From positions 1 through 64,000 of the forward strand of contig JAJZDZ010000013.1 in assembly GCA_021851325.1 (NCBI GenBank): DNA of 64,000 nucleotides. The letters are read 5' to 3'. The notes under the pieces were generated by a model that saw only the letters and a program-made list of their open reading frames with translations, was not told the origin of the DNA and did not search any database. The translations under genes were made by a program, and so were the position numbers. This document shows positions 1 to 64,000 of the stretch, piece by piece. Positions within the stretch are counted from its first letter, which is position 1, and each line of letters opens with the position of its first letter. The stretch is from Pseudomonadota bacterium. GTDB lineage: Bacteria; Pseudomonadota; Alphaproteobacteria; Micropepsales; Micropepsaceae.

Positions 1-1147
1 CAAGGCCGTGCCCCATCAGATCAACGAAATTGTTACAATAGAAGCCATCGATCCATTCCGCCGGGCAGTCCTGCAGCGTTTCCCCGAAGCGTTTCAGGGG
101 ATTGCGGCCGCCTTCCACGTGCGGATAATCCGACGAGAACAGGCAGATCTCGGGCCCCGAATTGGCGATGATCCAGCCGGCATCCTCATGCGGGTAAGGG
201 GTGACGCGGACCTGACGGCGGACAAATTCGGAAGGCAGGAGCGAGAGCGTTTTGAGGCGTTCCTCGCCCTTGCGGAAGGCATTGGCACCGGCATCCATGA
301 AGCGCATCCAGCCCGGCAGCCAGGAGGCGCCCAGTTCGATGACACCAAATTTGAGCCTGGGGTAGCGGTCGAGCACGCCATCGAAGATCAGCGCCGCCAG
401 CGTCAGCATGACCGAATGGGGAATCATCATGTAGCTGAGTGAGGTGAAATTTTCTTCGCCGCCATGAAAGTCCTTTACCCGTGGCAGACCATTGTTGAAG
501 TAATCCGGATTGATCTTTTCCTCGCCGCCGACGTGAAAGAGGATCGGCAGGCCGGTGTCTTCGGCCAGCGCCCACAAAGGTTCAAAACCGATATGGCTTG
601 GCGCGTGACCGGGCGGGCAGCGCGAGGGCAAGGTCAGGCCCTTGCAGCCCAGTGCGATGGCTTCCAGGGCACAGGCGAGGGTACGGTGGGGTTCGGCCAG
701 GGGAACATAGGCGGTGGGCAGAAACCGCCGGTCAATGCTGCAAAAATCCGCCATCATGCGGTTATGGGCCGAGGCGGTCGCATAGGCGAGATCCACATCG
801 CTGCGGTCCAGGTCGAAATTGCCAAGGCTCCAGGTGGTGAACACGAGCTGACTGGCAAAGCCCAGCGCATCGAGCGCCCGCGGCCGCTCCGCCGCGATGA
901 ACGCACCCAAGGCTTCGTAGTTCTTGCGGGTCAGGATGTTGGTGAGGGCTCCGGCCTGAAACTTGGGGTCCTCATGCTGGATACGGGCGCGCTGTGCCCA
1001 GGCCCCATCACGCGGCCAGTCCTTCAGTTTGGGCAAGGCGTCATAAGCGGCGCGGAATTTGGGATCGAGATAGTCGTCCAGACAGTCTGCCAGTTCCATC
1101 AGATGGGAATCGGCATCATGCACGATCCGACCCTCGACATAGGCCAT
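1..1147 (-). CDS. Amidohydrolase family protein (amidohydrolase 2), 3' end cut by window edge
   Basis: Read from ATG at 1147 the frame stays open to the window edge, about 382 codons. It fits a TIM-barrel metal-dependent hydrolase/decarboxylase of the amidohydrolase-2 group. An early D-A-D-S-H stretch (residues 11-15), a central F-H-V-G-G histidine and a late S-S-D-Y-P-H-x-E-G aspartate are the usual metal or catalytic positions. The closing F-x-x-N-F-V-D-L-M-G resembles the family C-terminus, so only a few residues are probably missing. Such proteins hydrolyse or decarboxylate small cyclic or aromatic acids; the substrate cannot be read here. It stands alone on the minus strand, divergent from nothing close by. 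The family call is firm, the specific function is not. Confidence 0.85.
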   Translation of the reverse strand, partial: MAYVEGRIVHDADSHLMELADCLDDYLDPKFRAAYDALPKLKDWPRDGAWAQRARIQHEDPKFQAGALTNILTRKNYEALGAFIAAERPRALDALGFASQLVFTTWSLGNFDLDRSDVDLAYATASAHNRMMADFCSIDRRFLPTAYVPLAEPHRTLACALEAIALGCKGLTLPSRCPPGHAPSHIGFEPLWALAEDTGLPILFHVGGEEKINPDYFNNGLPRVKDFHGGEENFTSLSYMMIPHSVMLTLAALIFDGVLDRYPRLKFGVIELGASWLPGWMRFMDAGANAFRKGEERLKTLSLLPSEFVRRQVRVTPYPHEDAGWIIANSGPEICLFSSDYPHVEGGRNPLKRFGETLQDCPAEWIDGFYCNNFVDLMGHGL

Positions 1148-1580
1148 CGACAACTCCCCAAATCAGACCTTGGTGCCTAAATACTAGCGGCTGTTTTGCA
1201 AGGAGCAAGCGAAGCGCAAGAATCTGCGCTGACAAAATGCGATGCGCGAAAAAGTATAACAGTTTCATGCAGCAAAACGCGACATGATGACATTCGAAAT
1301 GCAAATAGTTCCACGTTACTGGACTTAAATGTCACCTTCAGGGGCAAAATGCAGCGCTGCGCCGCGCGTGAACTGACTGACTGTCAGCACTCCTATAAGG
1401 CATCATCTGCTGCGCTCAACTGCGAGCCGCGGTTCCGGTCTGAAGCCTGGTGCGCCCTGTATTTGATCCGGACCGGCGCAGCTGCCACCCGGCCTCTGCG
1501 GTCACGACCGCGCGCTGGCCGCGCAGCCCACGGCGATACCCTGTTGGCGAAGGACGGGGCGGCCGCAGAAACGTGTCGTC
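1148..1580. other. Intergenic region, no gene seen
   Basis: About 430 bases between the amidohydrolase start and the end of the deacetylase fusion. Plus-strand open frames exist here but have no recognisable protein features and no convincing ribosome site. The AT-rich stretch around 1190-1330 probably holds the amidohydrolase promoter; no box is clear enough to name. Confidence 0.5.
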
Positions 1581-3323
1581 TTAAGGACTGAGTACGCCGG
1601 TAAAGAAAGCGGCAGCGTTGCGGCCAAGCGTTCGGGTACGGTAGCCGCCTTCCTGGATGAAAGCGGTGGGCCGTCCCAGCGCCGCAATCGCCTTGCCCAC
1701 AGTCTGAAAATCGCCCGGCCGCAACTTCCACGAGCCGGTGGGATCCGAGGCGGCGGTATCAAAGCCGAGCGCGACCACGAGGTAATGCGGATCGAAGCTC
1801 CCGATGCGCTTCAGCGCCACCCCCAGCGCCCGCATAAAGCTGTCCACCCCGGCATGCTCCTCCAGCGGAAGGTTGAGATTGAAATGGACACCGGCGCCGC
1901 TGCCCGTCTCATCGGCAAAGCCGCTGAAATAGGGATAGGCAAAGCTCGGATGGCCATGGATCGAGACTGTAAGCACATCCGTGCGCGCATAGAAGATTTC
2001 CTGCGTGCCATTACCATGGTGATAATCGATGTCGAGCACCGCAACCCGGCCATAGCGCGACAGATAGTTGGCCGCGATGGCGGCATTGTTGAGATAGCAG
2101 AAACCGCCAAAGGCGCGGCGCTCGGCGTGATGGCCGGGCGGGCGGACCAGGGCATAGGAAAATCTGCGCTCTTCCAGACAGAGGGCAGCCGCAGTCAGGG
2201 CACAGTCAGCCGCCCCACGGGCGGCCGGCCAGCAATTGGCGTTGATGGGCGTAAAGGTATCGATGCAGAAATAGCCGGCGAGGAGGGCAAGATCCTTGGG
2301 CGGCTTCTCACGGTTGCGAATGGGAAACACATAAGGATAGGTGCTCTTGCCCGCCGGCATGCTCGCCGACAGATTGCGAATAAAGGCAATCAGCGCCGGA
2401 TCATGTACCGCGGCGACATGGGCGTCAGGAAAATGGCGGGCCTCGATGCGTTCCACGGCCACGCTGCCGGACAGCCCGTCGAGGATCGAGGAGATGCGCA
2501 CCGGAGCCTCGACATAGCCGCGTTCGCGCACATGGAAGATTTCATGACCCTGATTGACGATCAGCGCCAGGCGACGGTGACCGTCAGCCGGCTTCACGAG
2601 CGCGCGCAGCCGTGGCGGACGGGCCAGACTGACTGGATCTTCACGGATCGAGGCCAGCACCTTGCGGTTATAATCAGGCGGACAGAGCGCGCCATATTTG
2701 CGTTCCAGCAAAGCGCGCATAACCTCGCGGCAGAACGAAGCCCGCAGGGTCTCAAGAACACCACAGCCATCAAATACCAGATGGGGTGGACAGCTGTCGC
2801 TGTCGCTGAGCGGCGTCTCATAAAGCGTGCCAGCAATAGGATAGGCACCAAACCGGGCATAGAAGGCAAGGCGCCGGCGGTTTTCTTCGAGTTCTTCGGC
2901 TGTAAGTTTACAGTGTGCAGCATCACCGGGCAGCACCTCAAAGAAGAGTGCAAGACCGAGGCCGGCGGCGATTTCGCGCAAACGCTGGTAAAGCGCTCCA
3001 CCAACGCCACCGCCGCTGCGGCCGGGCACGGTCGCAAGATAATCAAGAAACAGAAACGACGGCTTGATGAAGCGATAAGCCAGAATGCAGCCGCGTATGC
3101 GCAACGCGGCATCTTCGGCAACCAGCACGATCGGCGCCATGCCCTGCTGTGCCGGTCGCGCCAGCTTGCGCTCAAGCCCGGTGATGTCTTCCTTCCGTGC
3201 CGCTGAGAACCGCGCGGCAAGAATGGCCTCGACCTCCTGCAATGCGCGAGCATTGGCCGGGGTAAATCCGTCAGCGATACGGCGAATGCGAAACAATGAA
3301 TGATCCGTCTTGATGCAACGCAA
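1581..3323 (-). CDS. GNAT acetyltransferase-histone deacetylase family fusion protein
   Basis: 580 residues in two parts. Residues about 10-170 look like a GNAT N-acetyltransferase: a V-P-G-R-S-G-G-G-V-G-G-A acetyl-CoA loop, then a helix and a later F-Y-A-R-F-G-A-Y strand. Residues about 250-580 are a class II HDAC/acetylpolyamine amidohydrolase. It carries P-P-G-H-H-A (paired His), D-I-D-Y-H-H-G-N-G (zinc Asp and His), G-F-D (second zinc Asp) and E-G-G-Y (transition-state Tyr), so the deacetylase site appears intact. The family removes acetyl groups from lysine or polyamines. One chain may therefore both add and remove acetyl groups, or the GNAT half may only bind acyl-CoA. Likely cytoplasmic, monocistronic. 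The domain calls are strong; the substrate is unknown. Confidence 0.9.
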   Translation of the reverse strand: MRCIKTDHSLFRIRRIADGFTPANARALQEVEAILAARFSAARKEDITGLERKLARPAQQGMAPIVLVAEDAALRIRGCILAYRFIKPSFLFLDYLATVPGRSGGGVGGALYQRLREIAAGLGLALFFEVLPGDAAHCKLTAEELEENRRRLAFYARFGAYPIAGTLYETPLSDSDSCPPHLVFDGCGVLETLRASFCREVMRALLERKYGALCPPDYNRKVLASIREDPVSLARPPRLRALVKPADGHRRLALIVNQGHEIFHVRERGYVEAPVRISSILDGLSGSVAVERIEARHFPDAHVAAVHDPALIAFIRNLSASMPAGKSTYPYVFPIRNREKPPKDLALLAGYFCIDTFTPINANCWPAARGAADCALTAAALCLEERRFSYALVRPPGHHAERRAFGGFCYLNNAAIAANYLSRYGRVAVLDIDYHHGNGTQEIFYARTDVLTVSIHGHPSFAYPYFSGFADETGSGAGVHFNLNLPLEEHAGVDSFMRALGVALKRIGSFDPHYLVVALGFDTAASDPTGSWKLRPGDFQTVGKAIAALGRPTAFIQEGGYRTRTLGRNAAAFFTGVLSP

Positions 3324-3444
3324 TCCTAAAGAACCTTGCGGCGTTTACAAAGCGGGAACTCGGCGCAGAGGCGATGAGCAGATCGTCGTCCCACGCCGCA
3401 GAGGGATCTTCTGTGAGAGATCCAGAACGCAAGGAGCGCTTTTC

Positions 3445-3933
3445 GTGAACAGCACAACTCGGAAGTTTCTCGCGGTCCTGGCCCTTGCCAGCGCCGCGGT
3501 TACGGTTACCGCCACAGCAAATGCGGCGGAGGTGAAGGCCGGCATGCTGACCTGTCACGTCTCAAGTGGCTGGGGATTTGTCTTTGGCTCGTCCAAGGAT
3601 CTGCGCTGCGTGTTCCAGCCTGCCGAAGGCGCCGTGGAACATTATCATGGCACCATCAACAAATTTGGTGTCGATCTGGGCTACACCCAGGCCGGAGTGA
3701 TCGTCTGGGGCGTCTTTGCGCCCTCCTCCACGGTCCATTCCGGAGGCCTCTCGGGTCATTATGTCGGCGCAACGGCGCAGGCCACCGCCGGTGTCGGTCT
3801 GGGCGCCAATGTCCTGGTCGGCGGTTTCAGACATTCGATCATGCTGCAGCCGCTGAGCATCGAGGGTAGCACCGGGCTCAACGTGGCCGCGGGCATCGGG
3901 TCGATCACTCTGCACCACGTGCCAATGCGCTGA
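3445..3933 (+). CDS. DUF992 domain-containing secreted protein
   Basis: 162 residues from a GTG at 3445, chosen because AAGGAG lies eight bases upstream and the product then begins with a clean signal peptide (K-F-L-A-V-L-A-L-A-S-A-A-V, cleavage near A-N-A-A). The mature part, with M-L-T-C-H-V-S-S-G-W-G-F and the R-C-V-F pair of cysteines and a Gly/Ala-rich C-terminus, matches DUF992, a periplasmic family common in alphaproteobacteria and of unknown role. The frame is open further upstream to 3310, but that extension lacks protein character. It stands alone and converges on the small membrane protein gene at 3998. Confidence 0.85.
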   Translation: MNSTTRKFLAVLALASAAVTVTATANAAEVKAGMLTCHVSSGWGFVFGSSKDLRCVFQPAEGAVEHYHGTINKFGVDLGYTQAGVIVWGVFAPSSTVHSGGLSGHYVGATAQATAGVGLGANVLVGGFRHSIMLQPLSIEGSTGLNVAAGIGSITLHHVPMR

Positions 3934-3950
3934 CCTCCCACTCCAGGATT

Positions 3951-3983
3951 GCCAGGCCGGTCTTCCAGCAAGCTCGGCCTGGC
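3951..3983. terminator. Hairpin between convergent genes
   Basis: A perfect 9-base inverted repeat (GCCAGGCCG / CGGCCTGGC) with a 15-base loop lies 18 bases past the DUF992 stop and just before the end of the minus-strand gene at 3998. There is no T run on either side. It may act as a bidirectional terminator or mRNA-end stabiliser; this is inferred from position and symmetry. Confidence 0.45.
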
Positions 3984-3997
3984 AGTGCCGGAGCGAC

Positions 3998-4231
3998 TTA
4001 AAACTCGCCGGACTGGCGCAGGCGTTTGATCAGAAGATCATCGACAATGAGCCGGCGTACGCGGGCACGACGGATCTCAAGCTGGCGCACTGCCAGATAG
4101 CCGATGGCGATGGCGCCGACGGCGCAGGCGCCCACCGCCCACATGCCAAGGGCAGAGGCGGCGGTAAGCCTTGCGGCGGATGAAAGCGAACTCAGGGATG
4201 GGCCATTTGCGGCCACAGCATTCTGCGTCAT
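3998..4231 (-). CDS. Small membrane protein, second gene of the thiolase-fold operon
   Basis: 77 residues with one clear hydrophobic segment (about residues 28-48, A-V-G-A-C-A-V-G-A-I-A-I-G-Y-L-A-V) followed by a strongly basic R-x-R-R-A-R-V-R-R tail, predicting a cytoplasmic C-terminus. Its ATG overlaps the upstream stop codon by one base (TGATG), so it is very likely translationally coupled to the thiolase-fold/OB-fold gene at 4231-5682. No family is recognised and there is no function to assign beyond membrane location. Confidence 0.6.
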   Translation of the reverse strand: MTQNAVAANGPSLSSLSSAARLTAASALGMWAVGACAVGAIAIGYLAVRQLEIRRARVRRLIVDDLLIKRLRQSGEF

Positions 4232-5682
4232 CAGAGCGGCACTGCCTTCCAGAAATAGCGGATAAATCCGCGTTTGGGGTCAAAGTCCTTGATGCGAAAG
4301 GCCATGCGCACCCGGGCCCCGGAATCGACCTGACCTTCATCCACGTCGGTGATGTCAGCCATGAAGCGCCCGCCTTCGGCGAAGGTGATCATGCCATAAT
4401 GGTTGGGCGGCGACATCGAATAGGTCAAGAAATCTGCCGACCACGATAAGACACTGCCTTCGCGCTCGGCGAAGCTGTAAGGCTCCTGGCTGTCGACCGC
4501 CTTGCAATTGGGATTGACACAGATTCGCGAGCGCGGGAACTGGGCGGTCCCGCAGCGGGCGCACTTGCCGCCGACAAGGCTGGTCAGCATGTCCGACTTG
4601 CGATGCTGCACCGTGAGCGCGGTCTTTTTGTCGACCTCCGCCCGCATGCCCTTTTCGAGTTCGATCAGCCCGTTGAAGGCCAGATACTTCAGGTAATTGG
4701 TTTCCTCCTTGCGCCGCGACAGGGCGGCCATGAGGCTGCCGCGCTGGGCCTCGGCGAGTGTCGGCGTGGTCTCGAACAGCAGCACATCACAGCCATTGCC
4801 GAACTGGGCGACGAGGATCTTCTCGCCGGGCTTGGCGCGCTCGAGCGCGGCGATCAGCATCAGGAGCGGCTGGGCTGTGCCGGCATCGCCGATGCGATCG
4901 GCAAAATCCTCGACCAGATGCTCAGGATTAAGCCCGCATTGCTTGGCAATGCTGGCATCGAGCTTGGCGAACGCGGTGGGAATGACGATGTGGGCAATGT
5001 CGCTGGCGCTAACTCCAGCCTTCTCCAGAAGGGCCTTGACCGCGGTTGGCACGATCTTGCTGTAGCCCTCATCGCGGATCCAGCGTTCCTCCCAGCCATA
5101 ATCGAACTCCTCGCCGGCACCGCGAAAATGATCGATGAAGTCGATGCTGAGGGTGTGGCTGGCGATGAAGCGGGCCCGGACATTGTCCTGGCCAAGTTCG
5201 AGGGCTCCACCGGCATCGCCATAGGAAAGCTCCTGGCTGCTGGCGACGCGCGCCTTGCGTCTGTCGCTTGCCACCACAAGCGCAGCTTTGGCCCGGCTGG
5301 TGCCGACCGCATCAAGGGCGGCGAGCAGCGCCGAGGTGCCGGCCCGCTGCGAGCCGGTGACATCGAGCGCCGCAACCGCCTCCGGTAGTCCGAGCGCGCG
5401 GGCGGCAATTCCGGCATTGAGGCGATCGCTGAAGGGCATCGTGGTCGAGGCGAAATAAAGCGCATCGAGGTGGGCACGGCCGATGAGCGGATCGGGCGTG
5501 GGCAGACAGCCGCGTCCGGCCTCCACGGCCATGGTGAGTGCATCCTCATCCCAATTGGCCATGGCCCGTTCGCCCTTGGCCCGCGCCAGAGCCGGGGCAA
5601 ACCAGGCATTGGCACTGCCAACGCTTTTGCGCTGAAGGCGCAGGCGCGGCACATAAGCTCCCCAGGAGGTGATCCCGATCAT
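4231..5682 (-). CDS. HMG-CoA synthase-like thiolase-fold protein fused to a DUF35 Zn-ribbon/OB-fold domain
   Basis: 483 residues. Residues 1 to about 330 have the thiolase fold in its HMG-CoA synthase/KAS III-like form, starting M-I-G-I-T-S-W-G-A-Y-V-P-R. The C-terminal 130 residues are a DUF35 module: a rubredoxin-like zinc ribbon (C-A-R-C-G ... C-V-N-P-N-C) then an OB-fold that binds acyl-CoA. At the position of the usual nucleophile (archaeal HMG-CoA synthases read A-C-K-A-G-T) this protein reads S-Q-R-A-G-T, so Cys is replaced by Gln. That would prevent normal Claisen condensation. Possible roles are decarboxylase-like or structural. The gene is coupled to the small membrane gene downstream. 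The fold is confident; the activity is uncertain. Confidence 0.85.
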   Translation of the reverse strand: MIGITSWGAYVPRLRLQRKSVGSANAWFAPALARAKGERAMANWDEDALTMAVEAGRGCLPTPDPLIGRAHLDALYFASTTMPFSDRLNAGIAARALGLPEAVAALDVTGSQRAGTSALLAALDAVGTSRAKAALVVASDRRKARVASSQELSYGDAGGALELGQDNVRARFIASHTLSIDFIDHFRGAGEEFDYGWEERWIRDEGYSKIVPTAVKALLEKAGVSASDIAHIVIPTAFAKLDASIAKQCGLNPEHLVEDFADRIGDAGTAQPLLMLIAALERAKPGEKILVAQFGNGCDVLLFETTPTLAEAQRGSLMAALSRRKEETNYLKYLAFNGLIELEKGMRAEVDKKTALTVQHRKSDMLTSLVGGKCARCGTAQFPRSRICVNPNCKAVDSQEPYSFAEREGSVLSWSADFLTYSMSPPNHYGMITFAEGGRFMADITDVDEGQVDSGARVRMAFRIKDFDPKRGFIRYFWKAVPL

Positions 5683-5882
5683 GACACTGCCTCGTCGATA
5701 GATTTTGCCGCAGCAAACCAGCTTTGGCTGGCCGTGACAATCCGCACAGCAACTTTACGCTGCGTGACGATTTCTCAATGTGGCAGCCCGTTTTATCGCG
5801 TCCGGGAACCCCAAACATGGACGCCTCGCGGCTTTGCCGCTAAGACAGGCCCGAGGCCCTCACCCATCGTTCAGACGCACTC

Positions 5883-6761
5883 ATGATCAAACCCGTTCGC
5901 AAAGCCGTCCTGCCCGTCGCCGGCATGGGGACACGTTTTCTGCCCGCCACCAAGGCCGTGCCCAAGGAGATGCTCCCGGTCGTCGACAAACCGGTGGTCC
6001 AGTACGCCGTCGAAGAGGCGATGACAGCGGGCATCGAGCAGTTCATTTTCGTCACCGGACGGGGCAAGCACATCATCGAAGACCATTTCGATCATGCCTA
6101 TGAGCTCGAGGCACTGCTGCGTGAACGGGGCAAGACCGAGGCGCTCAACGGACTTCTGGAAAATCTCCCGGTGACCGGCTCGGTGAGCTTCACCCGTCAG
6201 CAGCGCCCGCTCGGCCTTGGCCATGCGGTCTGGTCGGCGCGCCATCTGGTCGGCGACGAGCCCTTTGCCGTGCTCCTGCCCGACGATCTGATGGTGGGTG
6301 AGCCCTCCTGCATGGCCCAGATGATCGACGCCTATCACCGCGTGGGCGGCGGGGTCATCGTCGCCGCCGAAGAAAAGCCGCTCGAAGAGGTCAGCCGCTA
6401 CGGTGTGATCACTCCGGGCGTCGTCCGCGGCAATGCCGTCGAGGTCAAGAGCGTCATCGAAAAACCCAGGCCCGAAGTTGCCCCCTCGCGCCTCTGCGTC
6501 ATCGGACGCTACATTCTGCAGCCGGAAATCTTTGCCGAACTCGACAAGCACGAAACCGGAGCCGGTGGCGAGATCCAGCTCACCGATGCGATGGCACGGC
6601 TGATCGGACGCATGCCCTTCCATGGCGTCAAGACCAATTGCGCCCGCTTCGACTGCGGCGACAAGGTCGGCTTCCTGCAGGCCAATGTTGCCGTGGGACT
6701 GACCCGTCCTGACATTGCACCGAGCCTGCGCAAGATCATCGATCAGTTTACCCGCAACTGA
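5883..6761 (+). CDS. galU: UTP--glucose-1-phosphate uridylyltransferase
   Basis: 292 residues, the usual GalU length. It catalyses UTP + glucose-1-phosphate to UDP-glucose + pyrophosphate, supplying envelope polysaccharide and trehalose pathways. The N-terminal nucleotide loop (A-V-L-P-V-A-G-M-G-T-R-F-L-P-A-T-K-A), the K-E-M-L-P-V-V-D-K-P sugar-nucleotide motif, L-L-P-D-D-L at the metal site and V-I-E-K-P in the sugar-binding half are all present. A 200-base upstream gap probably carries its promoter. No operon partner is seen; the next gene is on the other strand. The annotation is essentially certain. Confidence 0.97.
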   Translation: MIKPVRKAVLPVAGMGTRFLPATKAVPKEMLPVVDKPVVQYAVEEAMTAGIEQFIFVTGRGKHIIEDHFDHAYELEALLRERGKTEALNGLLENLPVTGSVSFTRQQRPLGLGHAVWSARHLVGDEPFAVLLPDDLMVGEPSCMAQMIDAYHRVGGGVIVAAEEKPLEEVSRYGVITPGVVRGNAVEVKSVIEKPRPEVAPSRLCVIGRYILQPEIFAELDKHETGAGGEIQLTDAMARLIGRMPFHGVKTNCARFDCGDKVGFLQANVAVGLTRPDIAPSLRKIIDQFTRN

Positions 6762-6835
6762 GCGCGTAGCGCGCCCGCACGTCCAATGGCGAGCAGGCCA
6801 ATGCGTCTGCTCCTGCCTCAGGCCGCGGCGCGCGT

Positions 6836-7135
6836 TCAGACCCGTCGCGCGGTACCGGCTTCATAGAGAACCAGATTGCGCTCGCCAATGGCGAGCGCCG
6901 GCCATGCCGCCCGCCAGGCCGCCAGATGCTCCGAGGCCAGATGTCGGTCGAGCGCAGCCTGATCCTCCCAGACCTCGGTGATGCGAATGAGACCCGCTTC
7001 CAGAACATCTTCGGCATAGGCGTAGGCCAGACAGCCCGCCTCGGCCCGGCTCTGTGCGACCATCGTCGCCATGACGCTGCGGGCGGCCGACAGATTTTCG
7101 GCCGGAAGCCGAATGGTACCAATGATCACGAGCAT
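6836..7135 (-). CDS. Antibiotic biosynthesis monooxygenase (ABM)-domain protein
   Basis: 99 residues from ATG at 7135, chosen because the protein then begins directly with the first ABM beta strand (M-L-V-I-I-G-T-I-R-L) and a purine-rich stretch precedes it. The dimeric ferredoxin-like barrel pattern is clear: S-R-A-E-A-G-C-L-A-Y, E-V-W-E-D-Q-A-A-L-D-R-H and a short C-terminal strand. Members oxygenate small aromatic or quinol substrates or degrade heme without a cofactor; the substrate here is unknown. The frame is open much further upstream, but that part is not protein-like. It could be coupled to a doubtful short frame ending at 7126. Confidence 0.8.
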   Translation of the reverse strand: MLVIIGTIRLPAENLSAARSVMATMVAQSRAEAGCLAYAYAEDVLEAGLIRITEVWEDQAALDRHLASEHLAAWRAAWPALAIGERNLVLYEAGTARRV

Positions 7136-7455
7136 CGCCTGCCTCTGCGTTCGCGTGCGATCCCGCCTCCCTGCCGCTCGGCGCGAAAGGCAAAGACCAG
7201 TTCGGCCGGCAGCTGAGCAGTCCCCAGTGTCTTCGGCAAGCGCCGTGCATCCAGATCCCCGCGGACGCGTGCAACCTGCTTCTTGCGCACCAGGATCTCC
7301 CGCGGCCACGCCTGCTTGCCCGCGCCGAACTGCCCGGTGAGGAGATCGCGCACCGCACACCTGTTCTCGGCCCTGAGGCCGTTGGGCTTTGTACGCGTTC
7401 CGGCAGCAGCGCAAAAGGCATTGAGGAGTAGAGAAGGCGCAAGCCGTAATCCCAA
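7126..7455 (-). CDS. Possible small CDS upstream of the ABM gene
   Basis: A 109-codon frame overlapping the ABM start by 10 bases. The codons between about 7180 and 7380 show the G/C-ending bias of real genes here, and the middle part (W-P-R-E-I-L-V-R-K-K-Q-V-A-R-V-R-G-D-L) is protein-like. No family is recognised, there is no clear ribosome site, and the first 30 codons look non-coding. It may be a true small gene, the remnant of one, or chance. The rest of the gap up to 7736 shows nothing. Confidence 0.25.
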   Translation of the reverse strand: MGLRLAPSLLLNAFCAAAGTRTKPNGLRAENRCAVRDLLTGQFGAGKQAWPREILVRKKQVARVRGDLDARRLPKTLGTAQLPAELVFAFRAERQGGGIARERRGRRCS

Positions 7456-7736
7456 GCGCGCTGCGATCAGCGCCGGCCTTCGGGCGCGTTATGACGCGCG
7501 CCCATCCCTCGGCTGCAACGCCAAAATCAGCGCGCGGAGTTAGATGCGGCGCAATATCGCAATCATGCGCGCGGTCACGCATGCGGTGCTGGCGCGCAGA
7601 CAATCGCGTTTCCGACCATCCCTTTAATGCGCAATCGCATTCCTGCCAGCTGATGCGACACGACATGATGCAGCGCACAGGTTCGGCGTTGCTACGTCAT
7701 GCCGCATTCTGGGCAGGAAGAGGCGGTGAGAACGTG

Positions 7737-9083
7737 ATGGCGCGCAGACTTGCCGATCTACCTCAGAGGCGCAGAAAAACCAGCGGGGCGAAATTCATGG
7801 CAATGCAGGTTGCGAACACGGCGCTGTGCCCGGACGTACCGGGTCTGCCCAGATGCGAGTTGTATGTCGAATTGCCCGAAACCGGATTTGAGGAACCGCT
7901 GAGCGGCCTGAAGCAGGAGACGCTCGAACTCGTCCGCCGTTTCGCGAGGGAGGTGATGCGCCCGGAAGGTATCAAGCTCGACAGGCTCAGCGCCGAGGAG
8001 ATGATCGCCAAAGGCTCATCCTACTGGCACGTCCTCGAAAAGCACCGCGCGCTGGGGCTCGAGGCGATTTTGACATCCGACCTCTCGCCTACCGACCTTG
8101 TCGATCTGCAATCGATGATGAGCGAGGAACTGGGCTGGGGTGATGCCGGACTTGGCGTTTCGATCGGCGCAAGCGGATTGCCACAGATGATGGCGATGCG
8201 CTGGGGCAGGCTCGACCTCCTCAACGCCTTTCCGCAGCCTTATGTGGGCTGCTGGGGGATCACCGAACCGGTCGCTGGATCCGACATGCTGGACTGGGAC
8301 CGGCAGGCAGGGCACCCGCAAGGGTCCTATGACCGCCCCAGCCTGATCGCAACCTTGAAAGGCGATCGCGTTGTCCTTAACGGCCAGAAGTCGGCCTGGG
8401 TATCTAATGGTGTCACCGCCGATGTCTGCATCCTTTACACCACCTTTGACCGTGGACAGGGACGCGAAGGGATTTGCCTTTTCGTCGACCTCAGACAGGC
8501 TGGCGTTACCCGCGGCAAACCGCTTGAGAAGATGGGACAGCGCTGCGTTCCGCAAGGCGAAATCTTCTTCGACAATGTGGAAGTTCCGACCCGCTTCATA
8601 GCCGCTGGCCCAGACCGCTACACCGATGCGGTCTACGACATCCTGACGGAAGCCAATTCGGGCATGGGAACGACGTTCGTCGGCGTGGCGCGCGCCGCCT
8701 ACGAGCTGGCGCTGGAATATGCACATGAGCGCCGCCAGGGAGGAGTTCCGATCATTCATCACCAGAATGTGCGCTACCGTCTGTTCCATATGCTCCGGCG
8801 CACCGAGGCCGCACGTGCCCTGGCGCGCCGCGTCGCGCGCTTCAATGCCGTTTCGGGCAAACGCGCGCTCCAGGCTTCGATCTGCTCGAAAGTGACCTGC
8901 ACGCAGACCGCGTTCGAGGTTGCCAATGATGCCTTGCAGATGTTCGGCGGCAACGGCATGACCCGCGCCTATCCGCTCGAGAAGCTTTTGCGCGACGCAA
9001 GAGCGGCGCTGATCGAGGACGGCTGCAACGAAATTCTCGCGATCAAGGCCGGCAGCCTGCTCATCGATCCCGACAAGGCCTAG
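7737..9083 (+). CDS. Acyl-CoA dehydrogenase family protein
   Basis: 448 residues from ATG at 7737, which has a purine-rich GGAAGAGGCGGTGAG upstream; ATG at 7797 is a good alternative, as homology-like sequence begins only near there. FAD enzyme oxidising an acyl-CoA to the 2-enoyl-CoA. The substrate/FAD loop W-G-I-T-E-P-V-A-G-S-D, the beta-barrel V-L-N-G-Q-K-S-A-W-V-S-N-G and the C-terminal Q-M-F-G-G-N-G-M-T-R-A-Y-P-L-E-K-L-L-R-D-A-R are all present. At the usual E-G-T-N-E-I position it reads I-E-D-G-C-N-E-I, so Asp sits where MCAD-type enzymes have the catalytic Glu. Chain-length specificity is unknown. The gene stands alone and converges on the NmrA gene. Confidence 0.9.
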   Translation: MARRLADLPQRRRKTSGAKFMAMQVANTALCPDVPGLPRCELYVELPETGFEEPLSGLKQETLELVRRFAREVMRPEGIKLDRLSAEEMIAKGSSYWHVLEKHRALGLEAILTSDLSPTDLVDLQSMMSEELGWGDAGLGVSIGASGLPQMMAMRWGRLDLLNAFPQPYVGCWGITEPVAGSDMLDWDRQAGHPQGSYDRPSLIATLKGDRVVLNGQKSAWVSNGVTADVCILYTTFDRGQGREGICLFVDLRQAGVTRGKPLEKMGQRCVPQGEIFFDNVEVPTRFIAAGPDRYTDAVYDILTEANSGMGTTFVGVARAAYELALEYAHERRQGGVPIIHHQNVRYRLFHMLRRTEAARALARRVARFNAVSGKRALQASICSKVTCTQTAFEVANDALQMFGGNGMTRAYPLEKLLRDARAALIEDGCNEILAIKAGSLLIDPDKA

Positions 9084-9100
9084 CTGAACCGTCCAGTGCT

Positions 9101-9115
9101 CCAGCCGCGGGCTGG
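9101..9115. terminator. GC hairpin between convergent genes
   Basis: CCAGCC-GCG-GGCTGG, a 6-base stem with a 3-base loop, lies in the 36-base gap between the acyl-CoA dehydrogenase stop and the end of the convergent NmrA-family gene. There is no T run, so the terminator call rests on position and symmetry only. Confidence 0.35.
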
Positions 9116-9119
9116 GCCT

Positions 9120-10079
9120 CTAGCTTCCCACGACGGCCGCAAGACCTGCCATGGTGGCGGCAACGAACGGCTCAACCACGTCGCGAAAGAGGACGTCGAG
9201 CTCCATGCCGCGAAAATCGGGCAGATGCATGGCGTTCCAGTTGGCCCACAGCGGCATGCCTTCCGGACACTCGGTCGCCGCAACACCGATGCCCATCAAG
9301 ACTTCGGTCAGAGGCGAGCTGTTCTGGGCGTAGGCGGCCCGGAAGGTGGCGCTGTCCATATAGAGGCGTTCGACCGTGCGCCCCAGGAATTTTTCCCGTG
9401 CCGCGAGCATTTCATCCCACGACAGATAGGCCGTGGCCGCGACGGGACAGATGGCATTGCGGGACGCTGGATGGGCGAGCACATGGGGAATGATGCGGCC
9501 TACATCCTTTCCCGTCGACCACGATACCTTCTGCTTGCCGTCGCCATGCACGCAAACCGGTTCGAGCATGTAGTATTCCGGCCAGAGCCCCGCTGGAATG
9601 ATGGTCCAGTCGAGACCTGCAAGTTCTATGACGCGGCGGATAAAGGCCTTCTGCCGTGCCATCTGGCGGTGCGAGGTGTCCGTGGGCCAAAACTGTTCCC
9701 ATTCATAGATAAATCCGAATTCGGAGGGTACGAAGCGTTCAACGCCTGCCTCCTTGGCCGCCCATATCAGCGGGTATTGCGATTCCGTTGCCGAATAGGG
9801 GACGCAGGAGACCAGATAATCCGTGCCCTTCAGCGCCGGAATGAGATCGGTCTGTTCGGTTGCGTTGGCTTCCCGGATCTCAACACCGCGGCTCGCCCAG
9901 CGATCGTAGAGGCGCTGCTTTTCCGCCGCAGCCTTTTGGGCAAGCCCGGAGGTTTTTTCCTCCTGACCGGCTTTACGCACCAGAACGCGCGGCTGGAACA
10001 CGCCCTGGACGAGCAGTTCATCCACACAGGCGCTGCCGGCGGTGCCGGTAGCGCCGAACACGGTGACGGTCTTTTTCAT
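9120..10079 (-). CDS. NmrA family NAD(P)-binding protein (isoflavone reductase-like)
   Basis: 319 residues of the atypical short-chain dehydrogenase class. The N-terminal dinucleotide loop V-F-G-A-T-G-T-A-G-S is an NAD(P)-binding Rossmann start, followed by a variable loop with R-V-L-V-R-K. A-A-K-E-A-G-V-E-R-F-V-P-S-E-F-G is the diagnostic NmrA/isoflavone-reductase stretch, and D-W-T-I-I-P-A-G-L-W is the usual C-terminal strand. Members reduce phenylpropanoid-like or quinone substrates or sense the NADP redox state; which applies here is not visible. Its ATG overlaps the stop of the upstream membrane-protein gene by four bases (ATGA), indicating one transcript. Confidence 0.88.
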   Translation of the reverse strand: MKKTVTVFGATGTAGSACVDELLVQGVFQPRVLVRKAGQEEKTSGLAQKAAAEKQRLYDRWASRGVEIREANATEQTDLIPALKGTDYLVSCVPYSATESQYPLIWAAKEAGVERFVPSEFGFIYEWEQFWPTDTSHRQMARQKAFIRRVIELAGLDWTIIPAGLWPEYYMLEPVCVHGDGKQKVSWSTGKDVGRIIPHVLAHPASRNAICPVAATAYLSWDEMLAAREKFLGRTVERLYMDSATFRAAYAQNSSPLTEVLMGIGVAATECPEGMPLWANWNAMHLPDFRGMELDVLFRDVVEPFVAATMAGLAAVVGS

Positions 10080-10477
10080 GGTGAAATCCCTTTGACCTTT
10101 TCTGCGTGTGGCATCGTGCGCCGCAGATAGTGATAGAAGAGCGCGGCGAAGATGGCGTCGCCGGTCACGACAAGCGCCACCGTGCCACTGGCATGGCCCG
10201 TAAGCCAGTCCAGATAGCCAACGAGAGCAACCAGGATTTTTCCGATAATGCCCATAACGATGAAGGGTCTGTTCACAACCGGATCCTGGGCAATCTTCCA
10301 GTAACTCCAGCCAAAGGTCACAACAAGAACCAGTGCGATGTGCAGGTCGGTGGGATCGACCGCCGGCGTGAGACCGAGACGCCCCGCAAAGGGTGTTGTC
10401 GAAAGAAAGCCAGGCACCGAACAGATGAAATTATAGGCCGCTGCGATCGTGAAAAGCCGGCGTGCATAGATATCCAT
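10076..10477 (-). CDS. Small polytopic membrane protein, coupled to the NmrA gene
   Basis: 133 residues from ATG at 10477, chosen because GGGAG lies nine bases upstream and the protein then begins M-D-I-Y-A-R-R-L-F. Four hydrophobic segments are visible at about residues 8-25, 45-60, 70-90 and 98-115, with short loops. The stop overlaps the start of the NmrA-family reductase (ATGA), so the two are probably translated together. No named family is recognised; it may anchor or serve the reductase at the membrane, which is inference from the operon only. Confidence 0.75.
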   Translation of the reverse strand: MDIYARRLFTIAAAYNFICSVPGFLSTTPFAGRLGLTPAVDPTDLHIALVLVVTFGWSYWKIAQDPVVNRPFIVMGIIGKILVALVGYLDWLTGHASGTVALVVTGDAIFAALFYHYLRRTMPHAEKVKGISP

Positions 10478-11258
10478 CGTGCACTCCCAGAGGGGTGTTC
10501 GCGAACAGGATGCACGGAAATTCCTCATCCGGGTTCGGAAAATTCAGTGGTGGCGAAACTGTCGCGGAGGACGGCGCGCTTGCGGCAATGCGGCGCGAAG
10601 CGCAATGGGTGCAGCAGGGCATAGCCACCCGCAGGAGAACGTTCAGCCAAGTGTCGCTCCGCCAGTCCTGAAAGGTGTTCCATGGCGCCATCGGGTTCGC
10701 TGCCTGACGCGGGGTCAGGCGCGGGCCTGTTACGGATAACTGCCCGAAAACACGCACTCTTCCTGAAGCGTCCCGTCGCAACCGCGCCACGCCGCTAAAG
10801 TTTCATGTCTGCTGCAGAGACCAGCCAGGCGGCATTCAGGCCGGCAAAGACAGCGGACGTTGATTCTCCACTTTTAAGGGTCTGTCAGCGTGTTGTGCGG
10901 CCCGCCCGGTCTTGCCTTTGCGTCAGCGCCTTTTGTGCGGGGGATCGCAAGAGGGCGGTCGGCAGAAGCTGTGGTGAAAAGCAGGTCCGTGCGAGGGACC
11001 GTGCCGCTTTCGCGCACCCAGCTCCACCCGCATGTCGTCACTTGCTGCTGCCTGACCTGTGCGCCCGCGACAGGCCAGGGCCCGAGCGCCTGACCCCGTG
11101 ATGGCAGGCTCCAGCAAAATCCCATCGTCACGTTCTGCCCCGGCCGGCACCGGCCAAAGGCTGGCGCGGCCTCGCCTCACCCATCCCAAGATCCATCGCG
11201 GGGAGATCGCCGCTCCTGCAGCACCACACACGCTGCCTCTCGGGAGGCGGCCATTGCA
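10478..11258. other. Long intergenic region without a supported gene
   Basis: Nearly 800 bases between the divergent membrane-protein and ClC genes. Several short frames occur on both strands but none has family features, a good ribosome site or consistent codon use. A 7-base hairpin (GCCTGAC-GCGGG-GTCAGGC, 10702-10720) is present. Nothing else is seen until the palindrome at 11259. Confidence 0.5.
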
Positions 11259-11281
11259 TTTATATCGTGACACGATATAAA
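11259..11281. promoter_or_regulatory. Perfect 23-base palindrome upstream of the ClC gene, likely operator
   Basis: Left arm TTTATATCGTG (11259-11269), one central A, right arm CACGATATAAA (11271-11281); the arms match perfectly. It is AT-rich in a GC-rich surrounding and ends 25 bases before the ClC start codon, where a dimeric repressor would overlap the promoter or the transcript start. ATATCG half-sites are typical of several winged-helix regulators, but none is encoded next door, so the binding protein is unknown. Confidence 0.7.
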
Positions 11282-11306
11282 GCGCCCGCCAACCATCCGA
11301 CCGACC

Positions 11307-13088
11307 ATGAGAAAAGCCAGCTTTACCGCACCACGTCCGGACCGGCTCCGGGACTTCAGCGCCGACCCGCGCCTTCTCGTCCTTTGCGCCATGGCCCTGG
11401 TCACCGGCAGCTTCGGCGCGGCCTCGGCCTGGGCTCTTCTGAAGCTGATCGCCTTCGTCACCAACCTGGCCTATTCCCACATCCTTTCGGCTGCGCCCTA
11501 CAACCTTGCCGGCATGAAACTCGGCCCGCCCTCGATCCTCATCCCGGTGGTGGGGGGCATCATTGTCGGCATCATGGCCCGCTATGGCTCGGACAAGATC
11601 CGCGGGCACGGTATTCCCGAAGCGCTCGAAGCCATCCTGATCGGCGAAAGCCGCATCGCGCCCAAGGTTGCGTTCCTCAAGCCGCTATCCTCGGCGATCG
11701 CGATTGGCACCGGAGGCCCCTTCGGTGCTGAAGGACCGATCATCATGACCGGCGGCGCGCTCGGCTCGCTCTTCGCGCAATTCTTCAATCTCAGTTCGGC
11801 GGAACGCAAAACGCTGCTCGTGGCAGGCGCCGCCGCCGGCATGACGGCGATATTTGGTACCCCCGTGGCCGCAGTGCTGCTCGCGGTCGAGGTTCTTCTC
11901 TTTGAATGGAAGCCGCGCAGCTTCGTGCCGGTGGCGATTTCGGCGGCCGTGGCAGCGGCGTGGCGGCCCTTTCTGGTGGGTGCCTGGCCACCTTTCCCCC
12001 ATACCGGCGCGCCCTTGATGCCGTGGTGGGGCCTCGCACTCTGTGCCCTCATCGGCATCATCGCCGGCCTGCAATCGGTGCTGATGTCGGTGACGCTGTA
12101 TGCGGTCGAGGATCTCTTCCACAAGCTGCCGGTACACTGGATGTGGTGGCCGGCGCTTGGAGGCATCGTGGTCGGACTGGGCGGCTGGTACGATCCGGCC
12201 GTTCTGGGTGTCGGCTATGGCAATATCCAGGCTCTGATTTCAGGGCAGGTCGCGATGGGAGCCGCGATCTCGCTGCTCGTCGGCAAGGCGGTGGTGTGGA
12301 TTGCAGCCCTGTCGTCCGGGACCTCGGGAGGCGTGCTCGCCCCCCTTCTCATGATGGGCGGGGCCCTCGGCGCGATCGAAGCCCATCTCCTGCCCTTCGG
12401 GGATGTCGGCTTCTGGGCGCTGGTGGCGATGTCGGCGGTACTCGGCGGCACCATGCGCGCGCCGCTGACCGCCACGGTGTTTGCGGTCGAGCTCACTGGT
12501 GATCTTCACGTCATGCCCGCTGTGCTCGTCGCCTGCGTCGCCGCGTTCGCGACCACGGTGCTGACGATGCGCCGCTCGATCCTCACCGAGCGCCTCGCGC
12601 GGCGTGGCCAGCATCTCTTCTACGAATATGCGGTGGACCCCTTCGACGTCATGCGCGTCAAGGACATCATGGCCAGGCCGGTCGACACCCTGGCCGCATC
12701 CCTCTCGATTGCCGAAGCGGTGGCATTCTTCGAGACCATGCCGGAAGATCTGCGCCACAAGAGCTATCCCATCATCGATGAGGACAATCACGTGCTCGGA
12801 CTGGTGTCGCGCTCGGACGTGCTGCGCTGGACCCGCGAGGGCTGGGAAGACGGAGATACGCTGCGCGACCATGCCGGTGAAGGCACCCTCTTCATCGGCT
12901 ATGCCGATGAACTGGCAGGGGCGCTCGCAGACCGTATGGTGGCCGCGGATATCGGACGGGCTCCGATCGTCGAGCGGAAAACTGGCGCGCTGGTCGGACT
13001 GGTGGCGCAGCGTGATCTGCTGCGGGTGCGGGCGCGGGCGGCACGCGAGGAAAAAGAGCGGGGCCGCGCTCTCAGCTTCCACGGCTAG
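11307..13088 (+). CDS. ClC-family chloride channel/antiporter with C-terminal CBS pair
   Basis: 593 residues. Residues 1 to about 430 form the ClC membrane fold. The first selectivity loop reads G-H-G-I-P-E (100-105, for the usual G-S-G-I-P-E), and the gating-glutamate loop reads G-A-E-G-P (140-144, E142). Residues about 450-590 are two CBS domains (V-K-D-I-M-A-R-P-V-D-T-L ... V-S-R-S-D-V-L-R-W; then the V-G-L-V-A-Q-R-D-L-L-R repeat), which commonly sense adenine nucleotides. It moves Cl- or related anions across the inner membrane. Whether it is a channel or an H+-coupled exchanger is not decided. The palindrome just upstream suggests regulated expression. Confidence 0.92.
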   Translation: MRKASFTAPRPDRLRDFSADPRLLVLCAMALVTGSFGAASAWALLKLIAFVTNLAYSHILSAAPYNLAGMKLGPPSILIPVVGGIIVGIMARYGSDKIRGHGIPEALEAILIGESRIAPKVAFLKPLSSAIAIGTGGPFGAEGPIIMTGGALGSLFAQFFNLSSAERKTLLVAGAAAGMTAIFGTPVAAVLLAVEVLLFEWKPRSFVPVAISAAVAAAWRPFLVGAWPPFPHTGAPLMPWWGLALCALIGIIAGLQSVLMSVTLYAVEDLFHKLPVHWMWWPALGGIVVGLGGWYDPAVLGVGYGNIQALISGQVAMGAAISLLVGKAVVWIAALSSGTSGGVLAPLLMMGGALGAIEAHLLPFGDVGFWALVAMSAVLGGTMRAPLTATVFAVELTGDLHVMPAVLVACVAAFATTVLTMRRSILTERLARRGQHLFYEYAVDPFDVMRVKDIMARPVDTLAASLSIAEAVAFFETMPEDLRHKSYPIIDEDNHVLGLVSRSDVLRWTREGWEDGDTLRDHAGEGTLFIGYADELAGALADRMVAADIGRAPIVERKTGALVGLVAQRDLLRVRARAAREEKERGRALSFHG

Positions 13089-13201
13089 GCTTTCAGTGGA
13101 TCCATCCGGTGGGTGGCTGCGCTATGCTGAAGACAAGAGGAGTTCTTTCGGCCGTCATCGCCCGCTGCGAGCGAGAGGGTGAGCGAATTCGAGGTGACGC
13201 C

Positions 13202-13552
13202 ATGGCCAAGCTGTTGCTCAAGCGCGTCTATGAGCCCCGCGCCAGAGGTGATGGCACGCGCGTTCTCGTCGACCGGCTATGGCCACGCGGGCTCAGCAAG
13301 GAGGACCTCGCTGACGTGATCTGGCTGAAAGCGATCGCGCCCAGCACGGCCCTCAGACAATGGTTTGGTCACGAACCGTCACGCTGGTCCGTGTTCTATG
13401 CGCGCTACTGGGCCGAGCTCGAGGCCATGCCGCAAACCGTGGAGCAGCTCCGCCAGCTGGTGCAGAAAGGACCCGTCACCCTGCTCTATTCGGCGCGCGA
13501 TCCTGAACAGAACCAGGCTGTCGTGCTGCGCGACTTTCTGAAAGCGCGCTAG
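13202..13552 (+). CDS. DUF488 family protein
   Basis: 116 residues from ATG at 13202, with GAGGTG upstream. The pattern K-R-V-Y-E-P ... G-T-R-V-L-V-D-R-L-W-P-R-G-L-S-K, then W-L-K-A-I-A-P-S-x-x-L-R-Q-W-F-G-H and W-x-x-F-x-x-R-Y, then V-T-L-L-Y-S-A-R-D is the DUF488/YeaO signature. The family is small, cytoplasmic and of unknown biochemical role. An in-frame extension to 13109 exists but is not conserved-looking. The gene follows the ClC gene by 113 bases on the same strand and may share its transcript; it converges on the next gene. Confidence 0.88.
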   Translation: MAKLLLKRVYEPRARGDGTRVLVDRLWPRGLSKEDLADVIWLKAIAPSTALRQWFGHEPSRWSVFYARYWAELEAMPQTVEQLRQLVQKGPVTLLYSARDPEQNQAVVLRDFLKAR

Positions 13553-13563
13553 GGGCTTTGCCG

Positions 13564-15084
13564 TCAGCTTGCGGCACCGGCCGCGGATGGCCCGCAAAGC
13601 AGTGTCTCGCTGCGGCGGATGTTCTCATCATGGCCGTCGAGCATGGCCGTGAGATCAGCATGGAGGGCATCATCGCGGATCCGCGGCAGCATTGCCTTCA
13701 GCCGTTTTACCACCCAGCCCTGGCCGCGATTGATGAAGCGCGCCCGCTCGTGAAGGTCCGAGATCGCCAGGCATTTGCCGTAGAAATCGCCGATCCTGGG
13801 GCTCGCCGTGCCCTGCAGTGCGTTGATCCACCTCAGCAGCATGGCACACCAGTGGGCTTCGTCGCGCCGGACGTCCTGCATCAGGGCAACGAGGCGTTCG
13901 TCCTTGGCATCCAGAGCGGTACGGGCGGTGATGCGGGCCCCGGCCCGTTCGGCTTCCAGAAGCTCGTTGAGGAAGACCAGGATCTCCTCACGCGGGGCAA
14001 AGCCGGCATAGAGGTCATCACTCTGGCGCGCGTAGCACACGCAAGAAGCGGGTTCAGCATCTTCATCCGCATTGGTGACATCCTTTGCGAGGTCCCCCGG
14101 CGCAGACCCAAGCACCTGTTCGGCCAGCGCACAGATGCTGCGCAGCCGCTCTGCGGCCGGAACGATGGTGGTGATCCCCCCCACACCCTCACCGGCGTAA
14201 AGCGCCATCGCCTCGAAATCACCGGTCATGTCGCGCAGGGGTGAATCAGTACTGAAGAGCCAGATCCGGCGGGCGCCTTCGTGTCCGATAAGGGTGCGCG
14301 TCCCGGAAAACGGATCACCCCGCCGTCCTTCCGTGACCGAATTGGGCAGCACGCGCACGTCCGCATCCGGCGGCCAGTTGACGTGGAAGGCGCGGGTACG
14401 CAGGGCGGCGCCCAAAGGCGCGTCGACGATACGCTGCTTGTGATAATCGTGGGCGAAGGATTCTTCGGTTGCCAGAAAGGCGGTGCCAATGACGGCGCCT
14501 TGGGCCCCCATGGCGAGGACCTGTGCAACGTCGTTCCCGTCGACGAGACCACCAGCCGCCAGCACCGGCACCTGCAGCTGTGGCACCATCTCGGCGAGCA
14601 GTGCGCGCAGCGGCGTGGTACCGCGCACATGACCACCCGCCTCGGCGCCCTGGGCGATGATGACCTGGGCCCCGGCCTTGACCGCAGCACGCGCCTCATC
14701 GGTGCTGCCGACCTGGCAGAGGACGAGAATGGAGGCCGCACGCAGGCGTGCGATGGCCTCAAGCGACAGATCCCAGAACAGCGCCACCGCCGGAACCTGC
14801 GCCGCGATGCAGACCGCAAGTTCGGCGGCAAAGAGCTCAGGGGGTGTCGCCGCCGGGATCAGGCTGACCCCGAAGTCCCGCGTGCAGAGGTTGCGCACAC
14901 GGGCGATCTCAGCGGCGATGAGGTCCGGGCTTTCGCGCACCATGCCCAGAAGGCCGAAGCCGCCGGCAGAGGTAACCGCAGCAACAAGCTCGGAGCGGGC
15001 AACGCCACCCATGCCGGCAAGGACGATGGGCACATCGCAGCCCAGAAGATCACAGAGCGGGGTTTTGAGCGGGGAATTCATCAT
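13564..15084 (-). CDS. Nitronate monooxygenase fused to a ferritin-like (DUF6306-type) domain
   Basis: 506 residues. Residues 1 to about 330 are an FMN-binding TIM barrel of the 2-nitropropane dioxygenase family: P-I-V-L-A-G-M-G-G at the start, G-A-Q-V-I-I-A-Q-G-A-E-A-G-G-H at the nitronate/FMN region, V-L-A-A-G-G-L-V-D-G and A-Q-G-A-V-I-G-T-A-F in the phosphate loops. Residues about 370-500 form a helical domain with E-x-x-L-x-x-L-N-E-L-L-E-A-E-R-A-G-A and D-E-A-H-W-C, resembling a ferritin-like metal-binding bundle. The first half oxidises alkyl nitronates; the tail's role is unknown. It starts next to the NsrR-like gene on the same strand (one base gap), tying it to nitrogen-oxide stress. 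Confidence 0.85.
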   Translation of the reverse strand: MMNSPLKTPLCDLLGCDVPIVLAGMGGVARSELVAAVTSAGGFGLLGMVRESPDLIAAEIARVRNLCTRDFGVSLIPAATPPELFAAELAVCIAAQVPAVALFWDLSLEAIARLRAASILVLCQVGSTDEARAAVKAGAQVIIAQGAEAGGHVRGTTPLRALLAEMVPQLQVPVLAAGGLVDGNDVAQVLAMGAQGAVIGTAFLATEESFAHDYHKQRIVDAPLGAALRTRAFHVNWPPDADVRVLPNSVTEGRRGDPFSGTRTLIGHEGARRIWLFSTDSPLRDMTGDFEAMALYAGEGVGGITTIVPAAERLRSICALAEQVLGSAPGDLAKDVTNADEDAEPASCVCYARQSDDLYAGFAPREEILVFLNELLEAERAGARITARTALDAKDERLVALMQDVRRDEAHWCAMLLRWINALQGTASPRIGDFYGKCLAISDLHERARFINRGQGWVVKRLKAMLPRIRDDALHADLTAMLDGHDENIRRSETLLCGPSAAGAAS

Positions 15085-15085
15085 C

Positions 15086-15523
15086 TCATCCGGCCACCAG
15101 AAGAAGTTTCGCGAGCCCCGTATTGCGCGTTGTCAGATCAGCAAGACTGTAGCGATCGAGGACGCCAAGATAGGCTTTCAGCGCATCGTTGAGGACGTGC
15201 TGCAACCGGCAGGGACCATCGATGCGGCAGGTGCTCGCGCCGGTGGCAAAACATTCCACCAGCGTGAAATCCTCCTCCATCCTGCGCACGACGTCGCCAA
15301 GACCGATCTTTTCGGGGGCCCGCGCCAGACGCAATCCGCCGCCGCGGCCCCGCACGGTCTCCAGATAGCCAAAGCGGCCAAGATCGTAGGCGACCTTCAT
15401 GAGATGGTTGCGCGAAATGCCATACGCACCAGCCACTTCCTGGATGGTGACGAGACCTTCTTTCTTGAGCGCCACATACATCAGAAGCCGCAGCGCATAA
15501 TCGGTGTAGACCGTCAGTCGCAC
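15086..15523 (-). CDS. nsrR: Rrf2 family transcriptional regulator, NsrR-like
   Basis: 145 residues from GTG at 15523, chosen because the protein then begins V-R-L-T-V-Y-T-D-Y-A-L-R, the invariant Rrf2 start. A winged helix (V-T-I-Q-E-V-A-G-A-Y-G-I-S-R-N-H-L) is followed by three cysteines, C91, C99 and C105, in the [4Fe-4S] loop. Asp8 is in place, as in NsrR proteins where it is the fourth cluster ligand. NsrR represses nitric-oxide detoxification genes and releases DNA when NO attacks the cluster. The divergent operon (hemoglobin, ferredoxin, NnrS) fits that role exactly. The downstream nitronate monooxygenase is probably cotranscribed. Confidence 0.88.
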   Translation of the reverse strand: MRLTVYTDYALRLLMYVALKKEGLVTIQEVAGAYGISRNHLMKVAYDLGRFGYLETVRGRGGGLRLARAPEKIGLGDVVRRMEEDFTLVECFATGASTCRIDGPCRLQHVLNDALKAYLGVLDRYSLADLTTRNTGLAKLLLVAG

Positions 15524-15592
15524 GCTTTGTCGCACCGGGATAAAAGCTGTATCAAAGATATTGCTTTTTATCCGTCCCGGCAATAGCGTCTG

Positions 15593-15617
15593 AAACAAGT
15601 ATTGATGATACTTGTTT
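15593..15617. promoter_or_regulatory. Inverted repeat between nsrR and the hemoglobin operon, candidate NsrR operator
   Basis: AAACAAGTAT (15593-15602), a 5-base spacer, then ATACTTGTTT (15608-15617): perfect 10-base arms ending 14 bases before the hemoglobin start codon. The size and A/T-rich outer arms resemble Rrf2-family dimer sites, though the core differs from the enterobacterial NsrR consensus. Its place between an nsrR-like gene and NO-detoxification genes makes it the likely repressor site for the plus-strand operon. Confidence 0.7.
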
Positions 15618-15631
15618 TTAGGGAGCATCCA

Positions 15632-16051
15632 ATGTCCGCGCCAGCAGGACCCGGGGCCGCGACCATTCCCAGTGAAGACGAGATCCATGCGCTCGTGCAT
15701 GGCTTTTACGCCAAAATCCGCGCCGACAAGGAACTCGGGCCCATCTTCAATGGCGCCATTGCCGACTGGGATCCGCACCTTGCGAAGATGTGCGCCTTCT
15801 GGTCGAGCGTCATGCGCATGTCCGGCCGCTATCACGGCAATCCGATGGCGGCGCATCTGCGCCTGAAGGGCGTGGACTCTGCCCATTTTGGCCGCTGGCT
15901 CAGCCTCTTCGGTGCCACCGCGCACGAACTCTTGCGGCCCGAACTCGCCGCAGCCTTCGAAGCGCGCGCAAAAACCATCGCCCGCAGCCTCGAGCTGGGC
16001 ATGTTCTACCGCCCCGGCCTGGAAAGGCCGCCGCTCGGAGAGACGGCATGA
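15632..16051 (+). CDS. Group III truncated hemoglobin
   Basis: 139 residues from ATG at 15632, preceded by TAGGGAG. The protein has the short 2-over-2 globin pattern of group [18 protein letters not shown] near the start, [15 protein letters not shown] in helix [12 protein letters not shown] and the H-F-G-R-W-L-S-L-F stretch with the proximal-side residues. Such globins bind NO or O2 and are usually under NO control. It is the first gene of a four-gene run joined by ATGA/TGATG overlaps, behind the candidate NsrR operator. Confidence 0.9.
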
Positions 16052-16386
16052 GTTACGTCGTCACTGACAAATGCATCCGCTGCAAATACACCGACTGCGT
16101 CAGCGTGTGTCCGGTCGACTGCTTCTACGAAGGCAGGAACATGCTTGTTATCGATCCGGACGTGTGCATCGACTGCGGGGTCTGCGTCCCCGAATGTCCA
16201 GCTGACGCCATCGTCGCCGACACCGATCCCGCGGCCCAGCCCTATCTCGAGCTCAACCGCCGCATGGCGCAGCTCTGGCCCAATATCACCACACGAAAGC
16301 CGCCGCCGGCCGATGCCGCCGCCTGGGATGGCGCCCCCAACAAATATCCCGACCAGTTCAGCGAAGACCCAGGAGAGGGCGAATGA
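16048..16386 (+). CDS. fdxA: 7Fe ferredoxin (FdxA type)
   Basis: 112 residues, start overlapping the hemoglobin stop (ATGA). The sequence opens [24 protein letters not shown], the FdxA pattern in which one site holds a [3Fe-4S] and the other a [4Fe-4S] cluster; the second set is [12 protein letters not shown]. The tail ([16 protein letters not shown]) is the usual long FdxA C-terminus. It transfers electrons in the cytoplasm and probably feeds the globin or another NO-stress enzyme of this operon; that link is inference. Confidence 0.93.
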
Positions 16387-17585
16387 GCGCGGCAGCCCGG
16401 CGCGCGCCCCCGGCGCGCGCGCTCACCCTACTGAGCGGTGGATTTCGTCCCTTTTTCCTCGCGGCCGGGATCTGGGCGGCAGTGGCACTCGCACTCTGGA
16501 TCACCATGCTCACGACCCAGATGCGCCTGCCCAGCCGCTTTGATCCCCTGGCCTGGCACATCCATGAAATGCTCTTCGGGTTCATCATGGCCGCGATCGG
16601 AGGCTTCCTGCTCACCGCCATCCCGAACTGGACGCGCCGCCTGCCCGTCAGCGGTGCTCCGCTCGGCGGCCTTGCGGCGCTCTGGCTTCTGGGCCGCATC
16701 GCCTGCCTGATCTCCAGCTGGCTGCCCGTGTGGCTTGCCATCGCGGCCGATCTGTCCTTTCCGCTCGCCCTGACGGCCATCGTGGCGCGCGAACTCATCG
16801 CCGGCAAAGACCGCCGCAACATTCCCATGATCGTGCCCGTCATTGTGCTCACCATTGCCAACCTCCTGATGCACCTGGAAGCCAATGGCGTTGCCATTCC
16901 CGCAGGGCTGGGCTGGCGGCTCGGCCTCAGTGCCGTGCTCGTTCTGGTCTCGGTCATCGGTGGGCGCATCGTTCCGGGCTTTACCCGCAACTGGCTGTCA
17001 CAGCGTCGGGTCAGCGTACTTCCCGCCAAGCCCGGCCTTGCCGACCGCATCGCCCTTGCCAGCCTCCATCTGGGATTGTTTGCCTGGGCCTTCTTTCCCC
17101 ATCTTCCGGCCGCAGGCGTGGTCCTTATCCTGGGTGCCATCGCCAATCTCTGGCGCCTATTGCGCTGGCAGGGTGTGAGGACCTTCGCCGAGCCACTCCT
17201 CGTCATCCTGCATATCGGTTATGGCTGGCTCTGCGTCGGTGCGGCTCTGCTCGGAGCCTCGCTCCTCAGCCCGACAATCCCCCTGAGCGCGGGAATCCAT
17301 GCCATGACCATCGGCGCGGCCGGCACCACCATCCTTGGGGTCATGACGCGGGCTACGCGCGGCCATACCGGCCGCAAGCTTTCCTCAGACACCGCCACCA
17401 CACTCCTCTATGGCGCCGTGATGCTGGCCGCCATCTTCCGCATCATTGCTGCCTTCTCGCAGATCTGGGTCTTGCCACTGCTAAGTGCAGCGGCAGGGTT
17501 CTGGATCACCGCCTTCGTTCTCTTTGTTCTGCGTTACGGGCCGATGTTGTGTCGGCCACGCGAAGAGGTCATGCTCAGGACCTGA
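16383..17585 (+). CDS. nnrS: NnrS family protein
   Basis: 400 residues, ATGA overlap with the ferredoxin gene. It is a polytopic heme/copper membrane protein of about 12 spans. The opening [18 protein letters not shown], the [10 protein letters not shown] stretch and the later G[19 protein letters not shown] are NnrS hallmarks, with conserved His residues for metal. NnrS lowers NO-related iron stress in the cell, and its genes are usually under NsrR or NnrR. Position and neighbours agree with that role. Confidence 0.93.
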
Positions 17586-18058
17586 TGAACGATATCGCCC
17601 TTGCTGTTGCCCTTCATATCCTCGCCATCGTCTGGTGGATCGGAGGCGTTGCCATGGTCACGACCGTGCTGCTTCCCGCCGCCCGGGCCATGGCCGATCC
17701 GCGCGAGGGCCTGGCCATGTTCCGGCGCATCGAAGAACGCTTCGCCTGGCATGCCCGCGCCGCCACCCTTCTGGCCGGTGCCAGCGGGCTCTACATGATC
17801 CTGGTGCTGGGGCTGTGGCCTTATTTCTTCGTGCCATCCTACTGGTGGCTCGATGCGATGGTGTTCGTGTGGGCGCTCTTTACCGTGGTCCTTTTCATCG
17901 CCGAACCGCTCTTTGTCGATGACTGGCTGGCAGCGCGCAGTACCAAGGCCCCTGCCGAGACCCTCCTGCTGCTGCAGCGTCTGCACTGGATCGCGCTCAT
18001 CCTCAGCGTCATTACCGTGCTGGGCGCCGCGGCCGGAGCCAATGGCTGGGCTTACTGA
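17585..18058 (+). CDS. Membrane protein of the NO-response operon (CopD-like)
   Basis: 157 residues, ATG overlapping the NnrS stop by one base (TGATG). Four hydrophobic helices are visible: residues about 5-30 (A-L-H-I-L-A-I-V-W-W-I-G-G-V), 58-78, 88-112 and 132-155. The H-I-L-A-I-V-W-W-I-G-G start with its single His, and the F-A-W-H-A-R-A-A stretch, resemble CopD-like heme/copper membrane proteins often found after nnrS. No enzyme motif is present. It is probably the last gene of the operon; its role beyond membrane redox or metal handling is unknown. Confidence 0.85.
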   Translation: MNDIALAVALHILAIVWWIGGVAMVTTVLLPAARAMADPREGLAMFRRIEERFAWHARAATLLAGASGLYMILVLGLWPYFFVPSYWWLDAMVFVWALFTVVLFIAEPLFVDDWLAARSTKAPAETLLLLQRLHWIALILSVITVLGAAAGANGWAY

Positions 18059-18079
18059 GTAAAGCGCGTCGGCCTCAGC

Positions 18080-18201
18080 CTCTGAAGTTTCAGAGTAGCT
18101 TGCGCCTTTGAGCCAAGCCCCTGGCAACAGGGGGCCACCGGCCGCGGATGGCTGCGCGCACAAGAGATCACCGCGCACACAGCAGATCACCGCGCGCAGC
18201 C
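18080..18201. repeat. Hairpins and short direct repeat between convergent operons
   Basis: Between the NO operon and the efflux operon lie CTCTGAA-GT-TTCAGAG (18080-18095) and 10-base arms GGCTGCGCGC (18150-18159) / GCGCGCAGCC (18192-18201) with a 32-base loop. The loop carries AGATCACCGCGC twice at a 19-base period (18165 and 18184). The first hairpin is well placed as a terminator for the plus-strand operon. The second may serve the other strand. Confidence 0.45.
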
Positions 18202-18247
18202 AGGGTGCTCGCTATGGCGCGAGACTCCCCGCGACCGCACGCAAGGA

Positions 18248-21200
18248 CTAATGGCCCCCACTGCGGCGGCGGATCCGACGCTCATTCCAGCGCTGGATCA
18301 TGAGGAAGAACAGCGGCACGAAGAAGATGCCGAGCAATACCGCGCTGATCATACCGCCGATGACGCCGGTACCGATATCGTTCTGGCTTGCGGCACCGGC
18401 GCCGGTTGCCACCGCAAGCGGCAGCACGCCGGCGATGAAGGCCAGCGACGTCATCAGAATTGGTCGCAGACGCAGGCGCGCCGCTTCCATGGCCGCACGT
18501 CTGGCTTCCTCGCCACGTCGGACCGCGAACTCTGCGAACTCGACAATCAAGATCGCATTCTTGGCCGACAGACCGATGGTGGTGAGCAGACCAACCTGGA
18601 AGAAGACGTCATCGGTAAGACCGCGGCCGAAGGCTGCCAGAAGCGCGCCCACCACACCCAGCGGAATGACGAGGAGGACCGAGAACGGCAGCGACCAGCT
18701 TTCATAAAGGGCAGCAAGGCTGAGGAAGACGACAAGCACCGACATCGCATAGAGCGCCGGGGCCTGCGAGCCGGAGAGCTGTTCCTGATAGGAGAGCCCC
18801 GTCCATTCATAACCGATGCCGGACCCGAGCTTGGCGACCAGATGTTCAATCACGGTCATCGCCGTACCGGAGCTGACGCCCTGTGCTGCCGAACCCTGGA
18901 TTTCGATCGCCGGGAAGCCGTTGTAGCGCTCGAGCGAAGACGGACCACTCGTCCACGATGTTTTGGCAAATTCGGAGAACGGCACCATGGTGCCGCTCGA
19001 ATTGCGGACCGCCCAGTCATAGAGGTCACTGGGCTGCATGCGATAGGGGGCATCGCCCTCGACATAGACGCGCTTGATGCGGCCGTCGTTGATAAAGTCA
19101 TTGACGAAGATGCCGGCCCAGGCTGCCTGCAGCGTGGTGTCAACATCCGTCAGATTGAGCCCGAGCGAAGTCGCCTTGAGCGGATTGATGCTGACGTGAA
19201 GCTGCGGGGTATCCGGCATGCCATTGGGCCGCACGCCCATCAGCTCCGGGTTCTTGGCCGCCATGGCCAGGAGCTCGAACTCCTTCTGTACCAGCCAGGC
19301 ATGGGTGTGATTGCCCCGGTCCTCGAGTTCGAGGTCAAAGCCCTGGCTTTGGCCGAGGCCCGGCACCGAGGGGGGAATCAACGGATAGATCTGGGCATCA
19401 CGAATTTTGGAGAACGCGCGATAGGCGGCCAGCACAATGCCCTGGGCACTGTTGGCAAAACCGGGACGCTTGTTCCAGTCCCGCAGATGGACGAAGGCCA
19501 TGCCGGCGTTCTCGCCACTGCCGGCAAAGCTGAAGCCAGCATTGACGAAGAGGTTCTTCACATTGCGCTTTTCGTCGACAAGGAAGAAGTGTTCGATCTG
19601 CTTGCCAACGGCCAGCGTCCGCGCCTGGGTTGCACCCTGGGGCAGCATGAACTCAACCATGATCATGCCCTGGTCTTCATTGGGCAGGAAGCTGGTCGGC
19701 AGCTTGACGAACAGCAGCACCAGCAGACCGACGACGCCCGCATAGACGAAGAGCGGACGCACCGGATGGTCGATCACCCACTCAAGGCGCCGGCGGTAGG
19801 CGGCGGTGCTGCGCAGAAACCAGTCATTGAACGCTCGGCCAAAGCGGTTGTGCGCAGCTTCCCCCCCCTTGTCGACGGGTTTCAGCAGTGTGGCGCAGAG
19901 GGTGGGGGTCAGGATCAGGGCGACGAAGATCGACAGCACCATGGCCGAGACGATGGTGATGGAGAACTGGCGATAGATCACACCGGTGGAGCCGCCGATG
20001 AAGGCCATGGGCAGGAACACGGCCGACAGCACCATGGCGATGCCGATGAGCGCGCCCTGGATCTCGTCCATCGACTGCATGGTGGCGTCGCGCGGCGTTC
20101 GTTCTTCCTCGCTCATGATGCGCTCGACATTCTCGACGACGACAATGGCATCGTCGACGAGCAGGCCGATGGCCAGCACCAGTGCAAACATCGTGAGCGT
20201 ATTGATGGTATAGCCAAAGGCAGCGAGCACCCCGAAGGTACCGAGGAGCACCACGGGGATGGTAATGGCGGGAATGAGTGTGGTGCGCCAGTTCTGCAGG
20301 AAGACAAACATCACCGCGACCACGAGCCCGATGGCCTCAAAGAGGGTGATGATCACATCGTGGATCGAAAGTCTTACGAACTTGGTCGTATCGACCGGGA
20401 ACGCCAGCTTGAGCTGGGGCGGCACCGATTTCATCAGCGAATCGGCGCGCGCGATCACCGCCCTTTCGGTGTTGAGGGCATTGGCGCCGGGCGCCAGCTC
20501 GATGGCGAAGCCGGCAGCCGGATGACCATTGAGCCGGCTTACCATGCCATAGCTTTGGGCCCCGAGCTGAACCCGGGCCACATCCCCCAGCCGGACCGTG
20601 GCGCCACTCGAGCTGGTGCGCAGGATGATGTTGCGGAACTGGGCCGGCGTCCGCAGGCGCGACTGCGCCGTCACCGTGGCATTCAGTTCCTGTCCGGAAA
20701 TTGACGGCGCAGCACCGATCGAGCCGGCCGGGACCTGGACGTTCTGCGCCTGGATCGCGGCAATCACGTCTGAAGGCATCAGATGGTAGGTGCGCAGCTT
20801 GAACGGGTTGAGCCAGATGCGCATGGCGTATTCGGTGCCGAATACCTGCACATTGCCGACCCCGGGAACCCGGGCAATCGGATCCTGCAGGTTACTCGCC
20901 ATGTAATTGGCGATGTCGATATTGGTGTAGGTCGAGGTCGGGTCATAAAGCGCCACCACCATCAGGAAGTTGGAACGGGCTTTGGCGACGGTGACGCCGA
21001 GCGCATTCACTTCGGGAGGCAGCAAGGGGGTGGCGAGCTGCAACTTGTTCTGTACCTGCACCTGATCGATGTTGGGATCGGTGCCGGGAGCGAAGGTCAC
21101 GGTGATATTGACGCTGCCCGAGCTGTCGCTGCTCGAGGAAAAGTACAGCATCCCGTCCAGGCCGGTCAGCTGCTGCTCGATAACCTGGGTGACGGAGTTT

Positions 21201-21373
21201 TCCACCGTCTGGGCCGATGCGCCGGGATAGTCGGCGTTGATCTGGATCGCTGGCGGGGCAATGTCGGGATATTGCTCGATCGGCAGGCCGATGATCGACA
21301 GCGCTCCGGCCAGCATGATGGCGATCGCAATGACCCAGGCAAAGATTGGCCGCTCGATGAAGAAGCGTGACAT
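18248..21373 (-). CDS. Multidrug efflux RND transporter permease (AcrB/HAE1 type)
   Basis: 1041 residues, the full HAE1 length. It is the inner-membrane pump of a tripartite efflux system, exporting hydrophobic compounds with proton antiport. The start M-S-R-F-F-I-E-R-P-I-F-A-W-V is diagnostic. The porter-domain stretch V-E-N-S-V-T-Q-V-I-E-Q-Q-L-T-G-L-D-G is present, as are the proton-relay Asp pair in TM4 (G-L-L-V-D-D-A-I-V-V-V-E-N) and the closing T-T-I-G-L-S-A-K-N-A-I-L-I-V-E-F-A. It lies six bases after the adaptor gene. No outer-membrane TolC-type gene is in the operon. Confidence 0.95.
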   Translation of the reverse strand: MSRFFIERPIFAWVIAIAIMLAGALSIIGLPIEQYPDIAPPAIQINADYPGASAQTVENSVTQVIEQQLTGLDGMLYFSSSSDSSGSVNITVTFAPGTDPNIDQVQVQNKLQLATPLLPPEVNALGVTVAKARSNFLMVVALYDPTSTYTNIDIANYMASNLQDPIARVPGVGNVQVFGTEYAMRIWLNPFKLRTYHLMPSDVIAAIQAQNVQVPAGSIGAAPSISGQELNATVTAQSRLRTPAQFRNIILRTSSSGATVRLGDVARVQLGAQSYGMVSRLNGHPAAGFAIELAPGANALNTERAVIARADSLMKSVPPQLKLAFPVDTTKFVRLSIHDVIITLFEAIGLVVAVMFVFLQNWRTTLIPAITIPVVLLGTFGVLAAFGYTINTLTMFALVLAIGLLVDDAIVVVENVERIMSEEERTPRDATMQSMDEIQGALIGIAMVLSAVFLPMAFIGGSTGVIYRQFSITIVSAMVLSIFVALILTPTLCATLLKPVDKGGEAAHNRFGRAFNDWFLRSTAAYRRRLEWVIDHPVRPLFVYAGVVGLLVLLFVKLPTSFLPNEDQGMIMVEFMLPQGATQARTLAVGKQIEHFFLVDEKRNVKNLFVNAGFSFAGSGENAGMAFVHLRDWNKRPGFANSAQGIVLAAYRAFSKIRDAQIYPLIPPSVPGLGQSQGFDLELEDRGNHTHAWLVQKEFELLAMAAKNPELMGVRPNGMPDTPQLHVSINPLKATSLGLNLTDVDTTLQAAWAGIFVNDFINDGRIKRVYVEGDAPYRMQPSDLYDWAVRNSSGTMVPFSEFAKTSWTSGPSSLERYNGFPAIEIQGSAAQGVSSGTAMTVIEHLVAKLGSGIGYEWTGLSYQEQLSGSQAPALYAMSVLVVFLSLAALYESWSLPFSVLLVIPLGVVGALLAAFGRGLTDDVFFQVGLLTTIGLSAKNAILIVEFAEFAVRRGEEARRAAMEAARLRLRPILMTSLAFIAGVLPLAVATGAGAASQNDIGTGVIGGMISAVLLGIFFVPLFFLMIQRWNERRIRRRSGGH

Positions 21374-21379
21374 GCGCCG

Positions 21380-22570
21380 CTACTGTCTCCCGATCTTGGT
21401 CGAGGTGCCACCGGCGCTGATGTATTGCGGCTGATAGGGCGGCAACGTCACCGTTTCGGGTTTGACCACCTGTCCGGGCTTGACCTTCTGCAGGCCTTCC
21501 ACGATCAGCCGGTCTCCGGCTTTCAGGCCCGAATGGACCAGCCACTCATTGCCGATGGCGCGACCGACAGTGAGGACGCGCATTTCGACCTTGTTGTCCT
21601 TGCCAACCACGAGGGCGGTGGGCTGGCCCTTGGGATTATGGGCAACACCCTGCTGGGGCGCGAGAATGGCGTGGGGATCCACGCCCTCTGCCACCTTGGT
21701 CTCGACAAACATGCCCGGCAACAGCATGCGATTGGGATTGGGGAAAATCGCCCGCAAAATCACCGAGCCGGTATTGGGGTCAACGGTGACATCGGCAAAC
21801 TGGAGCTTGCCCTTCTGCGGGTAAGCCGTGCCATCGGGCAACACCAGTTCGACATTGGCACTCATCTTCTGGACTGGTGTCAGCTGGCCTTGCGACACCG
21901 CCTGCTCCAGCTGCAGCAACTGGGCGCTTGACTGCGGAATATCGACATAGATGGGATCGAGGGTCTGGATGGTGGTAAGCGCCGTGCTCTGGTCGGCGGT
22001 GACGAGCGCGCCTGGAGTGACCGTCGAGATGCCGATGCGACCGGAGATCGGTGCGGTCACCTTGGTATAGCCGAGATTGATGCGTGCGGTTTCGAGATTG
22101 GCCTTGGCCTGCTCGATCGCCGCCTTGGCCTGATCGGCTGCAGCCTTGGCGTCATCATAGGTCTGAACGGCGATGGCATTGACCTTGAGCAGGCTCGCAT
22201 AGCGTTTAGCCTCGGCGACCTTGGTCACCGCATTGGCGACGGCGCTGGCCAGTGCCGCCTTGGCGTTGTCATAGGCGGCCTGATAGGGCTTGGGATCGAT
22301 CTCGTAGAGAACCTGCCCCGCCTTGACCTCGCTACCCTCCACAAACAGGCGCTTGAGGATAATGCCGCTCACCTGAGGGCGGACGTCGGAAATGGCATAA
22401 GGCACGGTGCGACCCGGAAGCTCGCTCGTGAGCAGAACCTTCTGGGCATGGATATTCACCACCCCCACATCCTGAGGCGGGGGGGCAAACTTCTGGTTCC
22501 CTGACCCACATCCGGTGAGGGCCAGCGCACCCAACATAAAGGCAAAGGCAAGATTCCGCCGGGCGCGCAT
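21380..22570 (-). CDS. Efflux RND transporter periplasmic adaptor lipoprotein (AcrA type)
   Basis: 396 residues from ATG at 22570, chosen for the AGGAG seven bases upstream and because the product then begins with a lipoprotein signal (R-R-N-L-A-F ... A-L-T-G-C-G). Domains follow the membrane-fusion-protein order. A lipoyl half carries P-G-R-T-V-P-Y-A-I-S-D-V-R-P-Q-V-S-G. A long alpha-helical hairpin spans about residues 90-160 (Ala/Lys rich). The second lipoyl half has G-Y-T-K-V-T-A-P-I-S-G-R-I-G, followed by beta-barrel and membrane-proximal domains. It links the AcrB-like pump encoded next to an outer-membrane channel. Confidence 0.95.
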   Translation of the reverse strand: MRARRNLAFAFMLGALALTGCGSGNQKFAPPPQDVGVVNIHAQKVLLTSELPGRTVPYAISDVRPQVSGIILKRLFVEGSEVKAGQVLYEIDPKPYQAAYDNAKAALASAVANAVTKVAEAKRYASLLKVNAIAVQTYDDAKAAADQAKAAIEQAKANLETARINLGYTKVTAPISGRIGISTVTPGALVTADQSTALTTIQTLDPIYVDIPQSSAQLLQLEQAVSQGQLTPVQKMSANVELVLPDGTAYPQKGKLQFADVTVDPNTGSVILRAIFPNPNRMLLPGMFVETKVAEGVDPHAILAPQQGVAHNPKGQPTALVVGKDNKVEMRVLTVGRAIGNEWLVHSGLKAGDRLIVEGLQKVKPGQVVKPETVTLPPYQPQYISAGGTSTKIGRQ

Positions 22571-23097
22571 CAGAGCTCCTGAACCGAAGAACGAACCATT
22601 CATTCGTTGCGCGCGCGTGGTAGGCGGTCGCAATTAGGCGGTCAAGTACCGCTTAACCTGAATATTGTACCGGAATTTGCCGTTACTCCCGTCAACTCCT
22701 GCGTTCTCAAGCACTTCCGCGGACGGGGCGAGCGGGCAAGCCTAGGATAATATGCCGTGGAGCTTGGCTGATCGGCCACAAACCCCGGGGGACTGGATCC
22801 CAAAACCCCCAGCCCGGTCATGTCCGCAAAGAAGGAGACTGGCAATCTGGGTCACGCAGAATTGAGCCTCTCCAGGGGAAGGATCGAGCCTGCAGTCCTG
22901 AAGCTCTGCGCCAAGACAATAGCCGCGTCCGCCCTCTTCATCACGCTTTCAGCGTAAACAACCAAGCTCGACGCGCAGCCTCCAAACCCCGCCTCGCCCA
23001 CCCGCCCTCCTAGCCTTGGACCAGGAGGGGCGCATGAACGGCTTCGCCGCCCGGCCTTTTGAGAAAGGTAGCGCAATTCCGAGCGAGACCAATCGCC
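22571..23097. other. Intergenic region, no clear gene
   Basis: About 530 bases upstream of the efflux operon and downstream of the small regulator. One 30-codon plus-strand frame (ATG at 23034, stop at 23126) has a strong AGGAGGGG ribosome site but runs antisense into the regulator gene and has no known relatives that I recognise. Otherwise nothing is seen. Confidence 0.4.
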
Positions 23098-23316
23098 TCA
23101 GAACAGATCACGGGGCGGGACGTTAAGGGCGGCAGCCAGCTTGTGAATATTCACGAGGCTGATGTTTCGCTCTCCCCGTTCGACACCGCCAATATAGGTG
23201 CGGTCCAGGCCTGCGATAAGCGCAAGATCCTCCTGCGAAATGCCGATCTCTTTGCGCAGCGCACGCACACGGTCACCAAATCGCCGCCGCACTTTCTTCT
23301 CGTCGAGCTCCCGCAT
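23098..23316 (-). CDS. XRE-type HTH regulator resembling restriction-modification controller (C) proteins
   Basis: 72 residues from ATG at 23316; longer upstream frames lack protein character. A single five-helix HTH: R-V-R-A-L-R-K-E-I-G-I-S-Q-E-D-L-A-L-I-A-G-L-D-R-T-Y-I-G-G-V-E-R-G-E-R-N-I-S-L, then N-I-H-K-L-A-A-A-L-N-V-P-P-R-D-L-F. That length and wording closely match controller proteins that time restriction-endonuclease expression. No endonuclease or methylase lies beside it; the type I system in this window is 16 kb away. It is probably an orphan regulator with its own operator at about 23347. Confidence 0.85.
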   Translation of the reverse strand: MRELDEKKVRRRFGDRVRALRKEIGISQEDLALIAGLDRTYIGGVERGERNISLVNIHKLAAALNVPPRDLF

Positions 23317-23342
23317 GGTTTGACTGAATGCGGGGATGATGT

Positions 23343-23365
23343 TAATAAGTCTACGGACTATGAGT
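23343..23365. promoter_or_regulatory. Candidate C-box upstream of the controller-like regulator
   Basis: On the minus strand the sequence reads CATAGTCCGTAGACTTAT, that is AGTC-CGTA-GACT with matching flanks. It lies 31-43 bases upstream of the regulator start codon. Controller proteins of restriction-modification systems bind AGTC/GACT boxes with a central CCGTG-like step, so this fits an autoregulatory operator. A weaker second AGT-GACT pair follows about 16 bases further upstream. Confidence 0.6.
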
Positions 23366-23463
23366 ATCATTCTGACTGCTGGCGATGATGCCTGACCAGT
23401 CGCAGGACGCACACACTGGGCTGATGACAATCTACCCAATGCTCAACTCTCAGAGCACCGATC

Positions 23464-23877
23464 ATGCAAGATGATGGGAAGGTACCCATGCTGCGAGAAT
23501 CTCAGAATCAGGAACCAGTGTGCTCTGTCGAGGGGCGCGACGATCCGTGTTCATTCGCTTCGGAGCGGCGTAGGATGCAGATCAGCCCTGACGGGGCCAG
23601 CGCATTTCATATCGCAGCTGACATGGAAGATGTTCTGTCAAAGATCGCCGATGCCGCCAAGGCGCTGATCCTTATCTCCATGGCCAAGGGGATCGATGAA
23701 CATGTGGCAGGTGCCGTTCATGGTCTTGGTGAGACCATCGCCAGTGCAACCGGTGACGCCCGGCAAATGGCCGAGGATATTACCCGCAAGACCTGGGGCT
23801 ATTTTCAGCCCACCGAACCAAATTCAGACCTGTCTCACCCGCCACAGCCCAGAAGCCGGATCGAGGTAGCCAGCTGA
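23464..23877 (+). CDS. Hypothetical protein, alpha-helical
   Basis: Up to 137 residues. ATG at 23488 is an alternative with GGGAAGG upstream, and ATG at 23578 another. The protein-like part begins near residue 38: D-G-A-S-A-F-H-I-A-A-D-M-E-D-V-L-S-K-I-A-D-A-A-K-A, an amphipathic helix with a G-L-G-E-T-I-A-S-A-T-G-D-A-R-Q-M-A-E-D-I region after it. It has no signal peptide or membrane span and no known family. It is divergent from the controller-like regulator, so it might be regulated from the same 150-base gap. Real gene likely, start uncertain. Confidence 0.55.
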   Translation: MQDDGKVPMLRESQNQEPVCSVEGRDDPCSFASERRRMQISPDGASAFHIAADMEDVLSKIADAAKALILISMAKGIDEHVAGAVHGLGETIASATGDARQMAEDITRKTWGYFQPTEPNSDLSHPPQPRSRIEVAS

Positions 23878-24000
23878 TTTTTGGCGGATAGGGTTCGCCA
23901 TGAAGGACAACATGCCGTCAACGTGCGGAACCAGTGCAAGCGCCCGGCCTGGGCGGATCGCAGGCAACCGCAACCCACGTCAAGGCCGGGACCTGCAATC

Positions 24001-24711
24001 TCAGCGTCTTGCTTTTGGCCTGCGGTGCAGATTGAGCAGCATCGGCTGTTCAAAAACATAGTCACCGTCCTTGGTGCGAGCAGCCTCAAACTTTGCCCGC
24101 ACCGCATCGGTCTCGACCTGGCTGCGCTGGATGTTGTTGAAGGTCTGGCCCGTGACCTGGTTCACGAAGGCGGCAAAATCGGTAAAGCGCGGATAGACGA
24201 AGTACTGGAACAGCTCCACGCTTTCAAAAAGCTTGTTGCTGTTGCGAGCGAGCGCCGCCTGCGCGGCATTACGCACCACGGTTTCATCATGGAAAGGACG
24301 CATCAGCGGAAAATGCGTCCCGGTCATGCCCGGCTCGACGATCCACAAAAAGCCGTCGGGCTTGAGAACCCGCGCGGCTTCGGCAAAGGCCGCGTCCATC
24401 GCCTCCATCGGAACATGGTGCAACGAGCGGAAGAAAAACACCCCGTCCATGCTCTGGTCGTCAGCCGGCAGCGCCTGTGCGCGGGCCTCGACAAACTGGA
24501 GTCCCTGCAGCGGTGCGGCGTTGCGGTTCTTTTCCGCCTGGACGGGATCAGGCTCGACACCGAGCACGGTTGCGCCACGCGCAACCAGTTCACGGTCCTG
24601 TGCACCGGACGCGCAGCCGACGTCGAGAAGTTTCAGTCCCTTGACGGCAAGAAGTCTGTCGATGGCTTCCAGATCATTCAGTCGACCAAGGTCTTTGCGT
24701 GCGTTTTCCAT
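24001..24711 (-). CDS. Class I SAM-dependent methyltransferase
   Basis: 236 residues with the Rossmann-like methyltransferase order. Motif I is L-L-D-V-G-C-A-S-G-A-Q-D-R-E-L (about residues 28-42). V-L-G-V-E-P-D ends strand 2, A-L-P-A-D-D-Q-S-M-D-G-V-F-F-F-R-S-L-H-H-V carries the motif II/III region of the Methyltransf_11 group, and A-A-R-V-L-K-P-D-G-F-L-W-I-V-E-P-G is the post-motif strand. It transfers a methyl group from SAM to an unidentified acceptor. It stands alone between short intergenic stretches. The family is certain, the substrate unknown. Confidence 0.9.
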   Translation of the reverse strand: MENARKDLGRLNDLEAIDRLLAVKGLKLLDVGCASGAQDRELVARGATVLGVEPDPVQAEKNRNAAPLQGLQFVEARAQALPADDQSMDGVFFFRSLHHVPMEAMDAAFAEAARVLKPDGFLWIVEPGMTGTHFPLMRPFHDETVVRNAAQAALARNSNKLFESVELFQYFVYPRFTDFAAFVNQVTGQTFNNIQRSQVETDAVRAKFEAARTKDGDYVFEQPMLLNLHRRPKARR

Positions 24712-24967
24712 GGTTCATCATCTTCAGATGGCAACGCCCGTCTACTAATCCAATCAGACCGGCAAATCCATCCTCGCGCCCTTTCGTCGCGCCTCCTGGC
24801 GCACTGGCGGCCTGAAGCATGCATTCCATGCTGCGAGCCGCTCGCAGTAATGTGCGCGACATCAGTGAACTTGAATGACAACGCACGCTTTTCGCCGCTG
24901 CCACCCATGCGTGAGGCCAAAGCACGTTCTGCGCCTGCCGCAAAGGAGCTTCGCTTGCGCCCTGCCT

Positions 24968-25651
24968 TCAGCCTTTGGCTACGCTCAGATCCAGCACGAT
25001 GGGATGATGATCCGACGGTCCCCGGTCAGCGACCTGCGCGATGCGGCAATCGATGCCGCGGGCCATGCAGCGGTCAAGACGGAAGGGGATGATGTTAGCG
25101 GTGTGGGTTGGCTGGCGCGGGCCGATATCGCGAAAGCCGCGCATGCGGATGGGACCTACCGCATTATAGTCGCCGATGATGGCCAAAGGTCCCTCTATGG
25201 TGCGCACGATGCGCAGAAGTTGCATCCGGTTCAGCAGCTGGCCATGGCTGAGATGCACATTGGCGAAGGTGAGGCCGGCAAAATTGATGATCTGCGACAG
25301 CCGTGGTGGCACCCGCCCCGGCATGCGGGAGACCGGCAGGGGCAATGCTGAGGGTGGCGGCAGGGGGCGCAAACTCCAGGCGGCCAGCCCATAGACCCGC
25401 CGGTCCATCGGCTCGCGGTAAAGGGTGCCACCAACAAGACCAGGCAAAGCTGCGACTTCAGCGGTGGCTTCCTGCATCAGCATAAGGTCGGGCTGGTAGC
25501 GACCAATCAGCTCGGCCACATCCTCGACCCCGGCGCCCACCAGGCGCAGGAGGTTCCAGCTCACCACCCGCAGCACTGACTGCGGGGAGCCGGATGGCTC
25601 CGCTGTCCTTATTCGCCCGATTGGCTCGTGCCCATTCAACCGCGCATCCAT
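24968..25651 (-). CDS. Endonuclease/exonuclease/phosphatase (EEP) family protein
   Basis: 227 residues from ATG at 25651; an upstream ATG at 25717 is possible. The EEP fold is recognised by V-V-S-W-N-L-L (Asn near the metal), P-D-L-M-L-M-Q-E-A (metal Glu), N-V-H-L-S-H-G-Q (catalytic His region), I-I-G-D-Y-N-A-V (Asp/Asn pair) and the terminal S-D-H-H-P-I (Asp-His). All catalytic positions are present. Members hydrolyse phosphodiester bonds in nucleic acids or phospholipids. Its gene is divergent from the cardiolipin synthase gene, a pairing often seen with EEP proteins of that operon type; the substrate is not known. Confidence 0.88.
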   Translation of the reverse strand: MDARLNGHEPIGRIRTAEPSGSPQSVLRVVSWNLLRLVGAGVEDVAELIGRYQPDLMLMQEATAEVAALPGLVGGTLYREPMDRRVYGLAAWSLRPLPPPSALPLPVSRMPGRVPPRLSQIINFAGLTFANVHLSHGQLLNRMQLLRIVRTIEGPLAIIGDYNAVGPIRMRGFRDIGPRQPTHTANIIPFRLDRCMARGIDCRIAQVADRGPSDHHPIVLDLSVAKG

Positions 25652-25763
25652 AGCCGGTATATGGAGTTGGGACCCCACGGCGTCAACGCGGAACTTTGCG
25701 CAACGGTTCACCTGCACACGGGCTTATGGTTTGGTCACACAAGAAGGCCGGGCCAGATCTGCC

Positions 25764-27212
25764 ATGATGCTCCTGTCGTTCCTTCCCATCGATGGGCTGA
25801 CCCGGCCAGAAGTTCTGCTGCTCGTCCTCATCTACCTGGCGACTGCGGCTTTTGTCAGCGGCCACGTGCTTCTGCGCAAGGCCGATGTCCGGTCTGCCCT
25901 CGGCTGGATCGGCATTACCTGGCTTGTCCCTCTGGCCGGAGGCTTTCTCTATTACCTCTTCGGCATCAACCGGGTGACGCGACGGGCCCTGCGCCTGCAT
26001 GGCCTGGACCTCGAGCCGGCTGCAAAGGCTGGTCCGCCTGCCGAGCCCCAGCTGCCGGAGCCGATCGCCAAGCTTGCCGCCATTGGCGGGCGCCTTAACA
26101 CCAGCCCGCTCTGTGCCGGCAACCGGATCACCCTCCTGCACGGAGGTGATGAGGCCTATCCGGTGATGCTGGAGGCCATCGGCAATGCCCGCCGCAGCAT
26201 TGCCCTCAGTGCCTATATCTTCCGCGATGACGGGGTGGGACGGCAGTTCGTCGACGCCCTGAGCGCAGCCAGAGGGCGTGGCGTGGCCGTACGCGTCCTC
26301 GTCGATGGCATTGGCGGCGGGTATTTCCGCAGTCCGGCCTGGCGACGGCTGCGCGCCGAGGGGGTGCCTGCAGCGCGCTTCCTGCATACCTATTTTCCCT
26401 GGCGCATGCCCTTTCTCAACATGCGCAGCCACAAGAAGCTCCTCGTCATTGACGGCGCCCTTGGCTTTGCCGGCGGCCTCAATATCGGCGATGAGAATCT
26501 GGCCGCCTGCAGCGATACCGGCGCCCGCGTTGATGATTTTCACGCCAGGGTCGAAGGCCCGGTGGTGCGCCAGATCATGGATTCGATTGCCCGCGACTGG
26601 AGCTTCACCACCGGCGAAGTGCTCGAAGGCGAGCTCTGGTGGCCCCAACTTGCAGCCGTCGGCGAGGTCTTTGCCCGCGGCGTGCGTTCAGGGCCCGATG
26701 CCGATCTTTACACCACCGAGACCCTGTTCGGAGCAGCGCTGGGACAGGCCCGCCGGCGGGTGCGTATCGCCACCCCCTATTTTCTGCCCGATGAACGACT
26801 TCTCTTTGCCATTCACCAGGCCCAGCTGCGGGGAGCTGATGTCAAGATCCTGCTGCCAGCCCATACCGATTACCGGACGCTCGACTGGGCCATCAATGCC
26901 CATCTGCGGTTTTTCCGCCACGGGCTTTCGTGCATCGCTTTCACCCCTGCCCCTTTTCAGCACGCCAAGCTGATGACTGTCGACGGCGAATTCTGCTGCT
27001 TCGGCAGCAGCAACTGGGACACCCGCTCGCTGCGGCTCAATTTCGAGTTCGAACTGGAATGTTATGACCGTGCCCTGACGGCTGTGATCGACGGCGAGCT
27101 TGCGCGCATGGAGCAGTCCAGCACGCCCCTGAACCGGGATGCCCTCCTCAATGCGCCGCTGCCGGCCCAGCTCCGCGACGCGGCAATGCGCCTTCTCGTG
27201 CCCTATCTGTGA
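25764..27212 (+). CDS. cls: Cardiolipin synthase (phospholipase D family)
   Basis: 482 residues from the first of two ATGs at 25764. Two N-terminal membrane spans (about residues 15-35 and 43-65, the PLDc_N region) precede two catalytic HKD motifs: H-K-K-L-L-V-I-D at 223-230 and H-A-K-L-M-T-V-D at 400-407, each followed by the usual G/S-rich strand (G-F-A-G-G-L-N; C-F-G-S-S-N-W-D). It joins two phosphatidylglycerols, or PG and a CDP-lipid, to make cardiolipin at the inner membrane. Domain order and length are typical. It converges on the DUF445 gene with a two-base gap. Confidence 0.93.
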   Translation: MMLLSFLPIDGLTRPEVLLLVLIYLATAAFVSGHVLLRKADVRSALGWIGITWLVPLAGGFLYYLFGINRVTRRALRLHGLDLEPAAKAGPPAEPQLPEPIAKLAAIGGRLNTSPLCAGNRITLLHGGDEAYPVMLEAIGNARRSIALSAYIFRDDGVGRQFVDALSAARGRGVAVRVLVDGIGGGYFRSPAWRRLRAEGVPAARFLHTYFPWRMPFLNMRSHKKLLVIDGALGFAGGLNIGDENLAACSDTGARVDDFHARVEGPVVRQIMDSIARDWSFTTGEVLEGELWWPQLAAVGEVFARGVRSGPDADLYTTETLFGAALGQARRRVRIATPYFLPDERLLFAIHQAQLRGADVKILLPAHTDYRTLDWAINAHLRFFRHGLSCIAFTPAPFQHAKLMTVDGEFCCFGSSNWDTRSLRLNFEFELECYDRALTAVIDGELARMEQSSTPLNRDALLNAPLPAQLRDAAMRLLVPYL

Positions 27213-27214
27213 GT

Positions 27215-28462
27215 TCACAGCATCCGGGCGATCAGAAACAGCAGGACACCGATCAATGCCCCCACCACGGTGCCGTTGATGCGCACGAACTGCAGATCGC
27301 TGCCAGCTTCCAGTTCGATGACATCAACGATGGTTGCCGTATCCCAGGAGGCGACCACATCGGCGATGAACTGGCTGATGGCCGAGCGCCAAGGGGCGAT
27401 ATAATCGGTGACGAGCCGCTCCAGCGCGCCATTGAGATAACCCTGAAGTTCGGGACTTTCCGCTAGGGCCGCGCCGAGGCGTTCGGTCCCTCTGGCGAGC
27501 AGGCGGGGGAGTTGTGGCTCAGGCGCGGCAAGATCCGCCTCGACCTCCCGGCGCAATTCGTCAATGGCGGAGGTCACCAGCGTATGAAGGGCGGGATTTT
27601 CGAAAATCGCCAGGCGCAGTTCGCTGATCAGAGCCGGATAGCCAGGCGCATGTTTGAGGTTCTCGAGGCCGTGCCGAAGCCAGGCTTCGACTTCGGACCG
27701 CTCCGCACTCGCCGGCGTTGCGATCGCATCCAGCCAGTGGCGCAGACCGGAGATCAGACCATCGGCGATCTTGCGGTCGAAATAGGCCGGAAAGAAGCGG
27801 CCCGTCCGCGCGGCCACATTGGCCAGAAAGATCGGCTCGAGAGTCGCAAGCGAGGAGCGGGCAAGCTCCACCCCCATATCGATCACAAGCACATGGCGGC
27901 CGGAGGCGATCAGACCGTCGATGGCGGCGCTGAAAAGTGGCGCCGGATCAATCCGTCCCAGCGTCTGCTGGATGAGCGCGAGCAGACGTCTCCGGGTTGC
28001 CGTCGAATCGCTCGTCTCCAGAAGCACAGGTAAAAGCGCGGCCGCGCGCTCGGCAACAAAAGCCGCTGCGGGCGCGCTTCTCAGCCACTCGGCAATCTGC
28101 AGGGCGCGATTGTTCTGCCGCAGTCGCGCCACCACGAGGTCAGGAGCCAGAAAGCGATCGCGCACGAAGGCCGCGAGCGCCTCGCCAATGGCATCCTTGC
28201 GTTTGGGAATGAGTGCGGTGTGCGGGATGGGAAGACCGAGTGGCCGGCGGAATATCGCCGTCACCGCGAACCAGTCGGCAAGTCCGCCAACCAGAGCAGC
28301 CTCCGAGGCTGCATCGGCGAGGCGCACGCCAAAACTGTTCGGCAGAAACTGCATGGCAACGAAGACCGCGGCCGCCACAAGCAAAAGCCCACTTGCGACC
28401 TGTCGCCGGCGCGCGAGCGCGCGGCGCTTGGCAAGGGTTCCATTTTCCGAGGCAACACTCAT
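27215..28462 (-). CDS. DUF445 domain-containing membrane protein
   Basis: 415 residues from ATG at 28462; the frame is open further upstream but without protein character. An N-terminal membrane segment (about residues 20-40) leads into the DUF445 signature G-L-A-D-W-F-A-V-T-A-I-F-R-R-P-L-G-L-P-I-P-H-T-A-L-I-P. A long helical middle follows, and a C-terminal membrane anchor (G-A-L-I-G-V-L-L-F-L-I-A). The YjiN-type family has no proven function; it is thought to be inner-membrane. No operon partner on this strand. Confidence 0.92.
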   Translation of the reverse strand: MSVASENGTLAKRRALARRRQVASGLLLVAAAVFVAMQFLPNSFGVRLADAASEAALVGGLADWFAVTAIFRRPLGLPIPHTALIPKRKDAIGEALAAFVRDRFLAPDLVVARLRQNNRALQIAEWLRSAPAAAFVAERAAALLPVLLETSDSTATRRRLLALIQQTLGRIDPAPLFSAAIDGLIASGRHVLVIDMGVELARSSLATLEPIFLANVAARTGRFFPAYFDRKIADGLISGLRHWLDAIATPASAERSEVEAWLRHGLENLKHAPGYPALISELRLAIFENPALHTLVTSAIDELRREVEADLAAPEPQLPRLLARGTERLGAALAESPELQGYLNGALERLVTDYIAPWRSAISQFIADVVASWDTATIVDVIELEAGSDLQFVRINGTVVGALIGVLLFLIARML

Positions 28463-28861
28463 GACCCCACTATCGCGAACCCGAAGCCGCACTCCAAGGC
28501 CGGAACACAAGGTTTCGTCAGACCTGCCCTCCCGGGGGCTGCGCGGGAATAAGGCTCCGACCTGGTGAAGAGAGGCTGCGGCATGCACCAGTGCAGCTGA
28601 CGCGGATCTGGTTCAGGCCAAGACGTAATACGGAGACGCAATCCCACCACGACGCCTGCACTCAGTCTTACGGGAAAGCGCTAATCGGGTCAGTTCTCCA
28701 CCCGGGGCGCCTGAGACAAGCCGGGAGCGAAGCGGCAATGCTCCGTCGGGGGGAGCTGAGCCCACATGCAGCAATCGCGAGCGAGCGGCTGCGCGGATGC
28801 ATGCGGGCGCTGCCAGAGAGCCCTCCCCTCCAGACCCAACGCCGAAATCTATGACGTGCTC
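28463..28861. other. Intergenic region, no gene seen
   Basis: About 400 bases between the DUF445 start and the end of the glycosyltransferase gene. Short plus-strand frames have no features. No terminator or repeat is convincing. Confidence 0.5.
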
Positions 28862-30436
28862 TCAGTGCACGTAGGGATTGGGATAGGGCTTGAGGAGATG
28901 GCTGGCAAAGAGCACCTCGAGGTGGATCTCGGGGCGGCCATTACGCCCGATGATGATCGGGGCCAGGCGCCGGACGCTGGCATAGTAGCCGTGCAGACGT
29001 TTGAGATTGTAGGCGATCTGTGCCGGCCGAGCGATGATGAGGCTGTTATCGCCCAGTTGTGGATGCGGCATGAAGGCAAAGCCGTGGGGATATTCTGACA
29101 GAACGGTAACCGGCAAGGCGCCGTCCAGAGCCTGCGCAATCTTGCCCCCTTCCACCCAGTCGAGCGTGGTGACAAAGAGGTGCGGATCCGCAAGCAGACC
29201 GCGCGTGTTCAGGGCATCCCGGAGGGGATACCACTCGAAGGCGCCGACGGTCGGATCGTTCTTGAAGAGCCGCGGGAATTCGGCGCCAAGCCAGCCGGTT
29301 GACGCGGCGGCCGCGGCGCCAGCACTAGCAAGCAGAAAGAGCGCCAGCGATGCGGCAGCCCAGCGCTTGGGCCAGGCTTTGCTCTGCGCTCTGCGCGCAA
29401 GCAGATCGCCCAGAAGCGGCAGGAGGAGAAGCCAGCCTGGCATCGTCCAGTGCATCATACCGGTACCACTCCACAGGCTGAGGACCGTGAAGAAGGCGAC
29501 GATGCTTCCGCCCAGCCACAGACAGAGCCGTGCCCCCACCTCGCCCTCTCTGAGGGCGCGATAGACGGCATAGGCCGCGGGGACAAAAACCCAGGGAGTG
29601 AGGAGCAGCGCCTGCCCGGCAATCTGCCCGAGTGGCCCCGCCAGCTGCAGGCCGCGAAAGCCGGCCCGGTCGCCCTGAAAGGCAAATGAGACCCAGTTAT
29701 GCTCAGCGTTCCACAGGAGGACCGGAGAAAAAATCACCAGCGCCGTGAGCAGCCCGAGATAAGGCTGGGGCTGGCGGAAAAGCGAACGCAGACGCGGGCT
29801 GGCCGCGATAAAGCCCAGAAGACCGAGGCCAAAGAGCACGGCGTGGTATTTGGAAAGGCCGGCAAGACCGATGCAGAGGCCAATGATAAGCCAGCGGCGC
29901 CACGAGGCATGGGCCTCCCCCTCGCCCAGCGCGATCGGTGCAAAGGCCCAGGCCGCAAGCAGCAGGAAGAGATTGAGAGGTCCATCCGGCAGGATCCAGG
30001 AGGCCGAGACCACACCAAAGAAAATGGTGAGGTTCATGACCAGCACGGTCCAGAGCCCGGCCCTCGCGCCAAAGAGCCGCGAGCTGAACCCAAACATCGC
30101 CCAGCAGGTCACCCCCGATAGGAGCACGAATGGCAGGCGGGCGGCGCGATCATTGCCGAACAGCATTTGGGCCAGATGGGCGAGCCAGATGTGGAGCGGC
30201 GGATGATCGAAATAGGAAAGACTGAGGCCCACCCGGGAAATCGCGAGGGTATAGCTCTCGTCTACACCCAGCCCCACCACCTCCATCAGCACCAGCCTGA
30301 GAAGGGTAAAGGCGATGATCAGTAGGAGCGCCTGGCGCGCCGGTGAGGCGGTGCGCAGGAACGACTTGGGCGATGAGAGGGAAGAAACTGAACCAAATGG
30401 CGAAGAAACGCCGGTCGCAAGACCCTGCTGAGACAT
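28862..30436 (-). CDS. Glycosyltransferase family 39 protein (ArnT/PMT-like)
   Basis: 524 residues, with about 11-12 membrane spans. The first periplasmic loop holds G-V-D-E-S-Y-T-L-A-I-S (the D-E pair of the GT39/GT83 active site) and Y-F-D-H-P-P-L-H-I-W-L, the signature of the PMT_2 family. A soluble periplasmic C-terminal domain of about 120 residues follows the last span. Such enzymes move a sugar from a polyprenyl-phosphate carrier to a lipid or protein at the periplasmic face. The acceptor is unknown. The gene stands alone; the next gene is divergent. Confidence 0.9.
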   Translation of the reverse strand: MSQQGLATGVSSPFGSVSSLSSPKSFLRTASPARQALLLIIAFTLLRLVLMEVVGLGVDESYTLAISRVGLSLSYFDHPPLHIWLAHLAQMLFGNDRAARLPFVLLSGVTCWAMFGFSSRLFGARAGLWTVLVMNLTIFFGVVSASWILPDGPLNLFLLLAAWAFAPIALGEGEAHASWRRWLIIGLCIGLAGLSKYHAVLFGLGLLGFIAASPRLRSLFRQPQPYLGLLTALVIFSPVLLWNAEHNWVSFAFQGDRAGFRGLQLAGPLGQIAGQALLLTPWVFVPAAYAVYRALREGEVGARLCLWLGGSIVAFFTVLSLWSGTGMMHWTMPGWLLLLPLLGDLLARRAQSKAWPKRWAAASLALFLLASAGAAAAASTGWLGAEFPRLFKNDPTVGAFEWYPLRDALNTRGLLADPHLFVTTLDWVEGGKIAQALDGALPVTVLSEYPHGFAFMPHPQLGDNSLIIARPAQIAYNLKRLHGYYASVRRLAPIIIGRNGRPEIHLEVLFASHLLKPYPNPYVH

Positions 30437-30757
30437 ACAATACCTTCTGAAACCACCAGATGGTGGCTGTTGACGTGTCCCCGCACGCGCACTGACCCTA
30501 TCGGGGGCAACATTTCGTCAGCAATACACCAGGATTGATTATTTGTGATCTGTCCACCCCTGGCCCTGGGAAACACACACATGAACACACATATGATGGC
30601 GCCGCGACGGCTGCCAGTGACCTACATGAGGCTCATCTGGGCAAAATTGCTCTTGTCACCCAACCTGACGAAGGCCTCAGATCGCCGCCATGCAAGGGTC
30701 CGTCTCTGATTCGCGCCGGTGTCGCCGCAAGATGCGTTTGCATCGCGGACCCCTGCC
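30437..30757. other. Divergent promoter region, nothing defined
   Basis: About 320 bases between the divergent GT39 and ApbE-like genes. It has an ACACACATG-rich stretch near 30570-30595, but no hairpin, operator or gene can be supported. Confidence 0.4.
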
Positions 30758-31675
30758 ATGAAGCTTTATAAATTTGAGTTCTCGGCCATGGCATCGCCAT
30801 GCCGGCTCCTCTTTTACGGCGCCGATGAGACGCTTGCCGGGATGGCAGCGGCGGATGCCATCGCGGAGGTGAGCCGCATCGAGAGAAAATATTCGCGCTA
30901 CCGCAATGACAGCGTCCTTGCAGAGATAAACAGGGCCGCCGAGGCCGGAGCCGGCATCGAGGTGGATGAGGAAACCGGCGCCCTGCTCGACTTTGCCTTC
31001 AGGGCCCATATGCGTAGCGATGGCCTGTTTGACATCAGCTCGGGCCTTTTACGCCGAGCCTGGGACTTTCAGAAGGCGGAGCTACCCTCGCGCGAGACCC
31101 TGGCACCCTTGCTGGAGCGGGTTGGCCTCAGCATGGTGATATGGCAGACGCCGGCGCTTCACTTCACGCGGCCAGGTATGGAGCTCGATTTCGGAGGCAT
31201 CGGCAAGGAATACGCCGTTGACCGGGCGGCGGACGTTCTTCGCAGCTATGGCATTCGCCACGGTCTTGTCGATCTGGGCGGAGACATCGAAATCCTGGGC
31301 CCGCAGGCAGATGGTTCACCCTGGCGCATTGGCATACGCCATCCCCGCGAGAGCTCGCGTGCACTTGCAACGCTCGAGCTGCAGCAAGGTGCCCTCGCCA
31401 CAAGTGGCGACTATGAGCGCTATATCGAGGTCGATGGCATACGTTACTGTCATATCCTGGACCCACGCACCGGTATGCCCTGTCGCGGCCTGATGGCCGC
31501 AAGCGTGGTGGCAGCACACTGTCTTCTGGCCGGCGCCCTTGCCACCATCGCCATGCTGCGGGGAAGGGACGCACCTGAATGGTTCGAGACGAGAGCTGAA
31601 GCCTGTCTCTTCGTGGACGAGCATGGCAAGCTTGGTGGTAGTCTTGCAGTCCAACCAAGCTGCACGCTGTCCTGA
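30758..31675 (+). CDS. apbE: FAD:protein FMN transferase (ApbE family)
   Basis: 305 residues from ATG at 30758. The ApbE signature is clear: a start near A-M-A-S-P-C, E-R-K-Y-S-R-Y-R-x-D-S, G-x-F-D-I-S-S-G-L-L-R-R-A-W, E-L-D-F-G-G-I-G-K-E-Y-A-V-D (FAD/Mg site), L-V-D-L-G-G-D, A-T-S-G-D-Y-E-R and H-I-L-D-P-R-T-G. It attaches FMN to Thr or Ser of membrane flavoproteins such as Rnf/Nqr subunits. No export signal is visible at this start. No flavoprotein target is encoded nearby. Convergent with the EF-hand gene. Confidence 0.92.
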   Translation: MKLYKFEFSAMASPCRLLFYGADETLAGMAAADAIAEVSRIERKYSRYRNDSVLAEINRAAEAGAGIEVDEETGALLDFAFRAHMRSDGLFDISSGLLRRAWDFQKAELPSRETLAPLLERVGLSMVIWQTPALHFTRPGMELDFGGIGKEYAVDRAADVLRSYGIRHGLVDLGGDIEILGPQADGSPWRIGIRHPRESSRALATLELQQGALATSGDYERYIEVDGIRYCHILDPRTGMPCRGLMAASVVAAHCLLAGALATIAMLRGRDAPEWFETRAEACLFVDEHGKLGGSLAVQPSCTLS

Positions 31676-31685
31676 TCTTTCTTGC

Positions 31686-32021
31686 TTAAAGAGCACTCGT
31701 GCTCGGTGACGTCGTCTGAGAGGGCGAGGCACGCAGGCTGACCATCAGCTGTTTCATGGTACCCACGAAATTCTGGCGCGAGACGCTGCCCGTTCCATTG
31801 GGGTCGAGCTGGGACCAGATCGCGCTTGCCCCCTGCGCCTTGAACACGGCCGGCGGGTTCATGCTCTGGAAGGCCTGATTGAACTGCGCCTGGCTGATGC
31901 TGCCGGAATTTGCCGTATCGATATTGCTGAAGAGATTGCTCATCTTCTGTTGCGGCGGCATCCGCATGCTGGCTCCTGACATCGCACTGATGGGCGAGCC
32001 TGAAATCGGCGTGATGGTCAT
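31686..32021 (-). CDS. EF-hand domain protein
   Basis: 111 residues from ATG at 32021, with AAGGA upstream at suitable distance. Two EF-hand loops are visible: D-T-A-N-S-G-S-I-S-Q-A-Q-F and D-P-N-G-T-G-S-V-S-R-Q-N-F. Both keep Gly at loop position 6 and the hydrophobic residue at 8, but end in Q rather than Glu at position 12, so calcium binding would be weak. Ser/Pro-rich tails flank the pair and no signal peptide is seen. The role is unknown; calcium sensing or a structural role are possibilities. Confidence 0.8.
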   Translation of the reverse strand: MTITPISGSPISAMSGASMRMPPQQKMSNLFSNIDTANSGSISQAQFNQAFQSMNPPAVFKAQGASAIWSQLDPNGTGSVSRQNFVGTMKQLMVSLRASPSQTTSPSTSAL

Positions 32022-32660
32022 GCGAATTTGATCCTTACGGGTAAGCCCGCGGCAAGGATGTACCCCAGGAGTAAAGACATGGCTAAGCAGGAGAGCCGGT
32101 AAGCCCGCCTGAAGAATTTGTATAGAAGCGCCGCAAGGGAACAACGAATACTCAGAGTTGCGTGCAGGTGCTACCAGGCCCCGCAATAGGGCAAAATTTA
32201 CTTGAGCGCCACGACGAGGATGCGCCGTCGCTGCTCTTCCCAGTTCCAGGATTACCAGTTGACCACTGGCCCCTTATGCCTGAGCCCGCCCCATGCTGCC
32301 TTCGTACGCACGAAGCAGCCGCGCCCCGGTGGTTCACAGCCGCTCCATGGACCGGACGCGCGTTGCTCCCGGCAACCAGAGCAGAGCGCGCGGCTGGCAA
32401 GCGGCGTACGGAACGGAATCCAGTGAGGGCGCCATGACAAAATAATGCCCGTCATGCTGTCGGCCGCATCTGCGCGCCATCGGCTCTGCGGTACCGGACG
32501 TGCTCGGGGGTCATCCGGCACGATCCCCGGACCCGAGAAGTAAGCCTGGTCACCGCCCCTGCATAGGACCTGGAGCCCAATCCCCTCACCGGATGACGTC
32601 TGGACAGGACCCCCGGCCATCCCGTAAAAGACCCGCCTTCCGCCGGGCCGGCCCGGCCGG
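32022..32660. other. Intergenic region left of the tRNA, no gene seen
   Basis: About 640 bases. Frames crossing this stretch, including a minus-strand one through the tRNA, lack protein features. The last 25 bases before the tRNA are GGCC-rich. Nothing else is noted; this is the core side of the island junction. Confidence 0.5.
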
Positions 32661-32736
<76 letters not shown>

Positions 32737-32763
32737 CGCCCCCATTCTCCCACATTCACCAGT

Positions 32764-32823
32764 GTCCGCAGTTATCCGCTAAGCTGCTGGTTTTTAAGCA
32801 CTTTATCGTCCGTAGTCATCCGC
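32764..32823. repeat. Direct repeats between tRNA and integrase (putative integrase arm sites)
   Basis: GTCCGCAGTTATCCGC at 32764-32779 and GTCCGTAGTCATCCGC at 32808-32823 agree at 14 of 16 positions, 44 bases apart, same orientation. A short GTCC-AGCC-GGAC inverted repeat follows near 32844. The place, between attachment gene and integrase, suggests arm-type binding sites; this is inference. Confidence 0.5.
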
Positions 32824-32860
32824 GGCCGTTCGCCAATTGTTCTGTCCAGCCGGACGATTT

Positions 32861-32901
32861 GTTGGTACGGTGTTGGTATCGAAACCAACCGAATGTTGGT
32901 A
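32861..32901. repeat. GTTGGTA triplet repeat before the integrase start
   Basis: GTTGGTA occurs at 32861, 32872 and 32895 on the plus strand, steps of 11 and 23 bases, so all lie on about the same helix face. An inverse AACCAAC lies between the last two. The set ends 26 bases before the integrase start and could bind a directionality factor or the integrase for autoregulation. Confidence 0.4.
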
Positions 32902-32926
32902 TTTTGAACCTGGTGGGACGACGACA

Positions 32927-34141
32927 ATGGCTCTGACAGATGTTGCCTGCCGCGGGACCAAACCCGGGCCGCAACTGCGAAAGCTCACGGACAGTGCCGG
33001 CCTTCAGCTGTGGATTTTTCCTAACGGCTCGAAACTGTGGCGCTATGCCTACCGCTTCAACGGCAAGCAGAGGCTGCTGGCCCTTGGGGCCTATCCCGAG
33101 GTCAGCCTGGCCGAGGCCCGCAAGGCCCGAGATGCCGCCATGGCCCTGGTCAAAGACGATACCGATCCAGTCCGCGCCAAAAAGCTAGTCAAATTGGCCG
33201 CTAAGGCAGCACGCGCGGAGTTTCAAGCGGTCGCGGAAGAATACCTGGCCAAGCTTGAGCGCGAAGGCCGTGCCGAAAAGACCTTGATCAAGCTGCGGTG
33301 GCTGTTGGGGTTGGTCTACCCCGTCCTCGGCCCCTTGCCGATCGCCTCCATCAAGCCGGTCGAAGTGTTAGCTGCCTTACAAGCTGTCGAACGGCGTGGC
33401 CGCTACGAGACAGCACGGCGGCTGCGATCGACGATTGGCGCGGTCTTTCGGTTTGCAATCGCAACGGGACGGGCCGAAACCGATCCTACCCCTGCTTTGG
33501 TTGGCGCTTTGACCACCCCCAAGGTCTCCCATCGCGCCGCGATTGTAGAACCCCGACGGGTCGGCGCCCTGCTACGAGCCATTGACGGCTTTGATGGCCA
33601 ACCGACCACCCGGTTTGGCTTACAGCTGATGGCATTGCTGTTTCCACGCCCCGGCGAACTACGGTTAGCCACTTGGTCGGAATTTGAACTGGGCGACGCG
33701 ATTTGGCGCGTACCAGCAGCTCGCGCCAAGATGCGCAGAGAGCATGTCGTGCCCCTCTCCACCCAAGCGATTGATCTGCTCAAGCAGCTTTCGGAGGTGA
33801 CCGGGAGCGGACCGCTGCTGCTGCCGAGCGTGCGCAGTGCTCGCCGGTCGATCTCTGATAACGCCCTGAATGCGGCACTTAGGCGTATGGGCTTTGGTCA
33901 AGACGAGATGACGGCCCACGGGTTTCGGGCGATGGCATCAACCTTGTTAAATGAAAGCGGGCAATGGCAGGTCGACGCGATCGAACGACAGCTGGCTCAT
34001 ATCGACGGAAACAATGTGCGTCGAGCCTATGCCCGCGGCCAGCACTGGCTGGAACGCGTGCGCATGATGCAATGGTGGGCCGATTATTTAGATCGTCTCA
34101 GGACCGAAGACGCTCCAAGGGCGGTTGCAAGCTTTGGCTAA
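32927..34141 (+). CDS. Tyrosine-type integrase, P4 family, with DUF4102 N-terminus
   Basis: 404 residues from ATG at 32927. Residues 1-85 are the DUF4102 arm-binding module (L-W-R-Y-A-Y-R-F-N-G-K-Q-R-L-L-A-L-G-A-Y-P). Residues 95-180 form the SAM-like core-binding domain, and 200-404 the catalytic domain with R241 in R-P-G-E-L-R, H331 and R334 in H-G-F-R, H358 and nucleophile Y368 in V-R-R-A-Y. All active-site residues are present, so it should be functional. It catalyses integration and excision at the adjacent tRNA-Phe. Direct and triplet repeats lie just upstream. Confidence 0.95.
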   Translation: MALTDVACRGTKPGPQLRKLTDSAGLQLWIFPNGSKLWRYAYRFNGKQRLLALGAYPEVSLAEARKARDAAMALVKDDTDPVRAKKLVKLAAKAARAEFQAVAEEYLAKLEREGRAEKTLIKLRWLLGLVYPVLGPLPIASIKPVEVLAALQAVERRGRYETARRLRSTIGAVFRFAIATGRAETDPTPALVGALTTPKVSHRAAIVEPRRVGALLRAIDGFDGQPTTRFGLQLMALLFPRPGELRLATWSEFELGDAIWRVPAARAKMRREHVVPLSTQAIDLLKQLSEVTGSGPLLLPSVRSARRSISDNALNAALRRMGFGQDEMTAHGFRAMASTLLNESGQWQVDAIERQLAHIDGNNVRRAYARGQHWLERVRMMQWWADYLDRLRTEDAPRAVASFG

Positions 34142-34261
34142 TCGATTTTACCAGCAGTCGCTAACTCCCAACCTGAGGACCCGACAGTGTTGGCCACAAT
34201 CGAAATGATCTGATCCAGTCAGCTGGCTTGCTAAATTGCAGCCCAACTCGAACGCAAGGGA

Positions 34262-34837
34262 TCAAAGTTCTTCGCAACGAGGCCGTAACAAGGCGCCAAA
34301 GCGAACGAGCTGTTGCGCTTCTATCGCTTCAATAAATTCCGGCACGGAAGGGATCGTTGTTCTGAGGTTCCTACGGGCGTTAGCAGCCATTGAGATAGTG
34401 GCATCCGGCACCGCCCTATAAAGCTCGACCAGGAAGTCGTCAGGGGTTGACGCGGTAATACCGTGGGGCGCGAGGATAGCCGACGGGAAATCGGACAGGT
34501 TCCAGGTCACAATGTGTGAGGCGCCGGCCGTGATTGCGGCAGCGAGGACATGGCGATCGCTTGGGTCCGGGAGGGTCAGCCCTGATATCAGCCGTTCGTA
34601 GCCCGTGACATCGGCATTGGGCAGCACCTGTTTCATCAGATCTCGGGTCTTGATTAGACGTTCGACCGGGAGATCTGACCGGTTTGCCACGAGGTTTCTG
34701 ATCCACTCTTCATGGATTTCGTCGGTCCAGCGGGCGTCAACCAGTCGGTCGACACCGCACTGGACCAGGACATTACGTAAATGGAAAGGATAGAGAACGC
34801 AGGCGTCATAGACCGCGCGAACGGGCTTATAGGTCAT
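34262..34837 (-). CDS. PIN-domain toxin (probable type II toxin)
   Basis: 191 residues with a PIN nuclease fold: first acidic residue in V-Y-D-A-C-V-L-Y-P, later acidic residues in D-E-I-H-E-E-W and D-P-S-D-R-H-V-L-A-A-A-I, and T-W-N-L-S-D-F-P at the final strand. PIN toxins cut RNA, often tRNA. The start overlaps the upstream HTH gene by 11 bases, the usual antitoxin-first toxin-antitoxin layout. The protein has about 50 extra residues at the C-terminus compared with short VapC toxins. It likely helps keep the island in the host. Confidence 0.87.
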   Translation of the reverse strand: MTYKPVRAVYDACVLYPFHLRNVLVQCGVDRLVDARWTDEIHEEWIRNLVANRSDLPVERLIKTRDLMKQVLPNADVTGYERLISGLTLPDPSDRHVLAAAITAGASHIVTWNLSDFPSAILAPHGITASTPDDFLVELYRAVPDATISMAANARRNLRTTIPSVPEFIEAIEAQQLVRFGALLRPRCEEL

Positions 34838-35273
34838 GGTCGCGCATTAGCGACTCGGTATCTACTGCCAACGCATTGAGGGCAGCTTGCTGGGTCTCAA
34901 GTGCGGCCTTAAGCGAAAGGACGTCCTTCAGCTTGGCTCGCCGATGCTTGCCGACATACCGAAATGGTAGCTCACCGGCATCCATGCGGTGAACAACAAG
35001 CGGCCGCGAGATCCCTAGGATTTCCGCCGCATCGTTCGGGCTGATCTCTTGGTCTTCGGCGAGGATCGCAATTCGCTGACCGCTGACGAGATGGTTAAGC
35101 AAGGTCTGAATGGCCTCCGAGGCCGCAGCCGGCAGCTCTACCCGGTTATCCACCCCACTGCCCTGTCGAACATGGAGCTCAATCGTGCCCTGACGAGCAG
35201 CTTTGGCCGCCGCATCCGCCTTGAGGCGATCGCGCTCGGATAATGCGATGAATTCTAGGACTTGGCTGGTCAT
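34827..35273 (-). CDS. Excisionase-like HTH protein, probable antitoxin
   Basis: 148 residues from ATG at 35273; the upstream extension is not protein-like. The C-terminal half holds an excisionase/MerR-like HTH: I-S-P-N-D-A-A-E-I-L-G-I-S-R-P-L-V-V-H-R-M-D-A-G-E-L-P-F-R-Y-V-G-K-H-R-R. The N-terminal half is charged and helical (S-E-R-D-R-L-K-A-D-A-A-A-K-A) with the A-A-S-E-A-I-Q-T-L-L-N-H-L segment. It overlaps the PIN gene and is the first gene of the pair, so it is most likely the neutralising and autorepressing antitoxin. Confidence 0.83.
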   Translation of the reverse strand: MTSQVLEFIALSERDRLKADAAAKAARQGTIELHVRQGSGVDNRVELPAAASEAIQTLLNHLVSGQRIAILAEDQEISPNDAAEILGISRPLVVHRMDAGELPFRYVGKHRRAKLKDVLSLKAALETQQAALNALAVDTESLMRDHDL

Positions 35274-35695
35274 GTTCCGATCTCCGAGCCTCAATATAAT
35301 CCACCCCCACGATAACTGCAATAACTGAAATACGACGTCCGCAGACTGAGCAGCTATCCGAGCGACCGAAGCTTCCCATATTCTTCGGATCTTCACGCCT
35401 GCTGCCGACGCGAGCCATTGGGCAGCCAAACCCTGCCCCTAAGGCCTAGTTCAGAACCGCTGCCCACCGCTGTCAGCACCCACCAGCTGCCACGACATGG
35501 GCAAAACTTGATCGCCAGGTACGCTACCAGCGTAGCCGCTGGCCCACAGAGTATTTGGGCTAAAAATCCACCTTGGATCTCGCTATACGCACGTTCGTCG
35601 CAACCTGTGCGGATGCCATAGATAAAGACCCATTGCGCGGCGGAGTGTGCTGCGCCAACCTGAACAACATGAAATCGTAGGTATTCAGGCCCTGC
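35274..35695. other. Intergenic region, no supported gene
   Basis: About 420 bases divergently flanked. A minus-strand frame (35393-35836) has a hydrophobic patch but overlaps the next gene antisense and has no ribosome site. Nothing else is seen. Confidence 0.4.
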
Positions 35696-36832
35696 ATGTT
35701 TTATTCGCGGAAACTGAACAGAGAAACAGGCCGGGTGGAGGTTTGGGAATGTGAATGGTCCAACCCTGGCACTGGCATGGCAAAGAAGGAATTTATACGC
35801 AAATTCGCGGACGAAGTTGAAGCCGAATTTGAGCACGAGCAGTACTCTGCCTCAGCTGCAGTATGCTGGGCCCCTGGCCGCACCATTGGCAATATCGCCG
35901 TTAGCTCAGAGGAAGTATTTGGGAGGTTTTCTGGGAAGTCTGGCACAAATGCAATATTACCATGCCATATAATTCCATGTGGAAAATTTCGAAATGGCGC
36001 ATCGCGTTGGTATTGTAAGACACACCAAATCCATTGGGGCACCAAGGCTGACATCGCTGCATTACCAGAGTCGGGCGAGGTTCTATGCAGCAACCATTTG
36101 ACGGAAATGAGCTATGTCGTCGACCCGCTCGAAGTGGCATTTAGCGAATATGAAGAAATCGGAATATGGTGCTCATTGCCACCGGCAATTTCGACACGAC
36201 CCATTACGAAACGGACGCCTAGGATTCACGTTCATAAGCGGTTCTCCGGCGCAGAAAAGAAGGTCTTGGATCGTGACTTCGATGCGATCGTTTGCTCTTA
36301 CAATCAAAATGCTGGTCTCTTTTCCAGCACTGAAATTACCCTGATCCAAATAACACCCCCAGCCGCGTTCGAATTCGTTCGATCCATCGAATTGCAGTAT
36401 GAGACATCCTGCGTCACCTGCAAAAAGTGCGGCTACCCTCACCTCGATCTTGGTAGCTTTGCTCGGACACCACATTCCAAGCACTTCTGTGGAAACTGCG
36501 GCAACGATAGCATTTGGAGCACTGATAAGATCGTCTCAACCCCGTTGAAGCCGCTCCATGATCAGTTTAACAACAGCAATACCTATTTGACGCCGGAGCG
36601 TAAGCTCAACCTTGATCAGTATACTGATCACCACTTCGAAATATGGTCATCCACTCCTGCAGTGCTATGGACCGCGAACCGGCCGCAAGAGCGGGGTATA
36701 CATGTACATGTCTATGAAGGAACAAGCATCAACCGCATCATCGATGATACTTTCGGCGAAGTCGTATTGAATGGGAAGGCATTAGACCGGAAGCAGCTTT
36801 GGCAAAGTATGACCGAAAATACGATCTATTGA
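35696..36832 (+). CDS. Hypothetical protein with a C-terminal-half zinc ribbon
   Basis: 378 residues, no family recognised. It has no signal peptide or membrane span. At about residues 240-278 lies a paired metal-binding motif, C-V-T-C-K-K-C-G-Y-P-H-L-D-L-G then F-A-R-T-P-H-S-K-H-F-C-G-N-C-G. It has two C-x2-C knuckles with extra conserved-looking His, and looks like a nucleic-acid-binding zinc ribbon. The flanks hold Trp/His-rich strands. Codon use is more A/T-rich than the core part of the window, consistent with transfer. Its place between a toxin-antitoxin pair and a nuclease suggests a defence role, which is inference. Confidence 0.75.
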   Translation: MFYSRKLNRETGRVEVWECEWSNPGTGMAKKEFIRKFADEVEAEFEHEQYSASAAVCWAPGRTIGNIAVSSEEVFGRFSGKSGTNAILPCHIIPCGKFRNGASRWYCKTHQIHWGTKADIAALPESGEVLCSNHLTEMSYVVDPLEVAFSEYEEIGIWCSLPPAISTRPITKRTPRIHVHKRFSGAEKKVLDRDFDAIVCSYNQNAGLFSSTEITLIQITPPAAFEFVRSIELQYETSCVTCKKCGYPHLDLGSFARTPHSKHFCGNCGNDSIWSTDKIVSTPLKPLHDQFNNSNTYLTPERKLNLDQYTDHHFEIWSSTPAVLWTANRPQERGIHVHVYEGTSINRIIDDTFGEVVLNGKALDRKQLWQSMTENTIY

Positions 36833-36857
36833 GGCCAAAGCTTAGCTCTTAACACTT

Positions 36858-36873
36858 TGCCTTTCGCAACGAA
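36858..36873. terminator. Possible hairpin after the zinc-ribbon gene
   Basis: CTTTCG-CAA-CGAAAG, a 6-base stem with a tight loop, lies about 25 bases past the stop codon. No T run follows, so the terminator call is weak. Confidence 0.3.
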
Positions 36874-37071
36874 AGAAGCTACCAACAGGGTATTTTGCGG
36901 AAAATCCACTATTCGCCCAACTTCCCGAAGGTAACCGACAAAGGTGTTGTAAGGTTGAGCCCACACGCGCCTTTCAACAAATGGTCTAACAGCCGGAACC
37001 TAGCCGCTCCGCGCAGCATGCGGTCCGACCGCGCTTCTCTGATGCCCCAATCGGCGATGGTGCGACTTCTT

Positions 37072-37215
37072 TTATGCATTCAGTTCCGCAGCCAGCGCTT
37101 CCGCTTGCTCTAAGACCGTCCACACGGCAGCATCTCGCAAATCTGGTGGACAGCCGTACTCACGCACAATTCGCTTAACAAGTACCCGCATCCGCGCATC
37201 ACACCGCGTGAAGAC
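37072..37215 (-). pseudogene. Relic of a type I restriction HsdR C-terminus (DUF3387-like)
   Basis: On the minus strand a 47-codon frame ends at 37072. It reads [19 protein letters not shown], then [17 protein letters not shown]. This is the very end of the HsdR family that carries a DUF3387 tail (typical wording L-R-K-Y-G-Y-P-P-D and T-V-L-E-Q-A-E). The frame is closed immediately upstream by a TAA at 37216-37218, and the rest of the 1000-residue protein is absent. The complete HsdR at 42-45 kb belongs to another subtype and ends differently. It is probably the scar of an older restriction system. Confidence 0.65.
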
Positions 37216-37274
37216 TTAGACCTGAATGCCATTATTTCAGTTGTCTACAAAATGCATTTAGCTCTCGCCAATTC

Positions 37275-39056
37275 TCATTCGGTTGGAGGTGGGGCAGCGA
37301 CATCGTTTCCACCGGAGGCAGCTTTGGCCCTCGTCCATACTTTTCTAATAAAGTCGCGAGCATCTTGAAGTTCTGGGTCGGTCCCCAGGATTCGTTCTTC
37401 AAGCACTTTCTCAACGAACCCGGGACCATGTGATCCAATACTACGACAGAAGCCTTCGATTTCACCAACTGGTACGATCCACAGACCATGCTCTCCGCAC
37501 TTTTCGATGAGGGCGTCAAAATGCTTTATTGTCTCGCCGGCGGAGAGTGCACTGCGCCCGCTCCGTTTCATAGCACTCCACGGTGACACGGTCCGGAAGA
37601 CTTCCTTAATTGCTCTTTCTCTATCCTCTGGGAACTCTCCCGTTCCCTGTACTCCTTGCAATTGACCCGCTATCATTTTGGCCACCTGTTCCGCATTTAG
37701 CGGCGGACGCTGTCGCAAAACCGACTCGTTGACAGCTTCCCATGAAGTGCCCACGTCCACCCAGTCACCACCAAGCTTCTCAAAAAGATTTTTGAAGGTG
37801 CCTTTGTCATCAAGTACATCGATGTCGGCAATAACCGAGACGGGTACATCGAGGGAACGCAGCGTTTCCGCAAGCTTTGCCATCCGATGCTTTCCTGAGG
37901 TGTGGACAAAGAGAACGTCAGGACGCCGGTCTCCTGATATCGAAGGCAGATTCAGAATAGACTGGTAGAGCATGCAGTCTGCATCTGCCTCGCAGATAAC
38001 AACATGTTCAAAAAATATTCCGTCAAAAACGCGCGAGAATCTCGCCAGCGTGTCCTTAGCAACGGCTTTAGTCTTTTCCTTACCAAGTTCTCTTACGCGG
38101 TTAATATTTCCCTCTCGATGAAGGCGAACGATACGTACTTTGTCTACGCCGCCTTCGATCAAACCGTCAAGAACATCGATGCTGTGAGTGGCGATGAAGA
38201 GCTGAGTATTTGCGGGCTTGTTTTGAGCCAAATAGCGCCCAAGCAGCCGCGCCTGGGGAGGGTGCAAAAACGCTTCAGGCTCATCAAGAAACTGAATGGA
38301 ATGCGTCGTCTCAGCCAGTACATGCAGTATCACGGCTGCGAAACTGCGCATCCCATCGCCTTGAGACTCGAGTGTGACATTCGTTGATTGAAGCGATACC
38401 ACAAACTCTTTAGATAGCTCGTCTTTGCCAGCTGGGACGGAAGGCTTTTCGCCAACGTAGAGCGGAAAGCTGCTTCCACCCGCACGAAATGGCGTGAGGT
38501 CTTTGCCGAAAGCATGCCGGAACTTGCCGCTAATACCGCTCGCGAGCTCAGGGTCCATCAGAAGAAAGTGAATCGGGTGTGTCGGAGGCGAGCGAAAGAG
38601 TGATAGGGCTGGAGCTGCGTTGGCGTCCTGGATGCGCCCTTCAGTATTTATCCGCTTTGCGAAGAACGGTGCCACTGGGCTTAGGTTTCCACTATCGAAG
38701 TATGGGATATGCGAGGTATGAATGCTATAGCCAATACCGCCGTACTGGAGGTTGGGTAGATCCCCGGTCTTTTGTGAATTTTCTTCAAGATACCTACGCA
38801 AGTCCTCCTGCGTTCCGACTTTGAGCATATTAGCATTCTTTATCACGAGTCCTGGGATTGAATTCGCAACCCATGCCTCTAGCTCTCGGAGCGCAGCGCT
38901 TTTTCCAGCATTGTTCGGGCCGACGAAAACGATAATGTCGTCATGATCGAGCGCTAATATTGTTCCGTCAGAGAAATGTATTTTCTCAAACGATAAACGC
39001 GGGCGCAGCAAATCAGTTTTAGCGGTCGCCGGCTCAACTTGATCGTCTTCACTCAT
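37275..39056 (-). CDS. OLD-like ATP-dependent nuclease (AAA ATPase + TOPRIM)
   Basis: 593 residues. The SMC-like ATPase half carries Walker A G-P-N-N-A-G-K-S (46-53), an ABC-type signature S-Q-G-D-G-M-R-S-F (231-239) and Walker B L-D-E-P-E-A-F-L-H-P (257-266), then a switch His (A-T-H-S-I-D, near 291). The TOPRIM nuclease half has E356 in V-I-C-E-A-D-A-D and the D-I-D pair at 411-413. This is the plan of OLD and GajA-type nucleases, which cut DNA when nucleotide or phage signals change. No GajB-like helicase is adjacent. It stands alone between the HsdR relic and the type I operon. Confidence 0.88.
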   Translation of the reverse strand: MSEDDQVEPATAKTDLLRPRLSFEKIHFSDGTILALDHDDIIVFVGPNNAGKSAALRELEAWVANSIPGLVIKNANMLKVGTQEDLRRYLEENSQKTGDLPNLQYGGIGYSIHTSHIPYFDSGNLSPVAPFFAKRINTEGRIQDANAAPALSLFRSPPTHPIHFLLMDPELASGISGKFRHAFGKDLTPFRAGGSSFPLYVGEKPSVPAGKDELSKEFVVSLQSTNVTLESQGDGMRSFAAVILHVLAETTHSIQFLDEPEAFLHPPQARLLGRYLAQNKPANTQLFIATHSIDVLDGLIEGGVDKVRIVRLHREGNINRVRELGKEKTKAVAKDTLARFSRVFDGIFFEHVVICEADADCMLYQSILNLPSISGDRRPDVLFVHTSGKHRMAKLAETLRSLDVPVSVIADIDVLDDKGTFKNLFEKLGGDWVDVGTSWEAVNESVLRQRPPLNAEQVAKMIAGQLQGVQGTGEFPEDRERAIKEVFRTVSPWSAMKRSGRSALSAGETIKHFDALIEKCGEHGLWIVPVGEIEGFCRSIGSHGPGFVEKVLEERILGTDPELQDARDFIRKVWTRAKAASGGNDVAAPPPTE

Positions 39057-39291
39057 CCCATCCCCTTCAATACGCGCAAATTGACCGGTTCATGGCCATT
39101 GCTTTCGCTCCGACGGTTTAACTCATTGATCGAGCCGTATCGTCAATCTATATCATGGCGTACAGTCTTATTAGCCGCGCAGTTCCGGATGCAGCTCACT
39201 AGATAAACCTACCTACTGCAACCGCTAGTGCGAACGTCCGCAACCCAGATTACCCACCTTGGCTACATCGGCGTTCATTTGTTGCCCATTG

Positions 39292-40602
39292 TTAATAATT
39301 TTTCCTCACCTGTGCGCGACGCCCGCGCCTTGTCGAACTGCCGTCCACACGCTCGCTCTTGAGGCTATCCAATAGAACGCTCGCGGGTTCATCGTCAGGG
39401 TTCTGGGGCACGAGTTCGCCCCGAAAAGCTTTGGCAAGTACCGCTTGATCCAGATGGCCGATCAGCTTGCGGGCACTGGTTGCCTCAACTGCAAGCCGGT
39501 CGATCTGGGCGAATGCCCTCTCAATGTGGCCGACAATAGCTTTTCGAGCCTCTGGAGAGGCTATTGGAACGCGAACGGCTCTAATATCATCGAGGCCAAG
39601 GCCAGCTCGTGTTGCGCCGCGATTGCGCTCTAGCAATTGCTCTTGACCCAAATCGCTCGACAAATACCAAGCGACAAAAGCGGCCTCTGAAGGCGTGTGG
39701 AGTCGAACTAACGCAACATGCTGGTTTACGTAGGCCTCACCTATATTAGGTGGCACTAAGCCTACTCGGCCGAGGTCCGCCGTGATCGTTATAACTAAAT
39801 CGTTTGGGTGTACCCTTGTTCTTTGGCCCTCGGTCCCCTCCGGAGGCGAAACCATCTGCGTGTCGCTCCAATCGAGACTGACGTTTAACCGCTGAACGTT
39901 TCCGACGCGAATAAACCGTGCTCCGCCCTCCGAGTAGAACTTGGCCCAGCCACGCGACCCGCTTGTTACAAATTCTGAACGCTTTCCCAGGGGAGCGGCG
40001 TCATTCTCATCCCATTCCCTCCGAAATGCCGCCGCCAGGATCGCCTGCTTGTACTTCCCGACGAGGCGAGGGATGTGGCCCAGGTGATTGCGGGCACGCT
40101 TGGATTTATCTGACAGGCTATCGATCTTCACCACGATCCGTTGCTGCTCGGGCATGGGCGGAAGCGCAATAATTGTTTCCTCAAACTTGCCTTTGGTGAC
40201 ATGACGCAATCCCACTCCGCCGTGAGCTTTGGCGATTTGCTCGTCAAGCGTTTGATTGATCGCATATCGAAAAAATGACTTGTCGACCGCTCGGCGGTCA
40301 TAGCGAACGTTGAAAATATGTTGGTTTAGTATCGCCTTCGGGCCATTCCAGATATGAGCTCCAAAAGAAGTTCCCGGCGTTCCGGACCATGCAAAGAGCA
40401 AATCGCCGGGTTCCACTAAGAACTTCTCTTCTACTTCTCTATCAAAGTAATTGAACTTCGCGTCCGACCGGTTCAGGTTTTGAATGCGTACAATAGGTAA
40501 ACCCACAGATGTCCAGTCAGACGGCTTGAACGCCCTTCCGTTCACTAAGTCACAGAGATCGCCAATTTTCGCCTTCGACCACCCAAGCGGCATTTTAGTC
40601 AT
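39292..40602 (-). CDS. hsdS: Type I restriction-modification specificity subunit HsdS
   Basis: 436 residues with two target-recognition domains separated by a conserved helical spacer (M-P-E-Q-Q-R-I-V-V-K-I-D-S-L-S-D-K), and a second, similar spacer near the C-terminus (A-I-V-G-H-I-E-R-A-F-A-Q-I-D-R-L). The C-terminal A-V-L-A-K-A-F-R-G-E-L-V-P-Q is typical of HsdS. The two domains read the two halves of a bipartite site and bind HsdM and HsdR. Its start overlaps the hsdM stop by four bases (ATGA). Both domains look complete; no phase-variable repeat is visible. Confidence 0.94.
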   Translation of the reverse strand: MTKMPLGWSKAKIGDLCDLVNGRAFKPSDWTSVGLPIVRIQNLNRSDAKFNYFDREVEEKFLVEPGDLLFAWSGTPGTSFGAHIWNGPKAILNQHIFNVRYDRRAVDKSFFRYAINQTLDEQIAKAHGGVGLRHVTKGKFEETIIALPPMPEQQRIVVKIDSLSDKSKRARNHLGHIPRLVGKYKQAILAAAFRREWDENDAAPLGKRSEFVTSGSRGWAKFYSEGGARFIRVGNVQRLNVSLDWSDTQMVSPPEGTEGQRTRVHPNDLVITITADLGRVGLVPPNIGEAYVNQHVALVRLHTPSEAAFVAWYLSSDLGQEQLLERNRGATRAGLGLDDIRAVRVPIASPEARKAIVGHIERAFAQIDRLAVEATSARKLIGHLDQAVLAKAFRGELVPQNPDDEPASVLLDSLKSERVDGSSTRRGRRAQVRKNY

Positions 40603-42074
40603 TCCGCTGCCTCTGCTACCTTTGTCGCCTCTTCCACGGTGTCTGGCTCCAGTTCCTCGGATAGCGTCTCAATCTCTTCAAGCGCCGCCTTTAGGTGCCC
40701 GATGATAGCGGCCGCAATGTCCTCCGGCTCTGTCAGCGTCTCTTCCGCGTCGGCCTCGGTATCGCGTAGCCATACAATATCGAGGTTGTCTTGGCGCGCA
40801 GCGATCTGCTCGCGCGTGAAGCACCGCCAGCGGCCGACTTCACCTCGATCCTTCCGCTTGGCTTCGCCATTGGGGTCGTTGCCATAAGCAGTTTCAAACT
40901 CCTTGAAATCCTCGACAGTGAGCGGCCGGGTCTTGCCGAAAGCGGGCATGTTGGCCCGCATGTCGTAGACCCATACGGACTTAGTGTTGACCTTGTCGGT
41001 CTTGCCCCGCTGGAAAAACAGCACGTTGGTCTTAACGCCCTGCGCGTAGAAAATGCCGGTTGGCAGCCGCAGGATCGTATGCAATGCGCAAAGGTCCATC
41101 AGCCACGTCCTCAGGCGGCGTCCGGTATTGTCCTCGAACAGCACGTTATCGGGAACCACGACCGCCGCCCGCCCCCCGGGCTTCAGTGCCCGCACGATAT
41201 GCTCGACAAAGGCAAGCTGTTTGTTGGAGCTATCGGCTGTCACTGAAAAATCCGACCGCGTCGGGCGGCCACCACCCTTTTTTGTGCCGAATGGTGGATT
41301 GGTCAGAACCAGGTCGGCCTTGCTCAATGCCTCGCCGTCCGGTGACAGCGTGTCGATGTTAGCAACACCCCCCTCGATCCCGTGCAGCAGCAAGTTCATC
41401 ATGCAAAGCCGGTGCGCATCAGTGACGAGTTCTGCTCCAAAAAATGCATTGTTGCGTTGAAAGAATGCCTCTTCGGGGGTAAGTGTGTAGAGATCGTCTG
41501 TGTGGTCCTTGATGTAGCGGTCAGCTGCGACCAGGAAGCCGGCTGTCCCGGCGGCGGGGTCCTGGATGACCTCGCCGTGCTGTGGCTTCATTAGCCTCAC
41601 AATGCAGTCGATAAGTGGGCGCGGCGTAAAGTACTGCCCTGCGCCAGATTTTTTCTCGGCAGCGTTTTTCTCTAATAGCCCTTCATAGAGGTTACCTAAT
41701 CCCTCCTCTCGAGCAGAGAACCAGTCGAGCTTGTCGATATTCGTCGTCAACGACTTGAGGTTCGTAGGCTTGCGGAGCCGGGTTTGCGCGTCCGTGAAAA
41801 TGGACTGAACTATGGCGTCTTTGTATGTCTCTGCATTGCCTAGATCGAGGAGTAGTCGCTTGTAGAAGTCGAGCTGTTCAAGGCCCTCGCGCTTAGCCAA
41901 TTCACGCCATCGGTAGCCCTTCGGCAAGCGGCTCTCGCGACCTGTTTCGGCTAGCATCTTCAGAAACAGCAGATAGGTCAGCTCCGTGACGTACTCGTTG
42001 TAGGTAATACCGTCATCGCGTAGAACGTGACAGAGCGCCCACAGTTTGGCGACGATGTCTTGGGTGGTGTTCAT
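40599..42074 (-). CDS. hsdM: Type I restriction-modification N6-adenine methyltransferase HsdM
   Basis: 491 residues. The N-terminal helical HsdM_N region (residues 1 to about 130) precedes the gamma-class methylase. SAM motif I is D-P-A-A-G-T-A-G-F at 172-180, catalytic motif IV is N-P-P-F at 259-262, and G-Q-Y-F-T-P-R lies before motif I. It methylates adenine in the site read by HsdS and protects host DNA. It lies in an hsdR-hsdM-hsdS order with one-base overlap to hsdR and ATGA overlap to hsdS, so the three subunits are made from one transcript. Confidence 0.96.
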   Translation of the reverse strand: MNTTQDIVAKLWALCHVLRDDGITYNEYVTELTYLLFLKMLAETGRESRLPKGYRWRELAKREGLEQLDFYKRLLLDLGNAETYKDAIVQSIFTDAQTRLRKPTNLKSLTTNIDKLDWFSAREEGLGNLYEGLLEKNAAEKKSGAGQYFTPRPLIDCIVRLMKPQHGEVIQDPAAGTAGFLVAADRYIKDHTDDLYTLTPEEAFFQRNNAFFGAELVTDAHRLCMMNLLLHGIEGGVANIDTLSPDGEALSKADLVLTNPPFGTKKGGGRPTRSDFSVTADSSNKQLAFVEHIVRALKPGGRAAVVVPDNVLFEDNTGRRLRTWLMDLCALHTILRLPTGIFYAQGVKTNVLFFQRGKTDKVNTKSVWVYDMRANMPAFGKTRPLTVEDFKEFETAYGNDPNGEAKRKDRGEVGRWRCFTREQIAARQDNLDIVWLRDTEADAEETLTEPEDIAAAIIGHLKAALEEIETLSEELEPDTVEEATKVAEAAE

Positions 42075-45000
42075 TAGCCTGCTTCTTTCCAGGTCTCTTC
42101 GTTGATGGCAGCGAGGACACTTTCTAGTTCCCCGTCGAATACCTTGTTGAGCCGATTAAATCCACCATCAGCACGGAATGGCTCCTCATCAATCGCAGCT
42201 CTGTCAATCACAACTTCTTTCTCAACTTGCTCGCCAATGCGCTTAAGCCAGCGCCGTTGTGGATCAGTCCAAGATCGGCTCGCGAGAATGCGTCGCATGG
42301 CAGCGCGTACCCGATCAATGTAGGGCACCAGCGGATCGCCGAGTGCGGCCTGCCTAACGAAGCCAATGATAGAAGCGGCAATCTCTTCGTTTTTGGCATC
42401 GGCCCAGGCCCGGCTTAGACTGGCTTCAGAAAAGCCTTGGCGATCAAGGGTGAGTTTCAGCTGTCTGAGATCCGCGCGCGTGAGCTCGCGAGGCCGCTGG
42501 ACCACGAGCCTAAGGGCCATGATGCTATTTACGTTGTCCCGGACAAATGCGGAAAAGCTATCGAGAAAGTCCTGGGGGCGCTGAGCTTCACCGTAACCCC
42601 GGCTCACAGACACGATCTGGTCACCGTGGTGAGAGATTGGCAGAAAGCGCGGACTATTGCCCTCAGCCTGCCAATCCAGGATCGGCCCGACAGCTGACCG
42701 GCCCGAAAACCAGGAGCTGATGTCATCTGGCGAGCTTGTCAACAGCCGTTGCAATGTTGCTTCTGGCGTTTCACCTGTAACTGCTTCGAATTGTTCGCGA
42801 GCTTCTTTGGATAAGCGATTCAATTTGCGCCGAAGTTTTACAGCAAACTGCGCTCGGATCACGTCACGGTGCTTAAATTCCTTTTCGACAACCAGTTCTT
42901 CCACCAACTGCTGGAAGCTGATCGATGGGTTGACCACGACGGGTCGCATTTCTGTTAGTTCTTGCAGATGTGGGTACAGATCGACGGCATCGAAAATACG
43001 GAAAATATCTTTTCTTATATCTGGGCATGGTCTGGTAGCGCGACCAATTATCTGCTCATAGAGGATGCGGCTATTCACGCGACGTAAGAACACTAGATTG
43101 GTGATCGACGGAATATCTATCCCGGTCGTAAGCAAATCCACAGTTACGGCGATTTTTGGACTACTATCGTTCCGAAACGATCGGATCAGGTTCTTAACTC
43201 GATCTACGCTACCCGTAATTTTTCGCACGGCGTCGTCATCGATGCCGCCATAGGCAGCGGCAAACGCCTTCTTGATCTGGGCAACCACAATATCGGCGTG
43301 AGCGTCGGTCGCCGCAAAGATCAAGGTTTTACCGGGAAGCGCCGGATCAATATGCTTAGCCAGCTCCTCGGCAACAACCCGATTGAACTCTTCCGTGATG
43401 ACCTGCTTGTTGAACTGCTCGATCTCGTACCGTATTTCGTCAGGCGCGTGGGCAAGGTCTACTTCACCCGTTTTGGTGTTTAGGAGTTCAAGCTGTTCAT
43501 CTTTCTTGAATGCAATACCAGCACGAGAAAGGGCGGTCTCTATTCGAACGGGCGGCTCGTGATCGATCAGGAAGCCATCAATCACCGCCTCACGGTACGA
43601 GTACTTGTATATCGGATCGCCAAAGATATCGGTCGTGTGCAACGCAGGGGTAGCGGTGAGTCCAATCTTCACGGCGTCAAAGTATTCCAGCACCCGGCGG
43701 TACTTTGAGATGTAATCGTCTTGGCTGCGGAAACTCAGCTCCGCGTCGCTCATTTCGCGATCAAGCAAATACCCCCGATGGCACTCGTCCACCACGATAA
43801 GATCATATTGATCGATAGGCGGCGCCTCAGAGACGTCTGCTTGATAGAGTACCCGGCGCACGAGCCCCTGGATCGTACAAATATGCACCTTCGTTTCGGT
43901 TTCCGGAGCGACATCCTGCAATTCCTTAAGGCCAAAAATCTCGGCAAACGTTTTTCCGGATACGATTTTAGTGGTGGAGAACTCCCCGGCTGTTTGGTCG
44001 CCAAGGGCACTGCGATCCACAACGAAACAGACGCGGCTGAACCGCTTGGTTGTGAGCAGTCGATACAAAAGTGCAATGGCGAGCTTGGTCTTTCCCGTGC
44101 CGGTTGCCATTGCTACCAGCATGTTGGTCTTGTCCGAGGCAAGTCCAGTCTCTACAGCCTCGATTGCCTCGCGCTGATAATAGCGCAGCGGAAAGCCAAA
44201 CTCGAATGGAAGCTTCTTCAGGGCCGCGTCAGCTGTCTGCTTGTCTATCGCCAAGCGGCTGCCTAAGCCTTCTGGCGTTGGCCAATCGACTAGGGCTCGA
44301 CGGTGATTGGTCGATAACCGAACATCCCTGAACCAAATGCCACTCTCGGTTTCGATCTGTTTGAGATAAGAGCGGCCGTTCGCTGCAAAGACGAAGGGCA
44401 CATAGTGGTCACCCCAGGGGCCTCCTGCGAATTCACCTCCCTCTGGTACGCTGATCCCGACTGAGTATCGTTCGGCTTGATCGATAGCTGCTGAAACGTT
44501 TTTCCGGCGACGCTTGGCTTCGACTACGGCGACAAGCATGGTTCCTATAAAAAGAGCATAATCTGCGGGACCACTCTTGGTAGGCCATTCGGCGATGGCC
44601 ATGTTCCGGCCTTTCGTCGGACGGACGCCTTGCGAATAGCGCATCAACTTTGTGTCTGCTTCCCATCCACGGTCCCGGAGCTGCTGGTCAATCCAAGCTC
44701 GTGTTGTCGCCTCATCAAGGTCGATCTGAGCTGCGGCAAACTCACCTTTCTGAATGAAGGAGAGGGTCTCCTCCTTCGGTGCCTTTTCGGCGATAGCCTG
44801 AAGGGCAATAAGGCGGCCCCTGATCTCGAGCTTTTCAGCTTCGATGTCTTGGGCCAGCTTCTCCCAAACGGATCGCTCCTCAGCTTCTCGTCGCAGCTGT
44901 TCTTCCGCGCTTTCCCGGGCGCGGGCATGCTCGGCTGCCGCCCGTTTTGCGCGGCTCACCTCATCTTCGGTAGCAACGAGCTTTTGACGGAGAGCGTTGA

Positions 45001-45451
45001 TCTCGGTCTTTAGCCCGGCTGTCGCATCGACCGGCTCCGGGGGCGGCACGAAAGCGCCAGGTTTGAAGTCTGACTGCCGGCCATAGGTCCGATGAAACCA
45101 GATGGCGAGCTGGCGGGCCAGCTTCAAGCCGTTTAGGGCGTCGGCATGACGGCCCTGCATCTCGTGGGCGGCGGCATTGCCGAGCTTACGAAGTTGGTGG
45201 AATAGGTCGGCAGTCTCCCGAGGAACAGCACGCTCGAACCCGAGGCGACGAAGCGTCTCCTCGAAAGTCTCCCGCTCGCCCACATAAAGGGCATGGTGAG
45301 CGGCGACGAGCTTGGCGATCAGTTCTGCGAGCTGGCGTAGCTTGATTAGGCAAGTTGACGGATCGTCACGAAAATAGCGCTCCGCCAGGCCGCCCAGCCG
45401 AACCAGCGCGGAGTCGTGGACCTCCAGGAAGCTGAAATTCGAAGTCTGCAC
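42074..45451 (-). CDS. hsdR: Type I restriction endonuclease subunit HsdR
   Basis: 1125 residues. Residues 1-130 are a DUF4145-like helical domain (A-L-Y-V-G-E-R-E-T-F-E-E-T-L-R-R-L-G-F), followed by a coiled coil (about 145-220). The PD-(D/E)xK nuclease has D297 in G-P-A-D-Y-A-L and E311-x-K313 in V-V-E-A-K. The superfamily 2 translocase follows with Walker A A-T-G-T-G-K-T (449-455) and D-E-C-H box (555-558). C-terminal assembly helices close the protein. It pulls DNA toward the complex and cuts at a distance. First gene of the operon. Confidence 0.96.
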   Translation of the reverse strand: MQTSNFSFLEVHDSALVRLGGLAERYFRDDPSTCLIKLRQLAELIAKLVAAHHALYVGERETFEETLRRLGFERAVPRETADLFHQLRKLGNAAAHEMQGRHADALNGLKLARQLAIWFHRTYGRQSDFKPGAFVPPPEPVDATAGLKTEINALRQKLVATEDEVSRAKRAAAEHARARESAEEQLRREAEERSVWEKLAQDIEAEKLEIRGRLIALQAIAEKAPKEETLSFIQKGEFAAAQIDLDEATTRAWIDQQLRDRGWEADTKLMRYSQGVRPTKGRNMAIAEWPTKSGPADYALFIGTMLVAVVEAKRRRKNVSAAIDQAERYSVGISVPEGGEFAGGPWGDHYVPFVFAANGRSYLKQIETESGIWFRDVRLSTNHRRALVDWPTPEGLGSRLAIDKQTADAALKKLPFEFGFPLRYYQREAIEAVETGLASDKTNMLVAMATGTGKTKLAIALLYRLLTTKRFSRVCFVVDRSALGDQTAGEFSTTKIVSGKTFAEIFGLKELQDVAPETETKVHICTIQGLVRRVLYQADVSEAPPIDQYDLIVVDECHRGYLLDREMSDAELSFRSQDDYISKYRRVLEYFDAVKIGLTATPALHTTDIFGDPIYKYSYREAVIDGFLIDHEPPVRIETALSRAGIAFKKDEQLELLNTKTGEVDLAHAPDEIRYEIEQFNKQVITEEFNRVVAEELAKHIDPALPGKTLIFAATDAHADIVVAQIKKAFAAAYGGIDDDAVRKITGSVDRVKNLIRSFRNDSSPKIAVTVDLLTTGIDIPSITNLVFLRRVNSRILYEQIIGRATRPCPDIRKDIFRIFDAVDLYPHLQELTEMRPVVVNPSISFQQLVEELVVEKEFKHRDVIRAQFAVKLRRKLNRLSKEAREQFEAVTGETPEATLQRLLTSSPDDISSWFSGRSAVGPILDWQAEGNSPRFLPISHHGDQIVSVSRGYGEAQRPQDFLDSFSAFVRDNVNSIMALRLVVQRPRELTRADLRQLKLTLDRQGFSEASLSRAWADAKNEEIAASIIGFVRQAALGDPLVPYIDRVRAAMRRILASRSWTDPQRRWLKRIGEQVEKEVVIDRAAIDEEPFRADGGFNRLNKVFDGELESVLAAINEETWKEAG

Positions 45452-45890
45452 CCAGTCTCCCCCTCTAGTAGAAATTGCACCATTGGGTGAAGACTTGTCT
45501 AATCCTGGTTTTGCCCGACCAAGGCTTCTTTCCTCCGGGCGCGGGTGTGACCAAAGACGGCTAGGGACTGGCTGGGGCCCACGGAAATTGTGCCACCAAC
45601 TCCTCGTCCATTGGGGTGACCGGAAACAACAGAAGCGCGATCACTGGGGATGAGCCGGCACCTTCCGCTGGCCGGGAAGAGGCGCGGAGCCGATGGATCC
45701 GGCTTGCTTACGGACACCCACCTCACCGAAAGCAGAGACAATGTTTTCATGGGTATCATCGGGACCTGGAAATTTCAGGCTATCGGCGTCGAGGCAGTGG
45801 CAATCTTTACCTTCACGACGCCCCCTAGGGGCGCGACGGCCAATAGTGGCTTTGCCGTCAAAGCCACTATTGCAACGGCGCCCACCGGCT
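45452..45890. other. Intergenic region with strong hairpins, no gene seen
   Basis: About 440 bases between the AlpA-like and hsdR genes. Frames here are short and not protein-like. It contains CGCCCC-CTA-GGGGCG near 45819-45833 and the larger hairpin listed separately. The hsdR promoter probably lies at its left end. Confidence 0.45.
45841..45872. terminator. Perfect 13-base stem hairpin
   Basis: CAATAGTGGCTTT (45841-45853), loop GCCGTC, AAAGCCACTATTG (45860-45872): no mismatch. It sits 18 bases past the end of the AlpA-like gene and far upstream of hsdR. This fits a terminator that separates the two minus-strand units, though there is no T run. It could also be a mobile-element scar. Confidence 0.55.
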
Positions 45891-46175
45891 TCATTCCCGC
45901 TCGACCAGCGGTCGATAAGGCTTAAGCCCCACTACAAAGGCATCAATATCTTGGCGGCGGATTCGGGTCCCTCGCTTCCCCAGCACCCGTGCCGTCAGCT
46001 GGCCGCTCGCCAGCGCTGCGTAGAGGCTGGTGCGACCGATACCGTATTGCTGGCAGACATCGGCAACGGTCAGCAGCTCATTGGGTTGGTAGCTGTGGCT
46101 GCCATCCGCCATTTGCGCACCAACCTGGCCAGCCGCGCTATCCGTGCTGGATTTGTAGCTATTATGGCCGGTCAT
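45891..46175 (-). CDS. AlpA/excisionase-like HTH DNA-binding protein
   Basis: 94 residues. After a Ser/Gly-rich N-terminus of about 30 residues there is a MerR/excisionase-type winged HTH: L-L-T-V-A-D-V-C-Q-Q-Y-G-I-G-R-T-S-L-Y-A-A-L, then A-R-V-L-G-K-R-G-T-R-I-R-R-Q-D-I-D-A-F. Its ATG overlaps the stop of the P-loop ATPase gene by four bases. In integrated elements such proteins regulate excision or bind the origin or attachment site; which applies is not visible. Last gene of a minus-strand unit starting near 47449. Confidence 0.83.
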   Translation of the reverse strand: MTGHNSYKSSTDSAAGQVGAQMADGSHSYQPNELLTVADVCQQYGIGRTSLYAALASGQLTARVLGKRGTRIRRQDIDAFVVGLKPYRPLVERE

Positions 46176-47449
46176 GACACGCCTCCATTCTTACGAGCTT
46201 CGCGGTAAGCCGCACCAAGCTCTTCCGGCGTCGGCAAAACCTGTCGGCGCGGTGCCGATACAGGCAGCCAACCGGCTGTCACCCCAACTTTGTTACTGGA
46301 TCTCTGCACACGGCCCAATGCCCTAAGCTCCTTCAGATGACGCGATATTTGGGACTGGGCGAGTCCCAGATCATCCGCGATCTGTCGACCTGATACCCCA
46401 ATGTTCCCAGTGGTGAGGCGGCTGACAGCTTCAAGAACTTTGGTCTGCGCTGGCGAAATCGCCTGATTGCCGCCTCGCAGCACCTCCTCGACCAGCATAT
46501 AAACGGCCTCGTAATCGTGGAAGCTGGCGATCACCCGACCTTTTTTGCTGCGCTTGCGGTTGACTTGGTGAAGCCAAGCGTGGGCCTTGATAAGCGTCAG
46601 TACGTGTTCGAAATCACGCCGAATCCGTAGCTCGCTCACGTCCACCAGTTTAGCGAGCTCTTCCGCGAAGGGCAGGTACACTGCTGGTGTCTCCTGCTCG
46701 AGGGTGGCCTGAAAGTCATGCCACGGTCCGATTTCGGTCCTGACCCCGCTCGAGCCTTGCCGCACCATCGCCTCAAGCACTGCCCTGCTCTGGTCTTCTG
46801 TAGCCGCCACGTGTAGTGACAGCATTCGAGTTTCGTTCTCAAGGTGCAGATGTCCGGTCGTCGTCGTGATTAGCCCTGTGGGCCCTTCAACCTTCTTCGT
46901 AACCGGCAGGCCGTCGACCACCGTTTGGTGAATTAGGCAGCCTTCGCTCAGCAATGCACGCACTGCATAATCGAGCTTGTCGCTTTTGAAGCCGTCACCC
47001 TCACAAATTACCAAAACCCGATGCCGCATGTCCTGATCGAGATAGTTCAGCGCACGATCACTCATCGAGGTAAGTTCCCAATATGCGCTTGTGGGAAAGT
47101 GCTTCAGAACACGCTTGGCTAGCGACGATTTACCCCCGCCAGGCGGTCCTTTGAGTGCGACTGAAACCGGCTTGTCAAACCGCCGCGAGGTAACCACCAA
47201 GTACATTAGCTTGGCATTGGCGTCTTCACCGATCACACCCTCGGCGGTAATCGTTTCAGCAAATAGCTTCAATATATCTGGAGCCGCCGCGATGGCTCGG
47301 CAACTGTCCGGAAATGTGAGCGGCAACTTGGCCGCTTTGCGCTCACTGCTACCATTGCGGCCTTGCGGGCTTGCGGTCTTGCGGCGTTTTTCAAATTGGC
47401 GAGCACGCTTTCGATCCAATTTAGATATCAACTTTGCACATTTCTTCAT
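46172..47449 (-). CDS. P-loop ATPase with C-terminal winged helix, element replication or control protein
   Basis: 425 residues. Residues 1-40 are basic. A P-loop G-P-P-G-G-G-K-S-S lies at about residues 101-109, followed by V-L-V-I-C-E-G-D-G as a likely Walker B and T-T-T-G-H-L as sensor region. The last 100 residues include a winged helix (I-S-P-A-Q-T-K-V-L-E-A-V-S-R-L ... V-S-G-R-Q-I-A-D-D-L-G-L-A-Q-S-Q-I-S-R-H-L-K). It resembles AAA helicase-loaders or initiators that combine an ATPase with a winged helix. No primase domain is seen. ATGA-coupled to the AlpA-like gene. Confidence 0.75.
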   Translation of the reverse strand: MKKCAKLISKLDRKRARQFEKRRKTASPQGRNGSSERKAAKLPLTFPDSCRAIAAAPDILKLFAETITAEGVIGEDANAKLMYLVVTSRRFDKPVSVALKGPPGGGKSSLAKRVLKHFPTSAYWELTSMSDRALNYLDQDMRHRVLVICEGDGFKSDKLDYAVRALLSEGCLIHQTVVDGLPVTKKVEGPTGLITTTTGHLHLENETRMLSLHVAATEDQSRAVLEAMVRQGSSGVRTEIGPWHDFQATLEQETPAVYLPFAEELAKLVDVSELRIRRDFEHVLTLIKAHAWLHQVNRKRSKKGRVIASFHDYEAVYMLVEEVLRGGNQAISPAQTKVLEAVSRLTTGNIGVSGRQIADDLGLAQSQISRHLKELRALGRVQRSSNKVGVTAGWLPVSAPRRQVLPTPEELGAAYREARKNGGVS

Positions 47450-47528
47450 TTCAAAACCCTTCTTTCCAGTGTTATGCGCTTTTCAATGAACTTGTTCATA
47501 GATGTGATAAAAAAGAGGCTTATTTGCC

Positions 47529-48518
47529 CTATTTACGGCCATTTCTGGCTTTCAGTGGTCGCATTTTTGCGACTTCTAAATTCAAGCCATCAGCCCTCCA
47601 CGATTTCCGAATTTTGAAAAGTACCAGTCGTCCGAAGAATTTGAGCTGGTCTTGAAACAGCAAATATTCGACGTGAGCTGGTGCGGGAAGTCTGACTTTG
47701 CGGGTATTGGTACAAGGATGCGTACGATCGCTATCGAAGTAGGAAATCCGCAATACGGCGTCGGCCTTGAACGCGTAAGATGCCGTCAATGGCGAGCCAT
47801 CGTATTCCTTCATCCAGGACGGCTTGGTAACGCCAGGTCTGGGCCTGAATGCTGATTTCATCGCACTGCGCAGTGCTTTTGGATTGGACGTCGCAACGAA
47901 GCCAAAAAGTTGGGGCTGCCAATGACGCCCCCTACCGAGCTGCCTTTCATCATTAAGGCTCAGGTCCAACCCCAAAATTGCCCATTCTACGGCTTTGCTC
48001 GCAGCAAGTACCCGGCGCGCCCGTCGACTGAGCTTGGGAACATTCAGGCTGTCCAGCTGTCCTGACGGCCTTTGACAGCCAGCAATCGCTATGCTGACCG
48101 CTAGCACCTTCAAGTGAGGGTACGTGTCCTGGCATGCCACTTTGATAGTCTGATTCACGATCCAGCCTTGCCAGGCACGAAAACATTCGGGGCAGGAGGC
48201 ACTGCGACATCGGTGCCCTCGCCTGCAGCCATCAAGCACTTCAGCCAGTTCCGCAGCCGCTTTGAACTTTTTTCCGTAGCGCCGCAGGCGCTTGATGACT
48301 GCTATTTTCCGAGCTTTTGCGACTTTCGACGATAATGCCCCGGGCCAGTGAATTGGTCTGTCTGCATAGCGCGCTTCGCTACAAAGCACTTCATCCAGTA
48401 CGGACGTGAGATCGCGAGCATTCTGCCGATTGGGCCAATGTCCTCGGGGCACTGAGGCCTTATGGACGCCCTGCGGCTTGCGGCTCAGCCGCTGATGTTT
48501 CAACCCTGTCCTGCGCAT
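47529..48518 (-). CDS. Cys-rich Rep-like hypothetical protein
   Basis: 329 residues, no sure family. A zinc-knuckle-like C-R-R-G-H-R-C-R-S-A-S-C-P-E-C-F-R-A-W-Q-G-W is at about residues 93-114. A later H-W-Q-P-Q-L-F-G-F-V stretch sits where an HUH replication protein would have its His-hydrophobe-His strand, but only one His remains. Basic N- and C-termini suggest DNA binding. It is encoded next to the ATPase and AlpA-like genes. I infer a replication or transfer initiator of the island, with low certainty. It is separated from the ATPase by 79 bases. Confidence 0.6.
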   Translation of the reverse strand: MRRTGLKHQRLSRKPQGVHKASVPRGHWPNRQNARDLTSVLDEVLCSEARYADRPIHWPGALSSKVAKARKIAVIKRLRRYGKKFKAAAELAEVLDGCRRGHRCRSASCPECFRAWQGWIVNQTIKVACQDTYPHLKVLAVSIAIAGCQRPSGQLDSLNVPKLSRRARRVLAASKAVEWAILGLDLSLNDERQLGRGRHWQPQLFGFVATSNPKALRSAMKSAFRPRPGVTKPSWMKEYDGSPLTASYAFKADAVLRISYFDSDRTHPCTNTRKVRLPAPAHVEYLLFQDQLKFFGRLVLFKIRKSWRADGLNLEVAKMRPLKARNGRK

Positions 48519-48598
48519 CGCACTCCCCTTTCCGAGAGCACTTTTTTCGCAGGTCCAAGCCCGGCTATCGATATCCTAAAAAAAATAGGAAAAATCGA

Positions 48599-49657
48599 CT
48601 ACTTTAGCCGCCGTTGGGATGGCTTTTGATTCGAAAAAGTAGTTTTGATTTTTTCGATCACATCATTTTCCAAGTGCCGCAATTCTGGTTGATCAGGCGT
48701 GACGTTCACCAACAGAAGCTGACTTTGCACCGTTGTTGCTTTGAGCTTAGACATGACCACCTTCTCAAAGTAGCTCGCATAACCAAGCCACTTTCCAATG
48801 TAAGGCTTCGCACGTCTGTAAGTCAGCCTTCCGGCAATCAGTAGCTCCAACAAGGTAAGCCCCTCGTCTGTCACCACTCGATCGGCTGCATAAAGGAATG
48901 CAATCGCATTCCTATGCGCGGGCCACACGCTGTTGCGGATGTGGCTTTGAGAAACGCCTTTCTTACGAATCTCAAGGCTTCCTAGCTTTTCCCAGATGAC
49001 CAGCAACGAGCCAACAACGGGTGCGGCGTCTTCGATGTTAGGATACCCATACTTCTTTCCAACGTCGTCATAGAGGTGTCGCACATGATAGTCCCATACC
49101 GTCGCGATCGCGACCATCCTTAGAACGTCGGTCGTTGCCGTCGTAGGATGGGCTTTGTGTTTTCCCGTCTTTCCGTTACCGCCTGACTTTTTGTTGGCTC
49201 GGATGGCGGCAACTAAGGCCGCGGTACCGCCAATACGATGGTATATTCGAGAAAAGATCGGCTTGTACCTGCGATGCTGCTGTATCACGTATTTCGCGTC
49301 GGGGACCATATCTCGATAGGCTTTGGATTTTTCTGCGCCGACAATAGCGTTGGCCGTAGCGATTATAATAGCGTGTTTGCTCGCCCGCAGATCCTCGGAC
49401 GCTAGTACCCATGCTTTAAACCCTTCGAAAACGATTTCCTTGTGCCGCCAAAACGAGGGCTCTGGAGCCGCGAGCAGCTCAATTGCCGCCTTCCGGTTGA
49501 GACCGAGGAACCCACCAGTCTTTTTGTTAAACCTCAGACAGGGCGACGGCTTTTGGACGTCGATGTATGGCCCGAGGCGCGGTAAGTCCGAAAACCTGTT
49601 CTTACGGCGAGGCTTTGGTTTGAGTTGGCGGGAACTGCTGGAGCTAGACTTGTGCAT
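48599..49657 (-). CDS. Hypothetical protein of the replication-like module
   Basis: 352 residues, no family recognised. The first 30 residues are a Ser/Lys/Arg-rich tail. The middle is helical with K-x-x-K-H-K-A-H-P-T-T-A-T-T-D-V-L-R-M-V-A-I-A-T and G-K-K-Y-G-Y-P-N-I. No membrane span, signal or catalytic motif is seen. It lies 80 bases upstream of the Rep-like gene on the same strand and is probably the first gene of that unit. Codon use fits the island. Function cannot be assigned. Confidence 0.6.
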   Translation of the reverse strand: MHKSSSSSSRQLKPKPRRKNRFSDLPRLGPYIDVQKPSPCLRFNKKTGGFLGLNRKAAIELLAAPEPSFWRHKEIVFEGFKAWVLASEDLRASKHAIIIATANAIVGAEKSKAYRDMVPDAKYVIQQHRRYKPIFSRIYHRIGGTAALVAAIRANKKSGGNGKTGKHKAHPTTATTDVLRMVAIATVWDYHVRHLYDDVGKKYGYPNIEDAAPVVGSLLVIWEKLGSLEIRKKGVSQSHIRNSVWPAHRNAIAFLYAADRVVTDEGLTLLELLIAGRLTYRRAKPYIGKWLGYASYFEKVVMSKLKATTVQSQLLLVNVTPDQPELRHLENDVIEKIKTTFSNQKPSQRRLK

Positions 49658-49879
49658 GGTGCTATTCGCTTATTGCAAATCGGCTTTGAGGGCCAGCCTC
49701 GGGCAATTCGTCTATTCAGCATCGAGTAGATAGGCCAATAGCTGGACCGGGATGATATTCGCCTTCCGGTCGAGCGCAGTGGCTTTCAGCACTTTTGCAC
49801 TATTGGTGCGCATTTGGTCTTTGTACTATCTTTTGTGAATGCTTGGAAGCAAGCTATGTTCTAGCACATGATGGCACCC

Positions 49880-49899
49880 TGGCCCCCTTAGAGGGGCCA
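49880..49899. terminator. GC hairpin upstream of the small membrane gene
   Basis: TGGCCCC-CTTAGA-GGGGCCA, a perfect 7-base stem with a 6-base loop, lies about 40 bases before the ATG at 49938. It may be a terminator, a leader hairpin of the following transcript or a recombination scar; the sequence does not decide. Confidence 0.35.
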
Positions 49900-49937
49900 T
49901 TGGTCCATGCATCGCGATACAGGCAAGGCAAGAACCA

Positions 49938-50141
49938 ATGATCAAACGCTTGGCCAACGTAGTCTATTGGGTCGCATCCGGGGTTGGCGCCCTCATCTTC
50001 CTCGCTGGCGCTTTTGTGGCGTCAAGAGAAGAAGTATATAGCCCCATCGCAGTTCTTATCGTCTTCGCGGTCGTAGCGACGCTTGTTTGGCTAATTGGTG
50101 TAGCAGTTCGCTACGTGCTCGTGGGACCGAAGAACCCATAG
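49938..50141 (+). CDS. Small two-span membrane protein
   Basis: 67 residues. Two clear hydrophobic helices: residues about 8-29 (V-V-Y-W-V-A-S-G-V-G-A-L-I-F-L-A-G-A-F) and 37-58 (I-A-V-L-I-V-F-A-V-V-A-T-L-V-W-L-I-G), with a short charged loop S-R-E-E-V-Y-S between and R-Y-V-L-V-G-P-K after. Ribosome-site-like AAGGCAAG precedes. No known family. It is the first gene of a plus-strand pair with the exported protein at 50204 and lies beside the motor-like operon, so a part in that machine is possible but only inferred. Confidence 0.65.
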   Translation: MIKRLANVVYWVASGVGALIFLAGAFVASREEVYSPIAVLIVFAVVATLVWLIGVAVRYVLVGPKNP

Positions 50142-50203
50142 GACGCTATCATAAATTGGAAATTAGAACGGTTCCCTTTTTAGGCGAAGACCTGGCAGCA
50201 ACC

Positions 50204-50866
50204 ATGGCACCGAGCACAGCCTTTATGAGATTTCTATTATTAGCACTGTTACTTATAATAATTCCCAAAACCGCGTTAGCGGAGCGTCATTGCTACTACC
50301 ATCGCGGAATCGAGCGCTGGCGCATAAAAACCACGATGCCGAACCCTGAAGCAAAGGCCATAAAACTACCCTTAGTGTCTCTATTAAGCGCCAAAAATCC
50401 TACACTAAGTCGAGCCACGCTCCAGAAAATGCTGAGTGAGCGCCTAAAATATACCTTTAAATTCAAAAGCGACGGTCGGGCTATCGCATTACGCGAGGGG
50501 GACAAAATACTCGTACACGGCCGTATACTCAGTATGAGTTGCGAAGCCGACGGTGACATTCACCTAAGTGTCTATGATACCGACCGTGCTAAGTGCGTTA
50601 TTATGGAGGTGCCGAACCCCGGTCAAATTCACGAGTCTGGCCTCAAACGACTGATTGAAAATGCGCGACAAAAGATTCTTTATTTTCTATCGAACGGAAT
50701 TCCAAACCAGCGGCTCACATTTGAGGGGCAGCTCTTTATCGACACCGACCACCTTACGCGCGCGCAAATGGGAAAAGTTGGTACGCCGGAAGCTGGGGGG
50801 CGCAGAGGTAGGCATGACTGCGCAGTAAATGTGTGGGAAATTCATCCCGTCACGCTCATCGAATAA
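50204..50866 (+). CDS. Exported hypothetical protein with C-terminal GRRGRHDC/WEIHPV motif
   Basis: 220 residues from ATG at 50204 (50225 is an alternative). A signal peptide (F-L-L-L-A-L-L-L-I-I-I-P-K-T-A-L-A, cleavage before E-R-H-C) is clear. A middle domain contains I-L-V-H-G-R-I-L-S-M-S-C-E, an OB-like strand set. The C-terminus reads F-I-D-T-D-H-L ... G-R-R-G-R-H-D-C-A-V-N-V-W-E-I-H-P-V, a Gly/Arg/Cys/His block seen in uncharacterised exported proteins. Probably periplasmic. It lies convergent to the motor-like operon and may belong to it; no catalytic assignment is safe. Confidence 0.68.
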   Translation: MAPSTAFMRFLLLALLLIIIPKTALAERHCYYHRGIERWRIKTTMPNPEAKAIKLPLVSLLSAKNPTLSRATLQKMLSERLKYTFKFKSDGRAIALREGDKILVHGRILSMSCEADGDIHLSVYDTDRAKCVIMEVPNPGQIHESGLKRLIENARQKILYFLSNGIPNQRLTFEGQLFIDTDHLTRAQMGKVGTPEAGGRRGRHDCAVNVWEIHPVTLIE

Positions 50867-51051
50867 AACGATATCGTCTCGCCAAGCCTCTAAACCGGGA
50901 CCATACTGAGTTGCTGCCACCATCCGGAGCAACTATACCATCTGAGGCAATGGTATTTATATTTTCTTGCCTTCTACTTCGTATCTCAACGCACAACAAT
51001 TCTGCTTCACGGACAAGGCCCAAGATTTCGTCTTTCAGCACATTTGTCATT

Positions 51052-51726
51052 TCAGTTATGGCTTACATAAAAGTACCGCTGAATAAGAGACAACTCGGCA
51101 TCAAACGTTTCAGCATTATTCGTTACCCGAATTGCTTTCACCGCAAATACACACGCACCGTAGTCAGCGCTGGCACTGCGAGCTAATTCATGCGCAGCAT
51201 CTCCAAATTGACCAAGTGATAGCGGCTGACCAGAGGCCAGTGTGTTGAATCCAGCCTTGGCTGACGACTTTGCGTTATCGCCCTCGTTCCGCAAACTGGT
51301 TCCCGTTATTATGTCGTTGGGTAGTAGGTGAAATTCCAACAAAAAGTGAGAGGCTAAGGCACATGCAGGTCGGCCCGGCGCATGACCAGACAATCTTTTA
51401 TAGGTCCTACCACCAATTTTAATCGTCGTGCTACGCGGTTTTAGTGTTCTGCCATCAATCCCAATTTCCGAAAGAAATTGCTCCAACTTTAAGATGTGAC
51501 GTCTAAGATTGGCATTTTCCCGCTGCCTTGCTGCCAGCTCACTTTTGAGTGTTGCATTTTGATGCATCATCTCATTTAGCCTATATTGCAGCCTAGGAAT
51601 TTCCTTTAGACCTTCCTTTTTTGCTAAAAAGGAAAAAGCAATCGCCATAAACACCAGGAGAATCATCAGCTCAGTCATACTCAAGCTGACTATCTGCGCC
51701 CTCCGATTCCGAGAAGCATTAGGCAT
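51052..51726 (-). CDS. MotB/ExbD/ZorB-like single-span membrane protein
   Basis: 224 residues from ATG at 51726 (overlaps the previous gene by 8 bases; a GTG at 51744 is possible). A short basic cytoplasmic tail is followed by one membrane helix, V-S-L-S-M-T-E-L-M-I-L-L-V-F-M-A-I-A-F-S-F (about 13-33). MotB, ExbD and ZorB have the proton-binding Asp at this position (M-T-D-L-M style); here it is Glu19. A coiled coil (43-87, Arg/Glu/Gln-rich) leads to a periplasmic domain with A-D-Y-G-A-C-V-F-A-V-K-A near the end. No OmpA peptidoglycan-binding motif is seen. Last gene of the motor-like operon. Confidence 0.7.
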   Translation of the reverse strand: MPNASRNRRAQIVSLSMTELMILLVFMAIAFSFLAKKEGLKEIPRLQYRLNEMMHQNATLKSELAARQRENANLRRHILKLEQFLSEIGIDGRTLKPRSTTIKIGGRTYKRLSGHAPGRPACALASHFLLEFHLLPNDIITGTSLRNEGDNAKSSAKAGFNTLASGQPLSLGQFGDAAHELARSASADYGACVFAVKAIRVTNNAETFDAELSLIQRYFYVSHN

Positions 51727-52840
51727 TGGAGTTGCGCGCGTCACGAATTGCGTCTGTGAGAAGCTGCGCGCTTTCCGTTAGCGCACCATTATATTCAATT
51801 AGATCTGCCTTCGCACCTTTTACAAGCTCAGAAAAGTTATTCCCCAACTCTCCTATATCAGTGCCAACCTTCGCAACCCCCCGATCGAGTGCCGACGACA
51901 GCGCCGATAAATGTTCAACCATGCTCCGTGCGGCGCTTCCCAGATTAGAGATTGAGTTTAGCGTGTCGCCAGTAACATCCAGACTTTCCTTTGACTGATC
52001 CGCTGCAACTTTTGTTCTTTTAGATGCTTCTGTAATTGCCCGGTTAGCATCGTCTAGCGTGGCTCGTAGGGCGGCCAGATCATCTCTCAATCCCTCGAGT
52101 GCCTCTGTGGGAACTCCTAATGCTTTAATGCGCTTGACGATGTCCTGAACAGCGCCATCAAGTTTATTGACTGTTTCCTCTGTCAGGTGAGACAACCTTT
52201 TAACGGAAGCTTCAAGGCCATCTTCAATGTTCTTTACGGCGGCTTTGGTTTGCTTTTCCAAATCCGTTGATAAGTCTACCGCAGACATTTCCAGAGTGTC
52301 TCGTACCTCTCGAAACGACGTGATAGCTCTCGCAATCTCTGCATTTAATTTTTCTGCATAGCGAGCAATGTCATCCGTAATTTTTTCCGCGACGTCTGTT
52401 GTAGTTGTTAGGAACTGGATGATCACAATTCTCGCGGTCATACCAACAAACGTTGTCGTAATCGCAATTCCAAATTGCTTAATTATCTCATCACTGGTCA
52501 GCGAGTGCGAACCACGGCCAGTAAGGGCCAGCATCAATGCAAACAATGTCAGTATGAAGCCCTGATAGTAGATGCTATCGGCAAACCTCTCAACGCTATG
52601 AAGGCGTTGCCAATTGGTCATTCCGATAATAAAATAAGTGACCATTGCCAGAACCGCAAAAAGTTCGCTACCTGCCCATTCGCTCAAGCCGCCGGCAATG
52701 ATTGCAAGCAGAAAGCAGACGTTAATTAATGCGGTAGTGTCGTTCCAATAGAGGAGGAGTGTGCTCGCCACCCTCCCTCGCTTTGGATCTGCACCAACCT
52801 CTATAGGATAGGACCCAGCTTCTGGCTCGGATTGACTCAT
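51719..52840 (-). CDS. MotA/ExbB/ZorA-like membrane protein with long coiled-coil tail
   Basis: 373 residues. Four membrane helices lie at about 36-56, 58-75, 90-108 and 122-144. The last reads F-G-I-A-I-T-T-T-F-V-G-M-T-A-R-I-V-I-I-Q-F, matching the Thr/Gly-rich pore helix of MotA/TolQ/ExbB/ZorA proton channels. Residues 150-370 are a continuous coiled coil (repeated L-x-x-x-L-x-x with E/K/D), like the long intracellular tail of ZorA. The start overlaps the previous stop (ATGA), and the next gene encodes the ZorB/MotB-like partner. It is probably the stator/pentamer subunit of an ion-driven motor. The family is inferred from topology and motif, without a search. Confidence 0.72.
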   Translation of the reverse strand: MSQSEPEAGSYPIEVGADPKRGRVASTLLLYWNDTTALINVCFLLAIIAGGLSEWAGSELFAVLAMVTYFIIGMTNWQRLHSVERFADSIYYQGFILTLFALMLALTGRGSHSLTSDEIIKQFGIAITTTFVGMTARIVIIQFLTTTTDVAEKITDDIARYAEKLNAEIARAITSFREVRDTLEMSAVDLSTDLEKQTKAAVKNIEDGLEASVKRLSHLTEETVNKLDGAVQDIVKRIKALGVPTEALEGLRDDLAALRATLDDANRAITEASKRTKVAADQSKESLDVTGDTLNSISNLGSAARSMVEHLSALSSALDRGVAKVGTDIGELGNNFSELVKGAKADLIEYNGALTESAQLLTDAIRDARNSNA

Positions 52841-53565
52841 TTCAGCAAGAGCCTCTCAAGTTCAGCGGGTTCTAAATAAGCATCATCAACTGCGGATACA
52901 TGAGCGCCAACCGACGTTAGCCGCTGTTTCCATGCTGTGATGCGGGCGAGCAATCCACGCTCATTAAAGCGATCCTGTTGTTGCGCTCTATAAAGCATCA
53001 ATACATGCACACCCCTGAGTGTTCTCAACCTAACGGGCCTATGGCGCCCTCTATCTTCGATGAAATCTGAAAGCGCGATAACGCCGTGATAGCCGGGCAT
53101 GTCATTTGCATTCATTAATGACACTGAATTAAATGCCCCCACGATATCGGTTAACGGCTGCGCTTCATGCATGAGTATAAATCGATCGCATCGCTCAATA
53201 AGAAAATCACTCAAAGCTCCAATCTTAGCAAATGTTCCTTTGCTACTAGCAGCTCCAAAAATGTTGGGTGAAAATCGAGCTTGACAGAGAGGAGGCTGAG
53301 AAAGGCTACCGTCTCCAATTTCTAGGTAACGAATGATTACTGGTGGCGTGAGCTCCGGAACCAATTGCGTAATTGTGAGAGCGGTGGCCCGCAGAGCATG
53401 CTGGTCAAGCGGCTTTTCGCGCTGGTTCAGCCATGAACCAGACAGATCAACAAGAACCGTTATATGTGACACGGCCTCGTGTTGAATTCGCATTTGCGCC
53501 GTAGCTGGTGGCGCCAAAAGCAGAAGCAACGCTGCGATAACACGTTTCATGGGCAAGCTAGTCAT
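52837..53565 (-). CDS. Exported von Willebrand A-like protein
   Basis: 242 residues, start overlapping the previous stop (ATGA). A signal peptide (V-I-A-A-L-L-L-L-L-A-P-P-A-T-A-Q, cleavage after A-T-A) precedes strand I-T-V-L-V-D-L-S-G-S-W. The D-x-S-x-S (40-44) is the metal-ion-dependent adhesion (MIDAS) loop of VWA domains. A later S-D-F-I-E-D strand (I-A-L-S-D-F-I-E-D-R-G) supplies a plausible second MIDAS aspartate. Such domains bind a partner through a metal. It is expected in the periplasm, where it may couple the membrane proteins of this operon to another component. Confidence 0.75.
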   Translation of the reverse strand: MTSLPMKRVIAALLLLLAPPATAQMRIQHEAVSHITVLVDLSGSWLNQREKPLDQHALRATALTITQLVPELTPPVIIRYLEIGDGSLSQPPLCQARFSPNIFGAASSKGTFAKIGALSDFLIERCDRFILMHEAQPLTDIVGAFNSVSLMNANDMPGYHGVIALSDFIEDRGRHRPVRLRTLRGVHVLMLYRAQQQDRFNERGLLARITAWKQRLTSVGAHVSAVDDAYLEPAELERLLLK

Positions 53566-55358
53566 AGGGGAGCCGGTGACACGATTGACTCGCGCCCAGA
53601 TCTGCGGTCGAGAATTAGCTGAATTGGATAGCTAGCGGCGTATAGCAAAACTTGAAAGAACAAAAATATAAAGTTCATTGCAAAAGCCATAACACCAAGC
53701 GAGGTATTAATTGCGGACCCTAGGAGATAAAATAATGACAGTGTTGCCGTGGATACCGAAGCGAGTGTCATTCCAAGCCTAGTGCCGCAATAAAGAAGTA
53801 CTAATGCAAAGGTCGTCAATATCAAAAATATGATCACGGCCTCAACTGTAAATAAGCGCGCGGTTATAAACGCATTTCCCAAAATTACGACAGCTAGCAT
53901 GGCAAATCCAGAAATCCTGCCAATGGTGTCTATCGGAAGCGTGGACCCGGGAATGCCCTCGGCGGCGGGAAGTGTATAGGAAGTCCGATGAACTGCATTT
54001 CCCGCGAGAAGCAGCGCAACGGTCTCAGAAAGCGCTAGCGCAATCCCGAGCCACCAGCCCCCATGAAATGTCGCGATAATGCGAAGCGATCGAATCTCGT
54101 ACACATAACTAATACCTACAAATACCAGGATAATGGCTAGAACGATAAATAGGGATTCATAGAACTTGCGCAACATAGCACCACGATCTAATCGTCGACT
54201 ATCTTCCAACCGAATGGCCTGCGCGCGTTCAACCTGCTTCTTTATTTCTGCTTTTGCGCCATGCAAAACGCCAGCCGCAGAGCCGGCATTTTCCTGTGCC
54301 CTTGAAACAAAGACAGTCAAATTGGACAAAGTATCTGCCAGTTGGTCGCGACTACGTCCAATGACCCGATAACTCTGATTTAGCTGATCGACATGACTGT
54401 GACGCTGTACAAGATGTCGGCGCCACTGGCGAACAACATGCGTGTCAGCTAGCAGTGCGACCGACGAAAAAAGTAAATGCCCGGTCCCTGACAAACACAA
54501 AACCAGTGCGGGCCCAAACACACCAAACCACCACCTTGTCCAGAATGGCACGGGATTGGGAGAAAATATGTATACGAACACTTGCTTAAAATTTTGACCC
54601 AAGCCCGCGTAAAAGAGAAACTCTATTGAGGCCAGGAACAAGATGGCTAATAAGGCGGCCACACGCAGCGCATTAGTAGAAGAGGATGCAACAATTCCGA
54701 GGCCAACTTCGACCACTACGAAAGCGAGAGAAATGAGAATCGCTACCGTTGCCCCATACTGCCCCATGCTTTCAGTCATATAGCCAAAAAATTGATTGAG
54801 CATGTATGCATTCACGATACCAGCTGCGATGATAACCGGAGCAACAAATACGAGCGTAACCAATGCTCTGTTATGTCCCTTCTTGATCCGAGAGAAGTCG
54901 TTGGGGTCAGGCGGCTGCATATCTTCGGGCACTAAAACCCGATTTATAGAGTTTGACGCTGCCGTGATCCCACTTTCACACTCAGCCAGAGATTTTTCCA
55001 AACGACCTGCATCAACTTGCAGATTGTCAGCGGCTTCGGCTATGCGACTAAGGGCTAACCTTATTTGCCTGTTTTCCTCCGCAAAGCTGAACATCTGAGC
55101 GTGTTCATCAAGAAAGTGTTCGATAGGGAGTTTCGCGGAGGCAAGTAGCAACTTTGCACGCGCGAAGCACTCTTTTGCAAAAGCTTGCAATACCGAACGT
55201 GCACTAATTAGGAATTTCTCAATAGAACGCCACAGCAAAAATGCGGGGAGTGCCACAGCAATCCAAGCTAGGATTAGGACAAGGGCTACAACAATTGCCC
55301 TAACTATCGATGGCAACATGGGACTGACACTACTTAACTGTACAAAGAACTGGTTCAT
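53562..55358 (-). CDS. Large polytopic membrane protein, first gene of the motor-like operon
   Basis: 598 residues from ATG at 55358, chosen over an upstream start for its GGGGGAGGG ribosome site. About nine to ten membrane helices are seen: residues about 20-42, 170-195, 205-232, 236-256, 278-305, 395-415, 430-450, 480-500, 505-530 and 540-575. Charged helical stretches (about 45-150 and 320-395) lie between them and may be coiled coils. No transporter signature or catalytic motif is recognised. The gene overlaps the VWA-like gene (ATGA) and so is coexpressed with the stator-like pair. Its role could be scaffold, channel or effector; the sequence does not say. Confidence 0.75.
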   Translation of the reverse strand: MNQFFVQLSSVSPMLPSIVRAIVVALVLILAWIAVALPAFLLWRSIEKFLISARSVLQAFAKECFARAKLLLASAKLPIEHFLDEHAQMFSFAEENRQIRLALSRIAEAADNLQVDAGRLEKSLAECESGITAASNSINRVLVPEDMQPPDPNDFSRIKKGHNRALVTLVFVAPVIIAAGIVNAYMLNQFFGYMTESMGQYGATVAILISLAFVVVEVGLGIVASSSTNALRVAALLAILFLASIEFLFYAGLGQNFKQVFVYIFSPNPVPFWTRWWFGVFGPALVLCLSGTGHLLFSSVALLADTHVVRQWRRHLVQRHSHVDQLNQSYRVIGRSRDQLADTLSNLTVFVSRAQENAGSAAGVLHGAKAEIKKQVERAQAIRLEDSRRLDRGAMLRKFYESLFIVLAIILVFVGISYVYEIRSLRIIATFHGGWWLGIALALSETVALLLAGNAVHRTSYTLPAAEGIPGSTLPIDTIGRISGFAMLAVVILGNAFITARLFTVEAVIIFLILTTFALVLLYCGTRLGMTLASVSTATLSLFYLLGSAINTSLGVMAFAMNFIFLFFQVLLYAASYPIQLILDRRSGRESIVSPAPL

Positions 55359-55411
55359 CCCTCCCCCTTTTCCCCTTAGAAAGCTTACTGCTTGAGAGCA
55401 CACGGAATACA

Positions 55412-55428
55412 GTCAAAGTATATTTGAC
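55412..55428. promoter_or_regulatory. GTCAAA-N5-TTTGAC palindrome upstream of the motor-like operon
   Basis: GTCAAA (55412-55417), GTATA, TTTGAC (55423-55428): a perfect 17-base palindrome about 54 bases before the start codon at 55358. On the minus strand it overlaps a TATACT that could be a -10 box. A dimeric regulator binding here would control the operon. No regulator gene is close. Confidence 0.5.
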
Positions 55429-56807
55429 AAGTTACGTCGACACTTCAAGCCTTGGACGCGAGCGCACGGAGGTTTAGTGGTAGGAAAAGTTGGCTGCTAG
55501 GGTATAAAGCTTTCCTTTCGCCGGGCCGTCAGAATCAGAACTACTTGCCGGAAGGGAATAAGTATTTGTTTTAAAACAACATATTTTCTATACTTCCGTG
55601 CGCCAACTATCTCTTGAAAACTCCGATGTTGCCTCGGAGAGGGCGCGCCTTAAGTCAATGCTAGGCGGCCCATAGGCTGCTAAAGGCGAGCCGCGCTGGA
55701 AATTAACCCGCGAGATAGTGCACGGGATCTTCACGGCAGCCTCAGCAAGCGCCACCTGGCCAGCAACGCAACGTCCGACTAGGAAACGAACACTGCCGCT
55801 ATGGCTTTCGTGAGGGGATCTCGCATACGAGGTTCGCGTGCGATTGGAGATCCGGTAGCACGATTTCATATTATGACTATAGTCGGAGTTGCATGGGTTG
55901 CTTGAATGGGCAAATCCGGAGCTTCAAAAACCGGGCGGCATAAATTGCTTTAAACTGCTCGGCGGCGTGCTGCGCCATAGGCGTCATGTGTGAAACTTGT
56001 TCGGCTCGCAGTCCACTCTCGTTTCACATGGTTGGTCGCGGCGCTTGCTTTCCGGCATCAAGCCGACTGCCAACTTAATGCAGTTTTCCGCCACAACCTT
56101 CGTAAACTTTGCCTATATCCCTCTAATCGGGTCAGAGTAGCTGCCAATTTCGGAGTCCATCGATCTTCTCTTCCCACAACCGAATTTAGTCCCAAACGGA
56201 GCTTTCGATAATAAGGATGCTTGGTCATAGCCGATGATCGTGGCCTTAGGAGCGGTGTAGCAGTCCGAGGCGTTGGTGATATCCGCCGGGATAAGCGGGA
56301 GTATCAGGAGCACCTATGGCGCCCCACAACGCTCACCTAAGCCCCAGCGCCAGAGACCACCCGGCACCACTACATCCCGCCTGGACCTCACGTCATATTT
56401 TATGTAACGCGCATCCTGATGCCACCGAAGTTAAGTCATGGCCGAGGCTCGCGACAGAAGCCTCGATGATTTTTGGCATTCGCTGCCTAACTTGTTGAAA
56501 TTCCATGCAGTCCAAAGCCGCGGGCTGCATTTTCCACCGTATATTTTCTAGGACGCCGACAACGCGTTCCAAGTCTAACTCAGCGTCCGCAGCGTTTTGG
56601 TGCCGGTTCAGCATCCCGATCTTTCGCGTCTGAAGAATTAACGGCGCCGAGTACTATGCGGAGATTCCGGGAGGTCCCATTCATTATTTATAGTTACATC
56701 GTTTTAACGTACATATCTTTTTAAACTAACTACGTTTAGCGAGCAGCTCTGGTTGTGCGCCACCGACTGACGCCGGCGTCACACTTGGGCTGCTGTGGGG
56801 GGCGTGG
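55429..56807. other. Long AT-richer intergenic region, possible gene relics
   Basis: Nearly 1.4 kb between the divergent motor-like and exported-protein operons. No full gene is supported. Two minus-strand pieces look like remnants. 56113-56313 reads like a short exported protein (hydrophobic start, then D-C-Y-T-A-P-K-A-T-I-I-G-Y and F-G-T-K-F-G-C-G). 56393-56614 is a 73-codon helical frame (A-E-L-D-L-E-R-V-V-G-V-L-E-N-I). Neither has a convincing ribosome site. Promoters for both operons should lie at the ends. Confidence 0.45.
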
Positions 56808-57995
56808 GTGAACATACCTGGGTGGCAAGGGGGACGCACGCGGGGCGGAGGCTCGGGCGGGCTCATAGCGTTAGTTATCTGGGCAATTTTCGCGGTGCAG
56901 GCCGCGAAGGCTGCCAACATGCCTGTCCTGCACTTTGCGGGCATCGCGCTCGCCGGAAACTATGCGGAGTCCGCCGCCAATTTCCCTTATTCGAGCAAGA
57001 TTATCGCCAACCCACTCCAATTGAACCTGCAACTTGCAACCAAGCTTCAGTCTACACATTTTGCCAACTTCAAGGTCAGCCTGGATCTCGGCGACGTACA
57101 CACCGGCGACGCATTGGGGGTCGCTTTGGTCGTCACCTGGGAAAATGTTGGGCAGGAAAGCTTCCCCGGATTTACCAAGGTCTTCTTAAATCTTCAGGCG
57201 GAAGCATTAGTTTTCAATTTTAAAACCAAGCAGATCGTATCGTCCTTTCCATTCGGCGCCGAATACATTGACGCGCTTCCCCACCAGCAAGCAGTCTCGC
57301 CGGCTAAAATCGAGGCCGAGTTTCGAGCGCTGTACTTGCGTAAGGCTAGCGGTATCCTCGACCAATTCGTCCAGACTATGCGCGCGGCAAAACTTCCTCA
57401 CGCGGGCGCCCTCCGCATCCAAGTTGCAGCCGCATCTCTTTCTCCCGCTGCCGCCCAAACCCTTGGGTCTTATGGCGTGAGCACACAAAAAGGATCGTAT
57501 CTACTACTGAGCTCCTTTGAACGCTATCTGTCCGCAAACTGCCACATTCCCGTCCTTCCACACGCCAACAATCAAGCGATTGGCGGAGTGATGGCAGCGA
57601 GGTTTGCTGATGGGAGCGTTTTTCAGTTCCACATCCCTCAGCCTGATTACGTCATTCGACTCTCGCTGCAAAATGCACGACGAGTTGAAATCTCCCGTAC
57701 TGCGTCTGAACGAGCCCTCGCATATGCGGCTTATCTTAAAGTGGTGATAGATCAGCCTCTCTCGCCGCAACCTGTTCTTTCTGCGTCTTTTAAATACGCC
57801 GCGGTGAAGGTGCTCGCCCTGGGTGCATCCCCCGACAACCCCGAGGGTTTTCAAGAAGCCATCTTCAGCATCTGCGATCAAGTTACCAGAGACTTTGCGG
57901 CCCCCAATCCTAGTTGGGAAGATAAATGGGTCACCGACGAACAGCCTACCGACGCGCTGTCAACCATGCCGGCTTTGATGCGGCGTTTTAGTTAG
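56808..57995 (+). CDS. Exported hypothetical protein, first gene of the FlgT/CsgG-like operon
   Basis: 395 residues from GTG at 56808, with a G-rich ribosome-like site before it. A Gly/Arg N-terminus then L-I-A-L-V-I-W-A-I-F-A-V-Q-A-A-K-A gives a signal peptide, cleaved near A-K-A. The mature protein is beta-rich and Ala/Ser/Gln rich, with one N-C-H cysteine and one S-I-C-D cysteine. No family is recognised. The stop is 11 bases before the next start, so it heads an operon with two more exported proteins and the FlgT/CsgG-like lipoprotein. Probably periplasmic or outer-membrane associated. Confidence 0.72.
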   Translation: MNIPGWQGGRTRGGGSGGLIALVIWAIFAVQAAKAANMPVLHFAGIALAGNYAESAANFPYSSKIIANPLQLNLQLATKLQSTHFANFKVSLDLGDVHTGDALGVALVVTWENVGQESFPGFTKVFLNLQAEALVFNFKTKQIVSSFPFGAEYIDALPHQQAVSPAKIEAEFRALYLRKASGILDQFVQTMRAAKLPHAGALRIQVAAASLSPAAAQTLGSYGVSTQKGSYLLLSSFERYLSANCHIPVLPHANNQAIGGVMAARFADGSVFQFHIPQPDYVIRLSLQNARRVEISRTASERALAYAAYLKVVIDQPLSPQPVLSASFKYAAVKVLALGASPDNPEGFQEAIFSICDQVTRDFAAPNPSWEDKWVTDEQPTDALSTMPALMRRFS

Positions 57996-58006
57996 AGGCA
58001 GATCAC

Positions 58007-59125
58007 GTGAAACCCAATCAAAATAGTCTCTGGTCATTAGTCGCGATTGCGGCAACCGTCATTGTTTTTGGTTCTCTCAGCAGTGCAACTGCTAGACAGC
58101 TTGCAGTAGAGGGACGTGGTGAACTTTCCGGATCGCAGTCTTGGCTTGGTGGAGGTCTCGACAAGGCGTCGAGACAAAAGTTATTAACCCTCGCAGAAGT
58201 CGACGCTATGAACCGCTATGCAGCAGGCTTCTCCACGGCAAAATTCGCCCTCTATAAATCCGCGCAACAGGACATAGCGGTCCACATCGGCGATTACGAA
58301 GCAACGCCGGTCGTTGTCAGCGAGGGTTATGATAAGGCTTCCCACGCTTATGTTATGGTCATCCGGGCCTACATAGATACGGATGAAGTTGACCAGAAAC
58401 TCAATTCCGGAGTTTCTAGCTCTCCCATAGCTCAGCGCAGGATTTCCTTGTCGTTTCTCTTCGTTGCCCGTTCCACAGCGTCAGTCAAAACCTTCGATAA
58501 ACGCGTCACGTCCGTCACGGTTAACAAAGCAAATGCGTCGGCGCGCCAGTCTCAATCGCTATCGGGGGGCGTCGGACAACTTACTAGCACTTCCAACAAT
58601 ACATCTGAAAGCATCACCGGCGGCAATACCGTGCGCCAGGCGGATCAGATTAGTTACGCGGTTTCGTCCCCCGAGGATATGAACACTGCCATGACCCAGG
58701 TCCTGACCGATAATGGCTTTAACGTCTACGACTATCGTGATGTTAGCGCACAGTGCGGCGGCCCGGCTCCAAAGGCAATCTACAAAGAATTCTCGAATGC
58801 AAATATGCTTGGTCGACGTGCTCGACTAAGCGTCTTCAACACGGCAAGAAGATGTCAGGTTAATACCTTCGCGATTGGGACGCTTGATGTAGGTCTACAG
58901 GATACAGATCCGGTAACAGGTATGAAGAGAGTTTATGTCTCTGTTCGAGCCCAAGTCGACGATCTAAGCGGGCTGCTACCAAGGCTGATTGCCTCGGTGG
59001 GTCCTGTTCAATACGCGGGGCTTGGACCTAACCAACAGGTGGCTACCCGGAACGCCTTATTGCTGGCTGCACACCACGCCGCAGAGGAAATCAGCAATCA
59101 ACTCAAATCAAGGGGAATGCAGTGA
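58007..59125 (+). CDS. Exported protein with FlgT/LPP20-like N-terminal region
   Basis: 372 residues from GTG at 58007. A signal peptide (L-V-A-I-A-A-T-V-I-V-F-G-S-L-S-S-A-T-A) is followed by a stretch where K-L-L-T-L-A-E-V-D-A-M-N-R-Y is succeeded by V-V-V-S-E-G-Y-D and Y-V-M-V-I-R-A-Y-I-D. That helix-strand-strand pattern is like FlgT/LPP20 N-terminal domains. Ser/Thr/Asn-rich repeats (about 165-215) separate it from a C-terminal domain with C-G-G-P and R-R-C-Q cysteines. The downstream protein has a similar N-terminus, hinting at partners or an ancient duplication. Function is unknown; likely part of an envelope ring. Confidence 0.72.
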   Translation: MKPNQNSLWSLVAIAATVIVFGSLSSATARQLAVEGRGELSGSQSWLGGGLDKASRQKLLTLAEVDAMNRYAAGFSTAKFALYKSAQQDIAVHIGDYEATPVVVSEGYDKASHAYVMVIRAYIDTDEVDQKLNSGVSSSPIAQRRISLSFLFVARSTASVKTFDKRVTSVTVNKANASARQSQSLSGGVGQLTSTSNNTSESITGGNTVRQADQISYAVSSPEDMNTAMTQVLTDNGFNVYDYRDVSAQCGGPAPKAIYKEFSNANMLGRRARLSVFNTARRCQVNTFAIGTLDVGLQDTDPVTGMKRVYVSVRAQVDDLSGLLPRLIASVGPVQYAGLGPNQQVATRNALLLAAHHAAEEISNQLKSRGMQ

Positions 59126-59814
59126 TGAAACTGAAAATTACGATCCCGTTAGCAGGCGCACTCGTGGCAGGGACGCTCCTGGTCACAGCAACGCCAGGCC
59201 AGGCTGGCCTACTGGGCGGACTTTCTAGTGCACTTAATCCTTCCGCTCCCCCCACCAATTCCGCCGAGACAGCCAACTTGGGTCAGGACCTAACAGGTTT
59301 GAATGGCCGCTTCGCGTCGTCAATGCGCGAAATGCTGATGGCCCAGGCTCTCACACTATTGGCCCTTGGTGATCAAGCTAAAGGTGATCAACTGACGACA
59401 GAGGCGAAGTCCTTACAAGGCGTCAACGACATCAATGTCGTGGCCAGATCGATTACTGTATCAGAAAGCGCATCGACCGAAATCAATCAGAAGATGAAGG
59501 CGTCGACCAAGCTTAGTCGCGCTTCAAAAGGCGACTTGGCCAGCGCCGTGCCCTACTACCTTGCTGGTAGTGTACAGGCAGCGGGCTTACCGAACGCCTA
59601 CCAATCGTGGATCGCACGAGCACGTTCAAGCGCCACTGGTGGCGGGGCGATTGGCATGCTATCGGGCGGCGGTCTAGGCAACTTGGGATCTGTGGTCACG
59701 GTGACGTCAAAGCTACCTTCGCTAATTTCCACGTGGGGAACCACGACCCACAACTTTGTTCGTTTCGCGCAGGGTAATCAGGTTAATACGGGTGACCTTG
59801 CTAGCAAGATCTAG
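59125..59814 (+). CDS. Exported Ala/Gly/Ser-rich hypothetical protein
   Basis: 229 residues from ATG at 59125, which overlaps the previous stop by one base (TGATG), with AAGGGG upstream. A signal peptide (I-P-L-A-G-A-L-V-A-G-T-L-L-V-T-A-T-P-G-Q-A) leads to a helical middle (M-R-E-M-L-M-A-Q-A-L-T-L-L-A-L-G) and a Gly-rich loop (G-G-G-A-I-G-M-L-S-G-G-G-L-G-N-L-G). There are no cysteines in the mature part. No family is recognised. Its place between two FlgT-like proteins suggests a structural subunit or a substrate of the CsgG-like lipoprotein; this is inference. Confidence 0.7.
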   Translation: MKLKITIPLAGALVAGTLLVTATPGQAGLLGGLSSALNPSAPPTNSAETANLGQDLTGLNGRFASSMREMLMAQALTLLALGDQAKGDQLTTEAKSLQGVNDINVVARSITVSESASTEINQKMKASTKLSRASKGDLASAVPYYLAGSVQAAGLPNAYQSWIARARSSATGGGAIGMLSGGGLGNLGSVVTVTSKLPSLISTWGTTTHNFVRFAQGNQVNTGDLASKI

Positions 59815-59840
59815 ATCCAGCTTATAAAATGGAGGGAGGG

Positions 59841-61280
59841 ATGCCGCGATTGGCTCTTCGTGGAAGCGTGGTTCCACTCGTTACGGGATGTGCAGTTGCG
59901 TTGCTGCTGGCATCATGCAGTCGACATCCTTCCACGTCCCAAACAGCCGCCACATCAACTAGGCATCCCGCTAAACCTGGCGTTACCCGTGTCCAAAGTC
60001 AGGCCCAAGGCGTAGGCAAGACTTTCGACGAAGCGTTGCAAGACGCTCTGGTACTGGCGGTCTCAAAAATTAACGGTGAGCGCGTAGCCAAGAGCATCGA
60101 TATGAAGTCGATGCTCATGGATTACCATGCCCATAGTTCTACAGCCGGTCATTACAATGAACATAGCAGCGGCGAATTCGGAATGGCTGGTCATGCCAAC
60201 AGCCAATCTAGTTCCATATCTGCAAGTACCTCTAGCGCGGCGAGCGGCACCTTTTCAGGGGGGGCCTCAGTCTCAGGATCATTTAGTAACCAGCAGACTG
60301 CAGTTGACGTGTCCTCCCAAACAGGGGGAGCCGTTCGGAGTTTTCAAGTAGATGGAAGCCATCAGTCAAATGGGCTTTGGTTCGTCGACGTGACCGCTGA
60401 AGTCCCAACATACAGGGCCTCGGAAGCGAGTCATAGATTAACGATTGCAGTTCTACCGTTCCGAGTTAGCCACGATGATGCTGCGACGGATACGTTTTCA
60501 AATGCGATTAGGAGCACCTTGGTGAGCGACTTGGCTCGGTCAAACAAAATTGCTGTTTTGGACCGAGACTATAGCGCTGAAGAACTGTCGGAACTGGCCC
60601 GTGACACCAGTGCCAATTTTTCACCGAACGCGAGTGCTCGTGCGGGCCACCTATTAGGCGCAGATTACATTATTGTAGGGACGATAGGGCCGGCTGGCGT
60701 TTCGCGAGATTCTATGAAGCTGGTAGGTATGGATAGGACAATCTATGGCGCCACCCACGCCTACGGCGCGGTGAACTTTCGGGTTATCGAAACGGCTACC
60801 GGCGTAGTGCAAGCATCCGGTTCCGCGACGGAAGAAGGATATCCTTCAGAAACCCTGAATGATCTGGCTAAAGCAGAGGCGGAAGCAATTGCGGAAAGGA
60901 CAATTCGGTCGCTATTTCCACTTCGGATAGAGGCTTATCAGGGCGGCGTGCTCTACCTGGACGAAGGCGGAAATGAAGTTCACGTGGGCGATCGTCTGGC
61001 AGTGTTTCAGCAGGGACAGCCGATCATAGATGCAGATACCCACCAGGCAGTAGGCCACACCGAAACGCCTGTTGGCACAATTTCCGTGTTTTACGTTGGC
61101 TCACGCTTAGCTCAAGCACGATGGACACAGAAATCCCGGAAAACCTTTCAGGTAGCGGATTTAATTGCCCGCCCGTTACCAGACAATCCGTCAACAATTC
61201 ATAGGTCTAAGGCCGAGACAAAGTCCGCTAAACGACCGGTTGTTACAAAGCCCATGGTCAAGCAAGGGGTCGACTATTAA
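59841..61280 (+). CDS. FlgT/CsgG-like outer-membrane lipoprotein
   Basis: 479 residues from ATG at 59841, preceded by GGAGGGAGGG. The signal ends in lipobox L-L-A-S-C (C26). Residues about 45-85 match a FlgT-N-like helix (G-V-G-K-T-F-D-E-A-L-Q-D-A-L-V-L-A-V). A Ser/Gly-rich insert (about 95-160) follows. Residues about 190-370 form a CsgG/TolB-N-like domain (R-L-T-I-A-V-L-P-F-R-V ... L-L-G-A-D-Y-I-I-V-G-T-I). The C-terminal 100 residues have V-H-V-G-D-R-L-A-V-F and V-G-T-I-S-V-F-Y-V, as in FlgT-C. FlgT rings the sodium-driven flagellar motor and CsgG is a secretion pore, so this is probably the outer-membrane part of the machine. Confidence 0.78.
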   Translation: MPRLALRGSVVPLVTGCAVALLLASCSRHPSTSQTAATSTRHPAKPGVTRVQSQAQGVGKTFDEALQDALVLAVSKINGERVAKSIDMKSMLMDYHAHSSTAGHYNEHSSGEFGMAGHANSQSSSISASTSSAASGTFSGGASVSGSFSNQQTAVDVSSQTGGAVRSFQVDGSHQSNGLWFVDVTAEVPTYRASEASHRLTIAVLPFRVSHDDAATDTFSNAIRSTLVSDLARSNKIAVLDRDYSAEELSELARDTSANFSPNASARAGHLLGADYIIVGTIGPAGVSRDSMKLVGMDRTIYGATHAYGAVNFRVIETATGVVQASGSATEEGYPSETLNDLAKAEAEAIAERTIRSLFPLRIEAYQGGVLYLDEGGNEVHVGDRLAVFQQGQPIIDADTHQAVGHTETPVGTISVFYVGSRLAQARWTQKSRKTFQVADLIARPLPDNPSTIHRSKAETKSAKRPVVTKPMVKQGVDY

Positions 61281-61351
61281 CCAGGCTACGTCATCCGACC
61301 TAAGCTGAGATCCGAGCAAAGCATACAGACTGAACCTAGAAGCTGGGACAC

Positions 61352-61672
61352 TTAATATTCACTGGCTAACATCAAAGTCAGCACACGGGTAGTTGCGATA
61401 GGATCAGCCGGATCCTCTGATCCGGCCGTCAGGTCTTGATCGTAATAGTCAATCTTCCAGAAATATTTGTCGCCCTCATGGTCGAAGGCGCCAAAGTCAT
61501 GTTCGCCATAAGGGTCGTTACCCTCCGTAAAAGCTGAATAGCGCCGAACCAGCTCAAGGAGCTGGTCCAAATCAGGCTGCTGTTGCACGCCTGGCGTAAG
61601 CAAAATTCGACCGCCAGATAGGTTCGTCCGGAACGCGTCATTGAGCGCCCGGATAGTGGCTGGATTAGACAT
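61352..61672 (-). CDS. DUF3768 domain-containing protein
   Basis: 106 residues. The family wording is plain: I-R-A-L-N-D-A-F-R-T-N-L-S-G-G-R-I-L-L-T-P-G-V near the start and G-N-D-P-Y-G-E-H-D-F-G-A-F, then W-K-I-D-Y-Y-D and T-R-V-L-T-L-M-L-A-S-E-Y at the end. DUF3768 proteins are common in alphaproteobacterial plasmids and integrative elements, with no known function. It is convergent with the FlgT/CsgG-like operon and is the last gene of a conserved-hypothetical run on the minus strand, which marks the region as mobile-element cargo or backbone. Confidence 0.9.
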   Translation of the reverse strand: MSNPATIRALNDAFRTNLSGGRILLTPGVQQQPDLDQLLELVRRYSAFTEGNDPYGEHDFGAFDHEGDKYFWKIDYYDQDLTAGSEDPADPIATTRVLTLMLASEY

Positions 61673-61736
61673 GGTTCACCTGTTCAAAAATGACAATGCC
61701 GCCCGGCCGGTATGCCGGGCGGCACTTGCTTGGGAT

Positions 61737-62291
61737 TTACGGGGAGGTGGGAGGCAGCACGGCTACGGCGTTACGCTTCACTAGGAATGAACCCCAGCCG
61801 TAATAGTCGCGCCATCGCACCGTCAGGGTTTCATTGTCCTTGCTCACGCCGGTTACAATGGCGGCACACCAATTGGGGAACGTGCCGTAGGTATCATCAA
61901 AGATGAGGACTTGGCTGCCCGGTTTGATACCGGCCCAAACCAGGTCAATCGCTTGCCGCAGGCTTGGTTCGAGGTCACCGGCGGCCGGCGTGGTACCGGG
62001 TGGATCGTTCGACACCACAAAATCCACGATCGCGCACAGGTCTTCAAACAGCTCAGCTTTGACCAGGGGTAGCAGGCCTTTTCCCGACGCAAAGATCTTG
62101 CCTTCAGGCAGCTGCTTGGCCAGGGCCTGAGACCGATCAGTGGCAGCCTTGGCCAACCTGAAGCCCATCAAGCCCGCCAGTCGACGGGCAACATCTAATT
62201 CGGAAAACTCAAATCGGGCAGCATGGGGCTTGTCATCGCTACCGACGCCAAGCACCACGAGGATAGGGGTTAGACGGTTCATGAAAGACAC
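61737..62291 (-). CDS. Hypothetical protein of the right-end element
   Basis: Up to 184 residues (ATG at 62291; the fourth codon is another Met). The sequence is soluble with no signal: N-R-L-T-P-I-L-V-V-L-G-V-G-S-D-D-K-P-H-A, a middle Ala/Leu-rich helix, and a C-terminal beta part with F-D-D-T-Y-G-T-F-P-N-W-C-A-A-I-V-T-G-V and T-V-R-W-R-D-Y-Y. No family is recognised. It lies 64 bases before the DUF3768 gene on the same strand, with a 133-base gap upstream to the 381-residue protein. Confidence 0.65.
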   Translation of the reverse strand: MSFMNRLTPILVVLGVGSDDKPHAARFEFSELDVARRLAGLMGFRLAKAATDRSQALAKQLPEGKIFASGKGLLPLVKAELFEDLCAIVDFVVSNDPPGTTPAAGDLEPSLRQAIDLVWAGIKPGSQVLIFDDTYGTFPNWCAAIVTGVSKDNETLTVRWRDYYGWGSFLVKRNAVAVLPPTSP

Positions 62292-62424
62292 TCCTCAAGG
62301 TTGCGGTGCCAACGGTCGTGTCGGCACCGATTGATCAGGGCCTGGGCCCTGCCAATGGGGTTGCAGCTGGTGATGAAGGTTGGGGTCGAGGCTTGGGTGG
62401 ATTGGGACCACCGCAACCATCGAC

Positions 62425-63570
62425 CTAGGTCGCCAGGGCCTCAGCCTTGGGCGGATGCAAAGTCACACGATCGCAATGGTCGTAGAGGGGGCAGCTGCTT
62501 TGATCGCAGCGGGTCCGATCATCAATGTGATTGCCATTGCAGAGGTCGAGCCGTTGTTGGGCACAGAACGCCCAAATTGCCGACTGAACGTAGCGGGGAA
62601 AGACCTTTGGAAAATCCGAGTTGAAGGCGCGGGCGTCAATTTGTGCCGCCAACTGGTCGATCATCACTGCGCAACCGGTTTGGCCATAACAGGCAGGCCC
62701 ATAGGCGTGGGCCGCGTCACATCGATCCAAGATCCCCGTCCGGTGAAGCCAGTTATGAACCAACCTATCGATGGCAATCATGCCGGTACCGGCAGCAACC
62801 CAGCGCTCGCGCGCTGGATCTGCGCCAAGCAGCAACCCCGCAAGGGCCATGCTCCAAACCTTGTTGGACGCTCCATAAACATGGACCAGCGGCTCCAGCA
62901 GGGAATGGCACAGCCGGCGGACCCGATCGGCAGCAGTCGGATAGTCGGCGTTCGCCAGCCTTGTATCGAGCCAGCTGACAAAATCGCCACCCGCTACGTC
63001 CCGCATGAAGAGATAGAGGCTATAAGCGGCTTGATTGAGGTTGCCGTTGCGAAGATCGGCCTTTGGCACAGGACAGTCTGCAAACTGGTATGGTTCACGG
63101 CAGCTGGCTTGGGCTTTGCGATAGCCGCAGCCGTGAAAGTGCCAATAGCTGATCAGCTTGGAACAGGCTGGTTTGGCGTTCAAAGCTGCATCGATGTCGG
63201 CAATGGTGATCGAGCCGTGCTTGTTCAGATAGCTGGTTGCGACGCGGTCCGCGATCCCTTGGTAGCTGAGGGTTTGGATCAGCCAGTCGAAGATCGGGCC
63301 ATTGTCGTGGGCCTGGACCGCAGACGGCAGACCATAGGCTTCGCAACCTGCTCGGGCGTCGGTGATCAGGTCCGGATCACCAGCCACCCAACAAACCTGC
63401 TGCACCAAACCCGCTGCGTAAACGAGGCCCGATTTGGAAACCTGCAGGTTGACCACGACGGCCGCCCCTTTGATCAGACAATGACGACCAAGCCTACAAA
63501 AACCCTCAATAGTATCGTCAAGCGCCAAAATTTTAGGGAGCTGCAGCCAACCGCTTTGATGCATCAACAT
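62425..63570 (-). CDS. Conserved hypothetical protein with C-terminal four-Cys cluster
   Basis: 381 residues, ATG at 63570 overlapping the previous stop by 7 bases. The C-terminal block contains C-N-G then R-C-D-Q-S-S-C-P-L-Y-D-H-C, four cysteines spaced 11, 5 and 6 residues apart, a possible Fe-S or Zn site. The helical middle includes S-N-K-V-W-S-M-A-L-A-G-L-L-L-G and M-I-A-I-D-R-L-V-H-N-W-L-H-R-T-G, reminiscent of HhH-type DNA glycosylases with a C-terminal Fe-S loop. The spacing does not fit the classic loop. I recall similar proteins in integrative elements, so it is likely element backbone; function unknown. Confidence 0.65.
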   Translation of the reverse strand: MLMHQSGWLQLPKILALDDTIEGFCRLGRHCLIKGAAVVVNLQVSKSGLVYAAGLVQQVCWVAGDPDLITDARAGCEAYGLPSAVQAHDNGPIFDWLIQTLSYQGIADRVATSYLNKHGSITIADIDAALNAKPACSKLISYWHFHGCGYRKAQASCREPYQFADCPVPKADLRNGNLNQAAYSLYLFMRDVAGGDFVSWLDTRLANADYPTAADRVRRLCHSLLEPLVHVYGASNKVWSMALAGLLLGADPARERWVAAGTGMIAIDRLVHNWLHRTGILDRCDAAHAYGPACYGQTGCAVMIDQLAAQIDARAFNSDFPKVFPRYVQSAIWAFCAQQRLDLCNGNHIDDRTRCDQSSCPLYDHCDRVTLHPPKAEALAT

Positions 63571-63839
63571 TGGTCACGACCTGCTGCCTGGTTGGGGTTG
63601 CAACCGCTTGGTTGGCCGTCGGGCTTGTCGGTAAAATCCAGAGCTAAGATCAGGCGATCGCCATCAAAGGTAACCGGCTGGGGTAGATCGACCAATCGCC
63701 ACAGCTCCCAGATCGTTTGAAAGGGCTTGTGGTCGACATGAATTGCCAGCGGTCTATTCGACCCTAGGTCTGTGCCGATCACGGTCACGATGTTGGTGAA
63801 GTCAAAGATCTGCTCAACCCGTATACGAATGCCGTCCAT
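63564..63839 (-). CDS. Small hypothetical protein
   Basis: 91 residues from ATG at 63839, preceded by GGAGG at five bases distance; an upstream start at 63935 is not favoured. It reads M-D-G-I-R-I-R-V-E-Q-I-F-D-F-T-N-I-V-T-V-I-G-T-D-L-G, beta-rich, with an acidic C-terminal tail ending near a single Cys. It is translationally coupled to the 381-residue protein (7-base overlap). No family is recognised. Confidence 0.6.
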   Translation of the reverse strand: MDGIRIRVEQIFDFTNIVTVIGTDLGSNRPLAIHVDHKPFQTIWELWRLVDLPQPVTFDGDRLILALDFTDKPDGQPSGCNPNQAAGRDQC

Positions 63840-63921
63840 GGTGTCCTCCGTGTTGGTCAGCCTTCTCCTGTCGGCGACAGCTGAGCCGTCGCCGTTGCTG
63901 TGGTTCAAAACTGTCAATTGT

Positions 63922-64000
63922 TCAGAGCAGCCCAATCAGTCGTCGTTGGGCGTCACTGTCACCGTCGATATAAGCCTGGGTGGTTTCGATTGAGCGGTGA
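63922..64000 (-). CDS. C-terminal fragment of a tyrosine recombinase, cut by window edge
   Basis: The last 26 codons of a minus-strand frame read H-R-S-I-E-T-T-Q-A-Y-I-D-G-D, then R-R-L-I-G-L-L-stop. The H-x-S-x-x-T-T-x-x-Y pattern is the conserved C-terminal part of phage-type integrases and XerC/D-like recombinases, giving the late active-site His and the Tyr nucleophile. The rest lies outside the window. It is a second recombinase besides the tRNA-Phe integrase and is followed at once by the small hypothetical gene at 63839. Confidence 0.7.
   Translation of the reverse strand, partial: HRSIETTQAYIDGDSDAQRRLIGLL

Follow-up and report, generated by a model that had tools for sequence, protein, structure and literature searches.

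A short frame on the minus strand of the window, the whole 64,000-nucleotide stretch of DNA that was analysed, is very probably a dead 3′ remnant of the hsdR gene of a lost EcoR124-like (DUF3387) type I restriction system, left by cargo turnover in an integrase/tRNA-Phe island. The lost system would once have stood in this island, with hsdR as the last of its hsd genes, and would have worked in the lineage rather than arriving broken. As the island cargo turned over, a deletion or an illegitimate recombination event would then have removed the rest of it and brought the last 41 codons up against unrelated sequence beside an OLD-like gene; the scar would have no function of its own. It is likely that the lineage lost an older type I gene of a different kind, and the scar, though real, is an ordinary sign of gene turnover. 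It marks the former presence in the lineage of another type I restriction system, or the arrival of a piece of one, which fits fast turnover in defence islands. The features concerned are the following.

32661-32736, plus strand: tRNA-Phe (gaa), found by ARAGORN; probable insertion site of the island, with a G+C drop beyond it
32837-34141, plus strand: tyrosine integrase (PF00589, PF22022, PF13356) adjoining tRNA-Phe; probable island edge
35696-36832, plus strand: convergent gene of 378 aa and of no known family (no Pfam, NCBIfam or PADLOC match)
36833-37071, no strand: 239 bases between the scar and the 378-aa gene, with no ORF of 100 aa and outside the match in two relatives
37072-37197, minus strand: hsdR 3′ scar, DUF3387/PF11867 (EcoR124-like); last 41 codons and native stop, 126 bases
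37198-37274, minus strand: sequence joining the OLD-like gene to the scar, 77 bases, with six non-homologous codons and a frame-closing stop (three frames read by eye)
37275-39056, minus strand: OLD-like gene of 593 aa, AAA_21/AAA_15 ATPase with an OLD-like TOPRIM domain (PF13304, PF20469)
39292-40602, minus strand: hsdS of the complete type I system (PF01420, 1.7e-22)
40599-42074, minus strand: hsdM of the complete type I system (PF02384, 1.7e-73)
42074-45451, minus strand: hsdR, EcoKI/PRK11448-like, 1125 aa (NCBIfam NF008521, PRK11448)

Identity and extent of the hsdR scar

The minus-strand frame 37072-37215 comprises 47 codons, and a translated search with it returned the C-terminus of HsdR, in agreement with the original prediction of a DUF3387-type protein. 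DUF3387 is the older name of PF11867 (T1RH-like_C). The frame matches this Pfam family at profile positions 292-328 of 329 (E 3.8e-9), with a score of 36.8 bits against a gathering score of 26.8, and it matches the PADLOC REase_I model PDLC03040 at positions 986-1025 of 1029 (E 1.2e-5); nothing was found in NCBIfam at 0.1. A home-made C-terminus profile, constructed from 11 related tails with the scar excluded, gave 63.0 bits for the scar and 12.4 bits for the best frame in 100 resampled versions of the window (first-order Markov, all frames of at least 20 aa), which rules out a chance match. In tblastn with three full-length HsdRs, the scar showed 74-81% over 31 aa, and alignment with its four nearest relatives from the class, of which one is cut by a contig end, gave 72-76% identity over 37-40 residues. 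PDLC03040 was also the best PADLOC model for three full relatives of the scar. The full-length relative in L031 matches EcoR124 HsdR structures (best E 7.1e-34), its last 40 residues lying outside the matched parts.

The homology is somewhat shorter than had been claimed, since it covers not about 45 residues or the whole 47-codon frame, but 41 codons and the stop (37072-37197) of the HsdR C-terminal end. It breaks off abruptly at 37197, as seen in the DNA comparison and in frames read by eye, and upstream of this position blastn detected nothing resembling the 3′ regions of four hsdR genes. Therefore, the codons VFTRCD (37198-37215) and the stop preceding them, which are not recognisably hsdR, belong to the joint. 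The stop reported just upstream does exist, but as part of this joining sequence. At its other end, the scar keeps a native stop, in register with those of full-length HsdRs within about one residue. The junction at 37197 comes from a single draft assembly and could also be an assembly join. Compared with the EcoR124-like (type IC) HsdR, the scar represents the last 41 residues of such a protein with its PF11867/DUF3387 C-terminus, but it keeps only 41 of about 1046 codons and has no helicase or nuclease part, and no other piece of this kind that could supply the nuclease and helicase domains of a working HsdR was found by tblastn in the window. On these comparisons, the scar is best described as a remnant of a PF11867 HsdR and not a working member of the family. 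Over 35 codons, it differs from four relatives at 5-9, 4 and 20-26 sites in codon positions 1, 2 and 3, respectively. This dominance of third-position differences indicates that most of the divergence would have arisen under selection and that the break came later.

The mostly silent divergence, together with the open frame and its internal ATG, is also what would be expected of a retained mini-gene, whose product of about 39 aa, started at that ATG, would still bind a methyltransferase core. Almost no credence can be given to such a peptide, as no sigma-70-like site is present in 36700-39400, where about 2 would be expected by chance, and the DNA of the scar stretch has no relative in 69 genomes of the genus. 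It is likewise scarcely credible that the tail derives from a non-HsdR protein sharing the same C-terminal module, such as the PADLOC candidate PDC-S15. Three full HsdRs do match PDC-S15 models over their last 80-100 residues or so, and G299 and G745 contain frames, of 429 and 436 aa, whose similarity is confined to the end of the module and which have an hsdR close by; the scar itself, however, matches REase_I and not PDC-S15 at E 1e-3, and it shares 72-76% identity with full-length HsdRs in their tails. The two frames, with PF11867 similarity at their end only, stand just before hsdR in L096 (around 6961-7191) and L122 (around 4037-4261), and they are possibly adaptors which use the same docking module.

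Island context and flanks

On the minus strand, the order of elements is hsdR, hsdM, hsdS, the OLD-like gene, the 77-base joint, the scar, 239 bases and the convergent 378-aa gene, beyond which lie a helix-turn-helix gene, a PIN gene and then the integrase next to tRNA-Phe. The G+C content, calculated by kilobase bin, lies at 0.59-0.65 between 26 and 33 kb. Of the 30 bins between 34 and 63 kb, 27 have values of 0.47-0.57, and only the bins at 45, 46 and 62 kb fall outside this range. The region has the look of an integrase/tRNA-Phe genomic island, and both the drop in G+C and the integrase beside tRNA-Phe support the island account. A second att copy, which would mark the far end of the island, was not found on the contig, as judged by direct repeats of at least 13 bases of 32651-32800; on other contigs, the tRNA-Phe end has matches that are short and weak. 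At 51719-61280, where the island is low in G+C, the genes are mostly without a family match, and a CsgG-like protein is encoded at 59829-61280.

The segment 35696-37275 was compared with 69 genomes of the genus, including the window's own. The only matches outside the own genome, in G034 and G046, cover bases 1-1128 of 1580 and correspond to the 378-aa gene, whose relatives there are 86-87% identical, have other neighbours and are convergent with another unknown gene that has no Pfam match. Thus, the flank itself occurs in only two other genomes, so that few of the 69 would be informative, and in none of them was the older system found between the same flanks. The original prediction had proposed a comparison with relatives holding the full hsdR here, and this set offers none; the lack of a relative with the full gene at the place of the scar counts against the turnover account. 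In the genome's own assembly, which is 98% complete, there is no intact gene of the PF11867 family, and the scar is the sole PF11867 match at 1e-4. A search of the same genome with a full HsdR query adds only a distant HsdR-like frame of 808 aa with 30% identity (L111, C91:77853-78458). These searches thus revealed no second, intact gene of this family in the genome, such as an att duplicate should have.

The position of hsdR as the last hsd gene of the lost system is supported by L030-L032, where the order is hsdM, hsdS, hsdR; the hsdS was identified with tblastn in L031 and by eye in L030 and L032. The DUF3387-type hsd cluster in L030 (5730-16110) has a DUF1828/1829 gene inside and genes for PRTase-CE and a reverse transcriptase behind hsdR.

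The intact type I system

The segment 39292-45451 carries the genes of a complete EcoKI/PRK11448-like type I system, whose hsdM and hsdS frames are present and open. The intact HsdR reaches 1578.8 bits with the NCBIfam model PRK11448 (cut-off 729), its C-terminus is EcoEI_R_C in Pfam, its best PADLOC model is PDLC03042, with PDLC03040 only at 1.9e-11, and its best structure match is 3h1t, a solved R subunit other than EcoR124. The HsdS scores 98.7 with PRK09737 HsdS, far below the cut-off of 662. The claim that this HsdR is of a different subtype is therefore upheld: the likeness of the neighbouring system to EcoKI lies in the PRK11448 score, and the difference between the two kinds in the C-terminus, which is EcoEI_R_C in the intact protein and PF11867/PDLC03040 in the scar. 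Because the C-terminal families differ in both Pfam and PADLOC, the scar does not stem from a duplication of the intact hsdR, and two different kinds of type I systems are represented in the window. We take the intact hsdRMS to be type IA and the kind of the scar to be type IC. This naming follows general knowledge and is partly supported by PMC3874165 and PMC5248579.

Within the genus, the hsdRMS of the window has a relative in one other genome, G007. There (L048, 8917-19215), a similar hsdRMS is followed by PtuA-like and PtuB-like (Septu-like) genes and by PDC-S11-like genes; the PtuA-/PtuB-like genes stand after hsdS, in the place of the OLD-like gene and the scar. This arrangement looks as if varying defence genes attach behind hsdS.

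The OLD-like gene

The gene adjoining the joint belongs to the OLD family according to both of its domains (PF13304, 4.5e-15; PF20469, 9.5e-6), which score above their cut-offs. A Gabija system, in which an OLD-like GajA is accompanied by GajB, was rejected, because no UvrD-like GajB neighbour is present: hsdS lies on one side, and the scar and the 378-aa gene on the other. Nine relatives of the OLD-like gene were found: six loci show 44-79% identity, and a further three show 34-35%. The surroundings of six of them (L004, L005, L006, L044, L045 and L046; stretches of 8.9 to 21.8 kb) were searched by tblastn, and neither hsdR, hsdM or hsdS of the window's type nor a DUF3387-type HsdR was found. 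Conversely, a home-made profile detected OLD/AAA-like frames in only one (L092) of 16 DUF3387 hsdR loci, so that a regular companionship of the two was rejected; these loci were defined by an hsdR frame spanning all or most of the query, included L056 with its one stop, and in some cases lay on short contigs. No relatives were found in phages at 1e-20, and four with 29-32% identity were found in plasmids at 1e-40. Since the six relatives lack the type I genes tested and the hsdRMS of G007 has Septu-like genes instead, the OLD-like gene does not appear to be a fixed partner of either type I system. The original description of an OLD-like nuclease neighbouring the junction holds as far as position is concerned, the gene lying 77 bases from the scar.

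Other hsdR tail remnants

Matches to PF11867 were obtained in 34 of 385 genomes of the class. For the phylum the figure was 81 of 398, with 79 above the cut-off; the two sets overlap. Tails were defined as frames shorter than 200 aa with a match reaching at least profile position 326, which gave 11 places besides the window. After those at contig ends were dropped (G490, G567 and G593, and likewise G697 with a 232-aa frame), eight tails were followed. Short or partial matches in G074, G357, G124:C12, G136:C150, G345, G495, G639, G734, G777 and others were left out as tails. The tails in G588 and G509 are below the Pfam cut-off and match full HsdRs at 4e-8 and 2.6e-6. Besides L057, the followed tails are these.

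L058, 7940-8077: hsdR tail of about 45 codons (G124:C178, another bacterial family)
L058, 8124-9866: AAA_15/AAA_21 ATPase gene, starting 46 bases after the stop of the tail
L112, 7016-7144: hsdR tail
L113, 7742-7861: hsdR tail
L114, 629-787: hsdR tail
L115, 6899-7204: hsdR tail
L118, 6746-6994: hsdR tail
L119, 1097-1357: hsdR tail

With the window included, the nine interior tails are about 34, 39, 41, 42, 45, 74, 78, 88 and 120 codons long, the four longest being read from alignments. Those in L112, L113, L114, L115, L118 and L119 (about 34-88 codons) come from other genera of the phylum and have varied neighbourhoods; in L114, HsdR residues near 684-709 are joined to 1005-1037, which is an internal deletion. 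Larger broken copies of hsdR are present in L056, with one stop, and in L059, in pieces. The tail in L058 resembles that of the window in its length, in its hsdR kind (72% to that of L030) and in standing beside an AAA_15/AAA_21 ATPase gene; it differs in having the ATPase gene on the downstream side, with no more than a distant similarity between this gene and the OLD-like gene of the window, and in belonging to another family.

The eight loci were also searched by tblastn at 1e-4 with the hsdRMS, integrase and OLD-like gene of the window, with DUF3387-type hsdM and hsdS, and with the PtuA-like gene. None of these was found, the sole matches being the hsdR remnants and the ATPase gene of L058 itself. 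This control covers two kinds of type I genes in stretches of 7.7 to 16 kb, with the tails of L112, L114 and L119 no more than about 1.1 kb from a contig end. Because these eight loci are without another type I system of the kinds searched, an hsdR scar is not in itself a pointer to replacement; such a tail appears to be an ordinary leftover which does not require a second restriction system in its place.

Origin of the scar

The original prediction had gone further and taken the scar as a sign that one restriction system had been replaced by another at the same site. What holds of this claim is that the remnant comes from a type I restriction subunit of another kind and lies on the same strand, just past the 3′ side of the block formed by hsdRMS and the OLD-like gene; the same-site part was not borne out, as the searches revealed no hsdM or hsdS remnant in the window, no relative with the old gene here, and, by tblastn, no type I gene of the kinds tested near the six OLD relatives examined. 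Direct replacement is a stronger form of the cargo-turnover account, possible but doubtful. In this reading, the EcoKI-like hsdRMS, either alone or together with the OLD-like gene, would have taken over the site of the older system by recombination, and the hsdR tail would have stayed behind as a seam. The scar does lie on the same strand as hsdRMS and in its immediate neighbourhood. In the enteric immigration control region, different type I families are known to alternate at one variable locus, according to PMC12707154, PMC3874165 and PMC2481252, and for this reason replacement is a plausible history here as well; a 2004 study cited in the first of these reportedly deals with cassette-like variation. 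The likeness to that region is limited by the difference that no relative with the old system or with an empty site between the same flanks was found here. The OLD-like gene and its own joint also intervene between hsdRMS and the scar, and, by the searches used, the window is the only one of the nine loci in which another type I system stands beside the tail. In the window, three DUF3387-type systems served as the source of tblastn queries (hsdM, hsdS and hsdR, with the hsdS of L030 and L032 chosen by position and look), and no further remnant was found: the matches with E < 0.01 are the intact hsdM and hsdS, and the others have E 0.077-0.96. With no second remnant found in the window, the newer hsdRMS is not flanked on either side but that of the scar by traces of the older system. 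The literature search yielded no paper joining truncated hsdR, type I restriction, the OLD family and defense. The scar may instead have arrived already broken, as a passenger on the OLD-like gene or another piece of cargo, without ever having been in a working system of the lineage. The OLD-like gene occurs in several unlike contexts and hsdR tails occur alone elsewhere; on the other hand, the DNA similarity to the OLD relative in L004 does not extend beyond the gene, and tblastn found no hsdR tail near the six OLD relatives examined, so that such an arrival is rather unlikely, though far from negligible.

A different question is whether the cargo turnover favoured above was guided by the hsdR 3′ end itself. 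We consider it quite improbable that the 3′ end of DUF3387-type hsdR is a recurrent break or exchange point in the phylum, at which independent losses leave the last 34-45 codons or so, twice beside an OLD/AAA-type ATPase gene, with a recombination process or a constraint on the operon 3′ end fixing where the deletion stops. To our knowledge, such a recurrent break point would be new. OLD/AAA-type genes stand beside two of the five tails of 34-45 codons, those of the window and L058, and they belong to distant families and are in opposite order. Still less probable is that the hsdR 3′ end serves as a preferred recombination or integration site and that an element displaced this 3′ end and left it behind as the scar. 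Such a site would agree with the 34-45 codon length of five of the nine interior tails and with the breaks of the window and L112, which fall within about one codon of each other in the best alignments. However, the break in L112 is less sharp than it appears, because a weaker alignment with 37% identity extends 72 bases further; the genome has no intact partner of the same family, and no relative of the window's integrase was found near the other tails at 1e-4. Setting the tails against head remnants could reveal whether hsd operons undergo exchange at their 3′ ends or whether deletions simply leave these ends behind. Short tails would also be expected if the lengths of remnants simply fall off above the detection limit. 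With an exponential distribution and a mean excess of 29 codons above a limit of 33 codons, estimated by hand, about three of nine tails should be no longer than 45 codons, and five of nine were observed, an excess that is not compelling; the tail lengths fit such a simple fall-off.
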